Part shown: positions 1 through 64,000 of the stretch, piece after piece
How positions within the stretch are numbered: position 1 is the stretch's first letter
Layout: every line of letters begins with the position of its first letter
Position numbers and translations under genes: made by a program
The notes under the pieces: model-generated
Told to the model about the DNA's origin: nothing
Database searches by the model: none
What the model saw: only the letters and a program-made list of their open reading frames with translations
Origin: Cladocopium goreaui
Taxonomy: Eukaryota; Sar; Dinophyceae; Suessiales; Symbiodiniaceae
Assembly: GCA_947184155.2 (NCBI GenBank)
Contig: CAMXCT020000902.1
Coordinates: 248,001-312,000, forward strand
Direction: 5' to 3'
DNA: 64,000 nucleotides

Positions 1-428
1 CTTGGGTTTGCTATATTTTTGCTGTCCATATCGACTGCTTGTTAGATATGCCAGATCTGAGGTTTTCAGTCACACAGTGAACCTTGGATCATGATTATTT
101 ATCATCCGAGTAAGTAACTGTCGTCATAGCGGAACAAGCCACAAAAGTGGATAAAGCTCCTCTGTGTATACTTCTATATAATCCTTATATATCCTTATGT
201 ATCTCGGTATAGCCCTACCGTCGTTGGTTTTATACGCCAAGTGTTTGTTGCTTAAAGACAAAAACCCCGGTTGTCTTGGTTAAATCCTGTTACATCGCCG
301 TGTTTGGTGGGATAAACTCATGAGACCCCAACTGGTCAACACGGGGCAATAATAATAGTGATTATAATGGAGCAAGGATAGTTATCATAACATAGTATTA
401 TTAATCCATCAATCCAAAATCTGGTCAC

Positions 429-530
429 TTCCCGCAATCTCGCCGCTGCACCCAGACACCGTGTTCATGGGAAAACCCAGCGCCACGTGAACGCCGTTAT
501 GTGAGGACTCAACGGAAAATCCTGGATCGT
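429..530 (-). CDS. Tyrosinase exon with first CuB histidine pair
   Basis: Reads through VESSHNGVHVALGFPMNTVSG and ends at a GT donor (GTGACC). HNxVH is the first half of the CuB site. The second half lies beyond the left edge of the window. Confidence 0.8.
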
Positions 531-3500
531 CTGCCCCCAGTTTCTGTTGGTGATTCCCCGAGATGTTATTGATTCAACAATAGATGTGATTGGTTCAACA
601 TGGTTCAACATTGTTTTTTACATGGTTTTCCACAATCTTGGCCTGTGAAATCCACACTTTCAGACTCAGATCCACATGTCAAAATTGCGGACTGGTGAAG
701 ATAGTTGTAGGGGTTCAGGGTCTTCACCTTGTGCCATGGTCAAAAATTGACCCACGTCAGTTGACCATGGCACTGCTCATGGCACATAAATAAAATCATA
801 TAAATATGTGACCGTTGATTCAACATATAATATGATGTTTGTCTCAACCATCATCATCTAAATACCATTCCTGTCACATTGCTCACCTTAGATAACCTAC
901 CATTTTCTTGTGCTGGGGAGTATGTTCACACTACCCTTCACCAAGGTTCATCCATCTTATCATGAAGCAATACCATTTCTTTTCGACTTATTGAAGTACC
1001 CTGATGTTATGTCATGTTTACTTATTGAAAATTCCCTACTTATTGAATAACAACATATGGTACTTATAACAATGGGATTTTATTGAAGTACTTATTGAAA
1101 ATCCCTACGTTCTTTTTTTCCAGGCTCCCCACGGTTTGATGTTTGAACCGTGGTTCAAGCACCATGTTCCCTGCTTCAATCGCCATGTTTGGCTGTTCCA
1201 AAAATGGGGGGGTTCCCGGGGTCCGAAAATGGTGCTACCCCCAGTTATCCTCCATTGTGTTTTTAAGGGATTTTCCATGAAATAAACCATCCAATGCTCG
1301 CTTGGGGTACCCCCGTGACTATGGAAAACCTCTGTTTGGTTTGGGTATCCCATCAGTATATTGCTGGTGAAATTCCGTTGAAATTTGGCTCTGTACCACC
1401 CATATGGCACATATGGTTATGGATCAAAACCCTAGATACCCTAAAATAGCTGGCTCATGATCGGTTCATGGATTGCTATTCCCCCAAATATGGTAATAAT
1501 TTCATGGGCTTTGACCCATCCCAATACCCTCTGGTAAACGTTTACATAACTATGGAAAATCACCGTTTTTCATGGAAAAATCACTATTTCAATGGTGATT
1601 TTCCATAGTTATTTTGACATAACCAGAGGGTATGTCTCCCAATCACCTCCCCAGACATTCCCACCCGACTGCCTCTCATACTGAAGCGGGTCGAGGCGTG
1701 CAGCCAATGCTCAGGCACCGTCAACGAGCTCTCGGCTTGTGGAACCACCTGGCGCGCTTTGTCTTGGAAGTTAGAAATGGTGATTTAATGGGATTCAAAC
1801 TAACAGAAATGGTGATTTAATGGGATTTAGACCATCATTGGGATGTAAACCAAGAATATTTCTTATAGCTGGGAAGAAAAAGCCTTGGAAATTTTACCGG
1901 CTATATATAACTTTGGAGTCAAATTGTGGAATTGCTAGGCAAAGTGAGAGTTCACTCACCATTTTTATTCAGGGATAACCAACCTGCCTGGCCAGATTGT
2001 TAAATACCAGTTCTGAAACGATGTCCATTAGTTGCTGCCTACACTACATCCCCATTTTTCCTCCACGCTTACATCCCAATCCCAACTATCCTCCAGAAAT
2101 CGAACGTGACGATGCAGCCAAGCACCTATTTATGAATCCTACTAACAAAAGTATATAATAGCAATCATAACAGTCTAGTATAGTCTAGTAACCATAATCA
2201 CAACAAGTGCCAATGCAAACAATGCCATTGGGCTCATCACCAGCCCGTCTCCCCCAGCCTGCAGCGATACGAGATTTTGTCGCAGTTGCTCCTCTGTGGG
2301 CAGCTGATAACCCAGCGCAGCCAAACGACCGGCCTTGCGCGGCACAGATGGAGGAGTCCAGCTAGTCATGGGAGTACCCCCAAAAATAAATCATCCAGCG
2401 ATTGTTGGGATTAGCAAACATCAGAAAGGGGTACCCTCCAGTAAACTAACGTAACTATGGGAAAATCACCCTTTTCAATGGGTAAATCCACTATAAATAT
2501 CTATAAATGGGCCATTTTCAATAGCTATGTAACAAATTACCGGAGGGTACCACCAACAAACATCACTGGAGTAGCACCACCATGCTCGGTCCGGGCAGCG
2601 GAGAGCGCCTGCGCAGGATCCACTAGGCCACTGGGCAGCTCCTCGAAGCTTTGGCGAATGATGTTCGGCCTGTGGCACCACGGCTTTCATGGGAAAAACC
2701 CAGTGGTTTCCTGTCGATTTTCGAAGCGCCCATAACACCATGAATTGGTGTCCAGAAACTTTGCATCAAACATATTCATGAATTGATGTTTTATACATTT
2801 TTTATACCACCCATTTGTGCATTAATGGAGGTTTTTCTACCCCATTGAATATTTTTGGTGGTATAATCCCTAGGGATGCTGGTGTAACTGATGTTTTCAC
2901 TGATGTTTTTCTCCCCATTGTTGGTATCCCTAGGATTTCTCAGGGCGGACCCCCAACAGCATCCGTGGCACAGGATCTGACCGTTGAGCTCCAGTCTGGT
3001 CCAGTCCCAGTAGGGAACGCCCAGGTCCCCGTCGTTGTTTAAGGCCTTGTCTGCCTGTGCCGCCATGAACCGTTGAACCATCCACAAAATCTACCAGACA
3101 TTAGATGGTATATGGTGGTATAACATTTAGAGAATATAGAATTTATAACTATGTTGCGCAACTTTGGAAGTAGTATATTGTCAACCCTGAGTACCAAAGC
3201 CCCGGGTTGTTTCATTGGAGGTGCAATTTTGGTTGATTCCCACAATTTGTGAAGGTACCCCCCAATTAATCAGCCAGTGTTTATCGATCCCAGATTGCCG
3301 CTTATCACGACCTGGATCTGGATAGCAGAATAACTCGATGTGTCTTTTTTTGCGGCTACAATGGGCCATCAATAATGGGCATATCATGGGGATATCACAA
3401 AGAAATACAAAGAATATGATTTGGACGCCTAAAAATTGGGAAAGTGGCCAAAGTTATAGCCATTTTCATAGTGGGATTGGTAAATCCTGGATGACTTGGG

Positions 3501-6500
3501 CTTCGGGTCTCCATCCGACAGGCACGGTGCCTCGATCAGAGCTCGTTCAAAGTCTCGGAGATAGGCACGGTGCCACCCTGGAAATGTCTCTTGACCTGAG
3601 CGATCCAACGGGTCGAATCCCCTGGACCCGTCCCATCCCTTAGAGCTGCAGGTATCCCTTGGATTGGTCATAAAATTGGTGATTTTTTTTGTGGATCACC
3701 CACAACAGTAAAACAAAAAGCAATTGAAAATCATCTAGAATTATGATGGTTTTAATATGTTTTAATGGGACAATCTCGTATAAATGGTGGATTCCCCAGC
3801 CAGCCATGTTGGATTATCAGAAGGTATACAGTATCTGCAGTTGGAGGGACCTAAAAGTCAATCTATAACTTGGGGGACGCTTTCTGATAGAAACATCTTC
3901 CACAGAATGGGCCCCGAAATGAATACGTCCAATGCTAAAGCATAGTTTCTAGGGACTCATCTTTGGGAAGTAAATGACTGTGAGGCGCAGCTATCTGATA
4001 GATGGATCCTGATCAACTTTTGGTGGTTAGAGGTTGATATTATCAATACAAATGCTGTTTTATCATGGTTAAAGTCACTGAGAAAACGATGAACTTCATG
4101 AGAAACTTGTTGAACAAAAACATCCCGTTCTATAGGTCAGTGCTTTGGTTAATAAAAATAAAGTAAAAAAGCACGGACCAGCAAAAAGATTCGTGGTTTT
4201 CCATCCAATAATAAGTCCCCTATTCCTTGGGTATATTGTATATACCAGGTGAAAATAGACAAAGTAAGCCTGCTTCCTTATCAGTGACTATTTCACATCA
4301 TTATTTTGGCTGACAAACCTGTTGAGGTGAAATCTCTTGGGTTTGAAAAAGGGCTACGCCCGTTCCACCCACGGCTTTTCTTGTTGATGAGTTACCCCCA
4401 AAATTGGAGAAATGTGTTTCATCACCTTAGCCCTTGTTTTTTAATGTAGGCCATCAGGAGGTTTCCTAATGTATGGCCATGGCTTAGTGTTGAAACCCAT
4501 GGTGACTTCGGGATCCCCCATTTTCAGAAACCCTCATACATACCCTTACATCCCATTATTTCCCATTTTATTCCATCATATTCCACTAATATTCCATCCA
4601 TATGCCATTATCCCAGTATTATCCCACTAATATTCCATTGATATCCCATTATTATACCATTATTGTACCATTATTATATCATTATTAACCACTATTAACC
4701 ACTAACATTCCGTTCATATCCCATCATTATATACCATTATTATATCATGATAAAAAATATTAACCACTATTAACCATCATTATAATTATACATAATTATA
4801 CCATTATTGTAACCACTATTACACCATTATGAACCATAAAAATAGGGGCTATCCCCCCTTTTCAAAAACGCATCCAGCACGCCATGGAAGCAGAGACCAA
4901 GGCGCCATGGACGCAGTAGTCCTCCGGCCAGCCGTGATAGGCCGCCAGCCGAAAGAAGCTGGAGCTCTGCACGCCGTCCTTTTCGGGAACACCAGGCCGT
5001 CCCCTGGTAACGATGGGGACGGCCTTAAAAACACGGACGGTCCTTAACGGTTAAGGTGGGGATGAAGATAGAATCTCGAAAAAACGTGATTTAAGTGGAT
5101 GATAAGTGTGGATTTTGGCTATGAATGGCGTGATCTTGCTTGTCAATGGATTGATTTCAGGGAAATGTTGCTGGAAACCGCGGATCTTTACCTCCCAAAT
5201 GTAGAGAACAATCCAATGGATTGGTTCTTACCCCATTGATTTCTGGTAAATTTACATAAATTTACGGTGGAAATCATGTTGAAACATGTTGAAACTGATT
5301 TTCTTTCGGTATTCATGACACGTTTACCCTCTGGTAAACTAACATAGCTATGGAAAATCACCATTTTCAATGGGAAAATCCACTATAAATCACAATTTTC
5401 AATAGCTATGTCAGCTATTACCAGAGGGTATAACAAGTTCATCCGTCTTTCGCTTCCGGCGCCTGGTTCTCCATGAGTCTCTGCAGTGCTCGTAGGAAGC
5501 GCTGCTGTTCTGCTTCCTCCAGCAGCCGGACTTCCTGCGTGGCCCAAAGGAATGTTGGGACCCTCTGGTTATGTCAAAATAGCTATTGAAAATGACCACT
5601 TATAGTGGTTTAATGGGATTTTATAGTGATTCAATGGGATATTAATGGGATATATCCTCTGGTAAACTAACATTTTGCTATTGAACATGGTCATTTATAG
5701 TGGATTTACCCATTAAAAATGGTGATTTTCCATTGTTATGTTAGTTTACCAGAGGATACCGTATCCCAAAAAAACATGGGGATATTTGATGGGGATCCCA
5801 CTAACTGCAACTGACTAACAACCGGATACTTGGGTAATGTGGGGATTCACCTGCCATGTCTGGTGGCATTTCATGAAAATATCATGAGGATACAGTAGGG
5901 AAAAGCCATGAAAAGCCGAAAAGTTGATGTGGGATTCGCCATGGTGAAAAACCATCCCCAAGGGGGAGCTTTATGGCAGCATATGGCAGCCAGGCTTTGC
6001 CAGAAATAATCATCCAATTGAGCCGATTTATTCATCCAAATGGTCATAAAAAAATCAATTATGATACTGAAAAATTGGATGATTTGGTAATTAATTATGG
6101 TAATTGGATAAATGATATTGGTAAATGGTTATGATATCAATTATGATATCAATTACCAGAAATTGGATAAGATGATGATAAGACGGATGAGACTGAAATG
6201 ATTTATCCGATTAATAAGACTGAAATTGCAGCCATCCCCAAGTTATGTAGTTCGTCCAGTTAGCGCATAAAGGCATATCAATGGCTGTTATTGTTGGGTT
6301 AATGGTTTACGACATTAAAAGACCTTGGGTGCAGGGAATCCAACAACAAAACAAACAAATCTCAATAGAACTGCTTTGATGAGCATATCACACATCATCA
6401 CACATCCAAAATCAAGGTTGTGTTGAAAATCATTCAAAAATCATCATCCGGCCCATCAAAAATCTCTGAAAAATCCGCTGATTCCCACTGCAATAGGGTC

Positions 6501-6548
6501 CTTGCGAACCACTGGGGGGCTGGGCTCCGGTCCTGGCACCGCATGGAA
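429..6548 (-). CDS. Tyrosinase / polyphenol oxidase (type-3 copper protein), multi-exon, 3' end outside window
   Basis: Nine exon islands read right to left as one protein: 6501-6548, 5454-5534, 4906-4966, 3531-3595, 2982-3054, 2581-2669, 2241-2362, 1647-1756 and 429-530. Joined, they give the family order: helix ending RFLRALQRL, CuA histidines in AAYHGWPEDYCVHG and FPGWHRAYLRDFE, then GVPYWDW, then the first CuB pair SSHNGVHV. Such enzymes use two copper ions to oxidise phenols with O2. The last CuB histidines (HHxNxDR) are not present in bases 1-428, so the gene runs off the left edge. Five junctions in the first part keep frame only with GC or GA donors. Nearly every intron holds an inverted-repeat element. 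The identity as a type-3 copper protein is firm; substrate, start codon and exact borders of exons 2241-2362 and 1647-1756 are inference. No signal peptide could be placed. Confidence 0.85.
590..1520. other. Intron-like spacer without recognisable genes
   Basis: AT-rich DNA between two tyrosinase exons. It holds degenerate stretches resembling other dispersed repeats in the window, such as TGGATCAAAACCCTA...AAAATAGCTGG near 1421-1460, but no supported gene. Confidence 0.6.
1525..1632. repeat. Inverted-repeat element family A, copy 1
   Basis: Begins TACCCTCTGGTAAACG and ends AACCAGAGGGTA; inner arms contain ACTATGGAAAATCACC and its complement. Non-coding, MITE-like. It lies 14 bp inside the intron from the exon at 1647. 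Confidence 0.85.
1647..2669 (-). CDS. Tyrosinase exons between CuA and CuB (three islands)
   Basis: Exon islands 2581-2669 (contains RQSFEELPSGLVDPAQALSA, GT donor GTGGTG), 2241-2362 (contains RLAALGYQLPTEEQLRQNL, GT donor GTGATG) and 1647-1756 (contains QAESSLTVPEHWLHAS, GT donor GTGATT). They are GC-rich, each open in one minus frame, and lie between the PYWDW and CuB exons. Their sequence is not itself diagnostic, so assignment rests on position and frame. The 218-bp intron 2363-2580 is more than half filled by one inverted-repeat element. Confidence 0.6.
2431..2550. repeat. Inverted-repeat element family A, copy 2
   Basis: Ends GTACCCTCCAGTAAACTAAC and AAATTACCGGAGGGTAC, with internal CAATGGGTAAATCCACTATAA. 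It occupies most of the 218-bp intron between tyrosinase exons 2581-2669 and 2241-2362. Confidence 0.85.
2982..3054 (-). CDS. Tyrosinase exon with PYWDW motif
   Basis: Reads ADKALNNDGDLGVPYWDW followed by TRLELN, then a GT donor (GTCAGA). PYWDW is the conserved block after CuA in tyrosinases and haemocyanin-like phenol oxidases. Confidence 0.87.
3531..3595 (-). CDS. Tyrosinase exon with third CuA histidine
   Basis: Reads QETFPGWHRAYLRDFERALIE. WHRxxLxxFE is the family signature around the third CuA histidine. The donor is read as GAG|GCACCG (GC type), joining in frame to ADKALNNDGDLGVPYWDW in 2982-3054. Confidence 0.88.
3600..4900. other. Long tyrosinase intron; includes imperfect CCATTAT/ACCACTATTA tandem stretch
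   Basis: No coding signal. From about 4545 to 4830 the sequence is an imperfect tandem of short units based on ATTATxCCATTAT and TTAACCACTATTAACC. Confidence 0.6.
4906..4966 (-). CDS. Tyrosinase exon with first two CuA histidines
   Basis: Reads SSSFFRLAAYHGWPEDYCVHG. The HG and CxHG pattern is the start of the CuA site. The right border is an AG acceptor. On the left, frame is kept to the next exon (3531-3595) only if the intron starts GCGCCT, giving CVHGQETFPGWHR with the spacing normal for the family. Seen in sequence: both borders and the motif. Inference: the GC donor. Confidence 0.85.
5325..5430. repeat. Inverted-repeat element family A, copy 3
   Basis: Near-consensus copy: TACCCTCTGGTAAACTAACA to GCTATTACCAGAGGGTA. 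Flanks ACACGTT and ACAAGTT may be a decayed target duplication. It lies 23 bp from the exon starting at 5454. Confidence 0.88.
5454..5534 (-). CDS. Tyrosinase exon, helix before CuA
   Basis: Reads EVRLLEEAEQQRFLRALQRL then MENQAPE. The pattern R-E/D-V..L...E..RFL.AL..L precedes CuA in tyrosinases. It is joined upstream to PPVVRK (6501-6548) by an apparent GA donor (AAG|GACCCT) and downstream by an apparent GC donor (GAA|GCGAAA). Confidence 0.75.
5558..5758. repeat. Inverted-repeat element family A, one full copy (5653-5758) and one half copy (5558-5600)
   Basis: The full copy runs TATCCTCTGGTAAACTAACA to TTAGTTTACCAGAGGATA. The half copy starts ACCCTCTGGTTATG and lacks a partner end, so it looks like a remnant beside a younger insertion. 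Confidence 0.8.
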
Positions 6549-6605
6549 CTGACCGGCAAGTATAGGCATCCCAGCATCCCAGAAACAAGTCCCATGCCCC
6601 TAATA

Positions 6606-6738
6606 TCATCCTCTGGTAAGTTCAGATAGCTATGACCAATCACGACTTGTAATATTTTTTATAGCTAAATCATCAGAAATCCTCGATTAATGGGCCATGT
6701 TCATCCATTTAGCTATGTCAAATACGCAGAGGGTAGAT
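6606..6738. repeat. Degenerate family A copy
   Basis: Ends ATCCTCTGGTAAGTTCAGATAGC and TTTAGCTATGTC...GCAGAGGGTA are recognisable; the interior has diverged. Confidence 0.6.
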
Positions 6739-7265
6739 ACCCGCATCAGGGATTAGTGGCTAACCCATATCATTTAGCTGGAGATTTTCCTGACAAGGTA
6801 AGAGACACATCCACGTCGAGACGTGTGTGGCTCCGGTTGAGGATGGTCATTGGGGATGGTTCTGGTGATATTTATGGCATGGCTGGGGTAGTTTACCCAC
6901 AGAAATTGCCTAACAAACACTTGCCAAATGATATTCATATTAAACCAAACATGAGGATAAAGAAATATACAAACAACATCGAATATCTGGAATATCTGTC
7001 AACACGGAATTTACCTCCCAGTAAATACCCACCAGTTGTGAATCACCTTCCTAAGAACCATTGGGATGTTCCATCTCTGCGAAACACTTTTCCAAAACGC
7101 GCAACAAGTTAGTTCCTCAGCGATTCTCATATGGGGTTCTCTGAAAATTGCTAATTTTCATGGTCATTACCATAAAAATAGGTCATAAAAATAGGGTAAT
7201 ACAGGGTAATTGATGGTAATTTATGGCAATGACCTATTTAAATCTCATAAGAATCCATCACTTTC

Positions 7266-10200
7266 AGAGAAATTGCCCATCCCTCTGGCACCTACCCCAA
7301 TCTCGACGCTGTAAAGAATCTCCAGGCGACCACCTGTCACCGGAGATTCGCCGGAAATTCTGAAAGTTTTGGGCAAAGAAACAAAAACATGGTTAATCAT
7401 TATCATCATCATCATCATCATCACCATCACAATAACAATAATCATTGTCATAAGAATAATCATCATAACAATAATAATCATCATCATCATCATCGTTCTC
7501 ATTCAATGGGCCATAAATTAAAGTCAATCCATCATGTTTCACGACTGGTGTTTGACTCGGCTTCCGCGCACCGTTGGAGAGATCGACCACCACCGTGCTG
7601 CGTGTCGACGACACTGTGGGGAAGAGGGAACCCTCTGCCAATAAGACGTCTCCTGGTTCCCCAACTGTGGTCGTTTTCAGGATTAAGGTATCCATTTTGG
7701 GCGATAAACAAAATATTGCAGATTTTTGTAGGATCTAGAACCATCTCCTTTTGGTAGTTTTCGGACCTATACCCATACTTAGGAAACCGCTGGACTGCTT
7801 TAGAGGAACATCATTGGATGGGAACGGATGAGAATCGTTGATGTTGATGTCCAATGAGCAGCGAAATCGTGGATCCATTGAGTTGATTTTTTGGGTCGAA
7901 GCAGGAGGCCAGCCATTTGACAGTGGATTTTTCAGATGATTCATGGGTACGGTCAAGTTCCATCGCAATTGAGCCACATCCAATTTCGCAAAAGTCATGT
8001 TTCGGCTGGTTGGAAATGTTGGCTGGAAGTTCTTGTCCCACGTTTTCTAGCTGAATAAGCCGCACAAGTTCCACCCTTTAGGTGTCCCCTCCTGTGCTTT
8101 CCGGCTGCCAAAGTTCCACCAAGTAGCCTAGCTTCAGAGAGCTTCACCAGAGGCAACATGGGGCGGGCAACATGGGATGCCGAAGAAATTAGGTTTTATG
8201 GGTCATGATCTTGTCATGACGGTCCATGTTGGTGACTTTTTTTCGAGGAAAAATCATGGGTTTTCCATGGTTTTCCCATTTTGGAGGGGCTCTCTGTAGG
8301 ATTTTGGGATTATCTATCCTGATCCAGCCATGTTTTCAACACCCCATGGACCCAAGCCAAAGCCTTGAGGGTCATAAGACAACTCCCGCTCTGTGGTCTG
8401 CTGGGTCTCTTCGGCATTCCAATCCCACCTGAAACCGCCGACGAAAAGAGCAGTTTCCAAGACCTTTTCGACAGATTGGTTCTTCTGGTTGAGAGGGATC
8501 AAGAGGAAAGTGATGCAATCCTATTGAATCTCCACTGGAGGATTGAAACAGCGGGCAGCCGGCTGTCCTCATTTTATTTTGCGAGGTTTTTTTTGCTTGT
8601 GGAATGCCAATCCTCATTTTCATCGTGAAAGAAAACAAGGGCTGGATCTGTGGTGTGTTCTTTTCCCCATCCGAATTTCAGGATAGTTACTGGTAGATCA
8701 TTCAATTCCTCTCCCTCCAAAACCGCGGCAGTTGCTGAGTTTGCCGCCACAACAGACAGTAGATCCCGTAAATCCCATGAAACACACATAGATCCCATAG
8801 ATCCCATAGATCGATCGCAGAGATTCCGGGCCTCTCTTGAGTGTCCAAGGATTGACCAGTGACCAGCAGGTACCAGGGCAAGTCCCGTGCGTCCTGGTCT
8901 TGGCTGATCGCAGAGGTTTCCATGGGGGGTACCAGTTCTCATCCAAGTCATTACATCACTGGTTGATGGTTTTTCGCCACCCCTCTGAAAAATGATGGAG
9001 TTCGTCAGTTGGGATGATGACATTCCCAATATGATGGGCAAGTCAGAAAATTCCATGGTTCCAGACACCACCAACCAGTGATTATGAACCATTATTAACC
9101 ATCATTATCCCATCAATATCCCATACATTTCACCAATGTTCCAGTCACCACTTTTCCCAGATCAGTTTTTTTCACCAACCTGCAGGTGAGATCCTGGAGA
9201 TCCTGGAGATCCGCCCTGGTCGGATCTCAGGGATCCAATAGGTCGACCACCGAGGTACTGCCGAAAGGCGGTGGATCTGCAGTTTCGACTCTCCAGTGGT
9301 CGCCGTGGATCGGTTCAAGCGCCAGGTCAGCGCGACACTTCCTGGGAGGGGCCACTGGCGGCCAGGGGGGGTGAAGCTTTCCAAGAGCTGATGAAAAGCG
9401 AGCGAAAAGTTCTGAAAAATCGATGAACGTGAGGAAAAATGAGGAAAGTGGAGGAAAAGAAAAATTGAAAACGGATGGAAAAGATAGGCCTATAATTCAA
9501 GTCAGTGAAAATTGAATTGATAATATTGATATGATACAACCAATCAGAATGGTCAGAATGGAGACTGAAAGTTGGTTTCACCGGCTCTATTGGTATCCCA
9601 TTTGACATCGGTTTCTGAGAGTTCACCCAGCGATCGTTGAAGGCACCGTTCAGAAAAGCCCAAAAAGAAGCATGACCCGTTCACTTGTTTCATCTTTTTT
9701 CTAGATGTTTGACTCTGATTGACAAGACCTCAAGAAATGATAATCTGATCATAATAACAATACTCATAACAAATGATTATAAGAAGAGTAACAATCCCCC
9801 TGTCATAGCACAGCAAGCACACCAATTTCTTGACTGCCCAGGTGCCATTTCCAGACGTTTTGAAGGTCCGGCGACCTGAAGCCGTGCGTCAACAGTCACA
9901 ACGGATGGATTTTGTTGGGGGACATGTCTAAGGATACCAGAAGTCAACTGGATACCTAAAGAGACCTAAGGAAAACTTATGGGTAGTCTAAATTTATCTA
10001 AATTACAGGGCAATAGGAAGCCATAAGTTTTTTCCGCTTCAATATCGGGTGTTCTTGCATTTCCGGAATCATCCTTCCAATTCAGTTCCACCTACGGCGA
10101 CATCGGGGTCATTGGTTCAGACATCCCCTGATTGCCTATTGGCCAAACCCAAAAGTCTGACGACCCGAAGTACTGTATTTTGGTCCCGGATCTCACCATT

Positions 10201-10635
10201 GGTTGAATCCATGAGCAAACGTGAACTGGGATCTCCGGAAATTACAGTCAGTACTCAAACCAAATCATCAATCTGTTTCTTTGGGGTCTTGCGGCAATGG
10301 ACCCAGAGTTCAAATGGTGCAGTCGCTGTGACATCGATGGCCAGAAGGTCCATCATGGTCTATCATGGCTGTTGGTCAGCTCACCCTGGTACCCTTCTGT
10401 TCATATCAAACTAGTTGGTGGTTTTTTGCCAACCCCTCCGAAAAATGATGGAGTGAGTAACAGTTGGGATGATGACATTCCCAACTGAATGGAAAGTCAG
10501 AAAACTCATGTTCCAAACCACCAACCAGTTATGGATGTTGCCCCCCTGCCCGGTAGCGATGGCCCCATCCCATCCATCCCAAAACCTCACCACTGAGGTG
10601 CCGAAAACCGCTTCGTCGCTGAAGTCGAGACTCAC
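7266..10635 (-). CDS. Candidate upstream exons, possible N-terminal region of the tyrosinase gene
   Basis: GC-rich minus-strand islands: 10591-10635 (VSLDFSDEAVFGTS, then GTGAGG donor), about 10123-10210 (TVLRVVRLLGLANRQSG, GTCTGA donor), about 9250-9350 (LALEPIHGDHWRVETADPPP then FGSTS, GTGGTC donor), 8650-8925 (two possible frames; one has VLEGEELNDLPVTILKFG), 8370-8480 (VEKVLETALFVGGFRWDWN), 7510-7690 (DVLLAEGSLFPTVSSTRS) and about 7300-7370 (SPVTGGRLEILYSVEIG, GTAGGT donor). I recognise no domain. They are co-oriented with, and directly upstream of, the copper-protein exons, so they may encode an extension of it or a separate gene. A run of FGTS/FGSTS at exon ends hints at repeated units. 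Confidence 0.4.
7389..7500. repeat. ATC/CAT microsatellite
   Basis: Imperfect (ATC)n/(AAT)n tract. The His-rich and Asp-rich readings it gives on the two strands are not evidence of coding. Confidence 0.9.
8957..9080. repeat. Inverted-repeat element family B, copy 1
   Basis: CACTGGTTGATGGTTTTTCG to CACCACCAACCAGTG. The interior shares CCTCTGAAAAATGATGGAGT and GGGATGATGACATTCCCAA with copy 2. MITE-like, no coding. Confidence 0.8.
10411..10529. repeat. Inverted-repeat element family B, copy 2
   Basis: CTAGTTGGTGGTTTTTTGCC to TTCCAAACCACCAACCAGT, with CCCCTCCGAAAAATGATGGA inside. Confidence 0.8.
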
Positions 10636-11361
10636 CTCCACCAGAGGTGCCATATGTTAGGCTATCCATCAACTGTTGGACACAACTGGACAGTTTTCTC
10701 ATGGTTTTTTATGATTTTGCCAGGTGCTAAAACGCTAAAATCTAAGAATTGGCGCCACATGTTTCGAGGTCTGGAATCTCGTTTGAAGCTGGCTCTTTGG
10801 AATTGTCGGGATCTCAGCATCCCATTCCTTTGCTGTAATCGAATCCTGGTGATATTTTTCGTTGTTTTATAATCATACATAATCCCTCCTAGCAGTTCAG
10901 TTTTCTCCTTGTCCCATGAGGATGAAATTAGCAGTCATGTCACCCAAAAAAAACCGCGTCAGTGGCTCCCCAAATCCATTGCATCATAGCATCATATTCA
11001 TTGATATTCCTGACTAAAAATGACCATAAATACTGGATATGCCCATTTTCAGGCACACCTAAAAGTCAGTGGCTTCATCCCTTCATCCCCATCATATCCC
11101 ATATCATTCGGCTACCCAGGATGCCTGGTTTCGCTCATTGTTTTTTTCGTTGGATAATGACTAACCAAATTGGATATTCCCATATCATCAGGTTGGCTTA
11201 TACCCCCGTGACTCTGTTGGTTGAAGTTCAATTCTAGTTTTTCTGGTCCAATCCCAACTTGCGTCGTTTTCAATCACTTTACATCATAAGTTTCTTGTCA
11301 TTGATTCAATCCAAAGTACTTGAAATCCCATGGAAAACCCACCTTGTTGGCCATTAAAACT

Positions 11362-11407
11362 GATAGGTATAGATAGGATAGGTATAGATAGGTATAGATA
11401 GGTATAT
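11362..11407. repeat. GGTATAGATA minisatellite, left flank
   Basis: About four units of GGTATAGATA abut the left inverted repeat; the same unit lies outside the right repeat. Confidence 0.85.
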
Positions 11408-11450
11408 CACAGGGCCCACGACCCCCCCCAGCAAAACCCCCCCCCGGAAG
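11408..11450 (+). repeat. Left terminal inverted repeat of the 8.9-kb element
   Basis: CACAGGGCCCACGA, an 8-C run, AGCAAAA, a 9-C run, GGAAG. Matches the right end in inverse orientation. Confidence 0.85.
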
Positions 11451-11819
11451 CGCAATAGATGCTTAATAAGGAAGTGTGGTTTTTTCGGCCTAAAAAACAG
11501 GTTTTCCTTAATAAGACCTTATTTGGTGTGAAGGCAATGATGGCGTCAAAAAAGGTGTTTGAGACCCTGTTTTGCTAATAAGGCCTTAATAAGAAAAAAT
11601 GTTTCAAGAGGTTGATCTGTTAACATTAGAAAAAAACAGGAGGAAAAAAAACAAACAATCCAAACCTAAATTTGAAAAAAAACAAACCAAAACTAAATTA
11701 GAAAAAAAAACAAAAAAACACAAACAAACAAAGAAAAACAAAACAAAGCAAACAACACGAAAACAAAACAAAACCCAACCCAAACCTAAATTAGACCAAA
11801 ACGACACAAAAACAAAAAA

Positions 11820-12845
11820 ATAGCTGAGCTATCAAGCCCTTATTCAGACCTTATCGAAATCTTTTCTAAATGTTACCCAGTGGGATGTTTCAAAACCCCG
11901 AAAAAAGAAAAACAAAACCCAATCCAAACCTAAATTAGAAAGAAGCAAAAGAAAAAAACAACAAAAATGAACAAACATGCAAAAAAAGAGAAAAAAACAA
12001 CAAATAAACACAAAAAAACAAAACAAAGGCAAAACATAAGCACCAAAAAAAAATCTTTTAAATCTCATTCCAATACATTGATCCAACCCCTAATCAACCC
12101 CTTATCAAGCCCTTATGAAGCCCTTATCAAGCCCTTATCAAACCCTTATCAAGCCCTCATTCACACCTTATCGAAATCTTGTTTAACTGTTATCCAGTGG
12201 GATGTTTCAAAACCCCGAAAAAAGAAAAAGCAAAACCCAATCCAAACCTAAATTAGAAAAAAACAAAAGAAAAAAAAACAACAAAAATGAACACACATGC
12301 AAAAAAAGAGAAAAAACAACAAATAAGCACAAAAAAGGCAAAACATAAGCACCAAAAATAAAAATAAATCTCATTCCAATACATTGATCCAACCCCTTAT
12401 CAAGTCCTTATCAAGCCCTTATCAAGCCCTTATCAAGCCCTTATCAAGCCCTTATTCTGACTTTACCGAAATCTTTTCTAACTGTTGTCCAGTGGGATGT
12501 TTCAAAACCCCGAAAAAAGAAAAGGCAAAACCCAATCCAAACCTAAATTAGAAAAAAACAAAAGAAAAAAAACAACAAAAATGAACACACATGCAAAAAA
12601 AGAGAAAACAACAACAAATAAGCACAAAAAAAACAAAACAAAGGCAAAACATAAGCACCAAAAAAAAATCTTTTAAATCTCATTCCAATACATTGATCCA
12701 ACCCCTTATCAACCCCTTATCAAGCCCTTATTCAGACCTTATCGAAATTTGTTTTAACTGTTATCCAGTGGGATGTTTCAAAACCCCGAAAAAAGAAAAG
12801 CAAAACCCAATCCAAACCTAAATCAGAAAAAAACAAAAGAAATAA
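11820..12845. repeat. A-rich ~300-bp satellite array, left block (about 4 copies)
   Basis: Each unit has, in order: CAGTGGGATGTTTCAAAACC (copies near 11877, 12195, 12489, 12764), CCCAATCCAAACCTAAATTA, an AAAACAA-rich tract, GGCAAAACATAAGCACCAAA, TCATTCCAATACATTGATCC and a run of CCCTTATCAAG units. Unit length varies because the last run varies in copy number. Confidence 0.92.
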
Positions 12846-12863
12846 GCCGACGTAGATCCCCAA

Positions 12864-14348
12864 CAGCGGTTGGTTTCAAACAGTGGTCCAACTTTGCAAC
12901 CCAAGACGGATTAATGATGGCAGGAACAGGATTCCATAGCCTAAGTCTCTTCGGCGATTTTTTGCCCGCCCTGCCCCGTCCCCTTTTGGACCAAAGGCAA
13001 GATGAGACATGTTCTTTAAGAAAGCGCGCATAATTGAATTTACATACATTTGGTTACAAACGAATGGCAGTATTTGCAGACCACGGTGTGTCATTAAGTG
13101 TTTACAAAATTGTGTGTGTGTGTTGGTTTGGGATTATCTTGTCGTGCTTGGACAACGTCGGTCAGTTTGCGCAAGTGATTGGTGAAACAGTTGGTTTTGG
13201 CCAAATTGTCCATCATGATTCCAGAATTAGTTTCATGTCAATACTTGGTTGTTGTGTCACAACTGTGTCTGAAGTTTCATTGTGTGTTGCTGTTTGGTCA
13301 CTTAGCTTTAAAAAAATCATCTACCTGGCTTCGAGAAGCCTCACACAGGTTTGCTGCCAATATTTAGGTGTTCCAAGGCATCGAACTTAATTGCTTGATG
13401 TGGCATGTGCTTTGGTAGATGCGACATCGGAACAGTTCAAACAGAAGATTTTACAGCAACATCAGAACAGGTCAGTCGACCGACGCTGTGCGCCCACTGA
13501 GCAAACGAACATGAATCGGCATGTGCGGAACCCGCCACAAAGCACCCAAGATTGGCTGGGGGATTTCCGGAATCCCTTGTGTTCCTGGAACCTTGTCTTC
13601 CTGGAACCCTCGTTTCCGGAACCTTGGCACAACCCACAGCGTATATTGGAACCCTGGGTTTGCGGAACCGAGACGCGCTGATTTATTGTCACGCTGTGCC
13701 CCCCCCTGTCAGCGATTGCTCGTTGACAGGGCCTATATGGTCCTGGAACCTTGGTTTCCTTGAAAATTGGTTTTCTGGGACCCTGTCCGTAGCATGAACC
13801 TTGGTACAACCCACGGCGTATATCCGACCCCTGGGTTGTTTCCGGAACCTCGGAACCTTGCCAGAACCCTGGTTCTCTGGAACCTGGGCTGGGCTTCTTG
13901 AAAATTGTTGTTCCGCAACCTTGTCCCTGTCCGGAACCTGTGGCATAATCCAGGAAGTATATCCAAACTGTGGGTCCGCATCCGCGGTGGTTCTCGGAAC
14001 CTTGTCGGAACCCAGTGTTGCTGGAACCTTGCCGGAACCCTCGTTCCCCAAACTTTGGGTTTCCAGGATGTTTCAAAATTGGTGTTCCGGTGATTCCAGA
14101 ACCGCTCGAAACCATGGTAAGGTTCCCGGAACCTTGTCGAAAGCCAAGTGTGCCCGGAACCTTCCTGGCGCCGAGAACCTGGGGATCCCGGAACCTTGAC
14201 GTCCCGGAACCCAAAAGGTAGCCAGAACCCATTGTTCCCAGAACCTTGCTTGAAAGTCTGGTTTGCGGAACCTGGAACCTTGCCCCGAACCCTGGTTCCC
14301 GGAACCCTGAGTTCCGGAACCTTGCCCGGAACCCTGGTTCCCGGAACC
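12864..14348. repeat. 1.5-kb module, copy 1
   Basis: Starts CAGCGGTTGGTTTCAAACAG. The first ~690 bp is nearly identical to copy 2 and includes CATTTGGTTACAAACGAATG and a GTGTGTGTG tract. The rest is a GGAACC-rich array (about 13556-14348). Open frames exist in it (for example 13034-13390 plus), but I recognise no protein. Confidence 0.88.
13556..14348. repeat. GGAACC-rich palindromic minisatellite in module copy 1
   Basis: Dozens of GGAACCTTG / TTCCCGGAACC words, self-complementary around TTCCGGAA. Both strands stay open by chance and give Pro/Gly/Arg/Asn-rich readings (309-aa minus frame 13462-14391); treated as non-coding. Confidence 0.85.
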
Positions 14349-15774
14349 GGCAGCGGTTGGTTTCAAACAGTGGTCCAACTTTGCAACCCAAGACGGATTA
14401 ATGATGGCAGGAACAGGATTCCATAGCCTAAGTCTCTTCGGCGATTTTTTGCCCGCCTTGCCCCCTCCCCTTTTGGACCAAAGGCAGGATGAGACATGTT
14501 CTTTAAGAAAGCGCGCATAGTTGAATTTACATACATTTGGTTACAAACGAATGGCAGTATTTGCAGACCACGGTGTGTCATTAAGTGTTTACAAAATTGT
14601 GTGTGTGTGTTGGTTTGGGATTATCTTGTCGTGCTTGGACAACATCGGTCAGTTTGCGCAAGTGATTGGTGAAACAGTTGGTTTTGGCCAAATTGTCCAT
14701 CATGATTCCAGAATTAGTTTCATGTCAATACTTGGTTGTTGTGTCACAACTGTGTCTGAAGTTTCATTGTGTGTTGCTGTTTGGTCACTTAGCTTCAAAA
14801 AATCATCTACCTGGCTTCGAGAAGCCTCACACAGGTTTGCTGCCAATATTTAGGTGTTCCAAGGCATCGAACTTAATTGCTTGATGTGGCATGTGCTTTG
14901 GTAGATGCGACATCGGAACAGTTCAAACAGAAGATTTTACAGCAACATCAGAACAGGTCAGTCGACCGACGCTGTGCGCCCACTGAGCAAACGAACATGA
15001 ATTCGGAATTCAGTGAGGGGCCACAAAGCACCCAAGATTGGCTGGGGGATTTCCGGAATCCCTTGTGTTCCTGGAACCTTGTGTCCCTGGAACCTTGTCT
15101 TCCTGGAATCCCTCGTTTCCGGAACCTTGGCGCAACCCACAGCGTATATTGGAACCCTGGGTTTCCGGAACCGAGACGCGCTGATTTATTGTCACGCTGT
15201 CCCCCCCCCTGTCAGCGATTGCTCGTTGACCGGGCCCTTTTGGTCCTGGAACCTTGGTTTCCTTGCAAATTGGTTTTCTGGGACCCTGTCCGTAGCATGA
15301 ACCTTGGTACAACCCACGGCGTATATCCGACCCCTGGGTTGTTTCCGGAACCTCGGAACCTTGCCAGAACTCTGACCTTGTCCCTGTCCGGAACCTGTGG
15401 CATAATCCAGGAAGTATATCCAAACTGTGGGTCCGCATCTGTGGTGGTTCTCGGAACCTTGTCGAAAGCCAAGTGTGCCCGGAACCTTCCCGGAACCTTG
15501 ACGTCCCGGAACCCAAAAGGTAGCCAGAACCCATTGTTCCCAGAACCTTGCTTGAAAGTCTGGTTTGCGGAACCTTGGGTTCCTGGAACCTTGCCCCGAA
15601 CCCTGGTTCCCGGAACCCTGGGTTCCCGGAACCTTGCCCCGAACCCTGGTTCCCGGAACCGGTTCTCGGAACCCTGGTTCCCGGAACCGGCGAAACGAGG
15701 CGGCAGGGTCGAGCAGTGCCCCGGAGCACCCCGAAGGCTATGTGGGCTGAGACCCCAAAGCATTCTGCTGTTGG
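14349..15774. repeat. 1.5-kb module, copy 2 (direct repeat, internally shortened)
   Basis: Restarts at CAGCGGTTGGTTTCAAACAG about 1,487 bp after copy 1. The ~690-bp front part differs by few substitutions. The GGAACC array (about 15050-15690) is shorter: at 15370 a segment of copy 1 is missing. Confidence 0.88.
15050..15690. repeat. GGAACC-rich palindromic minisatellite in module copy 2
   Basis: As in copy 1 but shorter, ending in a tight run of CCCCGAACCCTGGTTCCCGG units near 15590-15690. The 317-aa plus frame through it is an artefact of the repeat. Confidence 0.85.
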
Positions 15775-18700
15775 GGAAAAAAAACAACAAAAATGAACAC
15801 ACATGCAAAAAAAAAAGAAAAAAACAATAAATACGCACAAAAAAAGCAAAACAAAGGCAAAACATAAGCACCAAAAAAAAATATTTTAAATCTCATTCCA
15901 ATACATTGATCCAACCCCTAATCAACCCCTTATCACGGCCTTATCAAGCCCTTATCAAGCCCTTATCAAGCCCTTATCAAACCCTTATCAAGCCCTTATT
16001 CAGACCTTATCGAAATCTTTTTTAACTGTTATCCAGTGGGATGTTTCAAAACCCCGAAAAAAGAAAAGCAAAACCCAATCCAAACCTAAATTAGAAAAAA
16101 ACAAAAGAAAAAAAAACAACAAAAATGAACGCACATGAAAAAAAAGAGAAAAAAACAACAAATAAGCACAAAAAAAGCAAAACAAAGGCAAAACATAAGC
16201 ACCAAAAAAAAATATTTTAATCTCATTCCAATACATTGATCCAACCCCTTATCAAGCCCTTATCAAGCCCTTATTCAGACCTTACCGAAATCTTTTCTAA
16301 CTGTTATCCAGTGGGATGTTTCAAAACCCCGAAAAAAGAAAAGCAAAACCCAATCCAAACCTAAATTAGAAAAAAGCAAAAGAAAAAAAACAACAAAAAT
16401 GAACACACATGCAAAAAAAGAGAAAAAAAAACAACAAATAGGCACAAAAAAAGCAAAACAAAGGCAAAACATAAGCACCAAAAAAAATCTTTTAAATCTC
16501 ATTCCAATACATTGATCCAACCCCTTATCAACCCCTTATCAAGCCCTTATCAAGCCCTTATCAAGCCCTTATCAAGCCCTTACCAAGCCCTTATCAAGCC
16601 CTTATTCAGACCTTATCGAAATCTTTTTTAACTGTTATCCAGTGGGATGTTTCAAAACCCCGAAAAAAGTAAAGCAAAACCCAATCCAAACCTATATAAA
16701 TTAGAAAAAAGCAAAAGAAAAAAAAACAAAAATCAACACACATGCAAAGAAAGAGAACAAAAAAACAACAAATAAGCACGAAAAAAGCAAAACAAAGGCA
16801 AAACATAAGCACCAAAAAAAAATCTTTTAAATCTCATTCCAATACATTGATCCAACCCCTTATCAACCCCTTATCAAGCCCTTATCAAGCCCTTATCAAG
16901 CCCTTATTCAGACCTTACCGAAATCTTTTCTAACTGTTGTCCCACTGTTTCAAAACCCCGAAAAAAGAAAAGCAAAACCCAATCCAAACCTATATAAATT
17001 AGAAAAAAGCAAAAGAAAAAAAAAACAAAAATGAACACACATGCAAAGAAAGAGAAAAAAAAACAACAAATAAGCACGAAAAAAGCAAAACAAAGGCAAA
17101 ACATAAGCACCAAAAAAAAATATTTTAAATCTCATTCCAATACATTGATCCAACCCCTTATCAACCCCTTATCAACCCCTTATCAAGCCCTTATCAAGCC
17201 CTTATCAAGCCCTTATTCTGACTTTACCGAAATCTTTTCTAACTGTTGTCCAGTGGGATGTTTCAAAACCCCGAAAAAAGAAAAGCAAAACCCAATCCAA
17301 ACCTAAATTAGAAAAAAGCAAAAGAAAAAAAAACAACAAAAATGAACACACATGCAAAAAAAGAGGAGGAAAAAAAACAAAAGGGACAAAAAAAGAAAAA
17401 CAAAGGCAAAAAATAAGCACCAAAAAAAATCTTTTAAAACTCATTCCAATACATTGATCCAACCCCTTATCAACCCCTTATCAAGCCCTTATCAAGCCCT
17501 TATTCAGACCTTACTGAAATCTTTTCTAACTGTTGTCCAGTGGGATGTTTCAAAACCCCGAAAAAAGAACAGCAAAACCCAATCCAAACCTAAATTAGAA
17601 AGAAGCAAAAGAAAAAAAACAACAAAAATGAACACACATGCAAAAAAAGAGAAAAAAACAACAAATAAGCACAAAAAAAGCAAACCAAAGGCAAAACATA
17701 AGCACCAAAAAAAAATATTTTAAATCTCATTCCAATACATTGATCCAACCCCTAATCAACCCCTTATCACGGCCTTATCAAGCCCTTATCAAGCCCTTAT
17801 CAAGCCCTTATCAAGCCCTTATTCAGACCTTACCGAAATCTTTTCTAACTGTTGTCCAGTGGGATGTTTCAAAACACCGAAAAAAGAAAAGCAAAACCCA
17901 ATCCAAACCTAAATTAGAAAAAAGCAAAAGAAAAAAAACAACGAAAATGAACACACATGCAAAAAAAAGGGAAAAAAAAACAACAAATAAGCACAAAAAA
18001 AGCAAAACAAAGGCAAAACATAAGCACCAAAAAATAAAAAAATAAATCTCATTCCCATACATTGATCCAACCCCTTATTAACCCCTTATCAAGCCCTTAT
18101 CAAGCCCTTATTCAGACCTTACCGAAATCTTTTCTAATTGTTGTCCAGTGGGATGTTTCAAAACCCCGAAAAAAGAAAAGCAAAACCCAATCCAAACCTA
18201 AATTAGAAAAAAACAAAAGAAAAAACAACAAAAATGAACACACATGCAAAAAAAGAGGGAAAAAAAACAACAAATAAGCACAAAAAAAACCAAACAAAGG
18301 CAAAACATAAGCACCAAAAAAAAATCTTCTAAATCTCATTCCAATACATTGATCCAACCCCTTATCAACCCCTTATCAAGCCCTTATCAAGCCCTTATCA
18401 AGCCCTTATTCAGACCTTACTGAAATCTTTTCTAACTGTTGTCCAGTGGGATGTTTCAAAACCCCGAAAAAAGAACAGCAAAACCCAATCCAAACCTAAA
18501 TTAGAAAGAAGCAAAAGAAAAAAAACAACAAAAATGAACACACATGCAAAAAAAGAGGAGGAAAAAAAAACAAAAAAGCACCAAAAAAGCAAAACAAAGG
18601 CAAAACATAAGCACCAAAAAAAAATCTTTTAAATCTCATTCCAATACATTGATCCAACCCCTTATCAACCCCTTATCAAGCCCTTATCAAGCCCTTATCA

Positions 18701-19860
18701 AGCCTTCTCAAGCCCGTATCAAGCCCTTATTCAGACCTTATCGAAATCTTTTTTAACTGTTATCCAGTGGGATGTTTCAAAACCCCGAAAAAAGAAAAGC
18801 AAAACCCAATCCAAACCTAAATTAGAAAAAAGCAAAAGAAAAAAAAAACAACAAAAATGAACACCCATGCAAAAAAAGAGAAAAAAACAACAAATAAGCA
18901 CAAAAAAGCAAAACAAAGGCAAAACATAAGCACCAAAAAAAAACTTTTAAATCTCATTCCAATACATTGATCCAACCCCTTATCAACCCTTTATCAAGCC
19001 CTTATCAAGCCCTTATGAAGCCCTTATCAAGCCCTTATCAAGCCCTTATTCAGACCTTCTTTTTTAACTGTTATTTAGTGGGATGTTTCAAAACCCCGAA
19101 AAAAGAAAAGCAAAACCCAATCCAAACCTAAATTAGAAAAAAGCAAAAGAAAAAAAAACAACAAAAATGAACACACATGCAAAAAAAGAGAAATAACAAC
19201 AAATAAGCACAAAAAAAGCAAAACAAAGGCAAAACATAAGCACCAAAAAAAAATCTTCTAAATCTCATTCCAATACATTGATCCAACCCCTTATCAACCC
19301 CTTCTCAAGCCCTTATCAAGCCCTTATCAAGCCTTCTCAAGCCCTTATCAAGCCCTTATTCAGACCTTATCGAAATCTTTTTTAACTGTTATCCAGTGGG
19401 ATGTTTCAAAACCCCGAAAAAAGAAAAGCAAAACCCAATCCAAACCTAAATTAGAAAAAAACAAATGAAAAAAAACAACAAAAATGAACACACATGCAAA
19501 AAAAGAGAAAAAACAACAAATAAGCACAAAAAAAGCAAAACAAAGGCAAAACATAAGCACCAAAAAAAAATCTTTTAATCTCATTCCAATACATTGACCC
19601 AACCCCTTATCAACCCCTTATCAAGCCCTTATTCAGACCTTATCAAGCCCTTATCAAGCCCTTATTCTGACCTTATCGAAAGTTTTTTAACTGTTGTCCA
19701 GTGGGATGTTTCAAAACCCCGAAAAAAGAAAAGCAAAACCCAATCCAAACCTAAATTAGAAAAAAGCAAAAGAAAAAAACAAAAAAATGAACACACATGC
19801 AAAAAAAAAGAAAAAAGCAAAAAATAAGCACAAAAAAAGCAAAACAAAATCTTAAGATCT
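15775..19860. repeat. A-rich ~300-bp satellite array, right block (about 13 copies)
   Basis: Same unit as the left block, with the landmark GTGGGATGTTTCAAAAC near 16037, 16313, 16641, 17257, 17541, 17859, 18149, 18448, 18769, 19079, 19399 and 19703, plus a partial near 16945. Spacing is 276-328 bp. Phe/Lys-rich ORFs on both strands are by-products of the A-rich tract, not genes. Confidence 0.92.
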
Positions 19861-20305
19861 GGTTTCAAAATCGATAAAATAGCTGAGCTTGGTTGCTCAT
19901 TGCAACTCTCTGAACCAGAAACAGCAAACCTTTCGAATTCTGTCCAACTCCCATATTTTGTCAAACGCACATGAGCAGTGTCAGAAATCAGAGTTCCTTA
20001 ATAAACTGTTATTAAGGTTGTGTGATTTATTGGTGCTAAAATTGGTTTTGGAATGCACTATTCTTATTAAAGGTTTAATACAGTTTTTTTTTTTTGTCTT
20101 GTTGGTTGGACAACACCCCCAAAAACAAGATTTTTCTTAATAAGGCTCTAAATAGTGAAATTTCAATTTTATTGGGAAAAGCCATGTCTTATCAAGACCT
20201 TATTCAGCCCTTAACCACAAATCGCTAATAAGCATTTATTAAGAATGTGTTACACCACTGATTGGCCCTTATCAACCGTTTCATCCTTATCCATACCTTA
20301 CCATA

Positions 20306-20347
20306 CTTCTGGGGGGGGTTTTGCTGGGGGGGGTCGTGGGCCCTGTG
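20306..20347 (-). repeat. Right terminal inverted repeat of the 8.9-kb element
   Basis: CTTCT, an 8-G run, TTTTGCT, an 8-G run, TCGTGGGCCCTGTG. Inverse of the left end. Confidence 0.85.
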
Positions 20348-20400
20348 AGTATAGATGGTATAGATAGGTATAGATAGGTATAGATAGGTATAGATAGTTA
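20348..20400. repeat. GGTATAGATA minisatellite, right flank
   Basis: About five units of GGTATAGATA directly outside the right inverted repeat. This makes any target duplication hard to define; GTATA occurs next to both ends. Confidence 0.85.
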
Positions 20401-20406
20401 AGTCAC

Positions 20407-22075
20407 CCACTTTGGCTGAGAACCTTCCCCACCTGCTGCAGCCTCTCATCGCTGGAGCGGTTCCACAGTTCCACCGACAGCTGCTCCGCATCTTTGGGGC
20501 CGCCGAAGGACACCAGGAAGGGACCTGCGAGGCTACGGCACGGTGCAGCGCCGTCCGGAAAAATCGTGGGGTGGGAGCCGCGAAACTCTCGGATTTTTGG
20601 GGACAAGCATTTTCTGATTCTTGGTTTTGCAGTATACTATACTCAGTATACGTATATCATACATATATAATAATAATATTATGTAATATATATATATGTA
20701 TATGTAAACATTATATATATAATACCATTCTTAACTGGTCGTTTTGTTGCTGACATTCTGCCAAATCCAAACAAAAATGCTCTGTCTCTTGAACTCTCAA
20801 GATTTCATGAAACCCATTTTTGTTTGTGTAGTACAGTATAGTATAGTATACTGCAAAACCAAGAATCAGAAAAATGTTTGTCCCCAAAATTGATTTCATG
20901 AAACTCCCAAACATCCCCATTTCTGTCAAGTATAAACCTCCCAGCCTGGAAAGGTTGGCTGGCTCGCATGGGCGGCTGCCTTTCGATGCCTTCCCTCTGG
21001 AGGGCGCTGCCCCACAGTGACGCGCTGCGACTTGAAGAGCACGTAGGGGTCCTTGGGCGCCGCATGGGATGGTGATGGTCGACCCAATGATCTGGCACCC
21101 TGTGTGAAAGGTGAACTATGGTGTATCTCTCTACTACCCTCTGGTAATTTTCCCATTAAAAATGGTGATTTTCCATAGCTATGTATAGCTATGTAAACGT
21201 TTACCAGAGGGTATCTCTCTACTAAAATCAGTGGATTGGGTTATGGACTCAGGAAACCATTGCTATGATCCCATCATGTTCTTTTTCTGCAGAGTTTCTC
21301 TTGAAAAAGTCTGGGATGAAAATATGGGGTTTAAGCAGCAAACATGGGGATATACTAAGGTATGAAGTTCTCCAGCTTTAGGAAATACATGGAAATAGTT
21401 AAATAGCCTCTGGTCAAACGTGGCTGAAAGATGCTGAAAGAATGATACATGCGAAACATGGGAAGTCTCCAGCCCATACCAGAGGGTCTACAAATGACAA
21501 ATCCGTGTCCTTGATGGGTCTAGAATACCTTGACTTATAGTTAAGTAGCAAGAATTAAGTTCCGTCTATGCAACATCCCCGCTTTTGACCGTACATGCCT
21601 AAGAACATGGTGATGTGTTTGTATTTTCACCGGAGGTCACGCCCCTGCAATGCTTGGATGGTTTGATTTTCTCAAATTGGAATCCAGAAATCTTGGAGCA
21701 CCTGCTGCTCCTTTGATTTGCATTGTGGGAATTCCACCAAGATCGGTTTCTGCACCATAACGAATAGCTGTCACTACCTGAAGAACGGTCATTTTTGTGT
21801 GATGCATTGTGATGCCATATCAACACTTACGACAAACGCAGATTTTGCCATCCCCCAACAGTTCGACCCTCAGGACCACTAATTGTTCTTAAGGAATCCA
21901 ATATAAATATCCCATAATATCCCCAGTTTCATCAGCATTTTGTGGGTCACCATCTGCCAAAGAAATCCTCATCTTCCACAGCCGCGTCTCCGGCCGTGCT
22001 GCGGCCGCCCCACAGGCCGTGTCGGAGATGGGAAGCACGAAGCCCACATCAGTGATCTGGATGGACTTTGACATC
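20407..22075 (-). CDS. Orphan exons of an unidentified gene
   Basis: Three minus-strand islands with usable splice sites: about 21951-22070 (contains QITDVGFVLPISDTACGAAA and ETRLWKMRISLADG, then GTGACC donor), about 20938-21050 (contains DPYVLFKSQRVTVGQRPPEG, GTTTAT donor) and 20407-20524 (contains GPFLVSFGGPKDAEQLSVEL; AG acceptor before it; GTGACT donor after it). No family recognised. They lie downstream of the P450 stop codon and upstream of the satellite-filled element. If the element sits in an intron, these may be 5' exons of the copper-protein gene; that is inference. Confidence 0.45.
21126..21222. repeat. Short family A copy with 9-bp target duplication
   Basis: A 79-bp copy, 21135-21213, TACCCTCTGGTAATTTTCCC to AACGTTTACCAGAGGGTA. 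The flanks are both TCTCTCTAC (21126-21134 and 21214-21222), the clearest target-site duplication of the family in this window. Confidence 0.85.
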
Positions 22076-22644
22076 CGATTTTCGTGGGATTTTCATGGAA
22101 ATGATGCTGCTGATTGCTGTTCGGAACAGAAAAGGGAGTATCTTTAAGAATGGCTACATGTGGCTACATCATGAGGATCTGTGCTGAGTATGACGTTCAC
22201 CCCTATTCGCGAGATCCAGAAACAGTTGTTTCGAAAGGCCATCTTGCAGCAAGCCTCTTGGGGTGAAAGGCCTGCTGTTCAGTATTTTCTTGGGAACTCA
22301 CCCTCAAAACTGAAAACCATAGCCATTTCTGGGATAGTAACCTACAAAATCATCTTCTGATCCCACGGCCATTAGGGCTTTCATGTCAGCTTTAACGCGG
22401 GACATGTCTAGTTTAGAGCCAAGGCTTCCAGGACAGATGAATCTCAGGTCTGTTGATGAATGTGTCTGCAGTCTTCATTCCTATCTTTCTGAAGTGTCAA
22501 CACAAGTATCATCCAGATTTACTTTTCTCAAGTTGGTATCTCATTAAATGTCATTGGTTAGTCAACAATTGCCAGGTGATTTACTGGATACTTTCAACAA
22601 TTCTTCTGGATCCATGGCTGTAGATGTTGATCTCCTCAACCGGG

Positions 22645-22745
22645 CACCGCTTATCTTTTCCTCAGGCGCCGTCCCGCCGCTGCCAGCGCATCTTTGGGGA
22701 GGCTTTGGGGCGAATCAGCTGTCCCTTCCTGGGTCGATCGTGGTC
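22645..22745 (-). CDS. GC-rich island with two short open frames, unassigned
   Basis: Minus frames give either GQLIRPKASPKMRWQRRDGA and a stop, or SPQSLPKDALAAAGRRLRKR and a stop. It could be the last exon of the P450 gene or part of the next gene. Confidence 0.25.
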
Positions 22746-22810
22746 ACTTGAACGGCAACCAGTGAGGATAGCGATTCACCCAATGCCATAGTCACCATCC
22801 CAACAGAGGT

Positions 22811-23001
22811 TTATTTAGTTACTAGCTTTCCCACATTGCATCCCTGGGTCCAGTAAACAAGTCGCCATTTTTTAGGGGTCAAGGTCGCCACTTCGCCGAG
22901 TTGCACTTCACCTTCCACATCCTTCAGCTCCACTCCACCGCCCAACTCGTAACGTTGCAGGATTGCGCCCAGCACCGCGGGGAGGATCCTGGTGTCCAAT
23001 G
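22811..23001 (-). CDS. P450 C-terminal exon
   Basis: Contains ILPAVLGAILQRYELGGGVE and LTPKKWRLVYWTQ, matching the usual end of P450s (helix L tail, then the last beta strands). Runs to a stop at 22811; the last few residues may instead be intron. Confidence 0.75.
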
Positions 23002-26000
23002 CTGGTGAGTTCCAGCCAGTTGGCCTAGTTGGCCTTCCAGCTTGATCCCCAAACCAAAAATGGCCAAAACTCATGGCCTAAACTTACTAAACTGCCCCCA
23101 AATTCCCATGGAAATCCTCATTTTTGAAGCTTAAAACCACCTATTGATTTTCCAGTTAAGGTCAGTTAAACCTCAGTTTTCCGCATGTTTCCCGTTGAAG
23201 CCATCCGAACTTCCCCGTAAAACTGGGTCAAGGCTCGCTTCGGCCACCGGCTTCCCCAGGCAGCTGCGGGGGCCAACGCCGAAAGCGTAGCTCTGGAAGT
23301 CGTCCTGTGGGGTCGTTGAGGTGCACAGAAAGGGAAACAGAAAGGGAAATAATATGTGGGTAAATCCATTAATTGACAATCCGTTGATAATGATCCATTC
23401 TAATTAGTTATCCATTAATCCATATCGATACTTAATGGATTGTAAAAATGGATTGTAAAAATGGATTGTAAAAATGGATTAATCCATATATGTATTAATT
23501 ATGCATTATTGATCAGAAAGGGTAAATCCACTATTTATCCATTGACAATCCATTCAGCATCCATTGATCATCCATTATTGTTGTGTATATATATATACAT
23601 ATATACCCTCTGGTTATTTATCATAGCTATGGGAAATGGCCAATTTATAGATGATTTTCCCAGCTGATAACCTCCATTTGTAATGGATTTTCCATGGCTA
23701 TGTTAAATAACCAGAGGGTGTATCTATATATATATATGTATGGACAATCAATATGGACAATCATTGGAAATTTGGAAAATCTGGGAAAATCTAATATATC
23801 AATTAGTATATAATTATCTATAATGTGGGTAAAACAATGTCATAAACCACCCATGACTGGGAATGATAAACATGAAACGATTTGTTATATAAACGTTTAC
23901 CATATTGTTTACCAAACCGGCCCCTATGTGCACAGTTTATGTCCTACGTTTATACACATATTGGTAAGCTGGACACGATTTACCAATATCTATGGGATCA
24001 TACAAGGGAAGAAACAAACAAAATCTAGTATACAAATCCGCCAACTCTTGGAAACTGCTGCCAACAAAACTGAGGGATAGAGAAACTAAGTACATTTGCA
24101 TACTAACATGTATAAATGCAAGCAATGACCAACATTTAACCAACAACACTTGGGATATGATGATGGATTTAGGGTAAATCAAAATTAATTATAAGTTACC
24201 CAAGTTGTGTGGGATGCAAAGTCCATCGCATTATTTATGGAAGTGTGGAAACAGTCTGAAATTCTTTGAACCACAAAGTTGGATATTTTGCGTGTTGACT
24301 CCCATTTCTAGCAACCCCTAAAAATATAGACACCGCGCCCATCTATTTTGGGGTTGCCCTAATAGTATACATCTTATACCCAACCACTCAACCTCCTGTG
24401 AGCGGCCTGGTATAACTGGTGTGACAGACACCATATCATGAATCCTCTCAACTTGTCCAAGTTTTGGACAGTTTATATCACATGTTGATTGAAACCCCCA
24501 TGCTTTTGCTACCTACAAGGTCAGGCCCCCCGGTTAGAAGTGGCTTCATAAATACCCCATTAACTGCAGTTATACATAGTTATACCATGTTATACCCCCC
24601 ACAAAGCCAACACTTAACCAAGTTAAAAACCAACTCCGCTAAGTAGCGGGCACATGGCACCACATGGCACCTATCTTCCCATTGGTGAAACTCCCCTCCG
24701 CGCCTCCGGCGCAAGCTGCGTCCTTCCCAGTGCATCGTCCACCACCGCAGGGTGCATGGCGAAAAGCAACGCTCCCTCGGGGATCAGCATATCCTCCTTG
24801 GGAGGACATGGTCAGGGGGATGATCAAATGAAGACTTCAAGCATCTAGAACTCTGATTTACTGGGAATATCATGGGAATCCGGAAATCTAATGGGATTTG
24901 ACGGGAATATCAGGGGGAAATAACGGAGTATAACCTACTTGGGGGTGCAGTTGAGGGAGATTTTAATGGGATTTCAACCCCGAGAAGTTGGGATATGGGG
25001 CCCCCACGACTGTGACTTTATGTCCACTTCCAACTGGAACTGCAGCCCCAAGTATCTCTCTGATATCTGGTGGTTTATTGGGATGCAAACCAACCAAACT
25101 ATGCATTTCTGAAATAGAGATCCAGTATCCACCAAACAATAAACCCACCCAAACTATCCCTAACTGGTGGCCTGAAATCACTAGATCCAATAATTACTAG
25201 AGCCATGGTTTGGTATTGGGGGGTTCTTGCGATTTGGGGAAGTGAATAACAATCAAACCCATTCAAACCTTAAATACTTGGTAGTAAAGTCACCGTGTTC
25301 GTTGGCGATCAACCACCCCCATCTTTGTCGTGAATCAATCCCCACTTGGAACCTTGCGTATAAACCACCACAGCCCTTTCTTTCAGAAATACGTTTGTAA
25401 AAGATCAGAATCATTGATTCCACACATGGGAAAAAACCACCTGTTTTGTCCGAAAAAACACGTGGGGAACGCCGCAGAAACGCTGAATCATCGCATCGCC
25501 GAGTGGCCACCACTGCATCAGCCAGGACCTTCCGAGGAGGCCCCAAGGCCACCGAATAGGCGCGGCTGCGGAGAGCTCCTTGGGGATCAAATGGGTTTTT
25601 TTGGGGGAAATTGTGGGATAATTCATGGAAATATATGGAAATATCATGGGAGAAGGGGGAAACTCAACATGGTTTCAATGGTCCTATGGTATTTTTTGAT
25701 GGAAAATCTCTAGAAACCGCCTGGTGAAATCATCCAATTCTGGGGCTAAGAATTTGATGCTGAGCGTGTCCTGAAACCGTTGGGGCATGGCGTCGATCGT
25801 TTCTGTTGGTCAAACTCTCATTTCTACTCTGGTGGTAGAAACAAGAAAGCTTTAAAATGCTTAAAATATATTCATTGGTTAAGCACGAGGTTCCCAGTTG
25901 ATACATTATGATAATCCCCAATGTACAAAGGGTAGCACAATCCCCGAACTAATCTCAACCAAAAGGGGTGTGTTTGCAGCCACTGGTCCTTGTTTGGGTT

Positions 26001-29000
26001 AGTATCAGGGTTAATATCATGTATGATAACTATATACTGGAACTGATAAACTGGGGATAGTTAATATCTTGTATTAACTGGTGTGTTTGCAGCCACTGCT
26101 AAACATCATGTATCAGTTATTAACTATCCCCACATTGATGGTTAGTTGAACCTTTCAACTGTCCTCTGAAACCTCTGGGAATCCGCTCCATGGCTACGGG
26201 GATTTCCCAGCCATGCTTAACTACAGGAAAACATCATGCATCAGAATACTACTCATAATATAGATATATATAATCATGATATAAATATGCCCCATTCATG
26301 ACATCATACATCATACTTATAAATATGCCCCATTCATGATATTCCCATGATATAAATCCCATAGATGTCCAGTCAGATCAGGTCAGATCCGGGTTTCCAT
26401 AGATGGCTTTCAGTAGCTGCTCTCGGTCATTGCTCTTCGCAGCCGAGGCAGCAGCCGCCTCCAAGGGCAGGACGCCGGATCACACGAAGAAACACATGGG
26501 GTTTAGTGGTACTGTGGATGGAAGAAATCCTGCATCACCAAACGGATGGTTGAAACATGTTGAAACCCTAGAAATCATGGGATCTAAACCACCGTTTTCA
26601 ACTGGTGTAGGATTTCGCCAACCATCCACCGTATCAAATCGCGTTTCGAATGGTGGTTTTTTACGGGAAAAGCAGCGGACTATTTCTGGAGGTCATCAAA
26701 CATGGAAAATCACTGGAAAATCCATGGGAAAATCCCCCATTTATAAATGGGCATGCAAGTGGGAACATCATCTATAAATGGTGGATGTGCCATTGCCATA
26801 TTTGATTAGCAGAGGGTCACCCTGCTACAGTGATGGAGGCAGGGAGTCAACCCTGCTACGCAAAATAGCCCACTTATCTGCAGGGATATAACTTGCTTAG
26901 TAAGTGGGATGACTCACGGAGAAAAAGGGGTACAGTGTCAGTCTTTGCCAAATGGAATTGTTAACATACTTGATGATGCATGGTTCACTGCATGGATTCA
27001 AGATGGCTGTTTACCCTTCTTGAGCAAAAGCACTTCCTGTACCATGTTCTTGATGTTCTTGGAATCATGAAAATATCAACGACTGAAAAATGCAAGGCCG
27101 ATGCTTTTCTCTCACTTGAAATCGGAGCCTTCAATCGGCGATCCTACCATCGGCTGAGTCATCGGTCAAATTTCGGCCTGCTCCGTTGGATGGGAGGCGA
27201 AGAAGATCAACATCCAATGGAGCAAGGTGGGGAAGATCTCCTGTCGTCAGCTACCGGAAGGAGATCATCTGAAGCCATCCTGAAAAGGACGGCTTCAGAT
27301 ATGGCCTAGAGTGATCAGCAAAAAACGTCCACATATTTCCACATGTTTAGGCATGATATCATGATATCTCAAGTGAGGTTATCAGCTGATCTAGAACCAG
27401 TTCTTTCATGGGATTCCGATTTTTCACAAACCGCCTAGACCTTAGACTTCCCAAGCCAAAGCCCGTTGCGGGACGGGAAGCCTAAGATTGGAGTTTCCTG
27501 TCACCCCGCTTGCGACAAAAATACTGTAACCCCTTTAACCCACCAAACCAGGGTCTAACTTTGTGGGCAATTGTCCATAAATTGGTGATTTCCCATCAAG
27601 CAAAATGTATTCAAAAATATTGGCGACATCCCAATGCTAAGTCCCTGACTATGTCTGGCCAAACTCCCAATAGATTGATTGTAAATCATTCACCTATCAA
27701 TTATATGGTGGTTTCCTGGAATGGGGGTACCCCCATCGTTTATTTCATGGAAAATCCTACTAAAATGGATGATTTGGGGGTAGCCCTATTTCAGGAAACC
27801 TCCTAATATAACACTATTATCACTGGAATAGGGAAAATTTACAGGAAAGCCCCATATTTAATGGGAAAATCTATGGTTTCCTGTAGATTTTCCCTTAAAC
27901 CAATCCATTGATATTAACCACAACTACCTACAACTCTTGTGGCTAAGCCAAAACGCACCCCATGAACACCCCATCGCTCCGCGCCGCCGACGGAGGCCGC
28001 AACCATCAACGGCAGCACCACATCTTCACGGCTGGAGCGAGCAATGGCCGCCTGGTAAAAAATGGGAGATGATTTGGGCTGTGATTGGGATATGGATTAG
28101 CAATGGATTATTTTTTACCCTTCATTGGAATCATTGAGATATAATGGATAGTTGGGATAATTGGGATAATTGGGTGAATATCATTTCATGGGATTAACTA
28201 TTTGGGCATATGTTAATAACAATAAATGGGATTTACTACCAAATCATATATGTTCATCATTGTTAACTATTAATGATAATATGATCCCAATTTTTCCCAT
28301 ATGGATTAGCAATGGATTAATAATGGTGAATAATGGGACTATATTGGAATATCATTGGAATACCCTCTGGTTATTTAACAGTTCGCCATGGTATAGATGG
28401 CCCATAGAAATAGATGGTTTACCGTTCTTAAAAATGGTGATGTTCCATGGCTATGTTAAATAACCAGATGGTAATTGGGATGTATGTTTGACCTATGGGG
28501 ATGATATAAGGGGATATGAATGGGATAATACTGGGATAGGATAAAAACAGGACATGAATGGATTAAAAAAACACCCTCCTGAGGCCCTCCTGTGTCATCA
28601 AAGCAGCTGAGCTGGGAAAAATCACGTTTTTTCACCATTTTCTCGATGGACATCGAGGATTTGTTGGAGACGAAACCAACAACTTAGGACGTTTTTCAAA
28701 CCAAAATCTGGAATTACTTTCAAGAAGAAACCATGTGGTGGCTGGAAGTTCCCGAATTCTATGTGGATCATAACAGAACAAGTAAAATTCTGATTTTTTG
28801 TTTGGGATGGCATAAACGAAAATCCGAAATTGACCGAGAAAATCTTGGAATAGGTTCGGATCTTCACAACCAAAAAACTTGGTGTTGCAAGCAATCAGAA
28901 TGATGGTGATGCTTTGATTTAGGCAACGAAAGGAAAACCGGGATCGTCACCGCCACCCACCAAACTTGGGATTGAACCAAAAAATTCAGTGGAAAGTCAG

Positions 29001-32000
29001 AGCTTGATCGACCAAAAAAGGGGATTTGACCAGAAACGGCTATGGATTTGTCTAAAACTAGATACTTTACTTGTAGATGGTGCGGTGAAAAAAAGAACTG
29101 CGGAAAACACCGGAGACGGTTATAAACTTGATTCTTGACCTTCACTAAAAGACCCCCGAAAAAAGATAAGGGTAATAATATGTCAACTTTGGTGTAAAAT
29201 TCGACCTTTTGTGGAGTCCAACTATGTCTAAGATACATTTTAACATGCATGTCAACAAACTCAAATTTCAGATCTGTATTAGATGCATTGCAGCTTTCAA
29301 ATCCACAGAATTCATCAGAATTCCATAGATATCATCCTATAAACCTCATCTTTTCATATCCCACAGATAGCATCGGTGAACGATGCTTTCATTTGTCTTC
29401 TAGACTTAGCCATCTATTAGATTCTTGTCTGCATTTTGCTGTTCGATCAGGGCGGTGCACCAGACAGTTTAGGCACCGCACTGCGTTTAAGTTGTTTATG
29501 ACACTGCTAACATGAAAACTCAGTGCATTCACGGACTCCCACAGATATATCAGATATATCCATAGATTTCCCATATATATATATCATCCATAGATATCCC
29601 ATAAATTCCATTGGCTATGGATATCTATGGGAAATATCTATCAATTCCATAAATTCAGCAAAATTCCGCATCGCTTTCTGGGATCGCCTCGGATGCTCGG
29701 ATGCTCGGCGCACCTCCACGATCTCTTTGATCTCTGCTGCGCCAGGCGGCAGTTCGTCCCCTGGCGTGACCATCGGATGGTCTTGGATTTTGTGGGAAAT
29801 CTATGGGTTGAAATCTATGGGATATATCTATGGGAAATCTATGGGATATCTATGGGATATCTGTGGGATATATCCGTGGGATATTCAACTTGAAATCGGA
29901 AAGAACAACTGAGAGTACAGTATCAATTGCTAGAGGACTGGACCCGTGCGGCCGAATCCGTCGGAAGATCTGGGCTCAAAAGCCGGGGAAAACAGGGGGA
30001 AAGCAAACAGCCTTCCGAAATGAAATCCCCCAGTCAAAAAACCGAAGTGGACGGGGGAGAATGAGCCGATAGGCACCGGCCATTGAGGCCTGGTTGCAAA
30101 AAAGTAAAATGAATTCAGAATATCAACAAAAGATAGCAGAAGGCGCGAGTCAATCGGCGCGTCGAAGCTGACTTCCAGAACGATGGCGGCCAAAAGGTGG
30201 GCAAAATGTCAAAAGATGACTGATGTGATGCCCGGCGCTCAGGTGACCATGAGGTTGTAGCCCCTGCCGACCCACCAAACCACCAGTCAAGTGCGGGAGG
30301 AATTACTGCTCCCAGAGGACCGCAGTTTGCCGCTGCGACGCTGTCTTGTGTGAGTGGAGCTCCGTCCGTCGCCGCAGGGCTGCTCGGGCCCGGTGGGCTT
30401 GGATGGTGATGCTGAGTTCTGCGAGCTAGCATACGAAAAGCAAACAACTCGCAGTTTTGTTTACCAGAAATTAACTGAGATTTCTTGGAGGGGAGTTGCA
30501 TCGAAAAAAATAACAACATTGCATCAGAAGAGTGAAACCTCATCACTTCTCAAAGTCACATTGGTTTTCCAGACTTTCCCAACTCCACCCTTCAGAATCC
30601 ACCAAAGTAACCTGGGTCTCAAAATGAGGAATAGCCCAATACAAATTGCCACGAAATAACAGAATATGATCGTAAAGCCACGAAAATGTGGATGCTTTCG
30701 AGGAAAAAAACAAAACACAAAGGCAAAAAAAAAGAACACGCCAAATCCAATCCTCAGGATTTTCATGGTCAATTTCACATCCAATTTCCAGCACCTCCAT
30801 CCGGGACCCCGCCTGAGCCACGCCCGAATTTGCCCTTCACCCGCATCTCGCTATACTCCCGCGTGGCCGCCATCAAGCGTTCCAGCTCGCCCTCACCCAG
30901 CTCGGCAGTGCCCAGCAGCGCCTCCGCGATTTGTCTAGTGGAGCATAAGATTCATAGCATTTATTGATAAATATAGCGGATATTTGTAGCGGATAATATT
31001 AATATATAATTATAATCTGTTTATTTATTATTTATTTGTATTTATATATTTAGATTTATATTCTAGTGAGAAGTAGTCTGCAAATACAAAAATTATCCGT
31101 GTTCAATAAATGAAAAAATCTCCATCAGCCCGTGAAGTGCCGTCCGAGACTCTGTGGACACGGCCGAATAAGTCGCCACTCGAAGGGCCTCCTCTGGAAA
31201 TGCCTGGACGGGAAGCATCATTGCTGGTTTCACCAAAGTGGACTTCAAGACATTCAAAAATCATATGGATTAGATATCTCATATATACATATATACACAA
31301 TAGAATCAATATACATATATATATATATCATAAATGTATATCATATATATATCATATATATATATCATATATATATATTATACATCTAAGATATACTAAG
31401 GTTTTTTAAAATGCATGGAGCCAAGGCTCCTTTCCCACTGGCTTTTTCCCACTTCGGGCCTGGAGCTCCTGAGAGTCCAGCACTGGCCAGACCTGAGTGG
31501 AGCCATCCTGAAGGAAAACCAACCGTGATACGTGGATATCATGGGATATTATATATATAAGCAACGTGATATGTGGGTTTGGTACCTGAAAATGGGGACT
31601 GATTTATATACTCCCTTAAATAGGGAAATATATATTTATATAGTTATATATATAATTATATATATATCATAAATATATATATAAGTGGTTTCTTGAAGCT
31701 GAACTGGATGCCAACAATTTGGAATCCAGCTTTTCTTGAGGGGAAACCACCCAGAAACTGGCTTAGATGGCCTTTCTTTGTTGGCTTCTCACTAGGAGGA
31801 TGAGGTGAAAAAACCCTCGATGCAATGGTGAAGCTCAACAGCGACTGAGTTGCTGGCGTGTTTTTCCAGAGCTGACTTTGCAGCTTCTTGAATCCTTGGA
31901 TTCTGCGGGCCACATGGACATGGCCGAAAAGTCCCCTCTTTGTGCGCGGGAACGAAACTTCTTAAAATCCAGATGCTCTGGCGCTCCAAAGAACATGATT

Positions 32001-34015
32001 AACCTTGTTTTCTATAATAGTCTTCGTGGGTGCCCTCTATCATCAAGGCAGGCACAAAGTATACAGTCATCAAATTTTGAAAGAATATGTACCACAATCT
32101 CCATGTTCGCAGCGGTTACCCATGTCTGTGGGTGCAAACATTGACAGGATTGACCAGGTTAAGGGTGAACTCAGTTTCCCATGTTTCACATCGATAGTTG
32201 ATTGCAGGTATAAGAGTGGGTACCCACATGTAACCCCCGAAAATAGTACAGAACACTGAAACCCCGGTAATTACTCATTATTTTGACACATATTGACGCA
32301 TACCAGACCCAAGACTCTTTGCAGCATCCAAATTCTTCTCCAGCCATGCCTTTTGCTTCTCCCGCAGGGGTTGGGCGTCCTGGTCATGGCGCGAAAGCTG
32401 GCTGGACATGTCCCAAATGGTGGCAAAACCAATTCGTTTCGAACCCAAAACTATCCAATTTGGATGGGGGTACCATGAGGTGGTGATGGGGGCCCTAAGG
32501 AAACACTTGACATGGCACGAAATGATACGAAATGCGTCAGCATTTCAGCTCACCATCGCCATCACTTCCCGCCTTGGGATCGCGCACCAGAAACAGAAAG
32601 TCGCCAAAGGGATCTTTGAAACTCGCAGGGCGCCCCGCACACTGCGGCAGCTCATAGACTTTGCTCAACTTTTCAGGACTCACCCAGACTTGTTTGGAGG
32701 GTCCCAGCTTCAAGAGGAAGATGGGCCTTGGCACGGCAAAGACGTTGGCTTATTTTTTAGCAACAAGTCAACAAGTTTAAAATAAACTGAAGGTAATGTT
32801 TATTCATTTTTCTTGAACCATTCAATAAGTCAATGTTTGGCTCAAGAGCCTTGAGTCAACAGATGTGACTGTATCGCCAACAGCTGGGTAGATAGCCAAA
32901 GAATGGATGGATCAATCTGGGGATGTACACTGATGTGATCCAAGATGTAGACATAGATAGGATTAGATAGGTTCGAATACAACCACCAAGGATGGAATAG
33001 GCTGAGTATGCAAAAACGATGGATTTGTACAGCATAATACGGCATATACCCATAACCTTTGTGGGCGGGACGGAGAATGCCTCCATTTTTTGCCCGGCAA
33101 AGCACTGTTTTGGCTGTTGGGATCCTAAGTTCAAAGGTTCAAACTGAAACAACAATATTCAATAATATTCAAGTATCCTCAAAAACACTGTTCTTTTTCT
33201 GTGTTAAAAACACAAAGAAAACATGTTGGCATCCATTCCCACCGTTTCTAGCCCCGTTTCCTCGCCGTTTCTAGCCCTGTGGTGCCCGCTCCAAGGTATC
33301 CAAGAGGCCCATGCTTTCTCCGTTGTTCGCTAAGCACCTGCAACAACGACTTGCCACGGATCAGGGCCCAAATCACCTGAGTCCAGCCGGCGATGTCGCC
33401 AAGACACACGCCAAGACATAGTGGACGTGGCTGAAATGTGGTGTTGAAACACCTGGTGTTAATGGTGTTTAAAGGTACTTAATGTGGTGATGTGGTGTTA
33501 AATGTTGTGTTTAAGCACCTCCAATGGTGTTTAATGTGGTTGAAACATGTTGAAACACCTGGTGGTTTAATGTTGCTGATTCTTGGCAGGAGAGAATTCC
33601 ATGGCTACGGAGGTATCAAGTCAACAACACGATGATGTACCTTTTTCTTTTCTGATGTGGTCCCTGTGAAAACTCAAAAGATGTGTCCTGGAGATTTGCG
33701 CAAATTGGGCGCGTTTATTGGTCTTCAAACCATTGAACAACCACTGCCTTCGCATCAAACAGTCCACTCAACTGCAATGATCGGGTGAAATTGGTGAAAT
33801 CGTGGGCCCCCCAAAAAATACCCTCTGGTAAACGAACATAACTATGGAAAATCACCATTTTTCATGGGAAAATCCACTATAAATTGTGATTTTCCATAGT
33901 TATGTTAGTTTACCAGAGGGTAATCTGAGATGATCTTCCACATCTGTGGAATCCGTGGCCCCGCACTGATAGGGCGCCCAGAAAGGGCACGGCCGTGGGC
34001 CCGGGCAGCGGAGTC
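22811..34015 (-). CDS. Cytochrome P450, multi-exon
   Basis: Exons read right to left over 11 kb. 33967-34015 encodes TPLPGPTAVPFLGALS, the proline-rich hinge after a membrane anchor. 33309-33376 and 32588-32726 join as RRKHGPIFLLKLGPSKQVWV. 25511-25565 contains ALGPPRKVLADAV (post-K-helix). 24706-24796 contains EDMLIPEGALLFAMH. 23235-23304 has the haem loop FGVGPRSCLGKPVAEA. 22811-23001 is the C-terminus (RILPAVLGAILQRYEL to a stop). P450s are haem-thiolate mono-oxygenases, usually on the ER membrane with a reductase partner. The haem Cys codon is 23260-23262. The N-terminal anchor exon was not found, and the Glu of the K-helix ExxR could not be placed. Substrate unknown. Several GC donors are needed. 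Confidence 0.85.
23235..23304 (-). CDS. P450 haem-binding exon
   Basis: Contains DDFQSYAFGVGPRSCLGKPV, a full FxxGxRxCxG signature. Frame to the last exon (acceptor before CATTGGACACC at 23001) is kept only with a GC donor, GCGA|GCCTTG, giving AEATLDTRILPAVLG. Confidence 0.88.
23604..23720. repeat. Inverted-repeat element family A, variant ends
   Basis: TACCCTCTGGTTATTTATCA to TTAAATAACCAGAGGGTG. It uses TTATTTAA next to the terminal motif, like the copy at 28361. It sits inside a TA-rich microsatellite. Confidence 0.82.
26400..32420 (-). CDS. P450 internal exon islands
   Basis: GC-rich minus-strand islands between the N-terminal and K-helix exons: 32300-32420 (LREKQKAWLEKNLDAAKSL), 31790-31960 (NPRIQEAAKSALEKHASNS), 31420-31510 (VFLQDGSTQVWPVLDSQEL), 31115-31230 (FPEEALRVATYSAVSTESR), 30790-30930 (IAEALLGTAELGEGELERLM), 30120-30200, 29690-29790 (PGAAEIKEIVEVRRASEHP), 27950-28060 (AIARSSREDVVLPLMVAASV, possible I-helix) and 26400-26480 (LEAAAASAAKSNDREQLLKA). 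Order and phase fit a P450 helical domain, but single islands are weakly supported and borders are approximate. Confidence 0.5.
28361..28473. repeat. Inverted-repeat element family A, variant ends
   Basis: TACCCTCTGGTTATTTAACA to GTTAAATAACCAGATGGTA; a sister of the copy at 23604. Confidence 0.82.
31260..31400. repeat. AT-rich microsatellite cluster
   Basis: ATATATC/ATATATAT tracts; similar AT tracts lie at 20630-20720, 31540-31690, 35780-35930, 36985-37065, 38030-38060, 38250-38450, 59630-59750 and 62860-62940. Tyr/Ile-rich ORFs through them are not genes. Confidence 0.9.
32588..34015 (-). CDS. P450 N-terminal catalytic-domain exons (three)
   Basis: 33967-34015 (acceptor preceded by TTTTTCCTCTCTAG; GT donor GTGCGG), 33309-33376 (VIWALIRGKSLLQVLSEQRR then KHG, apparent GC donor GCCTCT) and 32588-32726 (PIFLLKLGPSKQVWVSPEKL, later AGRPASFKDPFGDF, GT donor). 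The joined reading KHGPIFLLKLGPSKQVWVS is the classic YGPvfrlklGp block. Confidence 0.82.
33819..33922. repeat. Inverted-repeat element family A
   Basis: Near-consensus copy, TACCCTCTGGTAAACGAACA to TTAGTTTACCAGAGGGTA, 44 bp into the first intron of the P450 gene. Confidence 0.88.
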
Positions 34016-34217
34016 CTAGAGAGGAAAAACCGATGGCTTTTGATGGTGACTTCGGCAGCAAAAAATTTAGCGATTTGAAGCAGCAAAGATAGAGGGTTCA
34101 CACTCAAAAATAGATGGAGTTAACATCATTTAACATCATTTAACCAAGACATCCTCATGTAAATATGAAAAAAATACGTGAAAATATATGATATGTGGGA
34201 GGCTATGGGGTTGTTAC

Positions 34218-36560
34218 CCTCAACTCGAGCTTCCACTGTTCCGAGCTCATGGATTTGGAGGTCTTGGTCGCCCTTCGAGCCACGGTTCTGGTGCCATACC
34301 TGGAGCATTGGTTGGTCCGTCATTTTGGATGTCGGCTTGTTTTCAAGTGTTGGTAGTGCTTTTGGGACAAAAATCAGAGCGATGATGTCATCTTCGTTTC
34401 AACAATTCTGGGATCACCCAGGAATCAGAACAATCCATGCCCAAGACTTCAAGATCAAGTTTTCAGAGCCCAAATCTTCCTGGTTGGTTTCACCCCACCC
34501 AGCATGGGACATATGGGACCCATTGGCTCACCTGTTCGCCAAAGTTGGCCCAACTGCTGGAGGCACCTGGCAGCTCGGATGACACGGTCAGCGTGCATGT
34601 TATGTCATGTAAGGGATCCTGTAGTGATGCAACAAAGATTGAAGCTGACTGAAATGTCCCTTCCAAGACGTGGTAAACGACGCCTGAAAATGAAAATCCA
34701 ATCCTGGGATACACTCTAGAAATGACACTCCCAACCAATGGCACCAGGGTTTAGGGCTCCAATTCGTGTTTCCATGTTTCCCCAAGCCTGTGGGAGGGAA
34801 ATCCATGCATTGCTCAAGGGCATCATGGTCAAACTATCAAGCAATGGCCTCCCGAAGAACCAAGGCCGTCCACACAAAATCCGAAACTGGGAATGAAAAA
34901 AACGGCCTCAACTGTCATTGATTTGTTTGTTACTGTTTGTTATTTTTGCGTCACCTATCAAGAATTGGACAGAAACTGTGCGTGTCCTACAGTTGCTTCC
35001 ACGCACTGCCTTCGTCAGCTTGACAAATTAAGGCATAAGTCTAATCTTGAACCGGTAACGGACAGAAGCTGGAAATGGAGTCTAAGGGAAATTCTGGAAG
35101 ATTAGAAACTCAGGGCAAGTCATGTAGACAAAGCAGCAGAGTGATCTTGAACAAGGTGAGTGAAGTGTGTTTAGTGGGATGTGTGATGGTATTGATATTG
35201 TGGGTGTGTGAAATCTGCATCATGAACAATGGCGAAATCCTGGTTTTGAAGTCGTTGTTTCCGGGTGGCGTTTCAAACGTCAGCTGAGCTGAGATGGAAC
35301 TGGGGAGGCGCAAACCCCACGTTGTCACTAAAATATTGTACACAGTACACAATTCTTTTTAGGACCAAAGGCCTAAAGACGTACCTATATGCAATTCATA
35401 CGAGGTATTGCAAAACGTTCCTTTTACAACAAAATCCCATCATGAGTCATCATTTACCCATGAATTTTCCAGCATCGAAACACAGCAGTGAATGGTAAAA
35501 TCAAATCTTCACCCACCTCAGAATCACTTAAATCCCTATCTTTGAGAGTCAAATGGTTCTGAGTCAAAAGCCTGGCACCCCAGAAACACGAAAAAAGTTG
35601 GTTAATGGATGTTTATTCCCCAAAATATAAGGTAATAATAAGTGTTATTCCCCGCCCCAAATCCCCAATTTTTTGATGTACCAGCTATGGTCGCATCTAG
35701 CTCAACATTCAAAGATCGATGCATGGCACCGGCGAAAGCCGAATTTGTTGGCAAAGAAATCGTGAAAGCATGTATAGTATATGCCTACAGGTGCATATAA
35801 TATCTATATGTAATATTCATATAATATCTATGTAATATATAATTATATATATATATATATATCTATATAAACACCATATATGAATAATTATATATAAACA
35901 CCATATATGAATATATATATATATTATGTGAATTAGAATAATGTGTGTATGTGTTTGCGTAACATATATACAGTATCCACATCCATAGAGTACGTGAAAC
36001 GCAGAGGATTTCTTTCACCCGGCGGACGACTCGAAGATCCGGGAGATCCCCGACCTGATCATGGGGGTTTTCGTAGCAGTTTTCACACTGAAACAGCGCA
36101 GTTTTGAAGGGCTGAAAATCAATGCGGGTTTTGAAAATCAATGATACAGAATTCAGTGATGATCATGTTCCCATGATTTTATGGTTGGGGGGTAAATCCC
36201 CGAAAATGGTAACACCCATGTTCTCCAACAGGAATCCACCCGAAAAGCGCTCCCGGTGAAGTCGTCGGCCGCGCACATTTTTTCACAACGATCTCCAAGT
36301 TTGGCCCTGAAAAGATAGAGCTCTGCGGCCCCCACGGAATGGGTCAAAAACTTCGAAAAATCAGAAAATCAGAGCCATCAGATCCAAAATTCACAAAAAA
36401 ATAGCCACGACCAATTTCACTACCAAGTTAATCCATTCCCAATTCACGACCAAAATCTCACTTTCAGCGAGACTTGGTGGGGCCAACATCGGCCGAGACT
36501 GTTCCAAATTCGTCGATGTTCATTCGCCGCCGTCGCCACAGTGTCTTGGTTCACCATTCA
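34218..36560 (-). CDS. Short multi-exon gene of unknown function
   Basis: Minus-strand islands: 36485-36560 (MNIDEFGTVSADVGPTKS, the Met is a possible start), 36225-36330 (LGDRCEKMCAADDFTGSAF), about 36015-36085 (KTPMIRSGISRIFESSAG then GTGAAA), 34532-34618 (DPLHDITCTLTVSSELPGAS, strong CAG|GTGAGC donor) and 34218-34299 (QNRGSKGDQDLQIHELG, AG acceptor and GTAACA donor). The last two have good splice sites on both sides and join in frame. No family recognised. It lies between the K+ channel stop codon and the first P450 exon and could include 5' exons of the P450. Confidence 0.4.
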
Positions 36561-36785
36561 CCATTTGGTAATGGTGGAAACACCGGGCAGATTCGTGCGT
36601 TCAGAGTTTCCAATGGCTCAACTTTTAAAGTTTTTCAAGATCTGCATCCTGAATTGAATTTTATTGCCCTGGAAGAAAACATCCACTATCACATGCTATC
36701 ACCATTTATCATGGTCCTACTTCTGACTCATCCATCCAACGTTGCGCCCTGAAGGCGCTACGATGATTCATCGGCGCTAAAAATC

Positions 36786-37199
36786 TCAAGCGCCGAAGGT
36801 CATGCCGGACATCCGTCGGTAGATGCGGCGATAATCCAAGGGGAACAAGGCCTTCATGAATTCCATTTCGCTGATTCCTGGCGAGCCATGAAGAGAGAGC
36901 CCAAACAGAGCCATCAGAGCGACGAATCGTGTGATGTTGAAATGACCCTGGTGACCATTAAACCATCATGAAAATCAGCATTACAATATATATATATATC
37001 ACCATCATCCCATATATCAATATCCTCATATATTATATCCCATATATGGTGATATATACCCTATATTTTAAATCACCATGGATACCGACATCTAAAATCT
37101 GTGTTCAGCCCAGCCATCCCTTGGATCCCTTGGCATCCTCCATCTCCATTTGAATCAAAGGCCATGAAGAGTTCGGACGCCTGTTTTAAACTGTCGGAT
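36786..37199 (-). CDS. K+ channel EF-hand 2, split by an intron, and C-terminus
   Basis: The exon at 37138-37199 ends SLKQASELFMAFDSNGDG, and the last exon 36786-36877 reads ISEMEFMKALFPLDYRR... to a TGA stop. Only a GA donor (GGAG|GATGCC) joins them as FDSNGDGGISEMEF, a perfect 12-residue EF-hand loop interrupted after position 6-7. Confidence 0.82.
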
Positions 37200-40100
37200 C
37201 TGCGGGGAGATCGGAGAATCGGATCTGCGTCCCTCTTTGGGACGGGTGTTTCCATGGAGATTGGAATGGCGATTTTATGGTTGAAAAAAGGGATTTAAAT
37301 GGTGATTCATAGGGATTCAAACAAGAATTGGGATGGTGATGGCTCCATCGAGCACAAGCCTGTCCTTTTTGTCAGGTTGTGTACCACTGTCCGGCAGACG
37401 TCCCGCAACCAGTGAAATCTACAAGTGAAATTAAATGAGTTGTAGATATGTCTCCGTCACTTCTCATGAATTCACTCCACATTACAGTATGGTGGTTGCC
37501 ACAATTATAGAACGGAAGTTGAGGAGTACGAAAGTACGGTTGTTTACCGTACCCTGTTGTTCCATAATTCCTGTTTCCTCAGAACATTGGGAAAAAATAT
37601 TACTCTCAACTTACTCCTAACTTTTTTGTTCTATAATTCTTGTTTGTGTTCCATAAGTGTGTGTTTCCCCCCATATTTCTAACATTTACCAATTCTGTTC
37701 TATAATTGCGTGTTCTATAATTGCCTGTCTTATAATTAAAATTGCAATAATTCTGTTCTATAATTACGGCTTCTATGTACATAATATCCAAATCATGGCC
37801 ACAATTATAGAACGGAAATTGAGGACCACAAATTAATTACTGTATAGACCAGGATCCGAATCCGCGCGGATTCCGGATCCGAAGGAGTACGAAAGTACGG
37901 TAAAATACCGTAATTTTTGTACTCCTAATTCCATTCTATAATTGTGGCAACGCCTGTACTGATAGATGACTATATGTGTAAAATATGATAAATAAAAAAG
38001 TGCTTATATCTCATATCAAATGGTGTATGTATATATATATATATGTATATCATACCAATTTGATCCAATTTGAGTATGAATGTCCTCATGCAAAGCTCCA
38101 AAAACATCCAGCACACCTCCGAGGGTTTGATGCCAACCCTCATCGTAGCCACCAAGTCCTGGGTTGATCTCAGTGATTCTTTGCGCGTTTCGTTGTGGAT
38201 AGACGTGTCACAACACCTGCTTTTCCGTGGTACGCGTTTTTGATATATATGATAGACAATATAGGTTTTTTGTCCAAAATAGACACATAGATGTATTGAT
38301 TGTGTAGATATATATATATACTATAATAATACATACATATATATATATATGTATGTATGTATGTATAGAGACAGAGAGAGATACGGAGATGTGGAGGTAT
38401 GTAGATGTGGAGAGAGGGAGACGTTGAGATATAGATATCCATATATTACACAGATATCTCGCCCTACCATGTTTTCAGCCACATCTGCTTGATCCTGGAA
38501 CCGAGATTTTATGCAGTTGAGTCACGCATTCTGAAGAGATCAGTTTTGAGATGTTCCAAGTGTTGATTCAAAACAACCAGAGATGCAGAGAGGAATGGAT
38601 CAAAATTGACAAGAATCACTTCCTGAAGGTGGAGCGTTGGTTTTGAACCCCGATGTTTGTATATATAGATTGTATATGGTTGCCCTATCATGTTACAGTA
38701 TCTCATGTGATGTTTGCTCATGTTGTATCATGTGATCTATCCCCATCTTGGACAAATCTTCACCACTTGCCGAGCTGCACAGAACTCTTCCATTTCCAAA
38801 TCGCCGTTGCCATCTTTGTCAAACTTCTTAAAGAGCTTTGGCATGTCTTCTGGAGTTGCAGGGTGGCATGACAGACCAGTAGCTGGAACAGGGCTGGGAT
38901 TAAAAGTGCTCATGCATATGGGCAGAAAAAATGACATCTCGACGGATACATGATCGGGGATGTCTAACAGCCAAAAATGGAACGGGGAATTGCAATGATC
39001 TGGAAATATGTTTGTTGTCACCAACCTGACATGTCTTCCGGCGCTTTCACTTGCCAATCTTCGTAAATCGTTGAGCTCGCTGAAGTCGAAATTTTCTCAG
39101 ATAAATGCTACTATAACACTTTGGGACAAATAAACGCTGGGAATTGAACAAACCTGGTAGATCACCCAAACTCCTGTTTTCCCCAAGGTTTCAGAAAACT
39201 TCTGGGAGTTTTCCCGCCTGCCGTGTAGCCCAAATTCTTTAACCTTCGACGGGTCTGCGTCATCAGGAGAATTCGGTGCCGGTCGGCCCAGGTATTGGAC
39301 ATTGCATTGCCCAGAACCTGGGAACCGAAAAAAAAACCTGCGGTAATGGATGGTAATGGTATCTAATCAACCTCATATATTTTTCAGTATCTGAAAAAAA
39401 TGATGGTTGGGTTTTGTCTGAAAATTGTAGACCCCCCATATTCAAAGTATTGCCAAGCGTTTTTCAGTTTAAGTGGCATTTTTACACCAACATCCACATT
39501 CGAATATGGTCTCCAGTTTGCCACAGTTTGGCCATCCCCGGTTTGCATCCTCCAATTCCACATCCTGTTCCAATCCAAGGCTGCCATGGCACAGAGAGAG
39601 GCATTGCCATGAAGAGAACGCTGATGAGACAAAGAACACCCGCCAGAATCTTCCCGGGCCAGGTTACTGGGGCCATATCACCTGCTGAAAAACTGGACTC
39701 CCAGCTGTGGAAAAGGACTCCCAGCTGTTTTTTAAAAGGCAACGCTTCGAAATTGGAGGAACTGACTGAGTCAACCCGAAAATCCATGACTTAAATCGTG
39801 GTGTTTCTCGTCAAGGTCTCACAGAAATCCACAGCTTTGCTAGTCTTTGGTGCCTAAGATCAAGTGGTGAATCAAAACCCGGAGATTTACATCTGGTGTT
39901 CCAATCAAAATGTACCTAGAATTCAGCACTTGTCCCTGCCAAAAACAAAAACACGGCTTTGTAAATATCCCAGTTTGCAGCCAAAGGTTAAAGGATCCTA
40001 AATCATCCAAGGATCATCCCGCTTAATCCCTAGCTCCAGGTGTTTATTATTTGGGCAGGAGGGGCCAGGGGGACGGTTTAGTAACCGGGGGAATTCCTAC

Positions 40101-43100
40101 CCAGTTCCCAGCCAGCCCTGGGGTTTGTGGTCCAAGCGTCAGGTGCCCACGGTGGTGACCGTCACAGTACAGAGATAGATCGATTCCGACAGGGACTGGT
40201 TGCTCTGTGCTGGCTCCAAAACGTAAAGGATGCATCCGAAGAAGAGAACCTCAGAACTTTATAGGGCTTTCCAGGAACTTTCAGAAACTTGACGCAGTGT
40301 TGATTTTTGGGCGGAAAACGTGAAAGAAAAATAAATCAAGAAACTTCTGGGTTCCTACACACGTTACTCATTTTTCCTCAAGGTTGAGTGTATGAAACCG
40401 CATCTGCTCACAGGGTGAACCATCCCAGCTGCCTCCCAGCCAGGCCGCAATCAAACAAACTAAGAACAGCAAAAGCTTCAGAGCATCGAAAGTCGTCGAC
40501 AGTACGTGCCTTGGGCACGGGGTTACCCACAGAAAAAAATCAGAATTGATGGACATTTTAGAATATATTTTACTATTCAACTACGCAAGTTGGAGGGGTG
40601 ATTATGTTTTAGTTACTGCCTTAGCCTATATTCAACATGCAAAAACATGTCAAGGAATGAGATAACCCAAAGATGGGGCTGGGACATCAACCTCTGCTTG
40701 TCTTCAAAAGGGATGTTGTGATGAAGATATGAAGCGACGCACATTGCCACCAGTACAAAGTCTGAAAGTGAGATGGGTCGCTCCAAAGGTGGATGGTCAA
40801 TATATTATGGTTTGAAATGAATCAAAAGATGGTAAATATATGAAATAACATTACATCAATATAATATTATGTTAATCACTTACAATGATGAAAAATTGCC
40901 CAAACATCTGGCCTCAACTGGGTCTTAAGCTTGACCCCAGATATGGGAATTGAAATTGGATGGAGAATCTCCAAGAATTGGGCTCCTCATGACATCTCAT
41001 TTCCAGTCATTTCAGCATCCAAAAGTCGATTTGTGGAACGGGCATTCCTCCCAAGAAGATGTCCAAATCGCACGTTGACAAGAAGAATCAGGGTTAGTTG
41101 AATGGAAAATTTACAAGAGATTAATTCAGCTGATGGTTTCCTGTCATTTCAACCAAATCCAGAATCTTGGCTCAATCCGGGTGCCGCTCGTGATCTCAAC
41201 ACTGCAACCAATCGAAGGTCCCTGTGATCTGTTGGAAAATTGGCTTTCTCATATAATTAGTTAGTTTGCTGAAATCAACCCAAAAACCTTCCATCATCAT
41301 CCCAAAAACGGTTCTATGGTTATCCCATCATCAAAAGTCCCCTCCAAGGTGCAGTAGAAGCTGCAGCTTCTGGAACTTTCGGATCAGTTTCAGTTGCCTT
41401 ACCACCGGAACGAAGCAGCACAGCAGCGCGTGCACCGCCAGGTTCTCGTCCACCGTGGGGGTGGCGATACCGTAGGCGATGCGGAAGCCCAGAGGGACGA
41501 TGGCCAAGAGGTCCAGGACGTTGTAGGCGTTCTTCAGGAACGCCTACAACGCGGGGAGCTCAAAAAGCCCAAAAAAACACGTCCCAAACGTCGTGGTTTT
41601 TTGGGGGGCGAGCGTTGAACATGGGATGCGTCGGAATTTCGGAGCTTGTCCCAAATGGAATGGTTTCTGATCAAAAACTCACGTAAACATGGGATGCAAA
41701 CAATGTTGATCTAATTAGCCCGTGGCGGTCCCAGCCACACCAATGTGGGGATGTGTCAAGCCGCTAGCCATTAGGGTACCCTCCGGTGTCATCAAATTGG
41801 CTAGCTGGGAAATCACGTTTTTTGAGATTTATTTCTGGGAAACCATCTATAAATGTAGGATGTTCCATTGTCATGTTTGCTTGGATGTGGGTATATGAAT
41901 ATTCCATGAGTATGTGGGGTACCCCAAGATGGGATGGTTTACTGTGTCTACTAATCGACCAAAACTGATGCTTCTGCCATGAATGTTGACTGATAAACGA
42001 GTCACTGAAGGTTTGGTGGCGTTTGGAGAGTTTCATCTCTAGTACAACATCAAGGAAAAATGACACTATCAAAGGTGTGAAGCATCAGAAAAGCTGGAGT
42101 GCTGAAAGGTTATCTTTGAAGCCTGAATTGTCATGGAAGGCTTCCTTCAAAGTTCCCTTTTTTGAGACGCCCCTGCGTCACCCGGAATCCCAACATTGCA
42201 GCCCGCATGGTGATGTTTTGACTTGCCCAGCATGGTTGGCTATAAAGGGTGACGTTCTTGGAGAAATACCCTCTGGTAATGACTAACATAACTATGGAAA
42301 ATCACCATGTTTAATGGGAAAATCCACTATTTCTATGGCCATTTTCAATAGCTATGTTAGTCATTACCAGAGGGTATCCTTTAAATAATGAGCGGATCTG
42401 GAAAATCTCTCCATTTCTGGAGGAAATTGCCATGAAAATTGAGCGAATGTTTTCCGCTGCCATCTGAGAAATTGAGGGTATGGCAAGTGATTCTTCCATT
42501 GCCCAACAACCTGCCGGGAGATCTGTCTATCCTGGTACCCCCTGGAGTGAAAAATCCCACGAAATATGAAGAGATCCCCAAGTTTTTTTGTTCCAAGCAG
42601 TCCTGGCTAAATGTACCCAATCCCTGCACATGATTGGCAAGTGACTTGAATGTGACTTAAACGCTTATCACGGAGCATGATTAGGATATATTATATCTGA
42701 TATATCATGATATATCTAACATTGTTCAAAAGTGGATATATCATGATATATCTAGTTCAAGTAGAAAAAATCATCAGTTTGTCATCACATGCCCTTTCTT
42801 AAAAAAATGCCTAAAAGGCTCGGTGCTATGTCGCGTCTCCCTGTTTGATCCACGGAGTCCACCCTGTTCAGCATCCCAGGGACCAGTCTTTGGGCGCTTG
42901 AGATCCAATGGATGATGAATTCCAACAGCATGAGCCCCTGGAAGATGGGGAACCCTCTGGTAAACATACAAATAGCTATTGAAAATGGCCATAGAAATAG
43001 TTGATTTTCCCATAAAAAATGGTGATTTTCAATAGCTATGTTAGTTTACCAGAGGGAAATGCTGTTTTGGTCAAGAAGGGAATCAGCTTGGTGGAAAAAA

Positions 43101-44690
43101 AAACTACTGGTGCGTTTTACGTAGGGAATGGATGGGTTGGGAATGGGGTTGCTGGGATGATGACATTACTAGTGATGACTGGGATCATTCCCAAAAATTC
43201 CCTGCTATATAAGCACCAGTAAGACTATGGAAAAAAATGTACCCAACAAAACAAGTGAAAAAAAAAACTTATGATGTGAAAAAAAACATGAAAAATGATG
43301 ACAACCCATGAAAAAACGATATTAGTTATTAGTGAAAACCACATGAAAAAAGTGGAAGACGTATATGGTCAAAAATTCTAGTTTTGGACACTGGAAAAGA
43401 GGTGGGAATCCTAGCGTCCTGAGGGATATCTGGTGACATATCTGGTGACAAGTGCAACGGTTTCGAGATCTTTCTGAGAAACCTCTGGCTCTGGCGAAGT
43501 TAACAGCTCTTTAACCGGTCCAAATTCGAAAGTCCATCTGTTGTTGCGATGTTTTTTTTCACTCGCACTATCCTTCTTTCCTCTCGTTTCACTTCACTTT
43601 TTTTTGTGATTCCCTGGTTGTTATGCGCCATAGTCAGATTACATGGCAATTTTAACCATGGTGGCCATGAATGGTCCTCTACCTCTGCCATGGGTTGGAA
43701 CCCGCCCGCCTCGATGGTGATCTGGGCCACCCCCTCGGCGAAGCGCGACACCGGCGGTTCTGAGGCCGCTTGCCAAATGGTGAAGATGATCGTCATCGTC
43801 TCAGAGAGCCAGGTCCAAGGCCCCAAGGGTCTGAACATGTGGTCCCATGTGGTCCCAAAAAATGCTTTTTTTTTAACGGGCACTGGGAAACCTGGATGGG
43901 AAATGAATCTAGGTACACCATAAGAGATGTGTACACGATGTCTAAATATTGACATATTTCAGGTCGTTTTTGTCCCAGTCACTTCTGGGACTAGTGCCCC
44001 AAAATAGAAATTAATCCGAAGTCAACATTCTTCCTGCACATGACCCATCCACAGGGAGGCGAACCTAAACCTGGAGCCTGGGTTCTTCTTGAGTCTCTGC
44101 CACTTTCACTGCCTTGCAGGCTTTATTGTACCGAATCAAATGTGGCAATGGAAAATACCGCATTCACAGATGATTTTTCAAAAAGTAACGCTTCAGTTTT
44201 TTATATAGTTCCAATTTGACCACAGGTTTCTGTCCCAGCTGCGATGAAGTAATTGGAGAAATTGGCGTAGTACCAGGCGGCATTACTGGAATCTGGGTCC
44301 TGGTCACAGCGGAATCCCCCGAAAATGGTAGGTGGTAGAACGGACCCTGAGGGAATTCAATCCGTTTCCCATGATTTTTGCCATCAAAAATTGGAATGTC
44401 CCTTGATTATCCCATGAAAATTGGGATTTCCATGGATTTCCCATGATTGTGCTATCAAAAACTGGGATTTCCCCGATGTCTTTCCGATTCGTAAGTTGGA
44501 TTTCCCTTGGTTTTCACCCAAAAATGAGACTTCCCCATGATTCTTGAAGATGGATGTCCCATAAGTTTGTCATTCAAAATGTTGACCATCAACTATACGG
44601 TGGACCTGCCATGATCTTCCGCGTCGCGACGCACCTGGAGGAAGAGCCAAACTCGCGAGACGGCAGGTTCTCGTCGGAAAAATAAGGACA
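36786..44690 (-). CDS. Voltage-gated K+ channel with C-terminal EF-hands, multi-exon
   Basis: Joined exons give one six-helix channel: S3-S4 exon 41353-41543 (NVLDLLAIVPLGFRIAYG; S4 VVRQLKLIRKFQKLQ), 40461-40509 (HVLSTTFDALKLLLFL), 40147-40249 (S5 VLFFGCILYVLEPA, pore TVTVTTVG), 39593-39681 (DMAPVTWPGKILAGVLCLIS, S6), about 39170-39317 (VLGNAMSNTWADRHRILLMT), then EF-hand exons 38767-38849 and 37138-37199 plus 36786-36877, ending at a TGA (36786-36788). It should pass K+ at a membrane under control of voltage and Ca2+. Likely upstream exons: 43690-43800 (SETMTIIFTIW, S2-like), 44225-44330 and 44612-44690. The start codon was not found. One oddity: Tyr-Gly of the selectivity filter is not recovered at the pore intron. 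Confidence 0.82.
37496..37952. repeat. Inverted-repeat element with GCCACAATTATAGAACGGAA ends
   Basis: The left end near 37497 (GTTGCCACAATTATAGAACG) and another at 37798 face the right end TTCCATTCTATAATTGTGGC near 37950. The inner element (37798-37950) carries nested palindromes: GAGTAC...GTACTC and TACGGTA...TACCGTA. GGAGTACGAAAGTACGG occurs near 37520 and again near 37880. The stretch between is rich in TTCTATAATT. Non-coding, in a K+ channel intron. Confidence 0.75.
38090..38622 (-). CDS. K+ channel linker exons between the EF-hands
   Basis: 38526-38622 (EVILVNFDPFLSASLVVLNQ, AG acceptor after CCTTCAG, GT donor) joins in frame to AARQ of EF-hand 1. About 38095-38195 (DLVATMRVGIKPSEVCWMFL) follows. 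A further weak island lies at 37345-37400. These form the helical link between EF-hands. Confidence 0.55.
38767..38849 (-). CDS. K+ channel EF-hand 1 exon
   Basis: EDMPKLFKKFDKDGNGDLEM then EEFCAARQ. The loop D-K-D-G-N-G-D-L-E-M-E-E has all canonical Ca2+ ligands. GT donor GTGGTG. Confidence 0.88.
39593..39681 (-). CDS. K+ channel pore-exit and S6 exon
   Basis: GDMAPVTWPGKILAGVLCLI and SVLFMAMPLS match the block after the K+ filter and S6. The GT donor (GTGCCA) joins VLGNAMSNTWADR in the next exon, as expected just after S6. Confidence 0.87.
40147..40249 (-). CDS. K+ channel S5-pore exon
   Basis: VLFFGCILYVLEPAQSNQSL is S5 and turret; SIYLCTVTVTTVG is the pore helix and filter start. The donor appears to be GTGG|GCACCT, the same hexamer used after S4. 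Confidence 0.85.
41353..41543 (-). CDS. K+ channel S3-S4 exon (voltage sensor)
   Basis: AFLKNAYNVLDLLAIVPLGF is S3 and VVRQLKLIRKFQKLQLLL is S4, with Arg/Lys about every third residue. The donor must be CT|GCACCT (GC type) to join HVLSTTFDALKLLLFL in 40461-40509. The acceptor sits inside a 14-bp perfect hairpin (41519-41551). Confidence 0.85.
42267..42375. repeat. Inverted-repeat element family A
   Basis: TACCCTCTGGTAATGACTAA to TTAGTCATTACCAGAGGGTA. The arms match for about 25 bp, with GACTAACATAACTATGG inside. It lies in an intron of the K+ channel gene. Confidence 0.88.
42952..43057. repeat. Inverted-repeat element family A
   Basis: ACCCTCTGGTAAACATACAA to TTAGTTTACCAGAGGGA. Intronic in the K+ channel gene. 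Confidence 0.85.
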
Positions 44691-45113
44691 CCGAAGCATT
44701 GCTGGGTCTCTTCATTTGCAAGCGACCTCAGCGCCAAAAGTGACAATGAAATACCTGATAAATATATATTTGTTGATTAAAAAAATTGGTTCATGGCTTG
44801 TGTGTCAAATTGCCATATCATAATCCCAAAAAACTGCAGTTCATGTTGATAACTCCTGTGGGTTATCAAAAAACAATCATTTTTTTTGCCAATACACCAG
44901 TTGTAGGTTTTAAGACCCCCAACTATAAGCAACAGGTCTCTTCATGCAAGCAACCTGTGGATTTGGTGGAAATCTGGTACCTGTCCTAACTTTTCTAGGG
45001 GTTTCTGTACATGTTCGCGTCATTCAATTCTGGGGTGTCAATGTAACAGCCAAAATCATGGATTTGCATTGGAAAACTACCATATGTTCCCATAATATAT
45101 ACATATATGCATA

Positions 45114-45125
45114 TTATAATTATAT
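45114..45125. other. Candidate target-site duplication, 3' side of LINE
   Basis: TTATAATTATAT, identical to 55772-55783. Moderate support only, because the surrounding DNA is AT-rich. Confidence 0.55.
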
Positions 45126-45275
45126 TTTATTTATTCCACTCTGCTCGAGTCCTGTTCTGGACGCCTGCTTGCAGGCACGTCTCAAAAGCTGCTGTAGCGA
45201 GACATGCGTGCCCAAGGTCTTCACTTCATGTCTGTTGACATGGCTACTAGCCTAGGGACCAAAATTGAAACAAAT

Positions 45276-47111
45276 CTAAAAGTCGCCCATGTTCTTCCAG
45301 TAATCGCTCGTCATTTCTATGCCTTTTGCTCCCACCATGTACGGGTCAAAACCTGCGGCCAGAGCATCCAATGCTTGCTGTAAGAGTTCTGGATCTTCTT
45401 CAAATCCCTCTTCAGTCAAACCCTGGGCATAACGTAAATGAGCTTCGGCGATCACTTTGCACATCAAAGGGGGGTAGGCTTTCGCTTTGGCCGTACGCCA
45501 CCCTTTTTTGTTGCTCTCCCGTCCACCTAACCATTCCGTTGGCTTCCAACCCGGTTGGTAGTGCTTGAAGAGCTCCATGGCGAAATTCTCAAGCCTTCCA
45601 GTGAGCAATGATGTGGGCTTTGTAAAGGGCTGTCCTAACGGACCTTGAATAAAATCAATTCTTTTGACATCTGCTGCCAACAAGAGTTGTTGGATCATTG
45701 CTGAATCCCAAATGGTCCAGCGTCCTTCACGACCCTCAACTCCTTTGGGGTGCTCCAATGAAAAGGAGGCACCAAAACAATATGCCAAAACCATCAGGGA
45801 CAACGCTTTCATCATGAGCAAAGTTCCTACAAAGCACTGTGTAACTTCTTGTAGGGTAAGGTCATCCTTGCCCCATGGAGACTGCACGTCACGTAATGGT
45901 CTCGGTGCTGGGCCATCGTTCACCTCCATCCATCGTGCCAGTGTGTAAGTCTCGCATGGGGGTGCAGCATGCACCCCCGTGACTTTGCGCGCCATAATGA
46001 GGCGGCGCCACAAACCATCCTCAAGGATATTGCCAAACTTTTGATCAATGGCAAGATCCACACTGATCGGTTGGACATTGCCTTGCCACTCCATCCAGCT
46101 GGCAATGTCCGAATATCGGCGATGACCAGAAAATAGGATCAACACATATTTCTGGCCTGTCGACATCGGCCGTGGAATCCAATCAAAGGCAGGTAGCCAG
46201 TGCTTCAGCTTTCCAAGCAACTCCACTTCCAAAGCTGCTGCCGCCTTATTGATGCTGCAAACACTCATGTCTCCAACTTTACGAGATGTCTTACTCCTAC
46301 CTCCCTGCCCGGGCGGGAGCATGCCAAACGCAGACCACTGCCTCAATTCTTCACTTGATGGCTTGCCAGTCTCACCTGCATCAACATCCCGTTTCTGTAA
46401 AGTTGAAATCATTTCATGCTGTTCACACGGCCTCCACAAAGAATCAACCTTTGCATCCAACAGCCCTGTCTGGTGCATTGCCAATCCCTGTTTTCTGTCC
46501 AGTTCATCCAAACGATTGGCCTCTGCAACTTCCATAGGATAAAACCTCCTGCACTGTCCAATCCAACAATCAGTGGTTCCCATATGGAGATGACGCAAAA
46601 GTCTGGGCCTTGTGTGGAAAAACCTCTTGCAAATGCGACAACAAGCATCCGTGGCAAAACGCCTCATAGCCATCCTGTAGCCATGCTTGCGCTGCTGATG
46701 GACTGCCAAAGCTGCTTGGGAAGCAAAAGTGACATGGCAAATTTCACACGCACTGACCTCACTGTCTCTCTGGTTCAAATCCTCTTCATCCACTCTTTGC
46801 CATCCCATCTCACGCAACATCTGGTCTTGTTCCTCCGCATGCCCTTTCACAGTCAGAAAAGCTTTGATCTTGAGCAAATGAGATTTCTGTGCCTTCCGCA
46901 GGCCACGCTTCAAAGTGACTGCAAATGGCTGAAAATCTTTCCATGTTGCCACGTCCTCAAGGTGACTAAGCTCTTCAGGCACCAACATGTCTCCGATCTG
47001 TCTCCTCATCCAGTTAACTGCTTTCACCGCACCATGCAGCCACGATTGACCTTGCATGATCTGATGGTTGTGGAGAACAGCTCCTATCATATATTCATCC
47101 GCAACATGCAT
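45276..47111 (-). CDS. LINE ORF3: C2H2 zinc fingers and cytosine-methyltransferase-like domain
   Basis: 611 aa from the ATG at 47111; a second ATG (47088-47090) overlaps the ORF2 stop as ATGA and is a good re-initiation site. A C2H2 finger (ACEICHVTFASQAALAVHQQ then RKH) lies near residues 121-143, and a second Cys/His cluster (CCRICKRFFHTRPRLLRHLH) near 157-176. From about residue 321 comes a Rossmann-like enzyme domain: YVLILFSGHRRYSDIASW (SAM-loop-like), ISVDLA, then VHAAPPCETYTLARW with a PPC catalytic-Cys motif at about 384-386, SFSLEHPKG, and FIQGPLGQPFTKPTSLLTGR. The order (FSG, acidic strand end, PPC, LEHP for ENV, KPT) is that of C5-cytosine methyltransferases, but diverged. It may modify or bind DNA of the element or target; catalysis is unproven. 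Confidence 0.78.
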   Translation of the reverse strand: MHVADEYMIGAVLHNHQIMQGQSWLHGAVKAVNWMRRQIGDMLVPEELSHLEDVATWKDFQPFAVTLKRGLRKAQKSHLLKIKAFLTVKGHAEEQDQMLREMGWQRVDEEDLNQRDSEVSACEICHVTFASQAALAVHQQRKHGYRMAMRRFATDACCRICKRFFHTRPRLLRHLHMGTTDCWIGQCRRFYPMEVAEANRLDELDRKQGLAMHQTGLLDAKVDSLWRPCEQHEMISTLQKRDVDAGETGKPSSEELRQWSAFGMLPPGQGGRSKTSRKVGDMSVCSINKAAAALEVELLGKLKHWLPAFDWIPRPMSTGQKYVLILFSGHRRYSDIASWMEWQGNVQPISVDLAIDQKFGNILEDGLWRRLIMARKVTGVHAAPPCETYTLARWMEVNDGPAPRPLRDVQSPWGKDDLTLQEVTQCFVGTLLMMKALSLMVLAYCFGASFSLEHPKGVEGREGRWTIWDSAMIQQLLLAADVKRIDFIQGPLGQPFTKPTSLLTGRLENFAMELFKHYQPGWKPTEWLGGRESNKKGWRTAKAKAYPPLMCKVIAEAHLRYAQGLTEEGFEEDPELLQQALDALAAGFDPYMVGAKGIEMTSDYWKNMGDF

Positions 47112-50100
47112 GATGTGGAACAAAGACGTTGGACATACATCAATTCCATAGGCAAAGGTGAATCCATGTCTCTCGCCAGCTCATAGAGCTGGAGATGCCT
47201 CACTTGCCCTTGTTGGTCTCTGGAATGGATCTGCTGATATGTTCGGAAAACACCAGCTTGCCATGCATCATACTCTCCCTGCGTGAGATCCGTCCAGGTT
47301 CCAGCATGCAGTGTGAGAACTGGAATACCAATACTCTTGATCAAAAGCCGCTTCTTTTCCAGATCCATGCTGGGATTCTTCAGCAGCTTGTTCAAGGGAT
47401 GCAACTTGGCCATGGTACTGGCAGTCCGCACTTTGATCTCTTGCAAACAACTTCCAGTTCTTGTGATATGTCCACCAAGATGTTTGTAATGAGCGACAAT
47501 GGGGATCCTGAGACAGCCTGTGTGTTCTGACATAACGCACAAACCTTCACTGCTTGTACGCTCGAAAGCTTGTCTTGCTTTTGTAGCCCCTTCACCATGG
47601 AAAGCAAAGATCGCAGCCGTCTTTCCAACTCCACAAGTCAAAACCATGCCATGCTCCAGCATCGTGTCCTGGATGATAGACATCATGTGGGCCGCTTTGT
47701 CTACCACTTGGTCAGCAGAAGCACATACTGATACGGCCAAATCATCAACCCACGTCACACATCGTGTGACCCAGATGCCTGACACGTTGTCTTGATAGTG
47801 AAGTGGCATACCAGCTCGACAAGCTCTTTCATGTATTCGCCCCAGAATGCGCGACATCACAAGGCTGAATAGCACATCTGCCCCTGGGTCTCCCGGGCGG
47901 GAGCCCGTGGCAGGAGCCTGGATGCTCCTGCCGTCCGGGATAGTGAACCATGTATGTTGGAGGAGAGCCTCCGTGTTGTCAGCTGTCAATGTTGACTGGG
48001 TCGCTTGTCCAAGAATATTCTCATACTTGACATTAGCTTGGAACTGGTCCCATGCTGAGAGGGGTAAACCAATGCGATCAAAAACCTTCCTGATCTGCAC
48101 ATCGTTTCCACATCCAGTCAACATCTCTTTGACCACGGAGTAAAAAGCAGAGCGTATGTCAATGAAGAGGAGTGCATGGGATTCTTTCTGTCGTCGAGCT
48201 TGTGCTTGCCACATTTGAACCTGAAGGTGCAAGCTCTCTATTGACAGCCCAGAACGCCCTCCCCACTGCATTGGGCAAGCAACCCGCGTCAGGCCCTGCA
48301 CCATAATGTGCCTCCATGCCTTTGATATCACTCTGGCTACAACCGGTTCGAGTAAAATAGCCCTGTAGCCTTTCATGTCATGAGCACTGCCCTTACCTTT
48401 AAATAAAGGAAGGAGCCAGCCTCCTGTGAGCTCCGGCACACCTTGGCATCGCAGGCCCATTTTTAAGACCAGAGGATAGATCCTCTTTGCTGCTGTAGCA
48501 CAATCGCCTTTGAACAGTTCGGCTCCCAGTCCATCAAGGCCTGCTGCTTTGACCAGGTTCAACTGTCTCAGAGCCTTCTCTACATCCATCAACGTTGGCA
48601 CTTCCAAAAGCTGCTCAGCAGTCCGAGGTACACAGGTGGGCTTGGATTTGGTCAAAAGATCAGCGAAGACCACAGTCTCGGCGTTTTCGATGTCAGCAAA
48701 CTGCTGTTGCCACGCTTCTGCAATGTCGACCCTTGAAAACTTCCATTGACCATCCAAACTTCGATAACCAGGAAGAGGCTTGGTAAGTTTCCCAGCATGC
48801 TTTGCAATCATCTTTTTCGGCTGCAAGATGCTAAACAAATCTCCATTGCTTGCATGGTTTGTTTGCTGAATTTTTTGGTCCAATTGTTCCTTGATCCACC
48901 TTCTCCAATCCAACTTTTTGCATGACCTGAAACGTGCATCAATGTTGATCCTGGCTTCCAACGTCACTGCTTCTTGCTGACGCAACAACGCAAGGTCCCA
49001 GTCCACCAATTTGTTTTGCTCCACATGTTCGTGCTTGCCTTTCCACGCAAGAAAACATTGCTTCAGCACCTGCATGTTGATCTCTCTCTGGATCGTTCGG
49101 TGTTGCTGACGTAGATCTTTGCGGTCACACAGTAGATTCCATGTGTTCTCACTGAAGTACAACTGCCTTGGCTTCCTCTTCCTTTTGGGGAAATATTTCG
49201 CGGCTCCTTCCTGCAGATGTTGCCTGATGTTTGCCCAATGAGCATTAACATCCTGAGACCATGGCTGTTCTGGTAACATGCTCATCAACTGGACACTTCC
49301 CATCTTGCACCATTCTCTTGCAGCAACACGGTCGTAAAAACTGCTTCGAAGAAACCTGACATCCCCCTTAGGCGACCACTGCATTCCGACTTCTAACATC
49401 AAAGGTCTATGCTCCCCATCTCCATTGAGAACATCGATCTCTTTGTCAACATAAGATCGAATGATACCAGCTTGAGAGTCTTTGGAGATCAAAATGAAAT
49501 CGATACGACTGCTGTATCCCAACGGGGACATGAAGGTGGCAGAAGGACCATCATGAAATTGCGCATATGTGGAAGGGATCATGAGATCCCATTTGTCAGC
49601 AAATTGCCTCAACCTGCTACCTGCTTCATCTTCAACATCCCAAGCATGGTCATCGCAACCTGCACTGGTGATACTTCCAACTCTGGCATTGAAATCACCC
49701 AGACAGATTACCGGCACATTGCTGTCACGTCGCATCATGACATCATTCAATTCGTCCCACCATTTTGACACTTCATCAATTCCTCGTCCTTGTTGTGGGG
49801 CATACAGCACAATCACATCAAAAACCACTGCACCAAAACTGCCTCTCACTGCCAAAATTCGAGTGTCGGAGTGCCATGTACAAAGATCCTTGTCCGCAAC
49901 AATCTGCACCCCAAACATGCGTCCAATCTCTTCGGCATTGAGCCAGGGTTCAACTCCTGCTTGTCCCTGCACACCAGCCGAAATCAACCGCATGAAAGGC
50001 CCCATACTCACGCATGAAGAGACACGTGCCCTGGATTCTTGCACGCCAATGATGTGGATACCATTGTTTGCAAATTGGTGTAAAAGCTCGTTTACTTTCC

Positions 50101-53100
50101 AGCTGACACTGCTGCCATCTCCACTGCCATATTCCAAGGTCCTCACATTGACTGTAGCGAAAGTCAACTTGGCCAAATGCTGGCTTGGAATGTTTTCATC
50201 AATGGGAGGCCTTAGGGTAGAGTCAACACACCCCTGATCTGCATCCGGCTTGGAATTCTGCAACATTGTGCGTAAATCAGGGAGTTCTTCACTAGGAGAA
50301 ATCTCCACCCAAGCCCAAGCTGCCAGCTCGTGCTGCAATAAATCCCCTGAACGAAACTCAAATGCCACAGGAGGCTTCCATCCTCGCCACACTGCCTTTG
50401 CTATGCTGTCTGACATCTCGTTCCAAGGCTGCCCTTGATGTGCTCGGACATGTATGCCCTGAAAAGAGCCTCCAAATCGCTGGGTTCTTTGCTCAAGGAT
50501 GGTCATCATGATTCTGGAATGAGCTTGGCGGTGTGATGTGCCATCTTTTTGCACTGGGATGTTAGAAATCCCCATAGCACCAAAACCAACTGCCAAAGCA
50601 TCAAAGTGGCACTGAATAAAACACGCTTGCTGCGTACATAAACCCAATGCAACTTCTGCCATCGCTATGATCGCTGTGGCTTCCGCATCAATGGCAGAAG
50701 AATTGCATGGACCCAGATCCTCCTGCACAAAACCAGCTGCAAAGCCCACACGATGAAATTGCTTTCGCCCTTCAAAAGTCGATTGCTGCAAAATAGTGAT
50801 TGCCCATGTGGCCACATCATTTTTGCTAGAGCCATCTGTGTACACATGAAAGACAGGTTGCACACCAGTACAGTCATCCGTAAGTGCACAAGCCTCCCTA
50901 GCAAAGGGATGGAGATCAGGAATCGCTGTAAAGTCGGAGTTGATGCCTTCATACCCACGACTCATCACAAACCGCAAATGTTGTTGAATCTCACTGATGC
51001 TGTCCATTCCATGGTTAAACTGAGGGTCCTCAACACCTTGATGATCGCATGCAACATTTTCTGGAGACCCTCTCTGTGGAGGTTCCGTTCTCTCTTCTTC
51101 AGGAGGATACCAGTTTGCCACTCGTAGGGTCTCACAAATTTCTCCCAGTGGCTCCAATACCTTCTTTCTTGGCCTGCTCTTGCTACTTCGTAACTGCACG
51201 AACGAAGTATGTTCCAGCTCAGGCTCTTGTTGGGCCTCCACTCCTTCATGCAAAAGAATGGAAAGCATGTGATGGGTTTGCCAAACCTGAAGACGCACGT
51301 GCACAAAGTCACCAGCTTGCCACATCGCTTGCAACCCACTGATTCTGCGTCCATTGACCAACACATGAGGCTGGACACCTTGCAAAACAGCATAGTCGAA
51401 CCAGAAGGGGTGGATGGCCAATGCTGCCACAATATCCAAAGAAACAGGACCTTCAAGCACCGAGATGGCCCAAAATTCATTGGCTCCTTCAGACCGATAT
51501 GGCATGGATTGTGCTGAAACAATTTGTTGCTGCACCAAAATAGGAAAACCTTCCCTACCACCATAATCCACAATAAAGTGAAATCGAATGTGTTCAGCAT
51601 CACGCAGATCATCAGTGGCCATGGTGCAGAAAACAACCCTAGCATCACTTGACTCAAAAGGCCAAAGCTGCTGCATTTGCGAAATCCAATCCAAATGGAG
51701 CAAATCATCACCCTCCAGAATCAATTGCCGCCATCCCAAGGGCCGGTTTGCTGGCGAAATGCCATGGACATGACAGATGATCTGGTGGATGTCTCCCTCC
51801 ATGTGCTGCAATTCTTCCGCTTGCAAATAGAAGTCTTCAACTCTGTCAATGATGGTGCCTGCTTGTGTCACCAATTCTGGTGTGTCTTCCACTCGTACAG
51901 TGCACAGCCATCCGTCTCTGACGTCATAGCGATGATCCGGTTCCATGACATTGTATCCCAGACGTATGAAGCAATCCCTCATCTTGAAAGGCTTGCAATG
52001 CTTGTGCATGTCCAATTGGACCAGAGCATCCCTGATGGAAATATCAGTGAAGATCTTGGCCCCATAAGGCGCTGGTCTGAGAGGCAAATGACGAGGACCT
52101 CGCTGAATGACAAGGACATTTCTCACGTCCTCATTCATATCTTCCGGACTCTCAATGACAACCAGTACAACCAGAGTATTTGGCCCAGCAACTTCACACG
52201 GCTGTGGCGTGACATGATAAATTGTGATGCTTCCGTAGCGTAAATGGTCCTCCCATAAGGTTCGGATTTTTCCTTCCAATTCGTGAAGCCTCCATGGGTT
52301 GAAGGCCGTGTCCCTTCGACCCAAGTCGACAAGACCCAGACCGTAAGTCACAACAACCCACCTTCGTTCACTTTCAACCAGACCTTCAAGGGCTTGGTCT
52401 ATGAAGGCTTGTGATTGTTCTTGATGGCCATTTGCAAATGCAACATCATCATTGCTCTCTTCATCCTCCTGATCGAGGTCATCATCTTCAATGGCCTCCC
52501 ACGGATATGGATCCGGTCGTTCAAATTGGTAGGTGATGGGTCTATTGGACACTAACCCAACCTCATCACTGTCAACCTCCACCATGTTGCTATGCATGCT
52601 AGGCCAGGTGAGATCCACGTTAGCCTCACCCCCGCCTTCGAGACCTTGCAAGATTTTGTCAAGGTGATGCGTCTGCCAAGACCAAAGGAGATCCGAGTTA
52701 TCCTCCTTCCCGTCTATTGGCCCTGCAAGTGATCTGTCCACCTGACTCCTCTCATTGGCAACATGATTTTGCCCCAATTTTTGATGTCGCTCCCACGTCC
52801 ATGTCTGTCCTTCCTCATGGTGCATGGATATCAAAGAAGCTGAATCATCTTCTTCTTCATCAGAAGGAAGATCTGTGGAAGCCATCGATGAAGTGGGTGA
52901 TGCTTCGTCATCCTCATCTGAAGCTTCCAAGGGGCAAAGATTGCCCACAACATATTGAGCCTGTGGAATTCTGCACAAGCTGTCATCCGCAATCTGCATC
53001 ATTGCTCCCTGATGGTCGTATTGAATACAACAAAGAAAATTTTGCCTGCCACAAGCCTCTGGGTATTGTGCTTCTCGAAAAACAGCACGAACAGTGCTGT

Positions 53101-54376
53101 CTTGCCGAAACAGGACCGCTCTAACAGACATGAGGGGTGGAAGGCCAACACCCTTCATCAATAGGGTGGACCAATGCAAATCATCACCCTGGACAATGAT
53201 GATGTGCGCCCTGGTGCTAGGCAGGCCACTCTCAGGTTGGCCCCCCACCACATACAAACGCAAATCTGATCCATCCATCAACTCCTTCCATGTCTCCCTG
53301 CACGCACGTTCAAAATCCGAGACACTCATCTGCCGATGAAATCTGATTCGACGAGGTCGCACACAAACATGAAAGCGCTCAGGTGAGAGAAACCATGTTG
53401 CAACAAAGACCGGCCTAGTGTCATGCTGTGAACATTGCTGAGTAATCACATTCCACCAGCCATCTGCAACAAATCCTTGCTCCGTATATGGATTCTGTAT
53501 GAAAATTGCAAGCTCCTCAGGATGAGACTCAACCGATTCTCCATTCCAAGAAGGGATGAGATTCAGGGCTGCCAAACGCGCAAACCCAATCTGGAAATCC
53601 TTCCAAACTGCAATTTGTCCATGTAAATGCCAAAAATGTCTCCACATGTCATGTGCATCAACGTCATTCATAACCGCAATACAATGCTGCTCTTGAAAAA
53701 CCAGGTGCAATTCGACAGTCGTAGAAAAGGTGACCTTCTTTCCTTTGCCCCTTTTTTGACTGTCTGCAACATCACCATGCAATACAGGACGTCGTCTACA
53801 CCATGAGGGAAGACTGCAACCTTGGCACGACAAATTGCCATCCCCTGAAGAGCAGGCAATTGTGCACCAGACCTGAGGTGCGAAGAGATCCACGTTAGCC
53901 TCTTCGCCACCTCGCAAAACGGTCTCATTTCCATCCTTCACTTCTGCTGGCTTGATCAGATCCAAGTTACCCTGATCACTGCCAAATTCACTGTCACATC
54001 GCACTTCACACGCAAGGGAGTCAAAGGATCCATCTCTGTAACACAGGGGCTCATACTTTGCCTCAACCTTCTCATTGTAACACTGCTGCGCAACGCCGAA
54101 CAGATTTCTGTTGTGATGGACAACCTCCATGCCAACACACTCATAAACTGTCGATTCATCCCTCAGCAAACCGTGAGAACTCACCATATTGTTTTTTGCT
54201 CCTTCACATTGACTCATAGTGTCGTCTGACACATTCATGTCTTTGTTCCAGGAGAAACTTTGATTGAAATGTGAATGCCAAAACTCCTTAATCCGTCTTC
54301 GAAAGAAGCTTTCTTTTGAAAGGAGAGGTAGTGGAGCTCCTAGATGACTGCTGACTTCCCTGCATCCAGATGTCAT
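47087..54376 (-). CDS. LINE ORF2: polyprotein with RNase H, APE endonuclease and reverse transcriptase
   Basis: 2,429 aa from the ATG at 54376; the frame stays open up to an ATG at 55690 (2,867 aa), overlapping ORF1. Residues 1-1170 match nothing I know and hold acidic tracts. RNase H lies at about 1175-1330, with D1181 (YTDGSS), E1232 (DAEATA), D1259 and H1313/D1323 (RAHQGQPWNEMSDS). APE-type endonuclease is at about 1400-1665: N1410 (NVRTL), E1447 (QESR), D1561 (GDFNAR), D1626 (SRIDFIL), GEHRPL. RT is at about 1910-2300: AAGLDGLGAELFK, D2073 (FIDIRSAFYS), TGSRPGDPGAD, D2211/D2212 (TWVDDLAV), HYKHLGGH. All catalytic residues are present, so it could be active. RNase H ahead of the endonuclease is unlike the known LINE order. 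It ends in ATGA, overlapping ORF3. Confidence 0.9.
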   Translation of the reverse strand: MTSGCREVSSHLGAPLPLLSKESFFRRRIKEFWHSHFNQSFSWNKDMNVSDDTMSQCEGAKNNMVSSHGLLRDESTVYECVGMEVVHHNRNLFGVAQQCYNEKVEAKYEPLCYRDGSFDSLACEVRCDSEFGSDQGNLDLIKPAEVKDGNETVLRGGEEANVDLFAPQVWCTIACSSGDGNLSCQGCSLPSWCRRRPVLHGDVADSQKRGKGKKVTFSTTVELHLVFQEQHCIAVMNDVDAHDMWRHFWHLHGQIAVWKDFQIGFARLAALNLIPSWNGESVESHPEELAIFIQNPYTEQGFVADGWWNVITQQCSQHDTRPVFVATWFLSPERFHVCVRPRRIRFHRQMSVSDFERACRETWKELMDGSDLRLYVVGGQPESGLPSTRAHIIIVQGDDLHWSTLLMKGVGLPPLMSVRAVLFRQDSTVRAVFREAQYPEACGRQNFLCCIQYDHQGAMMQIADDSLCRIPQAQYVVGNLCPLEASDEDDEASPTSSMASTDLPSDEEEDDSASLISMHHEEGQTWTWERHQKLGQNHVANERSQVDRSLAGPIDGKEDNSDLLWSWQTHHLDKILQGLEGGGEANVDLTWPSMHSNMVEVDSDEVGLVSNRPITYQFERPDPYPWEAIEDDDLDQEDEESNDDVAFANGHQEQSQAFIDQALEGLVESERRWVVVTYGLGLVDLGRRDTAFNPWRLHELEGKIRTLWEDHLRYGSITIYHVTPQPCEVAGPNTLVVLVVIESPEDMNEDVRNVLVIQRGPRHLPLRPAPYGAKIFTDISIRDALVQLDMHKHCKPFKMRDCFIRLGYNVMEPDHRYDVRDGWLCTVRVEDTPELVTQAGTIIDRVEDFYLQAEELQHMEGDIHQIICHVHGISPANRPLGWRQLILEGDDLLHLDWISQMQQLWPFESSDARVVFCTMATDDLRDAEHIRFHFIVDYGGREGFPILVQQQIVSAQSMPYRSEGANEFWAISVLEGPVSLDIVAALAIHPFWFDYAVLQGVQPHVLVNGRRISGLQAMWQAGDFVHVRLQVWQTHHMLSILLHEGVEAQQEPELEHTSFVQLRSSKSRPRKKVLEPLGEICETLRVANWYPPEEERTEPPQRGSPENVACDHQGVEDPQFNHGMDSISEIQQHLRFVMSRGYEGINSDFTAIPDLHPFAREACALTDDCTGVQPVFHVYTDGSSKNDVATWAITILQQSTFEGRKQFHRVGFAAGFVQEDLGPCNSSAIDAEATAIIAMAEVALGLCTQQACFIQCHFDALAVGFGAMGISNIPVQKDGTSHRQAHSRIMMTILEQRTQRFGGSFQGIHVRAHQGQPWNEMSDSIAKAVWRGWKPPVAFEFRSGDLLQHELAAWAWVEISPSEELPDLRTMLQNSKPDADQGCVDSTLRPPIDENIPSQHLAKLTFATVNVRTLEYGSGDGSSVSWKVNELLHQFANNGIHIIGVQESRARVSSCVSMGPFMRLISAGVQGQAGVEPWLNAEEIGRMFGVQIVADKDLCTWHSDTRILAVRGSFGAVVFDVIVLYAPQQGRGIDEVSKWWDELNDVMMRRDSNVPVICLGDFNARVGSITSAGCDDHAWDVEDEAGSRLRQFADKWDLMIPSTYAQFHDGPSATFMSPLGYSSRIDFILISKDSQAGIIRSYVDKEIDVLNGDGEHRPLMLEVGMQWSPKGDVRFLRSSFYDRVAAREWCKMGSVQLMSMLPEQPWSQDVNAHWANIRQHLQEGAAKYFPKRKRKPRQLYFSENTWNLLCDRKDLRQQHRTIQREINMQVLKQCFLAWKGKHEHVEQNKLVDWDLALLRQQEAVTLEARINIDARFRSCKKLDWRRWIKEQLDQKIQQTNHASNGDLFSILQPKKMIAKHAGKLTKPLPGYRSLDGQWKFSRVDIAEAWQQQFADIENAETVVFADLLTKSKPTCVPRTAEQLLEVPTLMDVEKALRQLNLVKAAGLDGLGAELFKGDCATAAKRIYPLVLKMGLRCQGVPELTGGWLLPLFKGKGSAHDMKGYRAILLEPVVARVISKAWRHIMVQGLTRVACPMQWGGRSGLSIESLHLQVQMWQAQARRQKESHALLFIDIRSAFYSVVKEMLTGCGNDVQIRKVFDRIGLPLSAWDQFQANVKYENILGQATQSTLTADNTEALLQHTWFTIPDGRSIQAPATGSRPGDPGADVLFSLVMSRILGRIHERACRAGMPLHYQDNVSGIWVTRCVTWVDDLAVSVCASADQVVDKAAHMMSIIQDTMLEHGMVLTCGVGKTAAIFAFHGEGATKARQAFERTSSEGLCVMSEHTGCLRIPIVAHYKHLGGHITRTGSCLQEIKVRTASTMAKLHPLNKLLKNPSMDLEKKRLLIKSIGIPVLTLHAGTWTDLTQGEYDAWQAGVFRTYQQIHSRDQQGQVRHLQLYELARDMDSPLPMELMYVQRLCSTSCMLRMNI
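47400..48640 (-). other. Reverse transcriptase domain within ORF2
   Basis: Motif A FIDIRSAFYSV (48134-48166), motif B TGSRPGDPGADVLFSLVM, motif C TWVDDLAVSV (catalytic DD codons 47741-47746), and KTAAIFAF then HYKHLGGHI. The usual YADD is WVDD here. Confidence 0.9.
49375..50175 (-). other. APE-type endonuclease domain within ORF2
   Basis: TFATVNVRTLEYG, GIHIIGVQESRA, VICLGDFNARVG, YSSRIDFILIS and NGDGEHRPLMLEV follow the exonuclease-endonuclease-phosphatase pattern that nicks target DNA for LINE priming. Confidence 0.88.
50385..50855 (-). other. RNase H domain within ORF2
   Basis: Acid residues in order: YTDGSSKN, IDAEATAII, CHFDALAVG, then HVRAHQGQPWNEMSDSIAKA, a full DEDD-plus-His set. 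The codon for the first Asp is 50834-50836. It lies upstream of the endonuclease in the reading frame. Confidence 0.85.
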
Positions 54377-54384
54377 CGCAACAC

Positions 54385-55425
54385 TCACTTGTCCTCCTTC
54401 TCCTTCTCTCTGACTTTGGCATCTTTGAGTTCCTTCAAATCTTGCGCCTTTGGCTTGAGATGATGGTTCGCAACTTTGCTTGGCGAACTTGACCCACAAA
54501 AGGGACGCAAAGCTTTCGGAGTCGCTTTGCTCATTGCCCCCTGGGCTACATCCTCCGCCTCTACAAGCTCCTCGTCGTCCATGGTGTCTGTAAGATCGAT
54601 GGAACTTGCATGTCCCTCTGCGTTCAGGGTATTCTGCAGGTCCTCGAACTGCACCTCCAAATCTGGCATTTCCTCGATGACTGGTTCTGTCCATTGAGGT
54701 CCTAACAGGGACCTGGACGCCAGCGTCATCTCCTGCTTTACATTTGCAAGCTCCAAGATCTTGGCATTGTAGTGCTCCATCAGATCTGCTCGACAGTTTT
54801 GGAACATCTCTCCATGCTGTCGGACCTTGGCAATCGTATTGCTGACAAACGATGTCCACTCTTGATCCAAGTCCTTGATCTTCTGTGCAGCTGTTGCCAC
54901 TTGCCCTTTGAGCTTGCTCAATTTTTTCAACTGCCCATGCGTCAATGTGCGATTGGATTGTGCTTTCGCTTCCCTCATGGAAAGCTCCTCCAATCTTGAT
55001 GCCATCGACTCCGTGAGCTCCATGTCCATAGCCTGTAACCCTCTGAGATGTTGCAGCATCTTGTCCTCCTCCGCTGTAAGCGCCATCGGTGCTTCGACAG
55101 AAGGCGCTGGTGGCAGAATTGGCTGCGGTGGCATCCCAAGGGGCTTGTCCATAGAAATTCCTGTTTCCACTTTCCGCTGAACTCTGCTGGCCGGCGTAGT
55201 GGGAATCCATGGCAGCTTGTCCGAAAACACTGCCCATGTGTCTGACTCTTGGTTGACCTGTTCTGCTGCCTTGTACTCCGAAGCAGTTGCTTTTTGCTTC
55301 TTGCTGCTCTTGGATCTGGAGCGACGCGGTGCTGTCCAAACCGCACTCCAGTGAGCCTGACATGATCGGCAATAGGTCATCTTTGGGGTATTGTTGACCT
55401 TGCATGCTTGACAATGCCACGTCAT
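54385..55425 (-). CDS. LINE ORF1: RanBP2-type zinc finger and helical protein
   Basis: 346 aa from the ATG at 55425. The frame is open further up to about 55,708 but has no earlier ATG. It begins MTWHCQACKVNNTPKMTYCR, so Cys 5, 8, 19 and 22 form a C-x2-C-x10-C-x2-C RanBP2-type finger, a fold that binds single-stranded RNA or protein. A basic Ser/Lys/Arg patch (SRSKSSKKQK) follows, then a Pro-rich link, a long helical region rich in E/Q/L/K (about residues 135-250), an acidic stretch (DTMDDEELVEAED) and a Lys/Glu-rich tail. This is the size and composition expected of a LINE RNA-binding ORF1 protein, but the finger type differs from the CCHC knuckle usual there. The stop (54385-54387) lies 8 bases before the ORF2 ATG at 54376. 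Confidence 0.75.
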   Translation of the reverse strand: MTWHCQACKVNNTPKMTYCRSCQAHWSAVWTAPRRSRSKSSKKQKATASEYKAAEQVNQESDTWAVFSDKLPWIPTTPASRVQRKVETGISMDKPLGMPPQPILPPAPSVEAPMALTAEEDKMLQHLRGLQAMDMELTESMASRLEELSMREAKAQSNRTLTHGQLKKLSKLKGQVATAAQKIKDLDQEWTSFVSNTIAKVRQHGEMFQNCRADLMEHYNAKILELANVKQEMTLASRSLLGPQWTEPVIEEMPDLEVQFEDLQNTLNAEGHASSIDLTDTMDDEELVEAEDVAQGAMSKATPKALRPFCGSSSPSKVANHHLKPKAQDLKELKDAKVREKEKEDK

Positions 55426-55689
55426 TGTACTCAACTGCTGTACCTCGAGGGGAAGATCTGCAGGATTGAAAGAATGGTGGCTGTGCAAAACGCTCCAAGC
55501 CACTCTTGCTCTCCTTTTCGTTCCTTTCCCCCAAAAACCAACTCTCACCTGCTTCAGGCAGGATCGCACCCGCTGCCTCTTCTTCCTGAGGCGACGGTGC
55601 CAGTAGGGTTCGAGCTGATTCGCCAGTGTGAGTAGAGACCCAGGCAACAAAGTCAAGCCACAAGTAAATTGCGAGCAATCGTCCAACCA

Positions 55690-55771
55690 TGCGCTTGGAG
55701 CGTCGCCCTATGGTTAGTGGCTAAGGGCAATAGCGGTAGTCGCAAAGCTATCACCCCTGGGCCGAAACCTT
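55690..55771 (-). promoter_or_regulatory. LINE 5' leader
   Basis: About 80 bases between the candidate target duplication and the first ATG (55690). That ATG opens the ORF2 frame, not the ORF1 frame. No promoter motif recognised. Confidence 0.4.
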
Positions 55772-55783
55772 TTATAATTATAT
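55772..55783. other. Candidate target-site duplication, 5' side of LINE
   Basis: TTATAATTATAT, identical to 45114-45125. Confidence 0.55.
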
Positions 55784-56109
55784 ATATATATTATCTATTT
55801 ATATTTGAAATAGTCCAACTGAGCCAAAAAAAAAAACTGCCGTCCCATCATTGCACTGGTGGGCATATGGGTATCCCTATGAGCTCACCCGGCTACCGAT
55901 CCCTGGGATCGGTCGGGAAATCTAGAGGATTTCCGGAAAAATGGCTGATAATGATGGGTTCATATTGGGAAGTTCCCAATACATAGCTGGATAAAAAAAT
56001 ACCTAAATACCAATGGATGGTCCCAGAGGGATATTGCGCCACCCAGCAAAATACCTTCGACGATTTGTGAAGATGTTTCCCAACCCAATTGGTGATTTTT
56101 TAGGATGTT

Positions 56110-56608
56110 TATAGGAAGAATGCCCATGGCATCGGCACAAAAAATCGTGTCCCTCTTCCACCAATCTGAAGATCACCTCGCGCCAGATCTGCAGGGTGAC
56201 TGTTTGGCAAGGCCACTTTGGGTGCGTTCTCGTCCTGAGGATTGGAGATTCATGGAGACTTCAGACTCTTCCAAAGGTATGGGTCAAAAACCAAACGTAT
56301 CATCAGATGGTGAGCACCAAAATAGCTGGGGTCCACCCAAAATGGTTATAGGTATTGGATCTCTGGCAATATGTTCAACCTCTTCCACTTAATTTTGGCG
56401 AAGATCAAACATTGGAAAACCACAAACTTTTCCAACTTTTCCCAATTCAAAAGGTACAGAGATGCAAGCCCCTACTGCCCTTCCCCCTTAACACTGCGGA
56501 AATATCACCCAGCCAAGTTTCGCTGGAACTTGCAAAACTGGCAGAGGAACTCGAGCTGCTCGTACTTGTCCTGTCAACCATGGGAAAAACAACACGTTCC
56601 ACCCTCTG
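56110..56608 (+). CDS. Candidate plus-strand exons, unidentified
   Basis: The island ending at 56276 (contains HLAPDLQGDCLARPLWVRSR, then AAAG|GTATGG) and 56455-56608 (AG acceptor; contains ISPSQVSLELAKLAEELELL; CTG|GTGAAT donor) join in frame. However, the minus strand also reads well here (ETWLGDISAVLRGKGSRG; LQIWREVIFRLVEEGHDF), so strand is uncertain and no family is recognised. Confidence 0.35.
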
Positions 56609-57059
56609 GTGAATGATACCCTTCCTGGAAAATAGATTGTAATATCTGGTTTGAACCATCACAAATGGCTGCCCGAATAGTAAGATCTGTTATGTGGTGA
56701 CCTTCTCAATCCTTCGTGTAGTTCGATTTCTTCGAAAGTGGGGACCTTGCAAATGGTTGTTTTTATGGGACAAAATGATGATTGACCAGCAGACTTGGGG
56801 CTACCCTGCCTCTGACTGGACTTCGATGTATCTTTTGTGTTACGCCGCGAATCCTGCGACAAGGAAAAAACGGAGGGGGCGGCACATGGAGTGAAAGATC
56901 TGTCATCAAACACCGTGAAAAAAAACATGGAAAAATATGTTCAAAACACGTCATAACCAACAATCCTCACCTAGTACTATCTGACCACCAAAACTTGGCA
57001 ATTTCATTTCATTTTTCTCACGAAAGTTTCGCCCAAAAAAATCAGCACTTTCATCATCC

Positions 57060-57290
57060 ATCAACCTTTCAAGCCCCACGCCGCGTTGCGGGTCCCCGTT
57101 GTTGCTTCCCCTGGCGGAGTTCACCCCCCGCGCCGAGTTCACGGGGCTGGCTGCCGCGGGCGCCACGCTGCCGCGGCGCGCGGCGTTGGCGCTGGGTCGG
57201 CTGGGCGCGGGCGCGCCGCGCGCCGAGGCTGCGGAGGGCGCTTGGCTGGTGGTGTCCGAGGCGGAATCCTGGCGGGGGATTTGGACCATG
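57060..57290. CDS. Very GC-rich exon island, strand ambiguous
   Basis: Plus frame: EFTGLAAAGATLPRRAALAL then GRLGAGAPRAEAAEGAWL. Minus frame: SARGAPAPSRPSANAARRGS then VNSARGSNNGDPQRGVGLER. Both avoid stops and both favour G or C at codon third positions, so neither can be preferred by eye. Confidence 0.35.
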
Positions 57291-58214
57291 AAAACTTCAG
57301 GAAATCATCATGAGATCATGAGGATGATTTTAAAATGAGTTTTTACATGTTTTGAGAATATACTGGGATTTCGCCGCCGACAAATAGGGGGATGTAAGAG
57401 ATTTTTTATGATCAACAAATCAACAAATCATGTATCAATTACATCCTTTGGGGAAGTGAAAAAATTGTCACGGAACCCACGGGGTTTGACCATGGTTTCC
57501 TGAAAATCTTCCCTTGAACCAGGGGATGCTGGGCTTTGTGCTGAATCGACCAAAAGGGTCATATATCTCAATTGGAAGACTGCTTACAGTAGTTGAAACC
57601 ACTAATATGCTACGAAAAAAGAAGCGTTCTGGGTTTCTGGAGCCGTCACTTTGATTTCTGATCACCGAGCTGGCTAGTTTTCTTGCTTTCACAGAAACTT
57701 TTTATCAATGGATTGGTTTAAGGGAAAATCTACAGGAAACCATGGTTTTTACCATCAAATATAGGGGTTTCCGGTTAAAATTTTCCCTTCATCCAATTCT
57801 ATGATTTTATAATCACATTCAGGAAACCAGTATGACTCCTGGCCAGAAAATCCACCACACAGTATGTCACAGCATAAATTTTCCCCCAGGCGCATCATTT
57901 CTTCCATGAAAGCGGAAGGGGGGCCCCAAGTTATGTGGATTTGTGTTCACCCATCTGTCTGTAGATCTCTACATGATTGTATGTGAGCAACAGTGAAGCA
58001 GACCCAACAGTTGGATACAGTTGGCCAGAAATAAAGCAAAGGAAATCTATCATGGATATTCAGAGATCAAATATACATAATTAGTGGGTAAAACAAAAAA
58101 TCCTTTTATGCAAAATCCCCCAGGAAAATCACCATTTTTATAGGTGGTATGGTTGCCATTCCCAGGAAGTCATGGGTGGTTTATCCTTTTACCCACCGTC
58201 AGTTCCCCGTTTAG

Positions 58215-58300
58215 CCCACCACACCTCGGAGCCAGGCGCCTCTATACCACCGGGGATCCGCAAACTTGCCACCGCCTGCGCGGTAGAATCACAACGGAGG
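58215..58300. CDS. Small GC-rich exon-like island
   Basis: Minus frame AVASLRIPGGIEAPGSEVWW; plus frame SIPPGIRKLATACAVESQ. Strand and product unknown. Confidence 0.25.
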
Positions 58301-58348
58301 AGCTGAGTAGCTGGTATTTGTGATGATTCGTGATGATTCGTGATGATT

Positions 58349-58452
58349 TACCCTCTGGTAAACTAACATAGCTGTGGAAAATCACATTTTTGAGTGGGTA
58401 AATCAACTAGAAATAGCAATTTTCAATAGCTATGTTAATTTACCAGAGGATA
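58349..58452. repeat. Inverted-repeat element family A
   Basis: TACCCTCTGGTAAACTAACA to TTAATTTACCAGAGGATA, directly after a triple TGATGATTCG. Confidence 0.85.
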
Positions 58453-58568
58453 TCATGATCTTTGGATATTCAAAGGTTCGTCCCTGCAGAATATCGCATG
58501 GCAGAATGGCTGGTGATAAAGAAAGCTATATGCTGAGGGTTACAGACAATCACAGCAGGTAAGTGGCA

Positions 58569-58937
58569 CTAGTCAAGCCTCCAATCTTTTTGGATCAAAG
58601 GCATTTTGCGAAACGTCTTTTTTTCATTCCGAAGGTCCTTGGCCGTTTGTTTTTTTGTGGTTCCAAAAAGAAACTGGCCGGGGACCTCTAGCTGCGAGCT
58701 GGTCTCGGACATCGTCGGAGCCACCTGCCCAGTCTCAGAAAAGTTTTCCGGCGATGGGTTTTTGAAGCAAACAACGCTGCACTTCTCAAGCAAAAGCGAG
58801 AATCTTGTGCCCTCGTCCAATTGAATACACCCAAAATTGGATGGGTACTGAAAATGACCAACGTGTTTCAGTATTTCCCGCTCAAGGGCTCCTGTTTGCA
58901 TCTCGAGTGAGCGCCCAAAGCCCTCCATCATCCCCAA
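58569..58937 (-). CDS. Possible exon, 122-codon open frame
   Basis: Reads LEMQTGALEREILKHVGHF and later QVAPTMSETSSQLEVPGQF. It resembles coding sequence in composition but has no recognised family. Confidence 0.3.
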   Translation of the reverse strand: MGMMEGFGRSLEMQTGALEREILKHVGHFQYPSNFGCIQLDEGTRFSLLLEKCSVVCFKNPSPENFSETGQVAPTMSETSSQLEVPGQFLFGTTKKQTAKDLRNEKKTFRKMPLIQKDWRLD

Positions 58938-59277
58938 ACCTACTACTGGTAGTCACTAGTCACTAGTCGCTCAAGGGCGGCTTTCCCACAGCGGATGAGT
59001 CATCCCGGTTGAACACGTTAGCATAACTGCATGACGAAAAAATACGAAAAACCTACCATCCATCGTTTCGGCGTTGTATTCTCAAATGTGAAATCTTGGC
59101 ACCCCTAGTTTGTTGGTTACCCCCATCTTTGGTTTTCGGAAGTGCTGCAGCTTCTGAAAAAAACCCACTATCAACCATCAACAGGTGCTATGTACCTCAA
59201 TCTTACCATCTCAATATCCCCATGTGTTTTTAGTTTGTTGGCTATTGATCCCATGTCTGATCATGTTGCTGATAAAA

Positions 59278-59383
59278 TCTGGTTGGTGGTTGCAACCCCT
59301 CCGAAAAATATGAAAGTCCCTTGGAATTATGATGCCCAACTGAATGGAAAAAATATGATTCATGTTCCAAACCACCAACCAGT
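59278..59383. repeat. Inverted-repeat element family B, copy 3
   Basis: TCTGGTTGGTGGTTGCAACC to ATGTTCCAAACCACCAACCAG. It is the most symmetric of the three copies. Confidence 0.8.
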
Positions 59384-59436
59384 ATAAATAAATATAAATA
59401 AATAACCTCCATTAACCTCCCCTTTTTCACCAACCA

Positions 59437-59520
59437 CGAAGGATCTCAGCCGTGCAAAAACCGCCTTCGCCGGAAGAAGCATCTTGGGCGCCGTGGCAGG
59501 TGCCGTGGCAGGCGAAAACG
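59437..59520 (+). CDS. Candidate plus-strand exon with Gly/Ala-rich hydrophobic stretch
   Basis: After an AG acceptor, reads DLSRAKTAFAGRSILGAVAG then AVAGENG and a GTGGCG donor. It may be a transmembrane or glycine-zipper segment; no family recognised. Confidence 0.35.
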
Positions 59521-59864
59521 GTGGCGTCTTTGGTTCCTGCAAAACGGTTTTCGAACGTGACCGTAATTTGGGGAGGAAAACGTCGAGCCACGGCGGCATC
59601 AAAAATATTAGGGATTAATTATATAATTCATATGGTATGTATATATATATTATATATATATGTATATATATATATGATATTCATATGTATATATATATAT
59701 ATACCATGATAATTGAACAGTGATGGTATATATGGTATATATATATATGCCAGGCTTATAATATGGGCTTAAGGATTTCAGCAAGAACACACGAAGGTCC
59801 ACGGTCCGATGGTCAGCGAATACGTAATCGTGTTTGAATGACTATGGGCTTACACCCCGTGATT

Positions 59865-59972
59865 TACCCTCTGGTAATTTAACAGTTTGCTATTGAAAAT
59901 GTTGATTTATAGTTGATTTTCCCATGAAAAATGGTGGATCTTTCTATAGCTATGTTAAATTACCAGAGGGTA
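59865..59972. repeat. Inverted-repeat element family A
   Basis: TACCCTCTGGTAATTTAACA to TTAAATTACCAGAGGGTA. Confidence 0.86.
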
Positions 59973-60839
59973 TATACCAAATAGATCGTTTTTGTTATGA
60001 AAATCTATGGATGAAGCTATGATGGGAAAACATGGGGAAAGCCGTGGGCCGGCCGCCGACAGGGAAATCCATTATAAACTTTGGCATTTATAGCTAGAAA
60101 AATCATCTATAGCTGGGGGAATGTTCCAGCAAGCCATGTTTGATTTGGATTCTTTATCTGATATGTTTACTGATATTTGGAAGAGTTGTCATACGTTGAT
60201 GGCATTTGATGATGCGGAGAAAGATTAGTCATGATGGTCCACATTGTGATTATTGATGGTTGAACAATCTTGAGCGCAAAAAATGTTCAAGAACCACAGG
60301 CCAGGGACCTATGGAGGCTATTTACTGTAGTCCATTGAATACATCAATGGATCCATCCCCTAGTATCAGGGCTGCGAGTTGGCAGGGGTTCACAGATTGC
60401 CAGATGGCATCCCAGGGAAAAAAACTGGTACACCCAAGCTAAGCACTGGGGCGCAAGAGCTGTGCCCTCCAGTTTTGTCAGGTTCCAGGAATGGGGGGGG
60501 GTCCTTTTCCATACACTAAAACCAAGGTGTTTGAGAATGTTTGGATAGATTCGGACACCCCCCTGACATATTGAAGATTAACCGACCCAGATCCATTCCC
60601 ATGATTAATTACCCACAGCTTTCCTGCATCGATCGAAGTCTTCCCTGTCAAGATTGTGAATCCTTGTAACCATTCAAATTCTTCAAAGGTCCATCAAAAT
60701 CAAAAACTACAAGAATCATCAGAAAAATCTCAAAACTCCAAAAGTCAAGGTACATTTTGTTTCAGAAATCCCAATTTCTAACCTCAAGCACAACCCAAGA
60801 TATTCCCATGTTACAATTCTCCACCTAAAAACGGCTTCA

Positions 60840-60990
60840 CATGGCACAAAACTGGCACATAAAATCCGCCCAGCTTCCAGTGGCCGCGGCAAGGTGGGCA
60901 ACGCCGCAATACGCAAGACCTCCTGTCTGCTGGGTCGCTTGGGTCGCGATACGGGCGTTTTGAGCTCCACCGAATCCGCTGTGGCCTGGA
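60840..60990 (-). CDS. Small exon-like island
   Basis: Minus frame contains ADSVELKTPVSRPKRPSRQE and VLRIAALPTLPRPLEAG. GC-rich against AT-rich flanks; unidentified. Confidence 0.3.
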
Positions 60991-61419
60991 GTTTTGATCA
61001 ATGGATGGGTTGCTGGATCCATTGTTGGACCGAAAAAAACCATGGAGATTTCTAAAGATCCCACCATGTCATCATAGATGGTCCTTAAATCATCTATCAA
61101 TGGCCTATGATTTTAGATGAAAAGCTGGGGACTTTATGCTCATATAGCTAGTGGATGCTGGTCCCGATGATTTCCATGGTCATCAGTGGGCTCCCTTTGG
61201 ATGGTCATAAGGTTCAGAAACTGCCGGGGCATTGCTTGGAATGCCATGGAAAATCCATGGAAAATCCATGGAAAATCCTTCAATAACATCTGTGTCTAGA
61301 GTTCTTCGGAAATCTTGGGGGGGATATCTGATGATATCTGCAGCACCCAAAGAATACACAGTATCAGCTCAAACAAGGCTGAAGTCTGGCACCAATCCCA
61401 TCTGTCCCATCTTTTTTAG

Positions 61420-61471
61420 GCCCCCGCAGCCAGTGGCGCCTCGGAGTCATCCGACATCGCAGACTTGGAAT
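61420..61471 (+). CDS. 52-bp plus-strand exon with strong splice sites
   Basis: The acceptor is preceded by CCCATCTGTCCCATCTTTTTTAG in outline (pyrimidine-rich, then AG) and the donor is GTAAGC. It encodes APAASGASESSDIADLE. These are the best plus-strand splice signals in the window and support a plus-strand gene here. Confidence 0.5.
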
Positions 61472-61646
61472 GTAAGCGACGCTGAACTCCGGGGACCGGT
61501 TCCTCTGCAGCACAGTTGGATCACTGTTCTGGCTGCAACAAATGGTCGCAATTTGCAGGCGAATATTAGCGGTATTCTGTTTGCTAATCTTGTGCAAACT
61601 GATCAAACTGGGGAATATCTGTTCTGGAACTAATTAATGTTTCGTC

Positions 61647-62410
61647 CTGATTAGTGTGAGGTCCCCCCCGCTCAACAATAGCTATACCCTCTTTAAATTT
61701 GGGCGCAAAAAAAACGGTTCCCCAGGGGGAAAAAAACTTCACTTAAGTAAGGATTTCAATTGGCTACAATTGAAATCTAATTAAAACGTGTTTTTTTTTC
61801 CGATGAACTTGTGGTATTTGTAGTACTTGTAGCACTTGTAGTGAGTGGGGTTCAGCATGTTGATTGCGTTACCTTTTCCACCTACTTAAGTTTGTTCTTA
61901 ATAAAACATGTAATAAGAGAAACAGAAAGAAAAAGAGAAAGGGCACGAGAGAAAGAGAAAGAGAGAGAAAGAGAGAGAGAGAGAGCGAGAGAGGGAGGAA
62001 GAGGAAGAGAAAGAGAAAGAAAAGGCTGCTTTTGTAAAAGGCTTTTCTTTCTTCTCTTGGCTCCAGGATCAGCTCTGGAAAATTTTGCTGCAATTGTGAA
62101 CCCTGAGAACAAACCTACTAAAGTGAACTGGGCCCTCTCATGGCCCAGTGATGCCCAGTGCCTTGGAAATGTGTGAAAAAACTGTTCTTTAAGAAGGGTT
62201 TAATAAGCGATCTGATTCTTTTGGGAACGGCAGACAAGCACATTTTTTTGCAGAAAAAATGTTTTTTTTTGACTCAAACATGTTTTTTTTCAAAGAAAAG
62301 TGTCTCCCAAGATTTCTTTCCACAATAGCGAACCTGCCAAACAATGCATGGGTTCAGAATAATTTGGATTTGTTTTGGCACAATAGCGACTAATCGCTAC
62401 TAATCAGGAT
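61647..62410. repeat. Possible 0.76-kb element with TCCTGATTAGT ends
   Basis: Left TCCTGATTAGTG (61647-) faces right CTACTAATCAGGA (ending about 62410). The interior has a purine-rich (GA)n tract at 61917-62030, and TTAATAAG words like those near the ends of the 8.9-kb element. No coding seen. Confidence 0.4.
61917..62030. repeat. Polypurine GA-rich tract
   Basis: About 110 bp of AGAGAAAGAGA on the plus strand. Arg/Glu and Leu/Ser/Phe-rich frames through it are artefacts. Confidence 0.9.
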
Positions 62411-62509
62411 ACAACATGAATTCTAAATCTCGATCTGAAAGTCTTTGAAGAGATCCATCCCTCCACCATATTCTACAACATAAACCACCCATCGCAAACC
62501 AAGTTTCAA

Positions 62510-62610
62510 GCTCTTCGCTTGAGCCGTCCGAATCCATGGGGATAGTCCTCCGATTCAGAAGCGACTTCGGAGTACGGGCCTTGGTTTTGATGGGTCACTG
62601 CTAGGTAGAA
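62510..62610. CDS. Exon-like island, strand uncertain
   Basis: Minus frame: FYLAVTHQNQGPYSEVASES then EDYPHGFGRLKR. Plus frame: ESMGIVLRFRSDFGVRALVL. Unidentified. Confidence 0.3.
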
Positions 62611-63102
62611 AGGCTTCCCGGAATCCATAGGTTTTTCAACTGAGATTTCATACATCCAACTTCATGAGTTTCTTCAGTGCATCCGTCGTTCCTTGCCATC
62701 CAAATGACTGAGTTTCCTTGGAAATAAAATACCCCTGAATCCACCCATTCACTGTTTCTATACCCATTGAAATGATCATAAATGATAAATGTTTGCTATA
62801 CCCCATTTTCAGACACGCCCAAACATCACATCAAGTTGGTTAGTTATTTCATATCCCAATATATACATATATTATATATATATATATATTATATACATAA
62901 TATATATTATATACATAATATATATTATATTATATATATGACCATCATATCCCCATTGTATCCTATGTTCCTTTATAGTGTCATTGTGGTTGGTCTCTGT
63001 TGCTTTTTTTTCTACCCGCGTTCTTCTGGGTGGACCCATCCTAATGTTCAGACGTTGTGTCTGCGTTTTTTGTTTACATTGTTGGTGACATATCCCATAT
63101 GG

Positions 63103-63206
63103 GGATGGGTCAAAACCTTGTACCCCTGGTGAACATCAAAATAGCTGGTAAATGGATGTTCATCCCACTAAAAATGGTATTAATAGGTATTGATCCATAG
63201 CCATAT
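63103..63206. repeat. ~103-bp dispersed repeat family C, copy 1
   Basis: GGGGATGGGTCAAAACCTTG through TGGTGAACATCAAAATAGCT to ATTGATCCATAGCCA. Almost identical to 63719-63822. Confidence 0.85.
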
Positions 63207-63579
63207 GTAAACGATGTATAGATAATAGATAGTCATTATAACAGTTAACTATACTCATTCTGTTCTAATAATGTATAGTTAACTGTAATTTTCTCATCAC
63301 AAAAGTTACAAAAAGTATATGATGTAGAAAGGTCTCGTGAAAAACCATTGCCAATATATGTTTTCCATGTATAATGAAACAATATCGTTCTACTGTAAAA
63401 CTTGGTATTCCCCAAATGTCCATCATATGATTTCCTACACCCAGTTCTACCCCATTGTATCGCTAGTTCCACCAGTTTGTCGTCAGCAATATATCCCCAA
63501 CAAAACCGGGGAAATCTGTTGGTTGGATCCACCTTTTTGAGTGGTTAAACCATGGTTAAACCCATTGATCATCGTGGAT

Positions 63580-63705
63580 TGTCCCATTCGGCCAGGACAC
63601 TCTCCAGTCGCCGAGCAGGGACTTGCTCCCCGCGAGGCGCAGAATATGCGGGGAGCCATGCGGGACCTGTCAGCGGCACGGTGGATACTTTTGATGCTTC
63701 GGTGT
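63580..63705. CDS. Exon-like island, strand uncertain
   Basis: Plus frame: HSPVAEQGLAPREAQNMRGA then MRDLSAARWILL. Minus frame: VSTVPLTGPAWLPAYSAPRG then EQVPARRLESVLAEW. Both plausible; unidentified. Confidence 0.3.
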
Positions 63706-63718
63706 AGTGGTTGATACT

Positions 63719-63822
63719 TGGGGATGGGTCAAAACCCTATCCCCCTGGTGAACATCAAAATAGCTGGTAAATGGATGTTCATCCCCCTAAAAATGGTATT
63801 GTATAGGTATTGATCCATAGCC
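63719..63822. repeat. ~103-bp dispersed repeat family C, copy 2
   Basis: GGGGATGGGTCAAAACCCTA to ATTGATCCATAGCCA. Direct repeat of copy 1; a diverged relative is near 56278-56365. Confidence 0.85.
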
Positions 63823-64000
63823 ACTTTTGATTTTGATGATCTTGATGTTTTAAGTGGGTGAATGTGGGACTTCAGAAAGTTCTTCAGAAGGTAAGTTTCT
63901 TCTTGTGGTGAACCAGTCTTGAACCGAAAACCTGTGATGTTGAAGTCGAAAACCAGGAGAAAATAAATGGTCCAATAGTCCACTGTTTTATTGCCCCAAA

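Follow-up and report, generated by a model that had tools for sequence, protein, structure and literature searches.

Few retrotransposons carry a cytosine methyltransferase of their own. The closest described system is SymbioLINE-Dnmt, a Symbiodinium LINE equipped with such an enzyme (de Mendoza et al. 2018, PMC5890265). According to the passages of that paper dealing with these elements, the DNMT is in most cases part of ORF1, which precedes the ORF encoding the reverse transcriptase (RT), it is under purifying selection similar to that on the RT, and the retrotransposon DNMTs of Symbiodinium were counted by PF00145. The same passages describe SymbioDIRS-Dnmt3, in which a methyltransferase, assigned to Dnmt3 by phylogeny, shares one Pol frame with the RT in a DIRS element with a tyrosine recombinase and terminal repeats. 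Among cellular and bacterial enzymes, M.HhaI, DNMT1, DNMT2 and DNMT3A/3B serve as the points of reference for the fold. CmoX, as presented in the sections of its description concerning the enzyme (PMC12783734; 8yf3), is a phage DNA cytosine carboxymethyltransferase that uses carboxy-SAM from phage CmoA.

The window analysed here, a stretch of 64,000 nucleotides from Cladocopium goreaui, contains a LINE that resembles SymbioLINE-Dnmt, as portrayed in those passages, in its APE-type endonuclease, RT, target duplications (candidate here) and cytosine methyltransferase (predicted here). The host group, judged by the names on the relatives, the LINE class and the kind of cargo are likewise similar, so that the element might be taken for a member of the described family. 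This is most improbable, since its ORF1 carries a RanBP2-type finger and its methyltransferase-fold domain lies downstream of the RT, C-terminal to it behind two zinc fingers, whereas the described DNMT precedes the RT; moreover, PF00145 recognises that DNMT, while the present domain, with its GHRR, EHP and AKxYP motifs, is unseen by Pfam and belongs in relatives to the same polyprotein as the RT. Retrotransposon-borne DNMTs as such are thus already known, and what is new relative to the published account of SymbioLINE-Dnmt is the domain, its placement and its predicted pocket. A search of the open-licence PMC literature found no LINE with such a C-terminal domain; in PMC11453091 the term search turned up two unrelated passages.

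Organization of the Element

The coordinates of all features are collected in Table 1. The flanks 44900-45240 and 55680-56600 were compared, and the candidate duplication is one of two words of at least 9 bases common to both. It sits at the expected ends of the element and is only suggestive because it is A+T-rich.

Table 1. Features of the LINE element and of its ORF3 in the window.
Feature	Position	Strand	Basis or remark
LINE element, ~10.6 kb, probably full length	45126..55771	-	limits set by candidate target site duplication
3' copy of candidate 12-bp target site duplication, TTATAATTATAT	45114..45125	.	exact match to 55772-55783
5' copy of candidate target site duplication	55772..55783	.	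matches 45114..45125
ORF1, 346 aa from first ATG, RanBP2-type zinc finger	54385..55425	-	PF00641, E 0.0033
ORF2 from first ATG past ORF1 stop	47087..54376	-	
RNase H-like segment of ORF2, tentative, upstream of endonuclease	50387..50851	-	PF00075, E 0.015
APE-type endonuclease domain of ORF2	49388..50167	-	PF03372, E 3.1e-5; limits by eye
Reverse transcriptase domain of ORF2	47591..48610	-	PF00078, E 5e-7, above gathering score; limits by eye
ORF2/ORF3 junction, ATGA overlap	47087..47124	-	frame change relative to relatives with continuous frame
ORF3, 604 aa	45276..47090	-	C-terminal part of polyprotein in fused relatives
Two zinc fingers of ORF3	46566..46748	-	C2H2 46683-46748; C2HC 46566-46640
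C5-methyltransferase-fold domain, ORF3 residues 300-560	45411..46193	-	AlphaFold2 and structure search
Motif I, LFSGHRR replacing FxGxGG	46116..46136	-	domain alignment
Motif IV, PPCET with Cys379	45948..45962	-	Cys in 148/151 domains
Motif VI, EHP replacing ENV, Glu446	45747..45755	-	Glu in 143/145
Motif VIII region, KPT, Lys491	45612..45620	-	Lys in 137/140
Motif X, AKAYP replacing GNSV, Lys537	45471..45485	-	Lys in 129/131

The ORF1 frame is open across 54385-55707 and, judged by eye, likely encodes a coiled coil. Its PF00641 match is below the curated cut-off, and the Pfam search of ORF1 gave no DNMT and, besides the RanBP2-type finger, weak matches at chance level. The open frame of ORF2 extends back to 55690, the extra stretch overlapping ORF1 in another frame. 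Endonuclease and RT share one frame, as in an APE-type LINE (non-LTR retrotransposon). The PF03372 match falls just under its cut-off (24.3 against 24.5 bits), and many relatives have this family in their precomputed column. PF00075, also below its curated cut-off in ORF2, appears in that column for 14 of 109 long RT relatives, where presence and not position was counted. The CpG observed/expected ratio has a mean of 0.53 in the element (10 windows) against 0.60, s.d. 0.15, outside it (51 windows). The depletion was considered as a footprint of self-methylation and dropped, the difference being too slight.

ORF3 and Its Linkage to the Reverse Transcriptase

The original prediction placed a third ORF at 45276..47123. 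These coordinates are correct, with the frame running on the minus strand; the same interval read on the plus strand holds 14 stops. The ORF3 length is counted from an ATG that forms an ATGA overlap with the stop of the preceding frame. The frame and the overlap thus exist as predicted, but a third ORF as the native layout is doubtful. On the RT side, 77 of the 109 long relatives have a frame that runs on through the fingers into the methyltransferase-fold domain, and the nearest of them, P0085, reads from the RT through the fingers into this domain. On the ORF3 side, ORF2 sequence is found in the same predicted protein in 35 of the 66 relatives, with the junction unbroken in all 30 of the 35 that were printed; this set is open by selection, and the independent sign is the RT-side count. 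ORF3 is therefore most likely the C-terminal part of the LINE polyprotein, split by a frame change in the present copy, and probably did not originate as a gene of its own. A genuine cistron of its own, translated by stop-start (ATGA) coupling or frameshift at least in this subfamily, would suit the overlap in the window copy, the 31 of 66 ORF3 relatives showing no ORF2 sequence, and relatives such as P0010 and P0017, which begin near the junction and could be split copies, a kind that predicted proteins are poorly suited to revealing. The read-through in most long RT relatives, the closest included, makes this very unlikely.

The 66 relatives show 24-71% identity to ORF3 in the alignment, and the motif blocks remain conserved across them. 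Chance occurrence of the motifs was ruled out by these relatives and by the fold. The link between ORF3 and the LINE also holds among relatives: the domain is present in 77/77 relatives whose frame goes at least 400 aa beyond the RT, and absent from ten RT relatives with shorter tails (213-387 aa). Two of these ten lie inside the main clade and eight far from it, several on long branches that meet, so that loss, truncation and a prior state are inseparable. The idea that lineages with fingers but without the methyltransferase had split off was set aside, as the ten cases do not tell these three apart. Within the window copy's clade of the RT tree, the domain is carried by 64 relatives; far lineages with ~25% RT identity carry it as well. 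The domain diverges at the same rate as the RT.

Fold and Residues of the Methyltransferase-Fold Domain

The AlphaFold2 model of the domain has a pLDDT of 92.6 and a pTM of 0.92. All 50 matches listed by Foldseek and all 50 listed by VIA are C5-methyltransferases, with low TM-scores (0.27-0.37 by query length in Foldseek) and 8-16% identity to the domain. The VIA matches listed include DNMT3, DNMT1, DNMT5, DIM2 and M.HhaI and no Dnmt2; DNMT3 structures come first, in a tie with others that lie within 1 Z. In Foldseek, Dnmt2 structures rank high (4h0n at rank 2, 9hgm at rank 5). A very diverged DNA cytosine C5-methyltransferase fold is thus predicted with high confidence, in agreement with the original prediction, and the catalytic Cys and Glu are kept. 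The lack of any match to a methyltransferase structure, named there as a refuting outcome, did not come about. By sequence, the domain is not placeable among methyltransferases. It shares with SymbioDIRS-Dnmt3, as described in the passages of PMC5890265, the common frame with an RT and, through the VIA rows, a likeness to DNMT3, although the host element there is of the DIRS type.

The sequence blocks named in the original prediction are present in C5-methyltransferase order: FSGHRR (320-325), VDLA (around D345), APPCETYT (around C379), LEHP (around E446) and GQPFTKPT (around K491). Predicted fold, motif order, the PPC-type Cys and the Glu that ends the fifth strand are common to the domain and to M.HhaI, DNMT1, DNMT2 and DNMT3A/3B, from which it differs in motif I, in residues 2-3 of motif VI, in motif X and in having no large target-recognition domain. 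The GHRR in place of GxGG, the EHP in place of ENV and the Lys in motif X (AKxYP) are family-wide; R324 is found in 150/152 domains and R325 in 152/152, both later glycines of motif I being lost. The motif VIII region reads KPT where QxRxR would be expected, and Lys491 lies where the order of strands would put this motif. The end offset in 16 of 17 M.HhaI rows puts Asn304 on Lys537 if gapless, and the remaining row (2zcj) and the DNMT3 rows shift this register by one. Only 42 residues separate KPT and AKAYP, which leaves no classical target-recognition domain.

Zinc fingers had been predicted ahead of the methyltransferase blocks and are indeed found there, as one C2H2 finger (C115, C118, H131, H136) and one C2HC finger (C151, C154, H167, C175). 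At each ligand position, at least 98% of the ungapped rows (n = 48 to 50) keep the ligand residue. The jaz dsRNA-binding finger model has matches in 16 of the 67 members (E up to 1).

Sequence Searches

Up to E 10, the domain of the window copy has no Pfam family match. For the 67 members, the listing shows 25 of 55 families and PF00145 is absent from it; as the list is apparently ordered by members and then by E-value, a hidden match would be to one member with E >0.046. An HMM-HMM comparison by hhalign against Dcm, 10 enzymes from phage records and 4 IMG/VR relatives of Dcm gave a weak outcome: 6.8% probability over 42 columns in local mode, with PPC set on PCQ, and one aligned column (0.03%), nothing of use, in global mode. 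A profile search in which 7996 candidates were scored yielded 34 proteins at E up to 10. Of these, 33 match the domain's own family, with 44-100% of the first query sequence covered, and the weakest match, P0084, comes last with 7% coverage. A sequence link to ordinary C5 enzymes was rejected, as 33 of the 34 proteins belong to the domain's own family and hhalign was weak. Exact-pattern scans, which far relatives would escape, gave 39 IMG/VR and 76 prokaryote-genome stretches, none confirmed by tblastn, and a viral or prokaryotic source was accordingly dropped. Matches to PHROGs are scattered and weak; the commonest is phrog_6283 (unknown function; 11/67 members, best E 0.0002), and a DNA methyltransferase family matches one member of 67 (E 0.0051).

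Proposed Function

We favour, with a probability of roughly 0.6, an active enzyme that modifies cytosine at C5 and is tethered to the LINE RT, the fingers standing in for its missing target-recognition domain. Domain order, predicted fold, residue conservation, linkage and co-divergence are what the analysis shows; activity, cofactor, substrate, timing and residue roles are inferred as set out below. The polyprotein runs from an RNase H-like segment (tentative) through endonuclease, RT and two zinc fingers to the C5-methyltransferase-fold domain, the last two parts being cut off as ORF3 by the frame change in the window copy. The cofactor is probably SAM, for methylation. Asp345 would bind the cofactor ribose, Cys379 would attack C6 of cytosine, and Glu446, with Lys491, would hold the base. 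The zinc fingers and the attached RT may bring the domain to nucleic acid during target-primed reverse transcription, and the outcome would be a new copy or an insertion site with modified cytosines.

Several observations run against a working enzyme, namely the lack of a Pfam match, the weak hhalign result, the low TM-scores, the lost glycines of motif I and the slight CpG depletion. The domain may instead be an RNA cytosine C5-methyltransferase of the Dnmt2 kind, acting on the LINE transcript or another RNA and aiding RNA stability or RNP assembly. A LINE protein has to bind its own RNA, the jaz finger matches point the same way, and both 4h0n and 9hgm are among the top Foldseek rows; the absence of Dnmt2 from the 50 VIA matches listed, though ranks there are nearly tied, speaks against an RNA target, which we regard as unlikely. 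Somewhat more doubtful still is a domain without group transfer, serving the RT as a DNA-binding or base-sensing clamp. The original prediction had suggested a derived or DNA-sensing role from the changes in motifs I and VI, and the near-invariant replacement of GG by RR and the change of ENV to EHP are in its favour. The catalytic Cys (148/151 domains) and Glu (143/145), however, are retained and would be unneeded for binding alone, so that a dead, sensing-only role is unlikely.

The basic residues of the predicted pocket bear on the cofactor. DNMT3A has Arg at the place of HhaI Asn304, yet uses SAM. CmoX, in the relevant sections of PMC12783734, also combines the C5-methyltransferase fold with a basic residue at this place, which is Arg there and Lys here, the register being sure to about one residue. 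It is highly improbable that Arg324-Arg325 and Lys537 reshape the pocket of the LINE domain for a non-SAM cofactor, such as carboxy-SAM. If they did, the LINE would write a new cytosine mark, e.g., 5-carboxymethylcytosine, on its own new copies, and the protein responsible for cutting and copying would thereby also set a self/non-self tag. To our knowledge, such a mark would be the first in a eukaryote.

For the favoured cytosine C5-modifying enzyme, the finding concerns a methyltransferase-fold family unseen by PF00145 and fused, in relatives, to the RT itself. Methyltransferase counts made with PF00145 in dinoflagellate genomes would have overlooked it, because this model does not see the domain. 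If active, the domain would place a cytosine-modifying enzyme where reverse transcription happens, and LINE self-methylation would therefore be directly testable in one polypeptide. The predicted structure and its linkage to the RT suggest a LINE that may mark cytosines while copying itself.

Organization of the LINE

The predicted third ORF was confirmed as an open frame on the minus strand that starts at the ORF2 stop; counted from the ATG of the ATGA overlap, ORF3 has 604 residues. In ORF2, we found a reverse transcriptase (RT; PF00078, E 5e-7) and an Exo_endo_phos-type endonuclease (E 3.1e-5, slightly below the curated cut-off). The initial ~430 codons of the ORF2 frame overlap a different frame, which is the more probable ORF1. 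Its zinc finger belongs to a type known for single-stranded RNA binding, and a gag-like ORF1 protein is possible. The 12-base word found just outside both ends would fit a target site duplication around a full-length element of ~10.6 kb, but the word is rich in A+T. CpG depletion in the LINE is slight. Both the endonuclease and the RT are preceded by a weakly matching RNase H-like segment; in LINEs, RNase H is usually downstream of the RT.

Features of the LINE and of the rest of the window
Feature	Position	Strand	Remark
ORF3 open stretch	45276-47123	-	open-frame reading
ORF2 (upstream frame)	47087-55690	-	2867 open codons
First ORF2 ATG past the ORF1 stop	54376	-	sequence reading
ORF1 with RanBP2-type zinc finger	54385-55425	-	E 0.0033, under curated cut-off
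RNase H-like segment of ORF2, with the endonuclease	49388-50851	-	RNase H-like match weak, E 0.015
12-base word TTATAATTATAT	45114-45125 and 55772-55783		just outside both element ends
~107-bp repeat	58347-58453; about 5323-5431, 5649-5758, 33818-33923, 42267-42378	both	
~107-bp repeat, further copies	about 42954-43059, 59865-59975, 2432-2552, 23603-23719, 1525-1633	both	
A/C-rich stretch	16001-20000	+	strong over four kilobases; GC low (0.33), GC skew -0.40, AT skew +0.41 to +0.46

Elsewhere in the window, the ~107-bp repeat is present in ten places and can be aligned to itself in reverse complement (75% over 104 bases), which suggests a small transposable element of palindromic form.

Linkage of the methyltransferase domain to the LINE

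Using the RT portion of ORF2 as the query, we obtained 109 long relatives, chosen by length (0.55 to 1.75 x ORF2) and not by fusion. The predicted C5-methyltransferase-fold (MT) domain is reached in an unbroken frame in 77 of them and the finger region is present in 88, counts that rest on predicted proteins, in which split copies are poorly visible. The MT domain was found in 77/77 relatives whose frame continues at least 400 aa past the RT, and in 77/87 when at least 200 aa was required; the ten lacking it have tails of 213-387 aa. Among relatives with a name, the sources are Symbiodinium (S. microadriaticum, CCMP2592, CCMP2456) and gene models bearing the labels Skav and symbB, taken here as S. 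kawagutii and S. minutum, respectively. These names suggest that the window, too, is dinoflagellate DNA.

A quick RT tree, which left out six relatives of the 109 whose RT match was too short or too long, comprised 104 rows: 78 with the MT domain (window included), 10 without it despite a tail of at least 200 aa and 16 too short to be classified. The group of the window (80 rows, SH-aLRT 100) comprised 65 rows with the domain, the window among them, 2 without and 13 too short. The domain is also present in far RT lineages, where long branches meet, so that gains and losses are not countable. Eight far relatives (P0171, P0172, P0176, P0177, P0178, P0183, P0184 and P0188) have tails of 213-387 aa and no MT domain, and six of them retain the finger region; they may represent a natural form without the MT domain or truncation.

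In the 64 of 77 proteins with long enough matches, RT and MT distances were correlated (Spearman 0.78; 0/999 permutations as high) and about equal (median ratio 0.97). By this measure, the MT domain moved along with the RT under equally tight constraint, which supports its linkage to the LINE.

A protein search with ORF3 (7995 candidates scored, E 0.01 or better) returned 66 relatives; in 35 of them, the predicted protein also includes LINE ORF2 sequence. The frame was unbroken from the RT end to the finger region in 30/30 junctions examined among these 35 (P0034, P0046, P0051, P0054 and P0058 were omitted); these proteins were single-frame by selection, so the count establishes fused copies as common but says nothing of how rare split ones may be. 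Of the RT-side relatives, 77/109 are fused, among them the nearest one, P0085 (RT 85% identical); the window copy therefore differs by a frame change at the junction, and the ATGA overlap probably arose as a side effect of it. The continuous junctions and fused relatives make the original reading of ORF3 doubtful, and it is probably not a true third ORF. The 31 ORF3 relatives that lack ORF2 sequence, some of which (e.g., P0010, P0017) begin close to the junction, may be split copies, incomplete sequences or products of how the gene was modelled.

Zinc fingers and methyltransferase motifs

The C2H2 fingers expected ahead of the MT domain proved to be one C2H2 finger (C115, C118, H131, H136) and one C2HC finger (C151, C154, H167, C175). 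Each of the eight ligands is conserved in 98-100% of the rows that are ungapped at its column (n 48-50). In the window copy, the Pfam search gave no finger model at the curated cut-off; the commonest Pfam C2H2 model matches 37/67 members at E up to 1, and a family profile finds C2H2 fingers of known structure (best E 1.5e-8).

Conservation was assessed in all 160 domains (159 distinct, window included) that the family profile detected in the collected proteins with an E-value of at most 1e-5; they were aligned to this profile, which was built from 57 of them. The set includes near copies and broken copies, and at each column gapped rows were excluded from the count. The changed motifs are near-invariant: in motif I (GHRR), R324 is kept in 150/152 and R325 in 152/152, and in EHP, which replaces ENV, His447 in 143/144 and Pro448 in 144/144. 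Asp345 (152/152), Lys491 (137/140) and Lys537 (129/131) are likewise kept. The catalytic pair is conserved as firmly as these unusual residues (Cys379 in 148/151, Glu446 in 143/145), which speaks for an enzyme with an altered pocket and against a dead sensor.

Cofactor, substrate and proposed mechanism

By the end offsets of 16/17 HhaI rows among the structure matches, Lys537 falls on HhaI Asn304, provided that the alignments are gapless; HhaI row 2zcj and the DNMT3 rows shift this pairing by one residue. DNMT3A has Arg at this place, yet uses SAM, so the residue there alone decides nothing on the cofactor. The motif I arginine pair is odd irrespective of Lys537. According to PMC12783734, Arg350 of phage CmoX occupies the Asn304 place and contacts the carboxymethyl group of carboxy-SAM, which engineered M.MpeI N374K also accepts; at about this place, the present family has a near-invariant Lys instead of Arg. 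That the arginine pair and Lys537 mark a pocket reshaped for a non-SAM cofactor such as carboxy-SAM seems very improbable to us.

As described by De Mendoza and colleagues (PMC5890265), SymbioLINE-Dnmt carries its DNMT mostly in ORF1, upstream of the RT, a second element is SymbioDIRS-Dnmt3, and de novo CG methylation is reported for retrotransposon DNMTs. The present family shares with those elements, as described there, the idea of a retrotransposon-borne DNMT; it departs from them in the position of the domain, its fusion, the fingers, the motifs and detectability. PF00145 is absent from the precomputed Pfam column in all 66 ORF3 relatives and all 109 RT relatives. Among open-licence PMC papers, we found no report of a LINE family with an MT domain behind the RT.

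The main rival explanation is that the MT domain acts on RNA, in favor of which Dnmt2 structures are among its best Foldseek rows. In the mechanism that we propose, the polyprotein would nick the target and copy its own RNA at the nick, and the MT domain behind the RT would methylate cytosines of the new DNA or of the insertion site. Only 42 residues separate the KPT and AKAYP motifs, too few for a classical target-recognition domain, and targeting would thus have to be supplied by the zinc fingers or by the tether to the RT.
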